DNA of 31,430 nt, taken from the IMG/VR virus record IMGVR_UViG_3300006641_000103, positions 1 through 31,430 of that record; one strand, 5' to 3'. The notes under the pieces were generated by a model that saw only the letters and a list, made by a program, of their open reading frames with translations, was not told the origin of the DNA and made no database searches. Shown here in pieces: positions 1 through 31,430 of this stretch. A program made the translations under genes and the position numbers. Origin of the DNA: a virus. How positions within the stretch are numbered: position 1 is the first letter of the stretch; each line of letters opens with the position of its first letter.

Positions 1-19
1 TCTTCACGTCTTCGGTCAT
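1..19 (-). CDS. start of the next gene (partial)
   Basis: An ATG overlapping the holin stop (ATGA) with AGGAACAAAG upstream begins MTEDVK and runs out of the window. In T7 order this would be the small terminase subunit (gene 18), but six residues cannot confirm it. Confidence 0.5.
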
Positions 20-306
20 GCTTTGTTCCTGTTGAGCCACATCTGGGCCGCGCGCTCGACTCCCGCGACGCCAAGCGTCACGAGGCCGGCCGCGATGCCG
101 TAGGTGGCGGCGGGGTGCATGTCGGGAGCCCATGCCAGCGGGATGGAGGCGACAGCCCCCAAGCCGGCCCCGGTGATGGTCCTGCCGACCACCAGGCGCG
201 CCGTGAGTCGCCCGCCTGAGGCCAGCAGTTGACCCACCGTGATGGCCCCACCGAGGGCCGCGAGGGTCGCGATGAGCCCCTCAGGGCTATGCGGTGCTTG
301 GTTCAT
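16..306 (-). CDS. holin (multi-pass membrane protein, 96 aa)
   Basis: A 96-aa protein with an N-terminal hydrophobic stretch (GLIATLAALGGAITVGQLLA), a central one (ITGAGLGAVASIPLAWA) and a C-terminal one (ATYGIAAGLVTLGVAGVERAA), about three possible membrane passes, ending in basic NRNKA. The RLVVGRTITGAGLG segment resembles LydA-type phage holins. Its place after an XhlA-like protein and before a terminase-region gene agrees with T7 gp17.5. Holins open the inner membrane at the set time of lysis. The frame is open further upstream, but the duplicated start and membrane pattern favour the ATG at 306. Its ribosome binding site is weak. Confidence 0.8.
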   Translation of the reverse strand: MNQAPHSPEGLIATLAALGGAITVGQLLASGGRLTARLVVGRTITGAGLGAVASIPLAWAPDMHPAATYGIAAGLVTLGVAGVERAAQMWLNRNKA

Positions 307-326
307 GGGTTGTCCGAGGTTGGCGG
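252..326 (+). repeat. duplicated 75-bp segment, copy A (holin start)
   Basis: This segment matches 873-947 with four mismatches (at 289, 294, 312 and 323). It covers the ribosome binding region and the first 18 or so codons of the holin. In copy B it begins within the last codons of the tail fibre gene, so the original unit was the fibre/holin junction. Confidence 0.9.
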
Positions 327-335
327 CGTTGTCTG

Positions 336-575
336 TCAGCGGTGGAACAGATCTTTCGCCGCGGTGACGAGGCCGGAAGCGAACCCGGCTACGGCGAACA
401 CGGCCCACTTGGCGCCCTTTACCTTGTTCAGGTCCGCCTTCATCTCATGGACGTGTTCGTTCAGCAGTTCGTGCTCGCGGGCGTGCGTGGTCGAGTACCT
501 GTCGACCGACGCGGTGAGGGCGTCTACCTTGCCCTCGAGGCGGCCGAGGCTCTGACGGAGGGCTTCGACGGGCAT
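336..575 (-). CDS. coiled-coil membrane protein, XhlA-like (79 aa)
   Basis: A 79-aa protein with an N-terminal heptad helix (MPVEALRQSLGRLEGKVDAL, then HAREHELLNEHVHEM) and one C-terminal membrane helix (about 56-74, AKWAVFAVAGFASGLVTAA), ending KDLFHR. This is the layout of XhlA-type holin partners. It precedes the true holin by 29 bases and overlaps the upstream stop (TGATG). A role in timing lysis or in holding the holin at the membrane is inferred. No signal peptide. Confidence 0.7.
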   Translation of the reverse strand: MPVEALRQSLGRLEGKVDALTASVDRYSTTHAREHELLNEHVHEMKADLNKVKGAKWAVFAVAGFASGLVTAAKDLFHR

Positions 576-724
576 CAGCCGCGCGCCTCGAACGCGAGCA
601 CCTCCGGATCGGAAGCAAGCATTGCTTCTTCCGCGTATCCCGGCTGGGGCCGCCGATAGACGCCCTTGATGGCGCCAAGCTCGTCCCGCTCGACCCACAC
701 AAGCACGTCGGTGTCAACGAACAT
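575..724 (-). CDS. small hypothetical protein after the tail fibre (49 aa)
   Basis: A 49-aa frame beginning MFVDTDVLVWVERDELGAIK and ending EVLAFEARG. GGGAGGG precedes the ATG, and both ends overlap neighbours (TGATG at the start, TGATG at the end), which is a strong sign of a real operon gene. The pattern GVYRRPQPGYAEEAML resembles short proteins found beside fibre genes and some tail-fibre assembly chaperones (IYR..PQPGYA). A role in fibre folding is possible but not proven. Too short for domain detection. Confidence 0.65.
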   Translation of the reverse strand: MFVDTDVLVWVERDELGAIKGVYRRPQPGYAEEAMLASDPEVLAFEARG

Positions 725-927
725 CAGGCATCCCTCCCGCGCGTATCAATCCACCCCAGCGTGGCGCAGCGGAGGACAGTAGAAGCAGCGCTGGAGTTGA
801 GGCGCGACCGGACTTGTGCGCTAGTGTTGGTGCGAACGCGAAGTTGTGCCGACTGACTGGTGTTTCCACCAGCGAGGGCCGCGAGGGTCGCGATGAGCCC
901 CTCAGGGCTGTGCGATGCTTGGTTCAT
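724..927 (-). CDS. chimeric short ORF with a duplicated holin start (67 aa)
   Basis: A 67-aa frame whose first 19 residues, MNQASHSPEGLIATLAALA, copy the start of the holin at 16-306 (MNQAPHSPEGLIATLAALG). The rest, from GGNTSQSAQLRVRTNTS to DTRGRDA, is unrelated, Ser/Arg-rich and has no membrane helix, so it is not a working holin. The join follows a 75-base near-identical repeat (873-947 and 252-326). It starts 3 bases after the fibre stop and ends overlapping the next ATG (TGATG). It may be translated, but more likely it is a recombination scar or a regulator of the true holin. Function unknown. Confidence 0.5.
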   Translation of the reverse strand: MNQASHSPEGLIATLAALAGGNTSQSAQLRVRTNTSAQVRSRLNSSAASTVLRCATLGWIDTRGRDA

Positions 928-947
928 GGGTTATCCGAGGTTGCCGG
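873..947 (+). repeat. duplicated 75-bp segment, copy B (fibre end and chimeric ORF start)
   Basis: The partner of 252-326, at 71 of 75 identical positions, in the same orientation and 621 bases apart. It spans the last codons of the tail fibre and the start of the 67-aa chimeric ORF. Homologous recombination between the copies would delete three small genes. Confidence 0.9.
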
Positions 948-2328
948 GGATGTCCCACCCGTGGGTCCAGATGTCCGTAGCGTTGGCCGAATCGCCGCCC
1001 CAGTAGAGGGTCTGCGCGGTCGCCATCAGTACTTCGACTGGGAAGTCGACCACCGAGGAGCCGAGTTCGACGGCGCTTCCGGCGAGGCTTGCGTGCGCCA
1101 CGACAGTGAACGCTGCGTGGTTGACCTTGTAGTACTGCCCGCCAGTGTTGTTCCACAGGAGGAACAAGGCCTTCGTCGCGATGGTCGGCACCGTGGACAT
1201 CGTGCTGGCCGTCGCGCTGCCCGAAGTCGGACACGTTGCCGCCGAGACGTCCTTGACGCCGACGTCGAGGCGCAGCGTTTTCCCCCGCTGCGTCGCCGCT
1301 TGGAGGACCGTGCCGCTGCCCGACGTGGTCTTCCACGCGCCCACGAGGAGCTTGTAGGTGTACCCAGAGGGGAGCGTGGGGGCCGTAGCGGAGAGCGATG
1401 CGAGGCCCGCGATGGTCGTCCCGTCCGAGATCAGCCACAGGTACACCGTGGTGCTGGTGCTGAACGCCCCGGCCTGGTCGCGCGCGTTGATCGCGCTACC
1501 CGAGGTGTTGATGTTCGGACTGACGGAGACCGCAGTGTGGCGGATGATCTGGCCAGAACTGTCGACCAGCACGGCCTCATCTGCCGTGATGTCGGCGATG
1601 GAGGTCGTCGCGTTGCGGACGATCTTCAGGCCGGACGTCGATCCGACCCCGACGATTGCAGCCGTCACGAACGCCGTGCTGGCCGCTTGCGTGGTGCTGG
1701 TCTTCGCCGCTGCGGTAGGCACCGCGGGGGTGCCGGTGAACGTCGGGCTGGCCGTGTTGGCCTTTGCAGCCACACTGGTCGTCAGCGTGTCCACATCGCC
1801 TTGGAGCTCGTTCAGAGCCGCCTGAACCGTAGTGCCGGCGAGGTTCCCCGAGGGGACATTCGCGATGCTTCCGGCCGTGGGGGTCACGGGGGCGATTGCC
1901 GCCGCGTCCAACTGGGCCTTCGTGACGAGATCTTGGGCGTCGACGGCGTCACCAGCGTTTGTGACGCGGAGGCCTTCCGCGTCCCAATCGCCGTCGTCCG
2001 TAAGGCCCATCGCGTCACCCGCACGGTCCACCGCCTCTTGTGCGAGGTAGAACGCCTGCAGGGAGTCGGTGTTGAGGTCATCCGCGTTGAGCGTTCCGAC
2101 TTGGTATTCGACGAGACGTTCCGTCGAAGACGAATCTCGGGAGACCTTGATGTCTGCGCCGTTTGCCGGGGCTGGACTGATCGAGACCGTGCTCGCGTTG
2201 ACCCAAGTGAAGGCCGTGGAGACGCCGTCCACCGTGACACTGACGTGGTCCTGCGAGATGTACGGGAACGGGACGGCGCGGTTGGTCGTGACGCCGTCTC
2301 CGGTATAGCGGACGTAGGAGTTTGCCAT
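931..2328 (-). CDS. tail fibre protein, T7 gp17 N-terminal type
   Basis: A 465-aa fibre. Residues 1-140 match the T7 gp17 virion-attachment domain: NSYVRYTGDGVTTNRAVPFPYI, then DGVSTAFTWVNASTVSISPAPANGADIKVSRD, then LNTDSLQAFYLAQEAVDRAGDA. After that come the short fibre repeats typical of trimers (NVPSGNLAGTTVQAALNELQGD; ASPTFTGTPAVPTAA with ASTAFVTAAI) and a Ser/Thr-rich beta domain (SDGTTIAGLASLSATAPTLPSGYTYKLLVGAW) that is probably the receptor-binding tip. No depolymerase, peptidase or chaperone motif is visible. Its end is duplicated downstream (see 252-326). TGAGGG-type purines lie before the ATG. Confidence 0.9.
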   Translation of the reverse strand: MANSYVRYTGDGVTTNRAVPFPYISQDHVSVTVDGVSTAFTWVNASTVSISPAPANGADIKVSRDSSSTERLVEYQVGTLNADDLNTDSLQAFYLAQEAVDRAGDAMGLTDDGDWDAEGLRVTNAGDAVDAQDLVTKAQLDAAAIAPVTPTAGSIANVPSGNLAGTTVQAALNELQGDVDTLTTSVAAKANTASPTFTGTPAVPTAAAKTSTTQAASTAFVTAAIVGVGSTSGLKIVRNATTSIADITADEAVLVDSSGQIIRHTAVSVSPNINTSGSAINARDQAGAFSTSTTVYLWLISDGTTIAGLASLSATAPTLPSGYTYKLLVGAWKTTSGSGTVLQAATQRGKTLRLDVGVKDVSAATCPTSGSATASTMSTVPTIATKALFLLWNNTGGQYYKVNHAAFTVVAHASLAGSAVELGSSVVDFPVEVLMATAQTLYWGGDSANATDIWTHGWDIPGNLG

Positions 2329-2355
2329 GAGGGTAGTGGTGAGGCCCGCAGCGCG

Positions 2356-2371
2356 GGGACCTCACGGTCCC
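2356..2371 (-). terminator. hairpin between gp16-like and tail fibre genes
   Basis: On the minus strand GGGACC-GTGA-GGTCCC forms a perfect 6-bp stem with a tetraloop in a 48-base gap, six bases after the gp16 stop. No U-run follows, so it may be an mRNA-processing or stabilising hairpin. Confidence 0.45.
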
Positions 2372-2376
2372 TCACG

Positions 2377-5300
2377 CTAGTCGGGCGGGTTTGCCAAGGC
2401 GTTTCCGAGACGCCACACTTGGTTGAACGGGACGAGCATCAGCGCCTTCTCGCGGGCACGTTGTGCGTCCCCGTTGAGCGCCGCAGTGCCCGCCACGCCA
2501 ATCGTGTCGAGCGTCCCGAGTGACGGCCCCAGAAGCGAGTGCCACCACTTGTTGTTGCGGTACTTCGTGGACATACCGCCCGGGTCCATTCCGGTGGCCT
2601 TGAGGCCTGCGTCGATGTATGGCGAGAGGTAGTACGTCAGCCCGCCGCGGTCGACCACCTCCTTCATCCACTGCATGGAGGTGTAGTCCGCCGGGTCCTT
2701 CCGGTTCTGGTACGCCCGGATCGTCGCCACGAGGGTCGACAGCGCCACCAGTTCCGTGAAGTACGCCGCCACGCGCGCGTCCCCGTAGATGAGACCGCGC
2801 TGCAGCGCCGGCAGCAGGACGCGGTTCACAGCCCCGAAGCCGTAGCTCTGGAACTGCGCCAGCACCTGGCCGAGAGGTCGGGACATGAAGTTCGGGAGGT
2901 CGCCGATGCCCGGCGTGGGACTCGAGCGGTCCATGAGGCGACGCAGGGCAACGCGCAAAGTGCGCGCCGCTTCGTCACCGCCGGCCGTCTCGTTCCACTT
3001 GTAGGCGTTGGCGTGGAACCCGTAGTCATCCCGGGTACCGTGCTTCTCGAACATCGCCTGCAGCTTCGTCGCCTCCTCCTTCCCGATTCCCAGCGAGGCC
3101 AGTTCGGCCTTCTTGAGGGTGGACAGGGAGTCGTACTTTGCCAGGGACTTCGAGAGCTTCTCGACGAACATCAGGCCCGACACGCCCTTCACGAACGAGT
3201 TGTACGGGCCCATGAGGGTCCATGCGTTCATTCGGGACTGCAGCGTGTTCGCGACGCGGTCGTACGTGCCCGTTACGGCTTGCTTGACCGAGCCTTCCGT
3301 TCCGACGCCGCGGGCGCTCGCCATCTCGTTCAACATGAACTGCCGAGACGCGGTGGAGTGCGCCATGCTCATCTCCGCGGCCAGCATCAGCGTGCGGAGC
3401 TCCCGGGACTCGGGATCCACCTTGGCGTCCTTCAGAACCTTGAAGTACCGCCGGCTGGCCGACAGGGTTTCCTTGCCGAACCCGTTGTGCAGCACCTGGG
3501 TCGCGAGGTCCACGATGGACGAGACGACGAACCCCGCGGCGAACCGTAGGTACGTCATCTGGCGCAGCTTGGAGAGGCCCCACATCGCGAGCGATTCAGG
3601 ATCCTCCGGACGACCAGCGATGCCGAGCATCCGGTCCCGACCCATCATCACGTCCTTCTCGACCGCGGCGTACTCGGCCATGAGCTTCGCGCGCTTCTCG
3701 GGAGACGCCGCTGCGAGCTTCTCGTAGTCGGCGTAGACGGACTTCAGGGTCTTCTCGAGGGACTCCTCCCCGTACACCTCACGCAGCGCCAGGCGCGCGG
3801 AGATGTCCCGGTACTGCCGGTCGAGCACGTACGTCAGGTCCTTGTGCAGGAACCCGCGGTCCTCGAACATCCGCCGCTCGTCATCCGTCAGGATGATCCT
3901 GCGGTCCTTGGCCCGGCCGGATTGGCCGAGCTCCCGCAGGAGGCCGTTGGGGGCCTTCCCGTTGTCGCCGATGCCGTCCACGATCTCTTCGACCGTGTCC
4001 ATGATCGCGGCCTGGCGCGCAGCCTTCGCCTGCTCCTTGTTGGCCGCGGTGAGGCCTTTCTTGGCGTCTCGGACGCTGATCTTCGCTTCCTTCGCTCCCG
4101 TGCGGAGAACCTTGTAGGCCTCCCAGGCTTCCTTGCGGACCTTGGCCACGGCCTCGAACTTGTCGGTGAGCTTCTTCAGCGCCGCGGATTCCCGCTCGAC
4201 GATGATGTTGATCGCCTCGCTGCCTTCGCCCAAGGCCTTCGCAGTCTTCGCCTCATCGACGCGCTTCACGGCCTCGTCGACCCACTTGGCGTTCAACTGC
4301 ATGTCCTTGACGCGCTGACGCAGCGCCAGCACCGCATCGTTGTACTGCTGGCGGGCCTTGGCGAGCGCCGCCGCGTATTCCTCGCGGGTCTTCTGGAGGT
4401 TCGCGAGGGAGTCCGGGGACACCTGCCGGTCGCGCGGGAGGGAACTCAGGACGTCCGACGCTTCGGCCTTCGTGGCCTTGGCGGCGGCGATGAGGTCGCC
4501 CAGCGGGGCGAGGTCGTTACCCATCTTCGCCCGGCGCGCGGTCGCCTCTTCGGCAAGCCGCGTCTGGTCATCGATGGTGCGGGTGATCTCGTCCAGCTTG
4601 CCTTCGGCCTCCAGTGCTGCGGCCTTCAGGCCCTCGAGGCGCTTCACCTCGAGCTCGGCGGTGCGCTGCCGGATGGCGGCGCGCAGTTCACCCATGCGGG
4701 CCTTGCGGAGATCCTGCTCCCCGAGCTTCACGCCCAGGTCGGTGAGCTCCTTGATGTCGAGCGAGTCGAGATAGCGCTGCGTGGCCGCTTCGTGGGCCGC
4801 GCGGGCCCGCTCGAGCGCCACCGCGGCGCGGTCTCCGGTCCACTCCTCGAGTAGGTCGAGGCGTCCCGGCTGAGTCACCGTGTTGCCTGCGGCGTCCTTC
4901 ACAGGCTTGCCGCTGGCGTCGAGCTTCGGCTGCGCCCGGTCGGGCAGCGCTTTCCACTCGTCGAGCTTCAGGTTGTGCGTCTCGAGCAGCCAAGCCTCGT
5001 CGGGCCGGCCTTCGAACACCTGAAGCAGGAGACCGCGGAGCTCCTGCTTGTTAAGCTGGACGTGCCCCTTGTCCCACAGTTGCGCGAGCCCGTACTTCTT
5101 CCCGAGCCGCTGCTTCTCCGTGATCATGCCCGCACGGAACATCGCCTCTTCCTGCTCGAGCGCCTTGGCTTGCAGGAGCTTCGCCACACGGTCGGTGTGG
5201 CGCTCGATGACCTCGACGGCCTTCGGGTCCAGCCCTTCGGTGATCTTGGCGAACCACTTCCCGTCCGGCTCGGCGATCTTCCAGAGTCCGCCCTGTTGCC

Positions 5301-6510
5301 ACCAGGTGTTGGTCACCTTGCGGCGGACGATCTCGTGGAACTCGTCCTCGGAGATCCCGGTGTTCAGGAACTTCTTCTGGCCCACGATGGAGCCCATGAG
5401 GTTCACGTCGGACTTGATGGTCGCCGCCGCGGTGCTCCCGGTGACGCCCATGTCGACTTGCATCTGCCGGAAGCCGTCGATCAGGGACTGCTGGATCTCA
5501 TCCCGAGCGCCCATGAGGTCCCGCATGATGTCCTCTGCGCCAGCCCGGTGGGCGACGCCTTCCTCCATGTGGCGGGTGAAGATCCCGCCCAGGTCGAATA
5601 GGCCTTGGGTGACACTGCGGGCCACCTGTGAGGTCCACGCGGTGGCGCGCCCGGTGGGGGTCACCGCGGAGAGCCACTGGCCGACCTTGAGGGCCCCGCG
5701 TTGCAGGGCGTTGGTGCCTGTTACGGGCTCCGTCCCGGCCGTCACGCGGGCGCTGGCAGCACCCACGGAGCCCACGGTGTCGGCCTCCTCCCGCGCCATC
5801 CCCGGGAGCGCGGAGCCAATCGGCGGGGGCGCGGAGGGGTCCAGCGCCGGCTTGTTCGCCGGGTTGAGCGGCGCGGCCGGGTGCAGCGCCGAGGCGAACA
5901 CCCCGATGCCGCCGGCCAGCGCCGTCGTCAGGCCGATGTTGAGGAACGACTCCGTCTCGGTGCGGGTCGGTTGCAGTGCGTGCAGCGCGCTCTCCTGCAC
6001 CGTGGCGATGGCCGCTCCGGACGCCCCGACGCGCAGAGCGTTGGCGACCGCCCCGCCCGTGCCCGCCTTGGCGAACGGGACGAGGGTCATCACATCCACT
6101 AGCGACAGCCCCATGCCCAGCGCCAGGCCCCATCCGGAGCCCTGCTCGATGGTTTTGAGGTCTTCCGTCTGCGTCCGGATCCGCGCAGCGATGCGGCCAA
6201 AGTCAGCCTCGTTCTTCGCGTAGTCGAACGCCCCGCGCCGGAGCCACGGCTCGAGGTCCACCATGCGGACCTTGTTGGCCGCGAAATGCGAGTACGGGTT
6301 GAAGCCCGGGTCGAACTCCCCGGTGTCCTCCGCCATGCTGAACTCGGCCAGCGCAGCGCCCAGCACGGTGTCGCGACGCCACATCGCTGCGGCGGTCTCG
6401 AGGGCCGTGGGGGCCTTCATGTCCTCCACAACGGTGTCGCGAGTGGGCGCTACGGGGCGCTCTTGGGCGACAGGGGACGTCACGGGGACTGCAATGGTCG
6501 GATCAGCCAT
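2377..6510 (-). CDS. internal virion protein, T7 gp16-like, without lytic domain
   Basis: A 1377-aa ejection protein, close to T7 gp16 in size (1318 aa). The N-terminus (MADPTIAVPVTSPVAQ) lacks the transglycosylase domain of T7 gp16; the neighbouring gene supplies a lysozyme instead. Hydrophobic segments near 120-210 (LALGMGLSLVDVMTLVPFA, GAAIATVQES) may insert in membranes. The middle third is a Lys/Glu/Ala-rich coiled coil. The last third (LRFAAGFVVSSIVDLATQVL, SPTPGIGDLPNFMSRPLGQV, QFQSYGFGAVNR) is the conserved C-terminal gp16 section, ending RLGNALANPPD. In infection gp16 completes the inner-membrane part of the DNA channel. Confidence 0.92.
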   Translation of the reverse strand: MADPTIAVPVTSPVAQERPVAPTRDTVVEDMKAPTALETAAAMWRRDTVLGAALAEFSMAEDTGEFDPGFNPYSHFAANKVRMVDLEPWLRRGAFDYAKNEADFGRIAARIRTQTEDLKTIEQGSGWGLALGMGLSLVDVMTLVPFAKAGTGGAVANALRVGASGAAIATVQESALHALQPTRTETESFLNIGLTTALAGGIGVFASALHPAAPLNPANKPALDPSAPPPIGSALPGMAREEADTVGSVGAASARVTAGTEPVTGTNALQRGALKVGQWLSAVTPTGRATAWTSQVARSVTQGLFDLGGIFTRHMEEGVAHRAGAEDIMRDLMGARDEIQQSLIDGFRQMQVDMGVTGSTAAATIKSDVNLMGSIVGQKKFLNTGISEDEFHEIVRRKVTNTWWQQGGLWKIAEPDGKWFAKITEGLDPKAVEVIERHTDRVAKLLQAKALEQEEAMFRAGMITEKQRLGKKYGLAQLWDKGHVQLNKQELRGLLLQVFEGRPDEAWLLETHNLKLDEWKALPDRAQPKLDASGKPVKDAAGNTVTQPGRLDLLEEWTGDRAAVALERARAAHEAATQRYLDSLDIKELTDLGVKLGEQDLRKARMGELRAAIRQRTAELEVKRLEGLKAAALEAEGKLDEITRTIDDQTRLAEEATARRAKMGNDLAPLGDLIAAAKATKAEASDVLSSLPRDRQVSPDSLANLQKTREEYAAALAKARQQYNDAVLALRQRVKDMQLNAKWVDEAVKRVDEAKTAKALGEGSEAINIIVERESAALKKLTDKFEAVAKVRKEAWEAYKVLRTGAKEAKISVRDAKKGLTAANKEQAKAARQAAIMDTVEEIVDGIGDNGKAPNGLLRELGQSGRAKDRRIILTDDERRMFEDRGFLHKDLTYVLDRQYRDISARLALREVYGEESLEKTLKSVYADYEKLAAASPEKRAKLMAEYAAVEKDVMMGRDRMLGIAGRPEDPESLAMWGLSKLRQMTYLRFAAGFVVSSIVDLATQVLHNGFGKETLSASRRYFKVLKDAKVDPESRELRTLMLAAEMSMAHSTASRQFMLNEMASARGVGTEGSVKQAVTGTYDRVANTLQSRMNAWTLMGPYNSFVKGVSGLMFVEKLSKSLAKYDSLSTLKKAELASLGIGKEEATKLQAMFEKHGTRDDYGFHANAYKWNETAGGDEAARTLRVALRRLMDRSSPTPGIGDLPNFMSRPLGQVLAQFQSYGFGAVNRVLLPALQRGLIYGDARVAAYFTELVALSTLVATIRAYQNRKDPADYTSMQWMKEVVDRGGLTYYLSPYIDAGLKATGMDPGGMSTKYRNNKWWHSLLGPSLGTLDTIGVAGTAALNGDAQRAREKALMLVPFNQVWRLGNALANPPD

Positions 6511-6525
6511 AACCTCTCGTGGGTG

Positions 6526-7383
6526 TTAGACGTCGGGCTTGTTGAGAGCCGCGGACGCGAGCTTCGACTTCGGGGCGACGCGCGCCATGTAGTCGGCGAA
6601 CTTGGGGGGCTCGACGTCCCCTCCGGAGAACATCGAGGCCTCGCGATACCGACGCGAGAAGAGCCCGCCGAACGACTTCCGGTTCGAGTTGAACAGGATC
6701 TCGTTCAGGGCCCCGCCCCAGTCTCCGCTGGTGATGGCCGCGGTGAGCTTCGGCCCGATGAGGGACGGGCCGTTGAACGCGAGGGACACCAAGGGGATCC
6801 TGCGGTGCTCCGGAAGGTCCACGCCCTTCAGCCGCGTGGAGACGACGTCTTCCGCCTCCCGCACGTTGTAGTCGAAGAGCTTTCGCACCTCGACTTCGGA
6901 CAGTGGCTTGCGGCCTTGGTACACCTCGTCGAATCGCGCGTCATCGAAGCCGAGCGCGCGGGACATCACTTCCCGGGCGTCGGGGCGGTCCATGTTGAAG
7001 CCGATCCCGACGGTGACCTTGCCTTTGACGCCCTGGCCGGGGAGCACTTGGCGTCCCGTTGAGTCGTCGTAGGCGAACTTGCGAGCAGCCTCCTCGCCGG
7101 CAATGAAGTCGTACCGGCGCTGGATGTAGCTGCCCTCCATGGGCGTATCCGCCATGTCGTAGCCTTGGGGGCCCTTTCTCTTTCGGACCTCGGACCACCA
7201 GTTGCGGGCCGTGTCCATGAACTCGCGCACCGAGGACACGCCAGGCATCGGCACGGACACCCCGAGCGTGTCGGGGGCCGCGCCGCGCATCTGGCGATCA
7301 CGAAGGACGGAGCGTTGCAGATCCGCCATGTAGTCCGCGTAGTTGGTCGCGGACGACACTTGGGACATCAGGGAAACGTCCAT
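6526..7383 (-). CDS. stand-alone GH24-like virion lysozyme
   Basis: A 285-aa protein with a T4-lysozyme-like (GH24) core at about 88-255. YDFIAGEEAARKFAYDD holds Glu97 and Asp106 (nine apart, as Glu11 and Asp20 of T4 lysozyme), KVTVGIGFN holds Thr124 (T4 Thr26 region), LSLAFNGPS is the family helix end, and RRYREASMF the final RRxxE motif. The first 80 residues are unlike lysozymes and may fix it into the ejection complex. Its place between gp15-like and gp16-like genes suggests it travels in the virion and opens the cell wall at infection. In T7 that task is done by the N-terminal transglycosylase domain of gp16, which is absent here. GAGGA lies before the ATG. Confidence 0.88.
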   Translation of the reverse strand: MDVSLMSQVSSATNYADYMADLQRSVLRDRQMRGAAPDTLGVSVPMPGVSSVREFMDTARNWWSEVRKRKGPQGYDMADTPMEGSYIQRRYDFIAGEEAARKFAYDDSTGRQVLPGQGVKGKVTVGIGFNMDRPDAREVMSRALGFDDARFDEVYQGRKPLSEVEVRKLFDYNVREAEDVVSTRLKGVDLPEHRRIPLVSLAFNGPSLIGPKLTAAITSGDWGGALNEILFNSNRKSFGGLFSRRYREASMFSGGDVEPPKFADYMARVAPKSKLASAALNKPDV

Positions 7384-9845
7384 TACGGGTACATCCTCGC
7401 GTCTGGGTTGTTGAGCATCTCGCGCATATCGCTGTCGCGCTGGTTCGCTTCCAGCCGGCGCTTCATGGCTTTCCCACCGATGGTGGTGAGATCTTCCGGC
7501 TGCGTCAGGTGGAACTGGTAGAACACCCTCCACACCGGACCATGCACCGTATCCATACGCTCCGCAGAGAAGTGCCGCGGCAAGATAGCTTCGAGCTCGC
7601 GTTGGGCCTCCTCGGGGTTCTTGGACAGGGTGATGGTCTTCCCGCCCGCCGCGCGCCCCACTCCAGTGAGTTGCTTGAGCTTCGTCGAGACCCACCCATC
7701 GGGTTCCTCGAGGGCGATCTGCTGCCCCGGGGCAAAGAACACCGGCCGGCGCTCCTCGCCATTCATCAGCAGGAAGCCGCCGTTCGCGGTGACGTCTCCC
7801 TTGCCGCGCTGCACGTAGAACATACCGGGCGTGCCAAACAGCCCGGGCATCCGCGCCTTCGCCTCGTCGAGGTCCGCGCGGAAGTTGTCGAGGGTGTTCT
7901 CCCGCTCGCCGAGCGCCGGGTTCATGTGGACCCCGGGGCCGATGTTCACGCCGTCCTTGAAGGCCGGGTAGTCCCGCCGCCGCACAACCTGAACGGTCCC
8001 GTCAGCGCCGGGCACCGAGAGATAGTTCGCCGTGAGGTTCTTCGTGATGACGTCCTTCGCGGCGTCCTCCGCACCCGGGATGCCCCGCGCGCGGAACTCG
8101 AGGAGCGTGCGCGCGTAGTCCGCGAGCAGTTCCTGGCCGACGTCCTGCTGGAAAACGATCTTCCCGGGGGCCGAGAAGATGCCGAGGCGTTTCACCTCGA
8201 GGGCGTCCGCCAGGCTCGACTTCAGCGTCGAGGTGACGTCGGCAACGACCTTCTCCTTCTGGTCCCCCGGACGGTTCATCAGGGTGGGCCAGTCGACGTT
8301 CTTCGCCCTCTCGTCCACTTCCTTGGCGACGTCGGGGTTCGCGTTGTAGGCCTTGAGGGCCGCTTCGAGGTTGCCCTGCGCGGTCGTGCGCATCAGCGAC
8401 TGCACCGCGGTGTACGCCTTGTAGGCGTCGCCGGACATGAAGTTCGAGACGTCCCTGCCTTCGGCTCCCAGCTTCGCGTAGAAGCGAAAGGCGTTGCTCT
8501 GAGCTTGCAGGTTGTTCACGTCCTGCAACGCCATGCTCATCGTGGTCTTCAGGTCGTTGCCGATGGAGTGGTAGGCGTTGACCATCTGGGCGGTCGCTTC
8601 CGCGGCCTTCCACGACGCGAGCGGGCTCTGCCACTCGGCGGGGTTGTTCCCTTCGCGGGCCCCGTTCGCTGCAAGCATCCGCGCCATGAGGATGGGCTGG
8701 AGCTTGTTGGCTTCCTCCGGGTCCACCGGGTAGCCGCCCTGGGTGCCCTTGAGGATGTAGGCGTTGATCGCGACGTTCTGCCTCACGACCTTGTCCAAAG
8801 CAGCCTGCAACTTGTTGTTGAGTCGGTCGTAGACCGCCTCGCCGCCATGCTGGCTGCGGGCCTTCTCGAGGCCCAGCTGGACCGCGGTGAGTTGCTTCTC
8901 GTCGCCGGACTGCAGCGCAGTGACCATCTGCTTCTCGATGTCGTCGTAGGCCTTGAAGGCTCCGGCGGACAGGCTCGAGAGGTACTCCTTGGTGGCCTTC
9001 TCGGACACTTGCGCGGCCGACGCGGGGAACATATCGGCGAACGACTGGCCTTGGGGGCCGTAGTTTTTCTCGTGCAGGAGCGCCTCGACCCGCTGGAGTT
9101 GCTGTGGGGTGCGCGCCGAGTCGATCAGCGTGGATAGGACGTGGGCGCGACCCTTCACCTCGTCGCCTAGGGAAAGGGTCGTGGAGCGCCGAAGCCAGTC
9201 CTGCAGATCGGCCACGCTCGCCGTCCCGCTCTGACCATACACTTCTTCGGACAGGGCGGACAGGCCGGCGTTACGCTGCTCCTTGGCGGCGTTCACGCGG
9301 AACTGCAGGATCGCGTGGTCGGTGCTCTGCTTGAACGTCGAGAGCATCGACCCGTCCAGCGTCGGGTTCCCGGACCCGGTGCCGAACTCGCGCTTCACCC
9401 ACTCGTCGCGGAACGCCTCCGGGTCGGTCCCGAAGGGTTGCTGCGAGAGCGCCGTGAGGAAGTCCGCCGAGGACTTCTGGCCCGCCACCGCGCCTTTGGT
9501 GCGCGAGAAGGCCGTCATGTAGTCCCGGTCGTCGCCGAGCGTGGGATCCGGGGTGCCCGCCAAGGCGTCGGCAAGACCTTTTGCCTTCTGGTCCTCGTTC
9601 TCCTGCGCGATCTTGTGCATCGCCTCGGCGTGGTCCGCGCGCTGGAGCGTCTGCGCCGCGGAACTCAGCCCGTCGAAGAAGTTCCCGAAGGACTTCGACA
9701 GGATCGACAGGTCCGTGGTGTCGTGCTGGACGACCGGCGTCGGGTTGTCGAAGACCTGGGACCGCTCACGCGGGGCTTGCACGCCGGGCGAATCGCCCCG
9801 CGAAGGGCGGGTACGGGCGAGGTTGGTCTCGCGGATTGCGCTCAT
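7383..9845 (-). CDS. internal virion protein, T7 gp15-like
   Basis: An 820-aa, mainly helical protein in the gp15 slot (T7: 747 aa). Early section QVFDNPTPVVQHDTTDLSILSKSFGNFFDGLSSAAQTL is typical of gp15-type ejection proteins, and the body is a long set of charged helices. The C-terminal part (about 640-800) carries an extra mixed region with QQIALEEPDGWVSTK and a final EMLNNPDARMYP. It would form the periplasmic tunnel of the ejection machine. Its TAA shares bases with the lysozyme ATG. Length beyond T7 may reflect an added domain. Confidence 0.85.
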   Translation of the reverse strand: MSAIRETNLARTRPSRGDSPGVQAPRERSQVFDNPTPVVQHDTTDLSILSKSFGNFFDGLSSAAQTLQRADHAEAMHKIAQENEDQKAKGLADALAGTPDPTLGDDRDYMTAFSRTKGAVAGQKSSADFLTALSQQPFGTDPEAFRDEWVKREFGTGSGNPTLDGSMLSTFKQSTDHAILQFRVNAAKEQRNAGLSALSEEVYGQSGTASVADLQDWLRRSTTLSLGDEVKGRAHVLSTLIDSARTPQQLQRVEALLHEKNYGPQGQSFADMFPASAAQVSEKATKEYLSSLSAGAFKAYDDIEKQMVTALQSGDEKQLTAVQLGLEKARSQHGGEAVYDRLNNKLQAALDKVVRQNVAINAYILKGTQGGYPVDPEEANKLQPILMARMLAANGAREGNNPAEWQSPLASWKAAEATAQMVNAYHSIGNDLKTTMSMALQDVNNLQAQSNAFRFYAKLGAEGRDVSNFMSGDAYKAYTAVQSLMRTTAQGNLEAALKAYNANPDVAKEVDERAKNVDWPTLMNRPGDQKEKVVADVTSTLKSSLADALEVKRLGIFSAPGKIVFQQDVGQELLADYARTLLEFRARGIPGAEDAAKDVITKNLTANYLSVPGADGTVQVVRRRDYPAFKDGVNIGPGVHMNPALGERENTLDNFRADLDEAKARMPGLFGTPGMFYVQRGKGDVTANGGFLLMNGEERRPVFFAPGQQIALEEPDGWVSTKLKQLTGVGRAAGGKTITLSKNPEEAQRELEAILPRHFSAERMDTVHGPVWRVFYQFHLTQPEDLTTIGGKAMKRRLEANQRDSDMREMLNNPDARMYP

Positions 9846-9853
9846 GTGGTTCC

Positions 9854-10396
9854 TTAGAAGGCGTCTTCGTAACGCACGGACGGGTTGCGGTTACGTGCCG
9901 CGTCCTCGATCCGCTTGTTGGCGGCGTCTTGCGCGCCGATCTTCAGGCCCGAACCGATGGCGTTGAAGATGCCCCCGGTGAACGCCGCGGTGGACGTACG
10001 GTTGGCTGCGTCGGCGGCGTTCACCGCGCCCTGCTGGGCCGCAACCTTCCGGGCCTGTAGCGAGTTGTTCATGCTCGCGCGATTCGCCTCGATGCGCGAG
10101 ATGTCCAAGCCCCCGACGTAGCCGAGGTCAGCGATCTCCCGGCCGAGCATCCCGAAGCCCTCTGCGGAGGCCACGCGAGCCCTGCCAAGGTCTTCGTCCA
10201 GTTGGCGCATCCGATCCGACTTCTTCTCGGACGCGACTCGGTTGTTTTCCGCCTGCTGCCGAGTCGCCTCGTCAATCGCCGCCTGCGCGTTCTGCGCGGC
10301 AGCGGCCGCTTGGGCCTGTGCGGCGTCGGACTGCTGTGACGCCTGCACCACACTAGACACGGCGCTGAAGATCATCATTGCGACGGGCATACTCAT
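9854..10396 (-). CDS. internal virion protein, T7 gp14-like
   Basis: A 180-aa Ala/Gln-rich protein in the gp14 position (T7: 196 aa). Hydrophobic N-terminus PVAMMIFSAVSSVVQAS, then a long Ala/Gln helix, then DISRIEANRASMNNSLQARKVAAQQG and a Gly-rich hydrophobic stretch TGGIFNAIGSGLKIG. In T7, gp14 is ejected into the outer membrane to start the DNA-translocation channel. It is followed 8 bases later by the gp15-like gene. Confidence 0.88.
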   Translation of the reverse strand: MSMPVAMMIFSAVSSVVQASQQSDAAQAQAAAAAQNAQAAIDEATRQQAENNRVASEKKSDRMRQLDEDLGRARVASAEGFGMLGREIADLGYVGGLDISRIEANRASMNNSLQARKVAAQQGAVNAADAANRTSTAAFTGGIFNAIGSGLKIGAQDAANKRIEDAARNRNPSVRYEDAF

Positions 10397-10400
10397 ACGC

Positions 10401-12698
10401 TTACCCCTGCGGTTGCTGCGCCACGTTGTTGTAGAAGCCGACCCACGACGCTCCAGTGATGACGAACGGGTACGGAGAACTGGAGACCACTTCGACCTTG
10501 CTGGTGTCCCCTCGCGAGCCCACGCGGACCCGATAGTTGCCTTGCGGGACCACCGAGGGCGTGCCGATCAGGTTCAGGCTCGAGCCTAGGATCCGACCGG
10601 TCATCGTCCACACCTTCGGATCACGGGCCTCCGCGGTCACATGGACCTCGAAGTAGCCGGTGTTCTTGTAGTTGAACGTGAAGTGCCTGAGTTGCAGCCG
10701 GCCGGTCTTGATTGCCGAGCCGTTCTGGTCACGCAGGTATTGCTTCGAGAGCTCGCAGCGGGCCTCGTAGGGGCTCCCCACGTAGGCGCTGCCCCCGGAG
10801 AAGTCCCCAGAGGCGCGTACCGTGGTGCCAGACGGGTACGTCACGGACAGGACGCGCCCGGCGTTTCCCGTGAAGTCCCCGCTGAGAAGGACCGCAGCGG
10901 CGTCGCCGTGAGCGTATGACGTCGTCCACGTCGTCCAGTCGTTGCCGGCATCGTAGACCCCAGTGAGGGACTCGCGGCGGTCGTAGAGCGGGGCGAAGCC
11001 CAGCCCTGCGTCGGCCGTCTCGGTCTCCACGGGGAGCTTCTCGAGGCACACCTCGGTCCCGCGGGCGATCAGGAGATACATGAAGTCGCCGACGACGGAC
11101 GCGCCGTAGACGTACGCGGCGGTGTCGTTCTCGGCAAGCTTGTACCGCCCCCAGGCTGACTGGACCTTCTTGTCCCCGTCCCAGTAGGACGTGTAGACGT
11201 AGACGCTGTTGCGCTCGTCATCTGGGACCACGAAGAGACGACCCGCAAGCGGACTCGCCGTCATGCAGCGGATCCGCGGGGGCACGTATCCGAAGCAGTG
11301 CTTCGTCACGTCCGCGGCCACGTTGGAGAACGTGTCTCCGTTGTAGAAGTACTCGTACACGACGCCAGACTCTTGAACCGAGCCGGCGAAGTAGAGTTGC
11401 TCCCCCATGGTCACCGGACGCGCGTACGGGTCCACCTGATAGGACGTCGTGACGTCCATCGCGGCGGTCTTCGGCGTGAAGCGCTCCGTAGAGCCGATCT
11501 CGAACTGCACCGAGTCGGCCGTCAGGAACAGCGCCTTGCGGAACGGGATGCCATAGCGGAGGATCGTGACCTTGTTGGTCGACGCTTGGAGCTCAACGGG
11601 ATCCGAGTCGATCTCTTGGAAGGCCTTGTCGGGCCAGATCGTGAACACGTCGCCGGCCTGCGAGAACGTGACGAACTCGTCCGCCGCCAGGCCCAATCGG
11701 CCGCGGTGGAAGAAGACGTCCACGATCTCCTTGCCGATGAACGCCGGCTCAGGGACCGAGATGTCATCGCCTACCGGTCGAACGGTCCACGTCGCCTTCT
11801 GGAAGGTGAACGTGCCGTCGTTGTTCCGCACGAGTTGGTGGGGCATCGTGGTCGCGTCGAACTGGTACGCCGTCCCCGGCGCGGCCACTTCCTTCCACAC
11901 GCTGCCCGCCTGGTCCTGAACGTAGTACTCGTCGAACTCGGTGTCCTCGTTGCCGGTCACCTTGTAGATCACGAGGGACCCTGACGCGGCCGGGAGGGCA
12001 CTGAAGGTCTGCTTCGTGCCGTCCACCGCGCCCTTCACGGCGGTGTACGCCGGGGTGCCCGTGGCGGGCGTCGCCGGGGATCCCGTCACGGTGTACGTGA
12101 AAGTGGTCGCCCCGGTCACGGTGATCTGGAAGACCCCGTTGTACGCGGTCTGGGTACATCCGGAGACGGTCACCCAATCGCCGGTCGTCAGGCTGTGTGC
12201 CACGCCAGTCGTCACGGTGGCCGTAGTGGACGCGCGCGTGATGCTCGAGACGGTCTGCGGAGTGAGCGTGCGGCCGAACCTGGCGCTGCTCATCGCGGCC
12301 GTCACGGACCGGTTCACCACGAAGGTGTAGTCCGCCACGGTGACACACACGATGTCGTGCGGGTCCCCTGCGAGGTACGTCTTACCGTCCGGGTACGCGA
12401 CGGTCTTCGCGGCCCCCGTCAGGAGGTCGAAGACCACCAAGTCGTCGTCCCCCACCACGACCGCGTAGCGCTCCGTAGAGTCGCGGTCGATGACGTGAAG
12501 GGCGTACTCGATGGTTGAGTCGAGGGTCGTGAGGGTCTTTACGTGTTGCGTCGCGGGCCGCTTCTCGAAGCCGCCCGTGATCACGGAGAACAGCACGTTG
12601 TCCGCCACCTCGACCTGGCTGGGGAGGCGGACGGGATGGGGCTGGCGCGAGACGCCATTGAAGAGCGTCTTGATCGGCTGCTCGACAAGCTGCCCCAT
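10401..12698 (-). CDS. tail tubular protein B (nozzle), T7 gp12-like
   Basis: A 765-aa protein, near the T7 gp12 length (794 aa). Begins LVEQPIKTLFNGVSRQPHPVRLPSQVEVADNV, the typical gp12 opening in which the phage plug passes DNA. A VFFHRGRLGLAADEFVTFSQAGD segment and VELQASTNKVTILRYGIPF are conserved in the family. A central section around residues 135-180 (TVSGCTQTAYNGVFQITVTG) looks like an inserted Ig-like or TTP-type repeat. Ends NNVAQQPQG. It would form the nozzle together with gp11 as the DNA channel through the tail. Confidence 0.95.
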   Translation of the reverse strand: MGQLVEQPIKTLFNGVSRQPHPVRLPSQVEVADNVLFSVITGGFEKRPATQHVKTLTTLDSTIEYALHVIDRDSTERYAVVVGDDDLVVFDLLTGAAKTVAYPDGKTYLAGDPHDIVCVTVADYTFVVNRSVTAAMSSARFGRTLTPQTVSSITRASTTATVTTGVAHSLTTGDWVTVSGCTQTAYNGVFQITVTGATTFTYTVTGSPATPATGTPAYTAVKGAVDGTKQTFSALPAASGSLVIYKVTGNEDTEFDEYYVQDQAGSVWKEVAAPGTAYQFDATTMPHQLVRNNDGTFTFQKATWTVRPVGDDISVPEPAFIGKEIVDVFFHRGRLGLAADEFVTFSQAGDVFTIWPDKAFQEIDSDPVELQASTNKVTILRYGIPFRKALFLTADSVQFEIGSTERFTPKTAAMDVTTSYQVDPYARPVTMGEQLYFAGSVQESGVVYEYFYNGDTFSNVAADVTKHCFGYVPPRIRCMTASPLAGRLFVVPDDERNSVYVYTSYWDGDKKVQSAWGRYKLAENDTAAYVYGASVVGDFMYLLIARGTEVCLEKLPVETETADAGLGFAPLYDRRESLTGVYDAGNDWTTWTTSYAHGDAAAVLLSGDFTGNAGRVLSVTYPSGTTVRASGDFSGGSAYVGSPYEARCELSKQYLRDQNGSAIKTGRLQLRHFTFNYKNTGYFEVHVTAEARDPKVWTMTGRILGSSLNLIGTPSVVPQGNYRVRVGSRGDTSKVEVVSSSPYPFVITGASWVGFYNNVAQQPQG

Positions 12699-12701
12699 GG
12701 G

Positions 12702-13301
12702 TTACTGTCCTCGGATGTAGTTGTTGCGGTAGGCCGCGAGGGCCACGCTGCGGCTGTCGCGCAGGACGTTGGCGTCGTCGGAGGCTTCCTCGCTGGCGTT
12801 GAGCTTGGCGAGGGAGTCGTTGATTTCCTTCTCGATCCACCCTTCTAGCACGTTCGAGCCAATTTGGCGCATCTGGTACTTCCCGCCAGCCACCCAGGCG
12901 ATGTAGTGCGCGAGGCGGTAAGGGAGCTCGGTGAACTCGAGGAGATAGACGATGTCCACCACGACGTCGTCGTCGAATGTGAACGTCTTGTCCGTGAGGT
13001 TGTACAGGAAGCCGTCGCGCTCGGTGACGTCGATGTCGGCGTCATCGCCGCTCGTGTCCACCTTCAGGCAGTTGTCCGGCAGCGGGATCTTGCTGTCGCT
13101 GTCGAGCGTGAGCGTGGTTTCCTTCTCGGTGTTGCAGTGCCAGCCCGACTCGAGAACGTCGCGCATGGTCTCGTCGTAGACCGCTTCCGCGGCCTCCGCG
13201 TCCGGAAGGCCGGACGAGAGCGACGACACGGGATCCTCACCGATGCACTTGAGGATGATGTTCACCGCGTCGAGCTTGCTGAATACGGTATTGGACGGCA
13301 T
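12702..13301 (-). CDS. tail tubular protein A, T7 gp11-like
   Basis: A 199-aa protein, nearly the T7 gp11 length (196 aa). Hallmarks are AVNIILKCIGEDPVSSL, then DAEAAEAVYDETMRDVLESGWHCNTE, then a KIPLPDNCLKVD strand and a C-terminal helix ending ALAAYRNNYIRGQ. Twelve copies form the adaptor ring between portal and nozzle. It lies 47 bases after the 97-aa gene and 3 bases before the gp12-like gene, in T7 order. Confidence 0.95.
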   Translation of the reverse strand: MPSNTVFSKLDAVNIILKCIGEDPVSSLSSGLPDAEAAEAVYDETMRDVLESGWHCNTEKETTLTLDSDSKIPLPDNCLKVDTSGDDADIDVTERDGFLYNLTDKTFTFDDDVVVDIVYLLEFTELPYRLAHYIAWVAGGKYQMRQIGSNVLEGWIEKEINDSLAKLNASEEASDDANVLRDSRSVALAAYRNNYIRGQ

Positions 13302-13311
13302 GAGGGTTCCG

Positions 13312-13337
13312 AAAAGCAGCCCCGAGTGGAGCTCGGG
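13312..13337 (-). terminator. hairpin with U-run before the gp11-like gene
   Basis: On the minus strand CCCGAG-CTCCA-CTCGGG forms a 6-bp GC stem, followed after five bases by TTTTC. A weaker intrinsic terminator or a processing site, a few bases before the gp11 ribosome binding region. Confidence 0.6.
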
Positions 13338-13348
13338 ACCGCTTGGTG

Positions 13349-13642
13349 TTACGTGAGGAGCGTGGACAGCGCCGCACCCGCGCCGCCGACGTTCGAGGCG
13401 TCGTAGTACGCCGCGTGCGCCAGGGTCGTGTCGAGTTGCGCGCCCGTGCCGAACACCTTGTCAACCTTCGTGGTGATGACCACAAAGGACACTTCGGTGT
13501 CGTCGAACGACGGGTCGTCGCCTTCGACGCGCCGGCCGATGCCGCTGACGGCCCCGCTCGTCGCTTCGGTGAGGATGACTTCCCAGATGTTGCCGGCCGC
13601 TGCTTGAAACTGGAACTTGCGGACGTTCAGGCCGAGGGCCAT
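13349..13642 (-). CDS. hypothetical virion-region protein (97 aa)
   Basis: A 97-aa protein beginning MALGLNVRKFQFQAAAGNIW and ending GAGAALSTLLT, between the capsid and gp11 genes, flanked by a terminator on each side. AAGGAG precedes the ATG. Central pattern GDDPSFDDTEVSFVVITTKV suggests beta strands. The Ala/Gly-rich tail is probably flexible. T7 has no gene here. It may be a minor head or head-tail protein, but no family is recognised. Placement between two terminators suggests a controlled dose. Confidence 0.7.
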   Translation of the reverse strand: MALGLNVRKFQFQAAAGNIWEVILTEATSGAVSGIGRRVEGDDPSFDDTEVSFVVITTKVDKVFGTGAQLDTTLAHAAYYDASNVGGAGAALSTLLT

Positions 13643-13658
13643 TGGATCTCCTTGTGGG

Positions 13659-13697
13659 AAAAAGAGGGGACCTAGCGCGTACGCACCCAGTCCCCTC
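13659..13697 (-). terminator. intrinsic terminator after the major capsid gene
   Basis: On the minus strand GAGGGGAC pairs perfectly with GTCCCCTC, with a GCGTACGC inner stem in the loop, and TTTTT follows at once. It is placed like T7 terminator T-phi, directly after gene 10, and would reduce transcription into the tail genes. Confidence 0.85.
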
Positions 13698-13704
13698 ACG
13701 CCTC

Positions 13705-14501
13705 TTAGGAGGTTTTGAACTCGACGCAAGCCTCGGGGCGGAGCTTGTCCGTGCCTGCGGCCATCTTGGCGACCATGAAGTCTTCCTGCCGGCGGACGTC
13801 GCGCTGCGTCTCCATCGCCAGTTCGGCGAGCTTGACGGTGGCGACCGCTTGCGGCACCCACAGGACACCCGTGGTCGTCGAGTAGTTCGCCCGGTACTTC
13901 GGGTACACCGAAGTGTCGGACGTCTCGTTGGCCGTCGGCATCAGGCGCGAACGCAGGATCTGCACGTCCTCGACCACGATGGTCTGGGCACGGTTCTTCG
14001 TGCTCAGGTCGCCCAGGTCCTTGTGGATGTACAGGTAGTTGCCGTTCGAGTCCTTCGCGTACTTGATCGCGTCGAACACGGCAGCGTTCACCGCCATGTA
14101 CATCGGGGCGTCCTCGGGGACGTCCTTGTTGAACATGTTGATGCGCGCGGTGCGGATCGCGTCGATCCACGTCTTGCCATCGATGGTGCCTGAGTTCGTC
14201 AGGGACGAGTCGGTGACGGTGTTACCCGCCGGGAACGGACCGTCGGCCGCGGTGCGCGCACCGAGGATGATCGCACGGAAGACGTTCTTGTCGAACGCCT
14301 TGGCGACCGCCTTGCCGAGCTCTTGCGAGAACTGCGAGGTCACATCGAAGTGGGACATCTTCGCGTCGAGGTCGTAGATCGCGGTGTGCGCGACCAGCAG
14401 GCCGTCGACGGTGACGGTCACTTCCGTGGTGTCGATGTCGTTGCCGAGCATCTCTTGGCCGGCCGTGTGGTACTCGGCGGTCGCTTTCCAGGTCTTCGGG
14501 A
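13705..14501 (-). CDS. major capsid protein, T7 gp10-like, exon 2
   Basis: The remaining 264 codons of the capsid protein (plus the split codon). Starting with FPKTWKATAEYHTAGQEM, it continues with VTVTVDGLLVAHTAIYDLD, matching T7 VITIDGLLTADVLIYDIE, then MSHFDVTSQFSQELGKAVA (T7 MNHYDVRSEYTSQLGESLA). The end QEDFMVAKMAAGTDKLRPE with AVATVKL before it is typical of the HK97-like fold in T7-type capsids. A partial frame could start at an internal ATG (14451), but that would miss the conserved N-terminal arm. A strong terminator (13659-13697) follows. Confidence 0.95.
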
Positions 14502-15106
14502 CATTTCTGGAAAGCCTTGGTGTTCACAGCGGTTCGCACCCGCTGCCGGAGCCTTACGCTCCCGCTGCACGTCGCCGTGCAGATCAGACTATATCTTCAC
14601 AACCATGCCGCCGGAGATACTCAGCCGCCGCCTCAAGGCGTCGCGGGCTGTCCTTCATCATCCCTAGCGCGACGTTGCACGGGCTGCAGAGCAGTCCGCG
14701 AACGACACCGGTCCTGTGGTCGTGATCGACCGAGAACTTGGTGTACCGCGAGGAGTTGAGGGTGCAGCGGCAGATGGAGCACTTCCCACCTTGCGCTGCG
14801 AGCATCTTGTGATACTCAGTGTTGCACACGCCGAGCTTCTTGTAGCGGTGCGCTTCGATCAAACACTCGCGGCACTCGTTTCTGTGCCGGCCGGTGTCGG
14901 ATCGAGAATAGAAGTCACTGAGGGGCTTTTCAGTCCCACACAGGCGGCACACTTTCGGTGTGCCATCCATTTCGATTCGCTTGAATCTACGGGCTTGCGC
15001 CCTAGTCGTTGAACCTTCCCGCCGTTAGGTCGGGCTTGGCTGCTGATTGCCTACGAGAGGGTTTCCAGCAGTTAAGACGGTTTTACTCCAGCTCTCCGAA
15101 GGGTTT
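14502..15106 (-). ncRNA. group I self-splicing intron (IA2-like) in the major capsid gene
   Basis: A 605-base intron with core elements visible. P1: exon UUCCAGU pairs with the guide GCUGGAG (15086-15092), with a U-G pair at the 5' splice site. P10: exon 2 start UCCCGAAG pairs with CUUCGG-A-GA of the P1 loop with one bulge. The R element GUUCAACGACUAGGG (15001-15015) and the S element AAGAUAUAGUC (14587-14597) pair GACUA/UAGUC as P7, and both closely match the T4 td intron. Two small hairpins follow R, at 14991-15002 (P7.1) and 14974-14987 (P7.2). After S come hairpins CUGCACG-GCGA-CGUGCAG, GGAGC/GCUCC and CAGCGG/CCGCUG (P9 domain). The intron ends in G at 14502. An endonuclease ORF fills the space between R and S. 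Confidence 0.93.
14584..14970 (-). CDS. intron-encoded HNH / endonuclease VII-family homing endonuclease
   Basis: A 128-aa protein inside the capsid intron. N-terminal zinc ribbon with Cys8, Cys11, Cys33 and Cys36. The C-terminal half is endonuclease VII-like HNH: YHKMLAAQGGKCSIC (Cys64, Cys67), FSVDHDHRTG (Asp82 to His85), GLLCSPCNVALGMM (Cys95, Cys98, Asn99) and a final helix RRLEAAAEYL. Such enzymes cut intron-less alleles to spread their intron. The last codons (CEDIV-stop) are also the S element of the ribozyme core, so the protein and the RNA share sequence. No strong ribosome binding site lies before the ATG, and P7.2 overlaps that position, so translation is probably low and structure-controlled. 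Confidence 0.9.
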   Translation of the reverse strand: MDGTPKVCRLCGTEKPLSDFYSRSDTGRHRNECRECLIEAHRYKKLGVCNTEYHKMLAAQGGKCSICRCTLNSSRYTKFSVDHDHRTGVVRGLLCSPCNVALGMMKDSPRRLEAAAEYLRRHGCEDIV

Positions 15107-15284
15107 ACTGGAAGGACTTGCCGCTGGTGATGGTCTTGACCTGATGCTTGTCGAGGGTCACCACCGCTTCGCTGAAGGCCGCGAGGACTTCGCCGCCGAA
15201 GACCTTCAGGAAGAGGTTGCGGTCATCGGACACGCTCTGGCCGTAGCCAAAGCGCGCCGGGTTGGAGGGATCTCCGAACGCCAT
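15107..15284 (-). CDS. major capsid protein, T7 gp10-like, exon 1
   Basis: The first 59 codons plus one base of the capsid gene, interrupted by a group I intron. It encodes MAFGDPSNPARFGYGQ, then NLFLKVFGGEVLAAF and TITSGKSFQ, matching T7 gp10 LALFLKVFGGEVLTAF and SISSGKSAQ. Without splicing, translation stops at TAA right after SGKSFQ. With the exon ending CAGT joined to exon 2 at TCCCG, the frame reads SGKSFQFPKTWKATAEYH, restoring the conserved QFP that T7 also has. AAAGGAAAC precedes the ATG. The whole spliced protein is 324 aa (T7 gp10A: 345). Confidence 0.93.
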
Positions 15285-15299
15285 GTTGTTTCCTTTAGG

Positions 15300-15346
15300 A
15301 AAAGCGAGACCCGCGCGCCCACAGAAAGGGGCGCGGAACGGGACTC
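15300..15346 (-). terminator. hairpin and U-run upstream of the capsid gene
   Basis: On the minus strand a 7-bp GC stem (15314-15320 with 15329-15335) sits within an outer stem GAGTCCC/GGGTCTC with one mismatch. GCTTTTCC follows directly. This fits a partial intrinsic terminator or a processing hairpin just ahead of the capsid ribosome binding site. Confidence 0.6.
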
Positions 15347-15373
15347 AGGAGGGAGTTGCGTAAACCCGAGGGC

Positions 15374-15871
15374 TTACGAGATCGAGCCCTTGAGGATACC
15401 GGCAGCGACCAGGTCTTGCACGATGGCGCACGCGAGCTTCACGCCGTCGTTGGCCGTGGTGCTGTTCGCGGCGACCGTGCGGCCGGCCGAGGCGATCTGG
15501 GTGATCGTGTAGGCATTGGCGGTCGAAGCGACGAGGGACAGGCCCTCGAGGCGGACCGAGCCGGCCACGCCCGCCGCGGAGAAGTCCACGGCGCTGTTCG
15601 AGTTGCTGGACTCGAGGATGGTCGTGCGGGCCAGGGTCTTGGTGCTCGACGTGTACGTGTACAGGCCCACCTCCCAGTTACGGGGGTTGGACTGCGACGT
15701 CGCGCGCACCATGATGGTGTCGGAGTTCGAGAGTTCGGTGAACGCCTTGCGGCCGACGGGCATCGGGCCCTGACCGCCAAAGTCCGCGCCGACGTTGAAC
15801 GCCGTCGAGGCGTCCACGCTCTGCACGAACTGGTCATACTTCGCGGCTGCGTGGCCGGAAATGTGCGCCAT
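15374..15871 (-). CDS. putative virion-associated (head decoration or fibre-type) protein (165 aa)
   Basis: A 165-aa Ser/Thr/Ala-rich, beta-sheet-like protein beginning MAHISGHAAAKYDQFVQSVD. The segment NWEVGLYTYTSSTKTLARTT, then SSNSNSAVDFSAAG, resembles a repeat found in phage fibre and head-decoration proteins (EVGxGTYT, L-R-T-x-L-xSSN, V-FSAG). It sits between scaffold and major capsid, where T7 has no gene. Low Lys/Glu content and no catalytic motif suggest a structural role. AAGGAAAC precedes the ATG. A strong hairpin (15306-15346) separates it from the capsid gene. Function is a guess from composition and place. Confidence 0.7.
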   Translation of the reverse strand: MAHISGHAAAKYDQFVQSVDASTAFNVGADFGGQGPMPVGRKAFTELSNSDTIMVRATSQSNPRNWEVGLYTYTSSTKTLARTTILESSNSNSAVDFSAAGVAGSVRLEGLSLVASTANAYTITQIASAGRTVAANSTTANDGVKLACAIVQDLVAAGILKGSIS

Positions 15872-16207
15872 GGTGTTTCCTTGCTGGTGGTGAAGTTGAA
15901 GAACTGCTGGACTTCGACGTCATCCGCACCACGCAAGGTTGTCCCGCCGTAGCAGGGCCAAGGTGTTCGGTGAGTCACGGAGAGCCCACGCTGCGTGCCC
16001 TTCCCGGGGAACGCGGTGTGAGACTTGCCGTTGGGCGGTGTGGGAGCCCCGCGAGGGGTGGAGCGCTGTGCGCTCTCTGAAGCGCTTCGGCGTGTCGTAC
16101 GCTGACGCCTAACGCTTGAGAGAGCGCCCCGGGATGTGCCGGGACGCTGGCCGGGATGACGCTCCGGTGACGGCCGCTATTCGGCGGCGCGAATCAGTGC
16201 TTCGTGG
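15872..16207 (-). other. 336-base structured intergenic region upstream of the capsid block
   Basis: No convincing gene is found here, which is unusual in so compact a genome. It holds a long imperfect hairpin at 16070-16127: GCGCTCTCT pairs with AGAGAGCGC, then AAGCG with CGCTT, then GGCGT with ACGCC. An alternative shorter hairpin (GAGCGC-TGT-GCGCTC, 16061-16075) would compete with it. A CCCC/GGGG tetraloop hairpin lies nearby at about 16048-16059. T7 has a promoter and an RNase III site upstream of gene 10; a match to the 18-bp motif found elsewhere was not seen here. Confidence 0.6.
16070..16127 (-). promoter_or_regulatory. long hairpin, possible RNase III site or terminator
   Basis: A 58-base inverted repeat with stems of 9, 5 and 5 bp separated by a single mismatch and a small internal loop. 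Its size and interrupted helix fit RNase III substrates found between T7 genes. No U-run follows. The structure is seen directly; the role is inferred. Confidence 0.55.
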
Positions 16208-17014
16208 TCAGAACGCCGAGACGGCGATCCGCGCGCGGACCTGGGCGCGGTACGCCTGATCCACGTCGTACAGCTTGCGACCTTGCGCGTCGCGCTTGTT
16301 GATCGCCTCGGACTGCTCGAAGGCGCTCTGGAAGCCGACAGGCGTACCGCTGCCGTTGCCGCCGCCGAGTTGACCGAGAGGCTCGCCGTCCGCCGGGGCG
16401 AACTTCGCCTTCAGCACATCCAGCGCCGCCGACCACGTCTTCTCGTTGGCGAGTTGCGCGTTGAACGCAGCGACCTCTTCCTTCGAGAGCTCCTTGCCGG
16501 CGCGCTCCATGATGTGCTTCAGGACGTCTTCGCCGCCGACGTGCTTTGCGCTGCGCTCACGCGCGGCCGCTTGGGCCACTTTCGTGTTTGCGATGTAGCC
16601 GTCGACAACGTGCTTGGGGATCCCAGCCTTCTCGAGAGCTTGGTAATCGGCGTCCTCGATGGTGCCGGTGGTCGCCACCTTCTGGCCCAAGGTGTCCCAA
16701 TCGAGCCCTGCGCTGGCGACGGCAGACTCCGCCGGGTCCCCGCCCTTGGCGGGACCGGCCGGCGGGGCCTTGCCGCGGCCCTTCTCGAGCTCGGCGTAGG
16801 ACTTCGCCAGGGCCTCGTAGTTGGGACCCTTGTCCTTGTCGAAGAACTTCTCGGGGAGCCACTCGGGGCGGTCCCCGGGCTGCGAAGGGAGGACGAACCT
16901 CTGCGTGTTGGGGTCGAACTGTCCACCCTGCTTCTCGAAGAGCTCAACCATCCGCTGGTTGTACTCTGGCGTGCCCTTCGCGGGCATCGCATCCTGCTGT
17001 TGCTGCTGGCTCAT
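16208..17014 (-). CDS. scaffolding (capsid assembly) protein, T7 gp9-like
   Basis: A 268-aa acidic, helical protein in the gp9 position (T7 gp9 has 307 aa). Starts MSQQQQQDAMPAKGTPEYNQ. The stretch DRPEWLPEKFFDKDKGPNYE, followed by ALAKSYAELEKGRGK, is a signature of T7-like scaffolds; then a Pro/Ala/Gly linker and a helical C-terminus ending AYRAQVRARIAVSAF. It would guide procapsid assembly on the portal and leave before maturation. A large 336-base non-coding gap follows it, as if expression is separated from that of the capsid gene. Confidence 0.9.
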   Translation of the reverse strand: MSQQQQQDAMPAKGTPEYNQRMVELFEKQGGQFDPNTQRFVLPSQPGDRPEWLPEKFFDKDKGPNYEALAKSYAELEKGRGKAPPAGPAKGGDPAESAVASAGLDWDTLGQKVATTGTIEDADYQALEKAGIPKHVVDGYIANTKVAQAAARERSAKHVGGEDVLKHIMERAGKELSKEEVAAFNAQLANEKTWSAALDVLKAKFAPADGEPLGQLGGGNGSGTPVGFQSAFEQSEAINKRDAQGRKLYDVDQAYRAQVRARIAVSAF

Positions 17015-18540
17015 TAAGCCCCTGTCGGTTGCTGCATCGCCGCCTTACCGGCAGCGCCGAGTGCTTGTCCCGCGCCGGAGCTCAACGCTTCGGCTGCGAG
17101 TTGCTGCTGCTGTGCTTCTTGCACTTCAGCTTCGGTACGCACGGCATTCGGAAGGCCGATGCCGCTGAACGCGATCTGCAGTAGTTCGTTGAACTTGACG
17201 TACATCTCCGAGCCCGGCATTCCCTTCACGATCTCGCCAGCCTGGAGAACCTTGCGGACATCTTCCTGCCGGCCGAGGGCTTCCAAGCCAGTGGTGATCT
17301 GCGCCTCGATCATGCCTTTCGGCCACTCGGGGAGCTTCCGCTGCTTCTGCATCTGGTACGTGAGACGGGTGATGCGCCGCTTCTGCATTTCCGCCGCGAG
17401 GAGCGAATAGACCCCGCCAAGGGCCCCTTCGAGTTCCTCTGCGAGCATCCGCAGTTCGGTGGCGGTGACGCGCTCCGCGTCGCGGCGCATGTCGCCGACC
17501 ATGAGGAACGCCGCCGAGAGACCTGGGAGGAGCGCCGCGATGTCCTGCTGGACGATCTGCAGTCCCGCCACGTTCTCGAACTGGAGCATGTGGACGTCGT
17601 CTGGATTGCCCGGGATGACGTCGCCGTTGTTCGCCTTGGCGATGCGCTGACGCAGGTTGCCACCGGCAGCGTTCGGGCGCACGAGCGTGATGTGGCGCGC
17701 AGCCATCGCTGCGCCCTCGATCATCGACTTGCGGTAGACCTCGAGGGTCCTCAGGTCCGCAACGTGCTCTTCGACCTTACCGCGGCCGTAGTCCTCGCAC
17801 GGCACCGCCGCCCAGCGGATCGCGAAGACCGGAAGTTGATCTTGATTCGCGTACGTGCCGCGGGACTTCGGGACGGTTTTGCCTTCCAGCTGCTGCCAGG
17901 TCTTGTAGGCCCCGTCAGGCTGGCGCTTGTAGCAGGTAAAGAGCTCGACCTCGCTGCCCGCATCGGCGAGCTTCTTGGGGTCGACCATGCCCTGCGCTTC
18001 TTCGGGGAGCGCCAGCGGCGACAGCTTCTCTTCGGTGATGACCTCGACGAGGTTACCCGCGTGATCCCGCACGACCACGTACTGGTCAAGCCTGAACACC
18101 CGGATCGAGTTGTCCGGCAGCATGACCTCGAGCACGTTGCCCGTGACGATCAGAAGCTGAATGGACAGCGACGTGGCTTGACGCCAGTTGCGGTTCTCGA
18201 TCTCCGACATGACGAGCTTCTCGCTCATCGCCAAGCCGCGCTCGACTTCCGCCGAGGGGGCCATGGTCTTGGCCTTCAGGAGCAGGGAATTGGGGACCCG
18301 GTACCGGAAGCAACTCTGGCCGGCAGGCAGCAGCGCGTGCTGGAGGCGCGAGGACAGGTTGACGGTCGCTCGCGCGCCGAAGCCTTGGTAGGGCTCGGGA
18401 AGGCGTTGGCTGGAGTTGTGACCGACCGGAGGGAGCAGCGACGGGATCGTGAGGGCCGCGTACTCCCGCGCGCGACGCAGGAACGGATCGCGCCGCATAG
18501 CGAGGTTGTCGTACCGCGCCTTGAGGGACGTAGCGGCCAT
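17014..18540 (-). CDS. portal (head-tail connector), T7 gp8-like
   Basis: A 508-aa portal protein (T7 gp8 has 536). The N-terminus LKARYDNLAMRRDPFLRRAREYAALTIPSL and the GARATVNLSSRLQHALLPAG segment are typical. Further on are VLEVMLPDNSIRVFRLDQYVV, RWAAVPCEDYGRGKVEEHVADL and VTATELRMLAEELEGALGGVYS, all T7-like portal signatures. Twelve copies would form the ring at the unique capsid vertex for DNA packaging and tail attachment. The C-terminus is Gln/Ala-rich. It lies 3 bases after the gp7.3-like gene, and its stop shares a base with the scaffold ATG (TAATG). Confidence 0.95.
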   Translation of the reverse strand: MAATSLKARYDNLAMRRDPFLRRAREYAALTIPSLLPPVGHNSSQRLPEPYQGFGARATVNLSSRLQHALLPAGQSCFRYRVPNSLLLKAKTMAPSAEVERGLAMSEKLVMSEIENRNWRQATSLSIQLLIVTGNVLEVMLPDNSIRVFRLDQYVVVRDHAGNLVEVITEEKLSPLALPEEAQGMVDPKKLADAGSEVELFTCYKRQPDGAYKTWQQLEGKTVPKSRGTYANQDQLPVFAIRWAAVPCEDYGRGKVEEHVADLRTLEVYRKSMIEGAAMAARHITLVRPNAAGGNLRQRIAKANNGDVIPGNPDDVHMLQFENVAGLQIVQQDIAALLPGLSAAFLMVGDMRRDAERVTATELRMLAEELEGALGGVYSLLAAEMQKRRITRLTYQMQKQRKLPEWPKGMIEAQITTGLEALGRQEDVRKVLQAGEIVKGMPGSEMYVKFNELLQIAFSGIGLPNAVRTEAEVQEAQQQQLAAEALSSGAGQALGAAGKAAMQQPTGA

Positions 18541-18543
18541 CGG

Positions 18544-18765
18544 TTACGTCGGGATCGCGATGCCCGCCCCGGAGCCACCCGTGACGAGGTCGGTGCGGAG
18601 AGCCGCACGGCCCTTGCGGAGCTTGGCCTGGGAGAGGCGCTCGTTGGCGAGACGCTTGGCTTCGGGGTCGATCTCTTCCGTCTTCGCGGGTTGCGGAGCG
18701 GGAGTGATCATTACGGGCGGGGCAGCTTCCTTACCGCCGAGGAGACCAGAAATCATCGAACCCAT
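18544..18765 (-). CDS. T7 gp7.3-like tail assembly protein
   Basis: A 73-aa protein placed directly before the portal gene, as gene 7.3 is in T7. Gly/Pro-rich N-terminus MGSMISGLLGGKEAAPP, a charged middle, and a C-terminus RKGRAALRTDLVTGGSGAGI that parallels T7 gp7.3 KKSLSVARSSGGGINI. In T7 this small protein is needed for tail assembly and host adsorption and is ejected with DNA. The ATG at 18765 has AAGGA upstream and overlaps the GNAT gene end by 13 bases; another in-frame ATG follows three codons later. Homology is short, so the name rests on position plus the C-terminal pattern. Confidence 0.75.
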   Translation of the reverse strand: MGSMISGLLGGKEAAPPVMITPAPQPAKTEEIDPEAKRLANERLSQAKLRKGRAALRTDLVTGGSGAGIAIPT

Positions 18766-19160
18766 TCGGGCGGATCCTTGCTGAGAGGGAATACGGCGAA
18801 GGGCCCGTGGATGGAAAATCCGAGACGTCGCAGTTGCTGCGCGTGTTCTTCGGACGTGGGCCGTGCCATTACAGTCCGCGCACCGGTGGACCGGATGGCG
18901 GACAGGAGGGAGTGCAACACGCGGCGCGTGAAGACTCTTGAGCGGTACTTTGGGTGTACCGCGATGTGGAAGTCCAGAACCTTGTCGGCGTCTGAAACCC
19001 AGGTGAACCAAACGTACCCCGCCACGTCACCGCTGGAGGTCTCAATCGCGGTCTTGGCGCAGTAACGGGCGAGGACGTCTTCGGGCCACTCAAATGGGTA
19101 GCCCGTATCGCGAAGGAACTCGTGGAGTGCCTTCGGGTCAGGGGCTGGCGCTAGCCTCAT
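18753..19160 (-). CDS. GNAT-like acetyltransferase-fold protein (135 aa)
   Basis: A 135-aa protein with the features of the GCN5-related acetyltransferase fold: a central strand AGYVWFTWV, then KVLDFHIAVHPKYRSRVFTRRVLHSLL (strand, acetyl-CoA pyrophosphate loop and helix), then TVMARPTSEEHAQQLRRLGF, the usual late helix and strand. The typical Q/RxxGxG/A loop is replaced here by KYRSRVF, so acetyl-CoA binding is uncertain. Proteins like this sit just before the tail-assembly and portal genes in several T7-like phages, and their role is not known. The start lies inside the upstream gene, with AAAGAG as ribosome binding site. The substrate cannot be predicted. Confidence 0.7.
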   Translation of the reverse strand: MRLAPAPDPKALHEFLRDTGYPFEWPEDVLARYCAKTAIETSSGDVAGYVWFTWVSDADKVLDFHIAVHPKYRSRVFTRRVLHSLLSAIRSTGARTVMARPTSEEHAQQLRRLGFSIHGPFAVFPLSKDPPEWVR

Positions 19161-19368
19161 GCGCCGCCGCGACTCTTTCGTTCTGCTCCCTGTGAAGGGA
19201 CAGCAGTTCGTCGATCAGTTGAAGCTTCCCGACGTACACGCGAGCACCTTCGTCGTCCCCTTTGAGGACGTACGTGGCGAGCTCCGCGGCCGGGTACAGC
19301 GTCTGCAGGTACGGGAGGAGATCAGCGGTGGTCGCTGGCAACTCGAACTCGTCCTTAGGGATACTCAT
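19138..19368 (-). CDS. hypothetical acidic protein (76 aa)
   Basis: A 76-aa soluble protein beginning MSIPKDEFELPATTADLLPY. It is acidic in the first half, with a helical second half (LQLIDELLSLHREQNERVAAAHE) that could form a coiled coil. AAAGGGG lies before the ATG, just after the stem-loop at 19389-19408. Its end overlaps the start of the next gene by 23 bases. It opens the run of genes leading into the portal. Family not recognised. Confidence 0.65.
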   Translation of the reverse strand: MSIPKDEFELPATTADLLPYLQTLYPAAELATYVLKGDDEGARVYVGKLQLIDELLSLHREQNERVAAAHEASASP

Positions 19369-19388
19369 AGGGACCCCTTTCGTCGTGA

Positions 19389-19408
19389 GGGTTGGATAAA
19401 TCCAACCC
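19389..19408 (-). terminator. stem-loop between the 36-aa and 76-aa genes
   Basis: A perfect inverted repeat with an 8-bp stem (GGGTTGGA/TCCAACCC) and a four-base loop lies in a 46-base gap. There is no run of U after it, so it may be an RNA-processing site or a weak terminator rather than a strong intrinsic terminator. Confidence 0.45.
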
Positions 19409-19414
19409 ATTGAT

Positions 19415-19525
19415 TCACCAGAAGTTTCGGCAGAAGTGCTCCCACGGGTCTTCCCCGCCCTTCCGGACGAGGATCCACCACCAGGCACCCATGACGACGA
19501 TCACCGCGAAGACGAAGCCCATCAT
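19415..19525 (-). CDS. small single-pass membrane protein (36 aa)
   Basis: A 36-aa frame beginning MMGFVFAVIVVMGAWWWILV, almost wholly a membrane helix, followed by a basic-acidic tail ending HFCRNFW. The ATG overlaps the Rz-like stop (ATGA) and has AGGAGCG upstream. The tail residues after the helix (RKGGEDPWEHF) would lie in the cytoplasm. Its position directly after the spanins suggests a lysis role, such as a pinholin-like or antiholin-like peptide, but no family can be named and a second holin candidate exists at 16-306. Clearly coding by ribosome binding site, overlap and hydrophobic pattern. Confidence 0.65.
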   Translation of the reverse strand: MMGFVFAVIVVMGAWWWILVRKGGEDPWEHFCRNFW

Positions 19526-20037
19526 TCGGCGCTCCTCAGTTTCTGCTGCTCGTGGTACCAGCGCTGCCAATCGAGGACCATCAGGGCGTCCTCTGCGGCG
19601 CGGGCTTCGAGGGCGTCGTATTCAACGCCCGGTCGACAAGCACCTTGTTCGCCGGGTCCCGCAGGAGACTCTCCGGGGCGCTCGGGAACGGAAGCGGTCT
19701 CGCCGGGACCGGTTCGCATTGCAGGGGTCTGCTCGCGCATCCGGCCAGCGTAATAGCGGCGCAGAGCGCCGAGACGAGCAGCGTGTTGCGCGTCAGCATC
19801 AGCGGAAATCCTTTCCTGATCGAGAGTGAGTTGGAAGTCGCGTTGAACTTGCGCCGCCAAGGTGCGGCGTTGTTCGTCACGGACCTTGGTGACCGCTTCG
19901 GCGGCGCGCTGGTCAGCACGGGACTCGATCCAGTGCCACGCAGCACCCACCGCCGAGGTCAGCGAGACGGCCAGGGTGATGGCCCGCCAGTACTTGGCGA
20001 GCCACGCGCCGGCCGTCAGGAGGGCCCCGAAGTTCAC
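19522..20037 (-). CDS. inner-membrane spanin subunit (Rz-like i-spanin)
   Basis: A 171-aa protein with one N-terminal membrane helix (about 17-36, YWRAITLAVSLTSAVGAAWH), a long charged alpha-helical part (about 40-95, rich in Arg, Gln, Ala and Glu) and a Pro/Gly-rich section before a helical C-terminus. This is the Rz layout: anchored in the inner membrane, reaching across the periplasm to its lipoprotein partner to fuse the membranes in the last step of lysis. A second lipoprotein gene is nested inside it in another frame. The GTG start overlaps the upstream stop (GTGA). Its stop overlaps the next ATG. Confidence 0.82.
   Translation of the reverse strand: MNFGALLTAGAWLAKYWRAITLAVSLTSAVGAAWHWIESRADQRAAEAVTKVRDEQRRTLAAQVQRDFQLTLDQERISADADAQHAARLGALRRYYAGRMREQTPAMRTGPGETASVPERPGESPAGPGEQGACRPGVEYDALEARAAEDALMVLDWQRWYHEQQKLRSAE
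19581..19799 (-). CDS. outer-membrane spanin lipoprotein (Rz1-like o-spanin), nested
   Basis: A 72-aa frame lying wholly inside the Rz-like gene in a different frame. It has a lipoprotein signal peptide (MLTRNTLLVSALCAAITLAGC) with lipobox LAGC, so acylated Cys21 would begin the mature protein. The mature part is proline-rich (PVPARPLPFPSAP), as in Rz1 proteins. AGGAAAGGA precedes the ATG. An embedded Rz1 inside Rz is a known phage arrangement. This one-two identification makes both spanin calls much firmer than either alone. Confidence 0.85.
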   Translation of the reverse strand: MLTRNTLLVSALCAAITLAGCASRPLQCEPVPARPLPFPSAPESLLRDPANKVLVDRALNTTPSKPAPQRTP

Positions 20038-20633
20038 ACCGCGCCCCCCTTCCAGCGGTTGTCGAGGTCCGGGCGGTGCTTGATGTGCCACATGATGAAC
20101 ATCAGGTTGCACGCCACGAGGTCGAGGTGCGACAGCCCACTCTCGGCATCGGTGTCCTCTCCGTCCTTCCAGGCGTGGAGATGGCGCTCGAGGGAGTCCA
20201 CGAGGGACAGCCACGGGAAGCCCTTCTTCCAGTTGTGCGTGGCGTCTGAGCCGGTCAGCTTCGTGTACTTGTCGCGGCCGTAGGCGAGGCCGCGCGCGGT
20301 TCCCTCGACGAGCTCACGCACCACCAGCGAGAGCGGCGGCTTGCCCGCGTTGGCGCGAGCGGCACCGTCGTTGGTGCGCGTGAGGGCTTGGGCAAGGCGC
20401 TCGCGGATCGGCTCGAGGCTCGCCTCCGTGACGAAGTTGTCAGCGGCCGTCTTTTCGTTCATGTCTTTCGGCTCCCATAAAGGCAACGGCTGGACCCACT
20501 GGTGGTCGCCGTCTTCGTTGAGGCAGTCGGCGCACGTCAGTGCGCCGCCGATGGGGCCCCGCGCGAACACCACGCGGTCCCCAGGATGTGCGCCCTGGAT
20601 GTGCTTGGCGCAGGTGTTGCAGTCGCGGGTCAC
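20034..20633 (-). CDS. zinc-ribbon plus dATP/dGTP diphosphohydrolase-like (DUF5664) protein
   Basis: A 199-aa frame with two parts. Residues 1-45 hold CNTCAKH (Cys5, Cys8) and TCADCLN (two more Cys), a probable zinc ribbon. From about residue 58 the protein follows the phage family named dATP/dGTP diphosphohydrolase N-terminal (DUF5664): NAGKPPLSLV, LAYGRDKY, NWKKGFPW, DSLERHLHAWKDGED and SHLDLVACNLMF. That family belongs to MazG-like all-alpha nucleotide pyrophosphatases and would trim the dNTP pool. The GTG start overlaps the HD gene stop (GTGA). An internal ATG at 20462 with a GGGAG site could give the 142-aa second domain alone. Whether one long or two products are made is open. Confidence 0.75.
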   Translation of the reverse strand: MTRDCNTCAKHIQGAHPGDRVVFARGPIGGALTCADCLNEDGDHQWVQPLPLWEPKDMNEKTAADNFVTEASLEPIRERLAQALTRTNDGAARANAGKPPLSLVVRELVEGTARGLAYGRDKYTKLTGSDATHNWKKGFPWLSLVDSLERHLHAWKDGEDTDAESGLSHLDLVACNLMFIMWHIKHRPDLDNRWKGGAV

Positions 20634-21217
20634 TTCGTCAAAAACTCGAAGGTAGCGAGGAAGAGCTCGCGCGCGGTGTCTGGACTCAGCGCCGGGACGC
20701 CGGGACGCCCCATCCACAGGCCCGCCTCACGGCAGTAGACCGCGTTGTCGGCCTCCTTGACGATCTGCGTCGCGCTCGGAGCCGCGCAGTCCGTGAGAGA
20801 GAACCGCTCCCACACGGCGGATTGCACACGCCCCTCGATGACGTCGTAGGGCGTAACGGCCGTCCCGAACTTCTCCCGCATCACCGCGCGCATTGCGTCC
20901 TTGTTGGGCTTCGACACGTCCCCGCAATACGCCTCTGCGGCATCGTGGAGGAGGCCCATGAGTTGCAGCTTCCGGTCGTGCTGGTGCTTTTGCCGGATCT
21001 CGAACGCAACCAGCACCGAGTGCTCGGCCACGGAGTAGAACGTGCTCGTCGCCCCGGTGAATCGGCAGAGCTTCGACAGGTGGGACGCGATGTCCTCGAT
21101 GCGGACGTCTTCGGCGCGCGGGTTCACGAGGTTGAACTTCACGCCACTGCGGGTGTTCATCACGCCGGCTTTGGACTCGGCGTACGTGGGGCCCACGACG
21201 GGCTCTTGCAGCTTCAC
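20630..21217 (-). CDS. HD-domain phosphohydrolase (nucleotidase-like)
   Basis: A 195-aa HD-superfamily protein. The metal site is visible as FYSVAEHSVLV (His66), GLLHDAAEAYCGDV (His91, Asp92), and KEADNAVYCREA further on, which supplies the distal Asp. The layout is that of YfbR-type 5'-deoxynucleotidases and related phage dNTP hydrolases. It would act on nucleoside mono- or triphosphates in the cytoplasm. The GTG start at 21217 overlaps the exonuclease stop (GTGA). An internal ATG at 21160 (MNTRSGVKFNLVNP) fits the usual family N-terminus better but has a weak ribosome binding site. Substrate cannot be told from sequence: it could be a deoxynucleotidase, or a dATP triphosphohydrolase of the DatZ kind. 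Confidence 0.82.
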   Translation of the reverse strand: MKLQEPVVGPTYAESKAGVMNTRSGVKFNLVNPRAEDVRIEDIASHLSKLCRFTGATSTFYSVAEHSVLVAFEIRQKHQHDRKLQLMGLLHDAAEAYCGDVSKPNKDAMRAVMREKFGTAVTPYDVIEGRVQSAVWERFSLTDCAAPSATQIVKEADNAVYCREAGLWMGRPGVPALSPDTARELFLATFEFLTK

Positions 21218-21957
21218 GGATTCCACAGGATCGGTTCCTTCTTGGAAAAGTCGTAGTCTCCCGGGCGCAGAATGCGCGCGAGGCGTGCTTGGGTAATGGC
21301 GGCGGTTGAGGTCAGGCCGGCGACCCGGTAGGCGTCCGCGACTGCAGCCCACATGGCCCGAAGGGACGAGAGGCCCTCGAGGATCTTCTCGGCCCGCTTC
21401 GGGCCCGCGCCGGGGATCCCCTTGTAGCCATCGCTCGGGTCCCCGGTGATCGTCTGGGTCATCCAGTAGCGGTTGCCCGCCTCCTCGGTGACCTTCTTCT
21501 TCGTGCCGTGGTATGGCGAGAAGATCCACGCGCCAGCAATCGTCTTCATGTCCTTGTCGGACGAGACGATGATCGGCTGGCGGTCCTTCTCCTTCCCCGA
21601 GTGGATCCCCATGACGTCGTCCGCCTCGAGGCCCGGGTACTCCCTGACCTCGAACGCTGCCGAAAGGGCGTCAACTGCGGCCCAGAAGGCGACGGGCTTC
21701 TCGGTGCGCTCCGTCTTGTAGGCTGGGTAGATGTCGCGACGGAACAGCTTGCGGTCCCGGCAGGACAGGCAGACGATGATCTCGTCGGCCTCCACCTTCT
21801 GGGCCCAGGCGGTCACGAGCTCCTTCGCTGCGCGAACCGCGAGGGCTGCGCTGGGGGCCTGGTCGGGCTCCCCGTCGTCCCACTGGATGTTCGTCGCGGT
21901 GACGGCGACGGCCTTGAAAGCCACCTCGTCGCCGTCGATGAGAGCGAGGCGCTTCAT
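21214..21957 (-). CDS. 5'-3' exonuclease, T7 gp6-like (FEN family)
   Basis: A 247-aa flap-endonuclease-family exonuclease. T7 gp6 removes RNA primers and degrades host DNA to nucleotides. Metal-binding positions are visible in order: LIDGDE at 6-11, YPAYKTER, PGLEADDVMG and VSSDKDMKTI. The helix-three-turn-helix DNA-binding motif is TGDPSDGYKGIPGAGPKRAE. Length is less than T7 gp6 (300 aa), mostly at the C-terminus. The chosen ATG follows AAAGGGCGCGAG and matches the usual family start (MKRLALIDGD); the frame is open 30 bases further upstream. It lies directly downstream of DNA polymerase, as in T7. Its TGA overlaps a GTG of the next gene. Confidence 0.92.
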   Translation of the reverse strand: MKRLALIDGDEVAFKAVAVTATNIQWDDGEPDQAPSAALAVRAAKELVTAWAQKVEADEIIVCLSCRDRKLFRRDIYPAYKTERTEKPVAFWAAVDALSAAFEVREYPGLEADDVMGIHSGKEKDRQPIIVSSDKDMKTIAGAWIFSPYHGTKKKVTEEAGNRYWMTQTITGDPSDGYKGIPGAGPKRAEKILEGLSSLRAMWAAVADAYRVAGLTSTAAITQARLARILRPGDYDFSKKEPILWNP

Positions 21958-22088
21958 CTCGCGCCCTTTCTTTTGTAACGCCGCCACTTTGAACGGACCC
22001 CTCCGCGCTTGAGAAACACCGACGCCGCGTAATGCTCATTTGCCGCGCCCGTGTAGTGCTCAGGGCGATCTCTTAGTGCGTGCAAGAC
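21957..22088 (-). CDS. possible short gene (about 43 aa) between polymerase and exonuclease
   Basis: The 115-base gap between the DNA polymerase stop and the exonuclease ATG holds an open frame ending KWRRYKRKGAR, whose stop overlaps the exonuclease start region. The best start is a TTG inside the polymerase end, with GGGGAGA upstream. The middle (GAANEHYAASVFLKRGG) resembles the N-terminal helix of some PD-(D/E)XK nuclease-like proteins, but no catalytic residues follow, so it could be a remnant. Support is weak: a non-ATG start and no clear homology. The start coordinate is approximate. Confidence 0.3.
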
Positions 22089-23974
22089 CAGTTCTCCCCA
22101 ATGTCGTAGGACCCGGAGAGCGGACACCGTACCCCGAGTTGCTTCCCTGCTTCTGTGATGGCCGCGGCGAACATCGGCCCGAGGGTCTCTGCGATCTCTC
22201 GCGTGCGACACTCGATCTGCACTTCGTCGTGGACGTTGAGGCAGTAGCCGTAGTCGTCGTCCGCCTCGTGCTTCCACCCCTTGCTGCACTTGAAGCGCTT
22301 GGAGGCCTCCCGGTGGAACAGGATCAACGCGAGCTTCATCACTACCGCGCCTCCGGACTGCAGCAGCGTGTTCAGCGCGGAGTGCGCGGAGCGGATCCGC
22401 AGGCGTCGACCGTCAAGGCCGGTGATCCAGCCCTGCGTCTTGACGCGCTCGAGGATCGCCGCCTTGAGGTCTCCGAGACCCGTGATGCCGGTCTCCAGCT
22501 TCGCTCGCGCCTCGGCCCCCAATTCGGACGGGGACCGCTTCTTCTGCGCGCCGCCTTTCCCCACTTTGAACAGGTGGGGCATCTTTTCGAGCGCGTATGT
22601 GTCGGCCTCGAGCGCGTCTTCGATGATGATGATCCCGAGCTTCGCGTCGCCGGCCCCGTAGATCATGGCGTAGATGACGCGCTTGCCGTTGTCCCGCTTG
22701 ACCATCGCAAGGATCCGGATGGTCCGCGTGTGGACGTCGGTTCCCTTCGCCTTGTCCCCCGTGACGACTGCCATGGAGTACGCCCCTTCGTCCCACCGGG
22801 CCAGGTAGTGGCCCAGCATCCGGAGCTCTAGCCCCTCGGCGTCCGCTCCGAGCAGCGTGTTCCAGCCGGCCCTTGGGATCCACATCTCGCGGAGCCTCAG
22901 GTCCTTCTTGTCCACGTTGGCGGTGTTCGGCCGGGAGTGCGTGCAGCGCCCGGTGACCGCCCCGTTGGAGTTGACGTAGCCGTGGACGCGACCGGTCTTC
23001 GGGTTGATGTGGTGCAACCACCCGCCGCCCGAGCCGTCCTTCTTCTTGGGCGCGGCGATCTGCTTCCACATCTTGTCCACGCGGGCGTAGCGCGCGAGGA
23101 GCTTCGCCTCGGGGTACTCGAGGTTCTTCAGGACCTCTTCGTCCGTCGCCGGAATCCCGCTCTCGGTGAACTTCTTGGGCTCCCAGCCGTACTTCGAGGT
23201 CAGCCGGGCGGCGATCTGCATCCCCGACCCGGGGTTGAACTCCTGCGTCTTGTACTTCGTCACCGGGACCCCGGCCTTGTAGCCCAGCTTGGCGTTGTCG
23301 CGTTTGGGCGTGATGATCTTGTCGACCACCTGAATGGGCGGGAAAGCCTCCTGCAGTTGGACCTGAAGCTGGGTCAGTTCCTGCTGGCACTCCGCGGCCA
23401 CCTCGATGGCGAGGCGCTCGTTGAGGCTCACCCCGTTCTCCATCTGCAGGGCGATGAGCTCGGCGAAGCGGTGCTCGATCTCAGGCGAGCGCCCCCAGGA
23501 CAGGACGTTACGCTTCGTCAACTCCTGCCACAGGAGGTACGTGGTGCGCGCATCGTCCACGCAGCGGTCCTCAAGGCGCTGACTCCACTGCGTGAAGTCG
23601 TCCGCCCCGGTGTCCTTCTTGATCCCGAATGACTCCCCGTAGGACTCGATGCTGTGTCCGCCGTTGCGCTCCGGGTTGAACAACCGGCCGAGCACCATGG
23701 TGTCGAAGCGGGACCTGTCGGGAAACGTGATGCCGTAGAGCTTCTCGATGGTCGGGAAGTCGTAGCCCACGCCGTTGTGAGCCACCACCCGGCCACCGGA
23801 GAGGGCGCAATCGTGGAGCCGCGCGAGGCCATGGAGGATGTGATCCTCGCCGCAGGGCTCTTCGTTGTAGCGCTTCACTTCTCCGGTGGCCGCGTCGATG
23901 ATCACCAGACACCACAGCTTGGTCACCTCACGCAGCAAGCCGTTGCCTTCGATGTCGAACACGAGCGTCTGCAT
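22073..23974 (-). CDS. DNA polymerase, family A, T7 gp5-like with 3'-5' exonuclease
   Basis: A 633-aa replicative polymerase. The N-terminal proofreading exonuclease begins LVFDIEGNG (Asp7, Glu9), followed by AHNGVGYDFP near 65-74 and VDDARTTYLL near 139-148. Polymerase motif A is GADAEGLELR (Asp378), motif B is RDNGKRVIYAMIYGAG (Lys431, Tyr435, equal to T7 Lys522 and Tyr526), and motif C is NVHDEVQ (Asp583). It ends NWSCTH, as T7 ends NWAICH. It is about 70 residues shorter than T7 gp5, and the loss lies between AFPPI (near 214) and FNPGS (near 250), where T7 carries its thioredoxin-binding domain. A different or no processivity partner is therefore likely. The start has a GGAGA site, 18 bases after the upstream stop. 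Confidence 0.95.
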   Translation of the reverse strand: MQTLVFDIEGNGLLREVTKLWCLVIIDAATGEVKRYNEEPCGEDHILHGLARLHDCALSGGRVVAHNGVGYDFPTIEKLYGITFPDRSRFDTMVLGRLFNPERNGGHSIESYGESFGIKKDTGADDFTQWSQRLEDRCVDDARTTYLLWQELTKRNVLSWGRSPEIEHRFAELIALQMENGVSLNERLAIEVAAECQQELTQLQVQLQEAFPPIQVVDKIITPKRDNAKLGYKAGVPVTKYKTQEFNPGSGMQIAARLTSKYGWEPKKFTESGIPATDEEVLKNLEYPEAKLLARYARVDKMWKQIAAPKKKDGSGGGWLHHINPKTGRVHGYVNSNGAVTGRCTHSRPNTANVDKKDLRLREMWIPRAGWNTLLGADAEGLELRMLGHYLARWDEGAYSMAVVTGDKAKGTDVHTRTIRILAMVKRDNGKRVIYAMIYGAGDAKLGIIIIEDALEADTYALEKMPHLFKVGKGGAQKKRSPSELGAEARAKLETGITGLGDLKAAILERVKTQGWITGLDGRRLRIRSAHSALNTLLQSGGAVVMKLALILFHREASKRFKCSKGWKHEADDDYGYCLNVHDEVQIECRTREIAETLGPMFAAAITEAGKQLGVRCPLSGSYDIGENWSCTH

Positions 23975-23992
23975 TAGGTCTCCAAGTAGGTT

Positions 23993-24334
23993 TTACGAAA
24001 CAAGCTGGCGAAAGTAGGCCGCGACCCTCTCGAGCTCCTTCGGTGATGCGTTGCTCTTGATGGAGTTGGCCCGGTGACTGATCACTACGACGTTGCCCTT
24101 CACGTACCCCTTGCGGCTGTCGATCCGGTCCAGCGTGGGCGACGCGGCGTGGGCCGACCGGCCCCCAGCGTTCCGCGCTAGGCGGATGCCGAGGGCCGGG
24201 CAGTAGGTCGGCAGGTGGAGGTCTTCTGCCGACAGGTCGAACTGGACTCCTGACTTCTTGGCGCGGTGCTTGGCGAGGGCGACGAGCCGCCGAAGGACAC
24301 TAGAAGGCGTCCGATAGCGCGGCTTTCGACGCAT
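23993..24334 (-). CDS. HNH-like phage endonuclease-related protein (113 aa)
   Basis: A 113-aa basic protein with the pattern YCPALGIRL at about 48-56, then SPTLDRIDSRKGYVKGN and VVVISHRAN in the second half. This CP-x-LG, DRID-x-x-KGY-x-x-GN, ISxxAN pattern is seen in many phage proteins annotated as HNH-type or intron-type endonucleases. A classical HNH His-His pair is less clear, so activity is uncertain. The ATG overlaps the primase-helicase end by 35 bases and has a GGGAGG site. Its place between primase-helicase and DNA polymerase is a usual site for free-standing homing endonucleases in T7-like phages. Family recognition is moderate; catalytic function is inferred. Confidence 0.7.
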   Translation of the reverse strand: MRRKPRYRTPSSVLRRLVALAKHRAKKSGVQFDLSAEDLHLPTYCPALGIRLARNAGGRSAHAASPTLDRIDSRKGYVKGNVVVISHRANSIKSNASPKELERVAAYFRQLVS

Positions 24335-25964
24335 CCATCAGCCTCCCGGTCTCCTTGTTGTAGGCCACCTCGCCGGCCACTCCGGTGTCGCCGAACTCCC
24401 GGTTCTTCAGCACGCGCATCGTGGAGACCAGCGGGTTGTCACCCTGCTGGTCCCGCTCGAGCGCGATGATGGTGTCGGGCAGTTGCTTCAGCGAGGCCGA
24501 TCCGCGGAGATCGTTCAGGGCCACCCTGCCGCCCTCTTCGTGCGACGTACCGTCCGCCTTGGAGAGGTGCGCGATGGCGAGAACGCCCACGCCAGTCTGC
24601 TCGATCAACTGCCGCAGCCTCGTCACGAGCCTGTCGATGTCCTTGCGCTCGCCCTCCTTCGAGGACTCCATGCCGGACACGACGATGCTCAAGTGGTCAA
24701 GCACGATGAAGTTCGCCTTCAGCGAGACGGCCAGATACCGCAGCTTGGACAGCAGGTTGTCCGAGTCGAGGGACCCGAAGTGCGAGTAGAAGAAGTTGCG
24801 CCCGTTGGCGACGGTCGCCTTACGGTGCTTTTCCCACTGCGCGCGCGTCAGGAGGTCGGGCTTCGCCCGCAGCCGGCCGAGCGCGATGTTCGCGTCGAGC
24901 GCGACATAGCCCTGCGCTGTCTTGGCCTGGTTCTCCTCGAGGAACACGTTACCGATGGTCAGCCCGTGCTTCACGTTGAGGTGGTAGCCGAGCTCCCGCA
25001 CCAGCGTGCTTTTGCCGATGCCGGTGCCGGCGGTGAAGAGGATGAGCTCCCCCTGCCGCAGGCCCCCGACCATCCGGTCCAGCCCGGGGTACGGCGTGCT
25101 GTACCCGGTCGGCGTCGCCGCCAGCATGGAGTCGAGGCTGATCTCCTCGCCGCTCACGATGCCGTCGGGGCGGTAGACCTTCGCCTCCCATACGGCAGTC
25201 GAGATGGCCTTGACGTCTCCCGCCTGCAGCAGCGCGTTGGCGTCCTTGGCCTCAAGGTGGACGACCTTTGCCTTCCCGGGGGACAAGAGCTCCGCTACGG
25301 CGACCGAGGCCTTACGGCCCGGCTCGTCGTTGTCGAACCAGATCACCACCTCTTCGTAGGTCTCCAGCCACTCGAGGTTCGCCTTGACCGACTTGACGGC
25401 TCCGTCCGCCCCGTTGGGGACCGACACGGCGGGCCACGTCAGGCCCATGGCCTGGGCCACGGACATCGCGTCGATCTCACCCTCGGTGATCACGATGCGA
25501 CGACCGCTCTCGCGCCAAAGGTTGGCACCGAAGAGGCACTTGCCGATGGCCTTGCCGTCCCCCAGGACGGTGAACTTCTTGTCTGCGTCGCGCAGCTTCT
25601 GGGCGATCAGGTTGCCCTTCGCGTCGTAGTACGGCGCGATCTGGACGGGCTTCTCTTCGCGGCCGAAGGTGCCGACGGCGTAGCCGTACTTCTTGCACGT
25701 CTCCTCGCGGAGGCCGCGGGCGTTGAGTGCCTTGATGCGGCCACTAAGGAATTCGCCACGGCCTCCTCGGTCCTGATCCGCAGGTACTTTCCGAGTTCCA
25801 GCAGGTACGCCTTCCGCAGCCCCATGTTCCATTTGTTCCTTCGAGAAATGACCCCCGCACGAGAAGCAGTGGCCATGGCCGTCGTCGTACACCGCGCAGG
25901 CGTCCGAGGAATCGCACGCGATGCACGGCCCCTTGTGCAGCAGTTCGGAGCTCCCCTCGATCAT
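24300..25964 (-). CDS. DNA primase-helicase, T7 gp4-type
   Basis: A 554-aa fusion of primase and replicative helicase, close in length to T7 gp4 (566 aa). The N-terminal zinc-binding domain has Cys14, Cys17, Cys33 and Cys36. The Toprim primase core follows, with ITEGEID (Glu161) and WFDNDEP (Asp211, Asp213). The RecA-like helicase has Walker A GTGIGKST at 313-320 (Lys318, the same number as in T7) and Walker B FIVLDH (Asp423). The C-terminal region MRVLKNREFGDTGVAG is also typical. As a hexameric ring the protein would unwind the fork and prime lagging-strand synthesis. The start chosen is the ATG overlapping the upstream stop; the frame stays open further upstream but without homology. An acidic end (SDAF) resembles the T7 gp4 tail that touches the polymerase. 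Confidence 0.95.
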   Translation of the reverse strand: MIEGSSELLHKGPCIACDSSDACAVYDDGHGHCFSCGGHFSKEQMEHGAAEGVPAGTRKVPADQDRGGRGEFLSGRIKALNARGLREETCKKYGYAVGTFGREEKPVQIAPYYDAKGNLIAQKLRDADKKFTVLGDGKAIGKCLFGANLWRESGRRIVITEGEIDAMSVAQAMGLTWPAVSVPNGADGAVKSVKANLEWLETYEEVVIWFDNDEPGRKASVAVAELLSPGKAKVVHLEAKDANALLQAGDVKAISTAVWEAKVYRPDGIVSGEEISLDSMLAATPTGYSTPYPGLDRMVGGLRQGELILFTAGTGIGKSTLVRELGYHLNVKHGLTIGNVFLEENQAKTAQGYVALDANIALGRLRAKPDLLTRAQWEKHRKATVANGRNFFYSHFGSLDSDNLLSKLRYLAVSLKANFIVLDHLSIVVSGMESSKEGERKDIDRLVTRLRQLIEQTGVGVLAIAHLSKADGTSHEEGGRVALNDLRGSASLKQLPDTIIALERDQQGDNPLVSTMRVLKNREFGDTGVAGEVAYNKETGRLMDASKAALSDAF

Positions 25965-26152
25965 CGCGACGCCGCGGTGCGCTGGGCGATCTTGAGGACG
26001 CGCGGCGGCATCTGCGCCGGCACGACGCGCCCGTTGCGGAGCCGACGGCGGAACTCCCACTGCTTCGTGTCGCTACGCAGGAGGCACACGCCCTCCTCGA
26101 GCGAGACCACCATGTCGCACTCGAAGTGTTTGGCTTGCTGGGTCTTCTTCAT
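25961..26152 (-). CDS. small basic hypothetical protein (63 aa)
   Basis: A 63-aa basic protein beginning MKKTQQAKHFECDMVVSLEE and ending KIAQRTAASR. The ATG follows a CGGAGACG site and promoter copy 3. It contains two Cys residues (12 and 23) not arranged as a zinc site, and many Arg in the second half (FRRRLRNGR). Its stop overlaps the primase-helicase ATG (ATGA), so the two are probably translationally coupled. Family not recognised. Confidence 0.65.
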   Translation of the reverse strand: MKKTQQAKHFECDMVVSLEEGVCLLRSDTKQWEFRRRLRNGRVVPAQMPPRVLKIAQRTAASR

Positions 26153-26166
26153 GTCGTCTCCGTGTT

Positions 26167-26184
26167 GTGTAGGTGTCCCTGTAC
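26167..26184 (-). promoter_or_regulatory. candidate phage RNA polymerase promoter, copy 3
   Basis: The minus strand reads GTACAGGGACACCTACAC, 14 bases before the ATG of the 63-aa gene that leads into primase-helicase. It lies in a true intergenic gap and is preceded by a short CCGCG/CGCGG inverted repeat. It is nearly identical to the other two copies. Promoter function is inferred. Confidence 0.6.
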
Positions 26185-26210
26185 GTGAACCGCGCAGGGA
26201 CCTCGCGGGA

Positions 26211-26474
26211 CTAGCTGTACTGCTCTGCGAACTCACGAACCTCGGCGGCGGTCATGCGCCGCAGGAACGCCGGGGTTCCGGACCCAACCCACGCGCCCTT
26301 CTGGTTGAAATCCATGTACTCCTGGGCGTCCTCTCGCGAGAGCCCTTGGCGCATCAGGGTTCGGACGACTTTCTCTTCGTCGTAGAGGACCACGGGTTCC
26401 ATCCCGTGGCGCTCCACGATCCCTACGATGGCGCTGTCGAAGCCGTCCATCGTCAGGATCGCGTGGTCGTCCAC
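26211..26474 (-). CDS. hypothetical acidic protein (87 aa)
   Basis: An 87-aa protein beginning (GTG) VDDHAILTMDGFDSAIVGI and ending REFAEQYS. The GTG shares its G with the upstream TAG, and AAGAAGGCGG serves as ribosome binding site inside the upstream gene. The middle part (EEKVVRTLMRQGLSREDAQEY) looks like two helices, and GAWVGSGTPAFLRRM is a conserved-looking loop. No enzymatic motif is recognised. Short proteins of this look are common between resolvase and primase genes in T7-like phages, but I cannot name a function. It is followed by a 58-base gap with a weak hairpin and promoter copy 3. Confidence 0.65.
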   Translation of the reverse strand: MDDHAILTMDGFDSAIVGIVERHGMEPVVLYDEEKVVRTLMRQGLSREDAQEYMDFNQKGAWVGSGTPAFLRRMTAAEVREFAEQYS

Positions 26475-26740
26475 TAAGCCGCCTTCTTCAGCAGGCCGAG
26501 CTCGTTGTACGGGTCGTGCAGCACGTAGCGCACGTAGCGCTGGCCGGTGGCGTCCTTCTTGTGGACGCTCTCGATGGTGACGCCGTGCGTCTTGGGGTGG
26601 ACTTGCTCCTTGATGTCGAGGACCCGCCGCGGGAGGTAGCGGCACTTGTAGAGCGCCGCGGCCTCGACGCCGCTGATCGAGCCGACGCGCTTGAGGTGGT
26701 CCCAGATCTGGGACGACTGAGGGGTGAGCTTGAGGTTCAT
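26474..26740 (-). CDS. putative winged-helix DNA-binding protein (88 aa)
   Basis: An 88-aa protein beginning MNLKLTPQSSQIWDHLKRVG. The segment QIWDHLKRVGSISGVEAAAL, followed by YLPRRVLDIKEQ, reads as a helix-turn-helix, and the next strand pair (GVTIESVHKKD, RYVRYVLHD) could be the wing. Small HTH proteins of this type are frequent in phage replication regions, but the specific role is unknown. AAGGAG precedes the ATG, which overlaps the RusA stop (ATGA). Its TAG stop overlaps the GTG of the next gene. The fold is an inference from pattern only. Confidence 0.7.
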   Translation of the reverse strand: MNLKLTPQSSQIWDHLKRVGSISGVEAAALYKCRYLPRRVLDIKEQVHPKTHGVTIESVHKKDATGQRYVRYVLHDPYNELGLLKKAA

Positions 26741-27186
26741 GTGGCTCCTTGGAGTTGAACGTATTCGACGCGCGTACCGGGCTCTTCGCCCGGTTCCACG
26801 AAACGCTTGAAGGCCACGAGGCCCACGACCTGGCGGTCGTCCTGCCACGCGACGCCGGCCTTCGTGATGGCGTCGAGCGGTGCCTTCACGAGGTTGTCGA
26901 TGTCGCCGGAGGGCGTGTCGAACTTGGACGCCTTGGGGCGCGGGAGCAGTTGCTCCACGAAGGCGACGCACGGAGCGTCGAACTTCGCAGGCGACTCCTT
27001 CGCCAGCCGGGCGGCGGCGTCCTTCATCCAGTTCGAGTAGGTCTTCGCGTAGTACGTGCCCCACTTGGAAACGCGGGGGCGGCTTGCTGGGACGGGCGTC
27101 AGCGCCACGAGCGCGGAGAGGACCGTAACCCTCCCCAGCGCCCGCAGCGCATCCCGCCAGGACCGCGCGAGATTAGAAATCCCCAC
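26737..27186 (-). CDS. RusA-family Holliday junction resolvase
   Basis: A 149-aa protein with the RusA active site. SGDIDNLVK supplies Asp95, Asp97 and Lys101, and WQDDRQVV supplies Asp116. The 21-residue distance between Asp95 and Asp116 equals that between Asp70 and Asp91 of E. coli RusA. An upstream TPVPASRPRVSK segment fits the usual RusA N-terminal PVPxxRPR strand. RusA enzymes are dimers that resolve four-way DNA junctions. In T7 the equivalent slot, between gp2.5 and primase-helicase, is held by endonuclease I (gp3), an unrelated fold, so this looks like a functional replacement. The start is uncertain: the GTG at 27186 overlaps the upstream gene, and a later GTG nearer the PVP strand would remove about 20 odd N-terminal residues. 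Its stop overlaps the next ATG. Confidence 0.85.
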   Translation of the reverse strand: MGISNLARSWRDALRALGRVTVLSALVALTPVPASRPRVSKWGTYYAKTYSNWMKDAAARLAKESPAKFDAPCVAFVEQLLPRPKASKFDTPSGDIDNLVKAPLDAITKAGVAWQDDRQVVGLVAFKRFVEPGEEPGTRVEYVQLQGAT

Positions 27187-27751
27187 CCGCGCCCTTGCTG
27201 CCGCCGTTACCCGCGGGCTTCTCGGCCGGCGTGTCGTCGCCGTCGTCCTCGTCGCCGAAGGCGTCCGAGTAGTCCGGGCGGTTGCGGCGCTCGAGGAGCT
27301 TCACCGCGCGCATCTGCAGGGAGATGCCCGCGTTCTTGCCCTCCTCGTAGGGCAGCATCGCGAAGGCGACCTTGATGACGTCGCCGGAGCGCGGGGCCCG
27401 GTCGGCCGGGAGCTCGCCCTCAACGCCCTTCTCGAGGCACTGAGGGGCGAACTTGGACTTGAAGGTCACGAGCTTCTTGCCCTTGAACTCTTCCTTCTGC
27501 TTCCCGTCCTTGTCCATCTTGTCGTCGCCGTCCTTCACGGGCGACTCTGTCTTCTTCTTGCCGCGCGCCTTCTCGTGCGCCGCCTCGATCTTCGCGAGGA
27601 ACTCCGTGACGCCGTCCTGCGCCGGATCGAAGACGCCGGTCACCTTGTACTTGTCATCGCTGTACTTCTTGCCGGAGTCCGGCTTCGAGAGCCACGCGAA
27701 GGCGGCGACGCAGGGGACGCTGACGATGGTCGGCAGTTTCTCTTTTGCCAT
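27173..27751 (-). CDS. single-stranded DNA-binding protein, T7 gp2.5-like
   Basis: A 192-aa protein resembling T7 gp2.5 (232 aa), which coats single-stranded DNA at the replication fork and contacts the polymerase and the primase-helicase through an acidic C-terminal tail. The beta-rich core includes AFAWLSKPD near the N-terminus and GDVIKVAFAMLPYEEGKNAGISL near residues 125-145. A Lys/Glu-rich linker at about 65-95 is probably flexible. The tail has an acidic stretch (GDEDDGDD) and ends in an aromatic residue (GGDF), the gp2.5 hallmark, although here the acidic stretch is separated from the final Phe by a Gly-rich run. AAGGAGA precedes the ATG. It is first in the replication block, overlapping the resolvase gene by 14 bases. 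Confidence 0.85.
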   Translation of the reverse strand: MAKEKLPTIVSVPCVAAFAWLSKPDSGKKYSDDKYKVTGVFDPAQDGVTEFLAKIEAAHEKARGKKKTESPVKDGDDKMDKDGKQKEEFKGKKLVTFKSKFAPQCLEKGVEGELPADRAPRSGDVIKVAFAMLPYEEGKNAGISLQMRAVKLLERRNRPDYSDAFGDEDDGDDTPAEKPAGNGGSKGAGGDF

Positions 27752-27771
27752 GGTGCTGTCTTTCTCCTTGG

Positions 27772-28107
27772 TTAGTGCGTGAACCCCGACGGCGGACTGC
27801 CGGCCGGGAGGTTGCTACCCCAGAGCTCGGCGAAGGTGGTGACCCACCGCCGGACCTTGGAGTCGTGGTACTGCGTGATGGGCGCTGGGTGTTCGGCCGC
27901 GTCCTTGGCCATTGCCGCGAGGGCGTCTGACGGAAGTCCGTGCGCCTGCGCGAGGTGTGCCGCGAAGCGCATCGTCCCGGTGAGCAGGATCGCCGCGTGC
28001 CGCGGGTCGTTGAGACTCAAGCCCCGCTCATGCGCCACTCCGTAGATCTGGCAGATGAACCTGGCGAGAATCTCGTCGGTGATGCTGACTTTCTCGATGA
28101 CTTTCAT
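27772..28107 (-). CDS. conserved-looking hypothetical protein (111 aa)
   Basis: A 111-aa soluble, mostly helical protein beginning MKVIEKVSITDEILARF. Its ATG follows an AGGAGAG site and a candidate phage promoter. The central part (ILLTGTMRFAAHLAQAHGLP) is a plausible amphipathic helix pair, and the C-terminus is Gly/Ser/Pro-rich and probably disordered. No catalytic motif is visible. It is the first gene after the RNA polymerase, where T7 places its small class II genes (1.1 to 1.8) that adjust host metabolism. It is 20 bases ahead of the ssDNA-binding protein gene and probably shares its transcript. Family not recognised. Confidence 0.7.
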   Translation of the reverse strand: MKVIEKVSITDEILARFICQIYGVAHERGLSLNDPRHAAILLTGTMRFAAHLAQAHGLPSDALAAMAKDAAEHPAPITQYHDSKVRRWVTTFAELWGSNLPAGSPPSGFTH

Positions 28108-28115
28108 GCTCTCCT

Positions 28116-28133
28116 GTCTAGGTGTCGCTGTAC
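28116..28133 (-). promoter_or_regulatory. candidate phage RNA polymerase promoter, copy 2
   Basis: The minus strand reads GTACAGCGACACCTAGAC, starting at the last base of the RNA polymerase stop codon and followed by AGGAGAG and the ATG of the next gene. In T7, phage promoters also lie directly after gene 1. It matches the other two copies at 15 or 16 of 18 positions. Promoter function is inferred. Confidence 0.6.
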
Positions 28134-29806
28134 TACGAGAAGAAATAAGGGCTGGCGAGAACCTGTGTCACGTCCAGCGGGCCTTGCTTCGGGCGCGGAG
28201 GGAGCTCCACGTCCGGCGCGTACTCACGCACCTGTCGCTCAAACTCCTCGAGCCAGTCGCCCGAGTAGAGCTCCACGAAGGTCTCGCGGAGGATCCTCCC
28301 AAGGGCTTCCACGTCGCACGCATGGGTCCCGTACGAGTCGTGGATGAGGGCGAAGTGCCTGATCCCCTGCTCCTCTGCTGCGTTCACCGTGAGCGCAAGG
28401 TGCGCAGCGTCTAGGGAATGGATCACGTTGGGCGCGGCTGCGAGAGCCTGGTCCTTGATCTCCAGCCCCTGCGACGGCTGCTCGTCCCACAGCGCGACCG
28501 ACCCGTACAGGGTCCACACCCGGCCGGAAGACAGCCGGTAGTACGACTGCTGGACCGTCATCCCGGCCGGCGTCGTCCACCGCAGCGGGAGCCCCCGCTC
28601 CCCGAGGGCGCGCGCGACGCCCTGCAAGTACCCCATGATCTCCTTCGCGGACACCACGGTGGACTCCAGCGCGGCAACGATGGCGTCCTTCAGGTACCCC
28701 GCGTTCTGCCTGCGGGATCCCGTCAGGCCCTCGCAGTGCTTGTCAGCGATCAACTGGTCCCTGATGCCCGCCTGCGTGACGCCGTAGGGCGTGGTCATCA
28801 CGGCCCGCTTGACGGTCGTGCGGCTCACGTTGCCGGCCCAGGCCACCGCTTCGGCCACGCCATGCGCTGCGTCCGCAGCCACAATGCGCTTCACCTCCTC
28901 GGCAACCTCGGTGTACAAGTCCTGCCGCGCGCCGGTGTCCATCAGGTTCGTGGCACGGCCACCGATGGGGTCCCGGCCGAGGGCCGAGAGGTGCTGCACG
29001 CCGGAACAGGTCGCGTCGATGTTGACCGGGACATGGCAGGGGTACAGCGCGGGGCCGTAGCGGTCGGCCATGACGTACTCCTGCGCCAAAGCGAGGAAGA
29101 CCCACGGGGAGTCGAACGCGTCCTGCGCCCACCACCGGTACTCCAGCGGGTCCGCCACGGACTTCGCGATGTGGCTGTCGTTGGCGCGGACCCACTCGAC
29201 CCGGGCCTTGAAGGGCAGCTTGTCCTGCCCCGCCGCGTTTGCGAGGGCGATCATCAGCCACTGCATCCCCGCCAGGGTGGGCGGCTTGCCGTCGGCGAAC
29301 ATGAGGAGGCCCTTGGCGAGGTCATCCCCCTGCGGGTTCAGGTCCTGCGGCAGCGGGTACACCCGGCCCCGGAAGTCGAGGGCGTGCGGGAAGTAGATCG
29401 TGGGCTGGTCCTTGAGCTCCAGCGCGAGGGCGATCTTCCGCCCCGCCGCCTCCCGCTTCCCCCGACGCCGCGCGTTGTCTCCGTGGAGACGAGCGAGCTC
29501 GCGCTTGTGCTCGGAGCGCTCGTCGGCGGACATGGCGTTCCACGTCTCGTCCGACAGTGCCGGGGGAAGCGGGACGTCGTCGGCCTGGGGGAGGCCGGCG
29601 AGATTGTCCCCGTTGTAGAACGCCTTCGACATGACGTCCGCGATGAACGGATTGATCCGCCACGGCGTGCGCTGCACGGTGTTCACCGCGTGCAACATCG
29701 TGTCGCTGACGGGGTCCTCGAGAGCAGTCGTGTGGCGGTGCATCCCGGTCTTCACGAGCTTCATCTTCAGCGAGTAGTAGCCACCTGCGTATTGCACTTT
29801 GGACAT
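28133..29806 (-). CDS. T7-type RNA polymerase, catalytic subunit (split gene, C-half)
   Basis: A 557-aa protein carrying all the catalytic elements of single-subunit T7 RNA polymerase. Visible motifs are DFRGRVY at 144-150 (the T7 DxxGR motif), motif A NIDATCSGVQH with Asp264, motif B KRAVMTTPYG with Lys333, Arg334 and Tyr341, motif C LIHDSYGT with Asp490, and the conserved end ASPYFFS. It opens MSKVQYAGGYYSLKMKL, matching T7 GGGYWANGRRPLAL, which follows directly after the point where the N-half stops. The ATG has its own GAGAGGAGA site, so it is translated separately. Together the halves give 853 aa against 883 in T7. The segment 421-449, before LEIKDQALAAAPN, occupies the place of the T7 promoter-specificity loop. 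The frame is open further upstream, but homology and the ribosome binding site both fix this start. Confidence 0.9.
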   Translation of the reverse strand: MSKVQYAGGYYSLKMKLVKTGMHRHTTALEDPVSDTMLHAVNTVQRTPWRINPFIADVMSKAFYNGDNLAGLPQADDVPLPPALSDETWNAMSADERSEHKRELARLHGDNARRRGKREAAGRKIALALELKDQPTIYFPHALDFRGRVYPLPQDLNPQGDDLAKGLLMFADGKPPTLAGMQWLMIALANAAGQDKLPFKARVEWVRANDSHIAKSVADPLEYRWWAQDAFDSPWVFLALAQEYVMADRYGPALYPCHVPVNIDATCSGVQHLSALGRDPIGGRATNLMDTGARQDLYTEVAEEVKRIVAADAAHGVAEAVAWAGNVSRTTVKRAVMTTPYGVTQAGIRDQLIADKHCEGLTGSRRQNAGYLKDAIVAALESTVVSAKEIMGYLQGVARALGERGLPLRWTTPAGMTVQQSYYRLSSGRVWTLYGSVALWDEQPSQGLEIKDQALAAAPNVIHSLDAAHLALTVNAAEEQGIRHFALIHDSYGTHACDVEALGRILRETFVELYSGDWLEEFERQVREYAPDVELPPRPKQGPLDVTQVLASPYFFS

Positions 29807-29889
29807 CAGGTCTCCTCTCGAGGTACGTATGGGGTTCGCGTGCCGGTGGGCTCCGGTCTGCCGTGATTCACGCGAGGTCCTGCAACCTG

Positions 29890-30081
29890 CTAGGCGCTCA
29901 CCATCGACATCGCCACCCCGAGGGACGGAACGCTGATCCGCTTGTGGATCTTGCGGAACGGGAGGGGCTGCTCGGGCTTGTCGCCGTCGCACTTCAGCAC
30001 CTGCACGTTGCCACCGAAGCGGTCGCGGATGACGGCCAGGACGGGGGCCTTGCGGGGCTGGCGGTGTTTCGGGTGCTTCAT
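29890..30081 (-). CDS. small basic protein inside the RNA polymerase split (63 aa)
   Basis: A 63-aa frame beginning MKHPKHRQPRKAPVLAVIRD, with a textbook GAGGAGA site 7 bases before the ATG and the candidate phage promoter just upstream. The N-terminus is strongly basic (six Lys, Arg or His in the first ten residues), which suggests nucleic acid binding. The C-terminus ends in a hydrophobic, serine-containing tail. There is no membrane segment long enough to span a bilayer. The family is not recognised. It is the last small gene before the catalytic RNA polymerase subunit, from which it is separated by 83 bases. Confidence 0.7.
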   Translation of the reverse strand: MKHPKHRQPRKAPVLAVIRDRFGGNVQVLKCDGDKPEQPLPFRKIHKRISVPSLGVAMSMVSA

Positions 30082-30092
30082 GTGTTCTCCTC

Positions 30093-30110
30093 GTGTAGGT
30101 GTTACTGTAC
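30093..30110 (-). promoter_or_regulatory. candidate phage RNA polymerase promoter, copy 1
   Basis: The minus strand reads GTACAGTAACACCTACAC, followed by GAGGAGA and the ATG of the 63-aa gene. It shares a GTACAGNRACACCTASAC core with copies at 28116-28133 and 26167-26184. The ACACCTA core resembles the GACACTATA core of the SP6 promoter, and a G/A-rich start region follows. It lies within the RNA polymerase split, upstream of the catalytic half. The shared motif is seen directly; promoter activity is inferred. Confidence 0.55.
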
Positions 30111-30272
30111 AGCCAGACGCAAGCGTGCGTACCGCTCGGCGCGCACCGGATCCACACCGACCCGCTGGGCCTCGGTCACCATGCTGCGGGGACAGACGGC
30201 GACCCCGGACTCCCGGGCGGTGACCAAAAGGGCCGACATCATGCGCCGAACGATGGACTCGAAGGGGCTCAT
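30102..30272 (-). CDS. small protein inside the RNA polymerase split (56 aa)
   Basis: A 56-aa frame starting MSPFESIVRRMMSALL and ending RYARLRLAVQ. Its ATG overlaps the TGA of the upstream 68-aa gene (ATGA), and a weak purine site (GCGAGG) precedes it. The middle segment SMVTEAQRVGVDPVRAERYA could form a short helix-turn-helix-like pair of helices, but this is only suggestive. The stop codon falls within the promoter-like motif at 30093-30110. No family is recognised. The gene call rests on coupling to its neighbour and on the tight gene packing. Confidence 0.55.
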   Translation of the reverse strand: MSPFESIVRRMMSALLVTARESGVAVCPRSMVTEAQRVGVDPVRAERYARLRLAVQ

Positions 30273-30475
30273 GCCAGCCTCGCGGCGATCTGCCGGAACA
30301 GCGTGCGGGCCACCGCGAGGTGGATCGTGAGACGCAGCGTCGCGGCGACTTCCGGATCTGCCGTCTCGGTAGCCTGGCGCGCCAGCTTCTCGGCCTCCTC
30401 ACGCCCCGCCTTCAGGGCCCCCTCCAGCGCATCCCACAGCGCATCCGGCGACTTCGCTTCGGTCTTCGGTTCCAT
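30269..30475 (-). CDS. small protein inside the RNA polymerase split (68 aa)
   Basis: A 68-aa frame starting MEPKTEAKSPDALWDALEG and ending RQIAARLA. The ATG is preceded by a strong AGAGGAGA site at good spacing, and that site falls in the last codons of the polymerase N-half, so the two genes overlap by 77 bases in different frames. The stop overlaps the next ATG (ATGA), pointing to translational coupling. The composition is helical, rich in Ala, Glu and Lys with regular hydrophobics, without a signal peptide or obvious membrane segment. The family is not recognised. Its position between the halves of one enzyme makes a role with that enzyme possible but unproven. Confidence 0.65.
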   Translation of the reverse strand: MEPKTEAKSPDALWDALEGALKAGREEAEKLARQATETADPEVAATLRLTIHLAVARTLFRQIAARLA

Positions 30476-31289
30476 CCCGTTTCTCCTCTGGTGCAACGCG
30501 CGTCCAATCCCGCGGCTCGACCAACATCGGCACGAGCAACGGCCGGCGCATCTCGTTGTAGGTGTGACGTGCGGTGACCCATTCACGCGCCTCGTCGGTG
30601 AGCGCCACGACGCGCTCGGTCTTGTACCGTCCTCCGCTTACCTGCCCCGGCATGGTGATCGTGAACCACTGCGGGGCGGCTTCGGCGATCACGTTGACCA
30701 CCTTGATCCCCAGGTGGAGCCTCATGTCCCTCGGCCAGTCCAACTTCTCGTACTGTTCCGACTTCTTTGCCCACTTGCGAAAGGCGCGCTCGTTCACCTC
30801 AGGCGTGAGCTCCCGCATCAGCCGCCAGTAGTTCGGCGTACCGCCCTGCTGCGACTCCCGCGTCCGCTTGCCCTGCGCCTTGCGCCACAGTTCGAACTCC
30901 CGCTGCGTCTGGGCGTTACGGCCAATCTCCAGTGCCACAGAGCGCAGCGGCCTCGCGTGAACCTCGCGCGTCGCCAGCATCGCGCGCACTCCGATCACCG
31001 CCAGGACGTCGGGCTCGACGCACAGGATGGGGAACCACCAGCGCTCCTCGCGACCGCGCTTGGGGTTGCCGTAGGCCGCGTGCGCTTCCTTCGCGGCCAC
31101 TTCCAGTGCCTTGTGCGCCGGACCGACGACGTGACGCATGATCTCCTGCCCCGGCTCGAGCTCGGCCAACTCCCGCCTCTCGCGCGAGCCGTCGTTGCGG
31201 TCCCGCATGAGGGACTCACGGTAGCGACGGACTCCGCGGTCCACCGCTGCGTGCTCCCATTCGATCTCTTGGTGGACTGAGGTGGACAT
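30399..31289 (-). CDS. T7-type RNA polymerase, N-terminal subunit (split gene, N-half)
   Basis: A 296-aa protein matching the N-terminal domain of single-subunit T7 RNA polymerase, the part that binds the promoter and RNA. Residues about 10-265 follow the T7 order: an N-terminal helical region, a WRLMRELTPEVNERAF stretch, a KWAKKSEQYEKLDW segment, and a final MLVEPRDWTRV at 255-265 that matches T7 VVPPKPWTGI. Homology stops there. The last 30 or so residues (EEKRDGTEDRSEVAGC onward) are low-complexity and overlap the next gene in another frame. All catalytic motifs (DxxGR, A, B, C) are absent and are found in the separate gene at 28133-29806. The start ATG has an AAGGAGA ribosome binding site. 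The family match is firm. Function as a separate subunit is inferred from the second half having its own start and ribosome binding site. Confidence 0.85.
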   Translation of the reverse strand: MSTSVHQEIEWEHAAVDRGVRRYRESLMRDRNDGSRERRELAELEPGQEIMRHVVGPAHKALEVAAKEAHAAYGNPKRGREERWWFPILCVEPDVLAVIGVRAMLATREVHARPLRSVALEIGRNAQTQREFELWRKAQGKRTRESQQGGTPNYWRLMRELTPEVNERAFRKWAKKSEQYEKLDWPRDMRLHLGIKVVNVIAEAAPQWFTITMPGQVSGGRYKTERVVALTDEAREWVTARHTYNEMRRPLLVPMLVEPRDWTRVAPEEKRDGTEDRSEVAGCAVGCAGGGPEGGA

Positions 31290-31326
31290 TAGTCTCCTTG
31301 GTTGGCCGGAGTGGAAGAACGGCGGA

Positions 31327-31428
31327 TCATTCGGGCTTGTCGTATTGCGCGTCTAAAACTGCGATGACGTTAGGTAGGTTCATCGCATCAGCCATTGCAT
31401 CGTCCAAGCAGACTGCGCGGACCTCAAC
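31327..31428 (-). CDS. 3' end of an unidentified early gene (partial)
   Basis: An open frame enters from beyond the right edge and ends in TGA 37 bases before the RNA polymerase N-terminal gene. The last 33 residues are visible and end in AVLDAQYDKPE. In T7 the genes just before the RNA polymerase gene encode early host-takeover proteins, so this is probably the last gene of that early block. The other two frames are closed by stops within this stretch. The protein is not recognisable from this fragment. Confidence 0.6.
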   Translation of the reverse strand, partial: VEVRAVCLDDAMADAMNLPNVIAVLDAQYDKPE

Positions 31429-31430
31429 CC

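Follow-up and report, generated by a model that had tools for sequence, protein, structure and literature searches.

The window, that is the whole stretch of 31,430 nucleotides analysed here (IMG/VR virus record IMGVR_UViG_3300006641_000103), carries two genes on its minus strand which combined span a T7-type RNA polymerase (RNAP) without loss. The N-subunit gene (30399–31289, 296 amino acids) corresponds to the N-terminal domain (NTD) of T7 RNAP, comprising the promoter-binding part and the hinge (T7 ~1–281), while the C-subunit gene (28133–29806, 557 amino acids) covers the remaining C-linker region, thumb, palm and fingers with the catalytic residues (T7 284–883). Each has its own start signals, an ATG at 31289 preceded by a Shine-Dalgarno-like AAGGAG (31294–31299, minus strand) for the N-half and an ATG at 29806 preceded by a Shine-Dalgarno-like GAGAGGAGA (29811–29819, minus strand) for the C-half.

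Both products are recognised by the profiles of the single-chain enzyme. The N-half matches Pfam RPOL_N (E 1.7e-8) and the C-half RNA_pol (E 4e-102), and phrog_414 is shared between them, with residues 3–265 of the N-half on profile positions 3–247 (E 7e-22) and residues 6–557 of the C-half on positions 248–816 (E 2e-174). Positions 247 and 248 are adjacent, therefore no sequence is lost at the break, which in alignment with T7 RNAP falls at T7 281|282–284. The end of the N-half (residues 266–296) lacks homology, and its coding sequence runs into the next open reading frame (ORF). Modelled with AF2 (mean pLDDT 86.7), the N-half superimposes on T7 RNAP residues 29–269 with Z 17.1 and rmsd 4.1 over 226 aligned residues. 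Its identity came from Pfam, PHROGs and fold; a sequence search of the PDB with the N-half gave chance matches only. In the C-half, alignment locates residues that we take to be the equivalents of DX2GR, Asp537, Arg627/Lys631, Tyr639 and His811/Asp812 (T7 numbering). Of the features that define the T7-type family, homology to the NTD and to the polymerase domain is present, as are the catalytic Asp/Asp, Lys, Tyr and His motifs, while the whole enzyme in a single polypeptide is replaced by two ORFs. Judged from its sequence, this layout is a divergent architecture inside the T7-type family, with homology not lost.

An earlier, sequence-only reading had described separate halves of a T7-type polymerase in a T7-like phage, with almost nothing lost between them, a C-half with its own ATG and ribosome-binding site, and all catalytic residues in that half. 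These observations were correct, and the interpretation as two separately encoded halves is supported. Its placement of the break near the end of the NTD holds in so far as the break lies just past that domain, in the C-linker region; at T7 281/284 it is later than the residue ~270 proposed.

The surroundings are those of a T7-like phage. A PHROGs scan of 20 window proteins, 4 of which were unmatched, returned T7-like genes, all on the minus strand: a gp2.5-like ssDNA-binding protein (27173–27751), RusA, primase/helicase (24300–26060), DNA polymerase (22073–23974), exonuclease, head-tail adaptor/connector (17014–18540), head assembly, two tail proteins (phrog_457 and phrog_446, 10401–13301), internal virion, fibre and holin functions. 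Replication and morphogenesis genes thus share one strand, as expected of Autographiviridae/Autographivirales. The 592-nt gap between the two polymerase genes holds three small ORFs, likewise on the minus strand. The first (30269–30475, 68 amino acids) has only weak, below-cut-off Pfam and PHROG matches, the second (30102–30272, 56 amino acids) overlaps the preceding ORF by ATGA and has no PHROG match, and the third (29890–30081, 63 amino acids) has its own Shine-Dalgarno-like GAGGAG with no Pfam or PHROG match.

The same break, for which a search of other genomes had been advised, occurs in 22 further dereplicated loci in IMG/VR and GTDB, making 23 with the window's own (as L001), so the phenomenon is larger than the earlier reading supposed. 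Their sources are metagenomes as well as the genomes of Devosia, Asaia, Variovorax and Rhizobacter isolates. Contig L001 (IMG/VR 3300006917) is 100% identical to the window over 24391–31427 and may stem from a related assembly; the 22 other loci, with an identical break, decisively rule against an artefact, and the assembly error named as a possible refutation is unlikely. Before counting, 14 of 258 loci were dropped because they had no N-half, no C-half match or no sufficiently long C-half in a single frame. These include L217–L219, with a different break (~411/416), and L104, whose frame is broken several times; L163, a frame-broken copy, was merged into the single-chain L158. Two further two-chain loci (L064 and L086) break ~17 residues later, lie outside the clade described below and are excluded from the 23. 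Loci were picked by likeness to the window, with at most 80 per scan, and 23 of 198 is consequently not a prevalence.

All 23 split loci group in a single clade of 30 rows (UFBoot 93, SH-aLRT 86) that requires at least four split/fused changes on the tree. The split is dispensable, since seven clade members encode a single chain; these carry linkers of 8–28 residues at the break; outside the clade, the linker is exactly 5 residues in 142 of 166 single-chain loci. Identity to the window is 38–59% for the C-half (28 relatives, clade) and 16–41% for the N-half (39 relatives). Cultured members were sought by tblastn with four clade C-chains against 50,697 phage records; among the best 15–40 of more than 2,500 matches for each, the best identity was 35–38%, with these matches only partly placed on the tree. 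Six plasmid records matched, at 37% identity at best.

Pairs of closely related loci show purifying selection on both genes, with dN/dS of 0.045–0.185 for N and 0.053–0.153 for C (8 close pairs out of 13 run; the window is without a close relative for this test). The equivalents of Asp537, Arg627, Lys631, Tyr639, His811 and Asp812 are invariant in 29 clade rows, comprising the 23 split loci (window included) and 6 single-chain members. A regular-expression check missed one motif in each of L180, L187 and L192, which we take as spelling variants, since these three rows are part of the alignment in which no catalytic residue varies.

Single-chain Autographiviridae RNAPs (T7 gp1, LUZ100, Mycobacterium phage jiawei) belong to the same phrog_414 with the same RPOL_N and RNA_pol domains, and share with the window the catalytic residues, the NTD fold and T7-like gene neighbours. 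However, they form one chain of 797–883 amino acids (10 reference phages aligned) where the window has two genes. A two-chain T7-type polymerase is described in phage N4 (Schitoviridae), whose RNAPII consists of gp15 and gp16 and has a shortened NTD (PMC4496689). The earlier reading placed the N4 split elsewhere, and rightly so: the gp15/gp16 break lies at C-half profile position 174/180 (T7 ~452/458), ~170 residues beyond the window's break, which precedes profile position 1, and gp15 is unbroken at the window's cut point. Thumb and DX2GR reside in gp15 in N4 and in the C-chain in the window, which lacks the N4-type break between DX2GR and motif A; in contrast to the truncated N4 domain, the window NTD is full, matching T7 29–269. 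Among the top matches listed from open PMC literature, which leaves subscription journals mostly outside, no two-chain T7-type RNAP besides the N4 type was found.

The two genes are intact and complementary in coverage, the break is shared through the clade, and purifying selection acts on both genes in relatives. That the products are two working chains which assemble into one polymerase is, from the genes, very probable; their assembly, activity and promoter reading are what we infer. The fuller explanation, a two-subunit T7-type polymerase whose split may be kept for the placement of a promoter and cargo between the halves, is also considered likely, at somewhat lower confidence. Separate dosage of the two chains as the reason for keeping the split has partial support and roughly balanced prospects, leaning slightly against.

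Drift or a tolerated cargo site might also maintain the break. Under the latter alternative a real and functional split is retained for cargo rather than dosage, the loop being a tolerated landing site for small genes such as antirepressors. The distance from N stop to C ATG ranges from -4 to 1685 nt over the 23 split loci and the cargo is unrelated across them, with Bro-N antirepressors in L113, L187 and L203; in engineering work, T7 RNAP withstood cuts at surface-exposed regions (PMC4299498). Four loci, however, have no cargo at all, the two genes overlapping in ATGA fashion, and the spacer of L100, where the halves lie in one frame separated by a single TAA, scarcely exceeds a promoter-like element. 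The cargo explanation is a serious contender, albeit on the doubtful side.

Such elements recur at gene borders. In the window, GTACAGTAACACCTA lies between the halves (30096–30110), a second copy, GTACAGCGACACCTA, at the C-subunit stop codon (28119–28133) and a third, GTACAGGGACACCTA, immediately upstream of an ATG (26170–26184), all on the minus strand; these 3 coding-strand sites compare with 0 in 100 shuffles. They presumably resemble the promoter cores of T7, T3 and SP6. Of the 23 loci, 15 have a 16-mer in the spacer that is repeated just past the C stop (p<0.05 each, uncorrected, dinucleotide shuffles). The remaining eight fail, including the window (p 0.10) and four loci with short or overlapping junctions (L098, L184, L192 and L194), and a promoter between the halves is therefore no universal companion of the split. 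Across the records of 12 relatives the elements occur 4–9 times on the coding strand, which holds 72 of 80 matches in total, against 0–1 per strand for reversed-pattern controls, the counting patterns being derived from the sites themselves. None of the 20 families that a general repeat finder listed for the window was a promoter-like element, and a host sigma-70 promoter/terminator scan of 28000–31430 found 0 promoter-like sites and 1 terminator-like site versus 1.5 expected. We predict with reasonable confidence that the elements are promoters of the two-chain polymerase. Since promoter function is predicted from sequence and some elements contain a short inverted repeat spotted by eye (AAGC-GAGTT-GCTT within GAAGCGAGTTGCTTT), operators, RNA-processing sites or terminators form an alternative, though an unlikely one given the sense-strand bias and the siting at gene borders.

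Prophages in bacterial genomes often decay, and some relatives do sit in such genomes. An insertion could have broken the polymerase gene and left dying halves, the phage or prophage depending on something else, and the N-half is indeed far less conserved than the C-half. This is very improbable. Purifying selection in relatives speaks largely against it, dN/dS lying well under 1 for N and C alike among closely related split loci. Both ORFs are also open behind their own start signals, and across the split loci the break is identical and the catalytic residues are invariant.

Equally improbable is a single protein after all, joined by intron removal, intein trans-splicing or programmed frameshifting, for which the in-frame halves of L100 and a conceivable slip in the four overlapping loci might be cited; spacers so divergent, or absent, are explained by no one splicing mechanism, and splicing as a refutation is unlikely with 22 other loci sharing the break. 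A group I/II intron was rejected, the spacer being absent or unrelated elsewhere and known Rfam families (E up to 5) yielding nothing above chance in 28000–31430, where the sole match was a weak CRISPR-repeat (E 3.4). A split intein was likewise rejected: no Pfam intein family matched either chain (E up to 1), the window C-chain has 7 residues before GGY, and 20 of 23 C-chains have only 3–9 (nearest ATG), too few for a split-intein half. Frameshifting would need more than one slip, because in the window the C frame does not open until ~30175 (L001 frame), after the N frame has already ended at 30399.

For the two-subunit polymerase with its split retained, we propose that an ancestral gene was cut just past the hinge linking the promoter-binding NTD to the catalytic domain (T7 281|284), and that the two chains, translated separately, would assemble non-covalently to start at phage promoters. 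The cut would then have been retained as a site that can take cargo genes and a promoter of the phage itself, placing the catalytic chain under self-amplifying transcription from that promoter, while the promoter-binding chain, supplied separately, could limit the number of active enzymes. In L100 and L204 such an element also lies upstream of the N-chain gene, so that both chains may be amplified there. In LUZ100 an integrase lies near the RNAP gene, which is transcribed from a phage-specific promoter (PMC10134795). Integrases likewise lie upstream in L185 and L204, as in these temperate-featured T7-like phages; LUZ100 differs in having one chain with the promoter ahead of its gene, whereas in the window the promoter-like element is between the halves.

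A more speculative extension, which we consider rather improbable, would make the N-chain a detachable, sigma-like initiation subunit outside the amplifying loop, capping phage transcription and hence influencing the lysis-lysogeny choice. It would join the catalytic chain for promoter recognition and, as it has no peptide link past the hinge, may leave or be exchanged after promoter escape. The clade, on this reading, would repeatedly re-cut and re-join the enzyme, as at the T7 ~281 break, in the long-linker re-fusions and in L217–L219.

T7 RNAP is the mainstay of in vitro transcription and the classic example of a polymerase made of one chain. As initiation gives way to elongation, its NTD swings around the C-linker hinge, and the stiffness of the linker influences abortive RNA (PMC3961267). 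A natural enzyme lacking the covalent connection shortly after this hinge would allow the hinge question to be addressed directly. Engineers have split T7 RNAP at 36 sites in five seams, the co-expressed pieces being active, cuts at 67, 179 and 601 being among them (PMC4299498). Those splits are artificial; the two genes of the window suggest a natural counterpart, which may be nature's own version. For temperate T7-like phages, a promoter within the former polymerase gene would offer a possible control circuit.

The T7-type RNA polymerase (RNAP) of this phage is encoded by two separate genes on the minus strand, an N-chain gene at 31289-30399 (296 aa) and a C-chain gene at 29806-28133 (557 aa), each with its own ATG and Shine-Dalgarno-like site. 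The two open reading frames described in the sequence-only reading are thus present, with complementary coverage of phrog_414, the PHROG profile of phage RNA polymerase (3-247 by the N-chain, 248-816 by the C-chain), and with Pfam matches to RPOL_N (1.7e-8) and RNA_pol (4e-102). Alignment with T7 and nine further single-chain phage polymerases places the break between T7 residue 281 and the conserved GGY motif (284-286), near the end of the T7 N-terminal domain as had been proposed, but beyond the residue of about 270 given at that time.

The genome is T7-like by comparison of 20 window proteins with PHROGs, which left four without a match and otherwise returned gp2.5-like SSB, RusA, primase/helicase, DNA polymerase, exonuclease, endonuclease VII, connector, head assembly, two tail proteins, internal virion proteins, fibre and holin. 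The record is an IMG/VR contig of 31,430 bp, and a second contig of the same phage, L001, is identical to it over 24391-31427. L001 ends 3 bases short of the window's end (31427-31430), which may mark a genome end or a variable site directly ahead of the N-chain gene. A 95-nt direct repeat (239-333 and 860-954, 88% alike) overlaps the holin ORF (16-408) with its first copy and lies at the end of the fibre gene (931-2328) with its second.

The AF2 model of the N-chain (mean pLDDT 86.7, pTM 0.79) superposes 226 residues on T7 RNAP 29-269 (Z 17.1, rmsd 4.1), and the top 43 rows of its fold search are T7 or mitochondrial RNAP, the following row having a Z of 7.0. The C-chain model has a mean pLDDT of 90.4 and a pTM of 0.86, with confidence low at the break in both chains (block means of 53-63 over N-chain 251-296 and a mean of 31 over C-chain 1-10). 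In T7 RNAP the hinge spans 258-266 with P266 as hinge proline, and the C-linker region is drawn as 251-296 (PMC3961267). P266 aligns with N-chain P250, which is invariant across a 40-row alignment. Judged by alignment and by those published limits, the hinge is kept on the N-chain, with the cut about 15 residues past it, within the C-linker region.

The known two-chain member is N4 RNAPII, with 24 heterodimers described among >500 of its homologs and tied to virion-RNAP phages (PMC4496689). As the sequence-only reading noted, N4 is split elsewhere; the junction of its two chains maps to C-half profile 174/180 (T7 ~452/458), and gp15 spans the window's break point without interruption. Engineered T7 RNAP works when cut at any of 36 sites, grouped in five seams, with 67, 179 and 601 named among them (PMC4299498). 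Among the papers listed in searches of the open PMC literature, none described a two-chain RNAP of the window's architecture.

Relatives were collected by C-half alignment scans (at least 80 IMG/VR and at least 80 GTDB loci) and by scans with split C-halves, which added further IMG/VR loci. Profiles of both halves, run on the plus frames of 258 loci, matched in one frame in 214 and in different frames only in 37; the N-half was absent in seven, six of which start at a contig end, while the seventh, L007, is the window's region read in the opposite orientation. Length filtering left 244 loci and dereplication 198, with 173 single-chain and 25 two-chain, counts that reflect selection by likeness to the window and not prevalence. 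The window's break point recurs in 23 of the 25, L001 included. Among these are contigs of Devosia enhydra, Asaia sp. W19, Variovorax sp. J22G73, Rhizobacter sp. Root1221 and a Xylophilus MAG, taken as presumed prophages. Apart from the split RNAP, whose N frame is 315 aa long, the Rhizobacter genome has a single-chain RNAP frame (837 aa) elsewhere. Whole-genome searches with the N-half, capped in each genome, covered 299 genomes from the family of the Variovorax locus, where the four matches listed have open frames of 309-332 aa in three and 964 aa in one, and 385 genomes from the class of the Devosia locus, where the four listed comprise one of 267 aa, two of 854 and 892 aa and a 93-aa fragment; three of the four split cases had been known before.

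Thirteen pairs were run for dN/dS. Eight closer pairs gave 0.045-0.185 (N) and 0.053-0.153 (C), four distant pairs 0.25-0.53 (N) and 0.24-0.29 (C) at high dS, and one was without informative difference. These ratios show that both chains are maintained in the tested relatives, the window itself having no close relative.

On an IQ-TREE tree of 48 C-halves the 23 split loci fall within a 30-row clade (UFBoot 93, SH-aLRT 86), seven members of which are single-chain, and the state changes at least four times (bootstrap range 4-5). Measured by script from a conserved W to GGY, the linker is 8, 8, 8, 10, 13, 24 and 28 residues in those seven; of the 166 single-chain loci outside the clade, 142 have exactly 5 (4 not measurable). 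One fission, then re-fusions leaving scars, fits these data well. Several fissions within a lineage whose linker had loosened are also possible, as linkers are also lengthened in the sister rows L101 (8 by eye) and L226 (12 by script), both single-chain. The broken gene is unlikely to be explained in general by an intron or split intein, because the spacers of the 23 loci differ in length (-4 to 1685 nt from N stop to C ATG, four with an ATGA-type overlap) and content, and 20 C-chains start, counting the nearest ATG, just 3-9 residues ahead of GGY (18-29 in L098, L184 and L189).

Other breaks were also seen. In L217:4153-6752, L218:3753-6352 and L219:282-2905, of the same clade and next to L180 (FastTree 0.955), the window's break is closed by a 14-residue linker and a new one lies at C-half profile 132/137 (T7 ~411/416), with TAG followed by ATG 11 nt on; since the DNA of L217 is not that of L219, a single assembly error cannot account for it. 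L064:3-2434 and L086:1893-4360, two differing contigs, form a separate two-chain lineage in which the break is near T7 300 and stop and start codons overlap as TAATG. T7 record MG833025 (1712-4253) has two annotated RNA polymerase features beneath a match in two pieces, perhaps a laboratory construct.

The window's 592-nt spacer holds three small ORFs (68, 56 and 63 aa) with no match above cut-off in Pfam or PHROGs, and an Rfam scan of the RNAP locus gave a single chance-level match. Elsewhere the spacer carries small ORFs, a Bro-N antirepressor gene (L113:4218-4898, L187:753-1604 and L203:794-1651, the last a near relative folded into L201 at dereplication) or barely anything, that of L100 being scarcely more than a promoter-like element. 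A 16-mer from between the halves is repeated just past the C stop in 15 of the 23 loci (p<0.05 each, uncorrected, 300 dinucleotide shuffles); the window (p 0.10), L098, L179 (= L018), L184, L185, L192, L194 and L195 failed this test. The pattern GTACAGNRACACCTA, derived from the sites themselves, occurs three times in the window, each time on the coding strand: once between the halves, once at the C stop and once ahead of another gene; 100 shuffles gave none. The 44 kb of sister phage L018 contain one match to a relaxed form of the pattern, and it too lies between the halves. In the records of 12 relatives 72 of 80 elements lie on the RNAP-gene strand (RNAP-strand/opposite 5/0, 8/0, 7/0, 9/0, 9/0, 7/1, 4/2, 4/2, 4/0, 5/3, 5/0 and 5/0), with 0-1 per strand for a reversed-pattern control. 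Of the flanks scanned ahead of the N-chain gene, those of L100 and L204 contain an element and those of L102, L113, L188, L202, L207, L209 and L257 do not. The elements look like T7-type promoters, with an apparent resemblance to the T7, T3 and SP6 promoter cores. A search of 28000-31430 for host sigma-70 sites found none; in L185 and L204 integrases are encoded upstream of the N-chain.

Most likely, the two chains would assemble into one T7-type enzyme. What the data show directly is the gene structure, its conservation, selection in the relatives and the recurrence of the elements; assembly, promoter activity and dosage control are inferences. In LUZ100 the RNAP gene is preceded by a phage-specific promoter, for which amplification of RNAP and a tie to lysogeny have been proposed (PMC10134795), whereas in the window's clade the element is often within the former RNAP gene. 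Acting as a promoter from that position, it may allow the catalytic chain to be amplified separately from the promoter-binding chain, and so provide a control of dosage.
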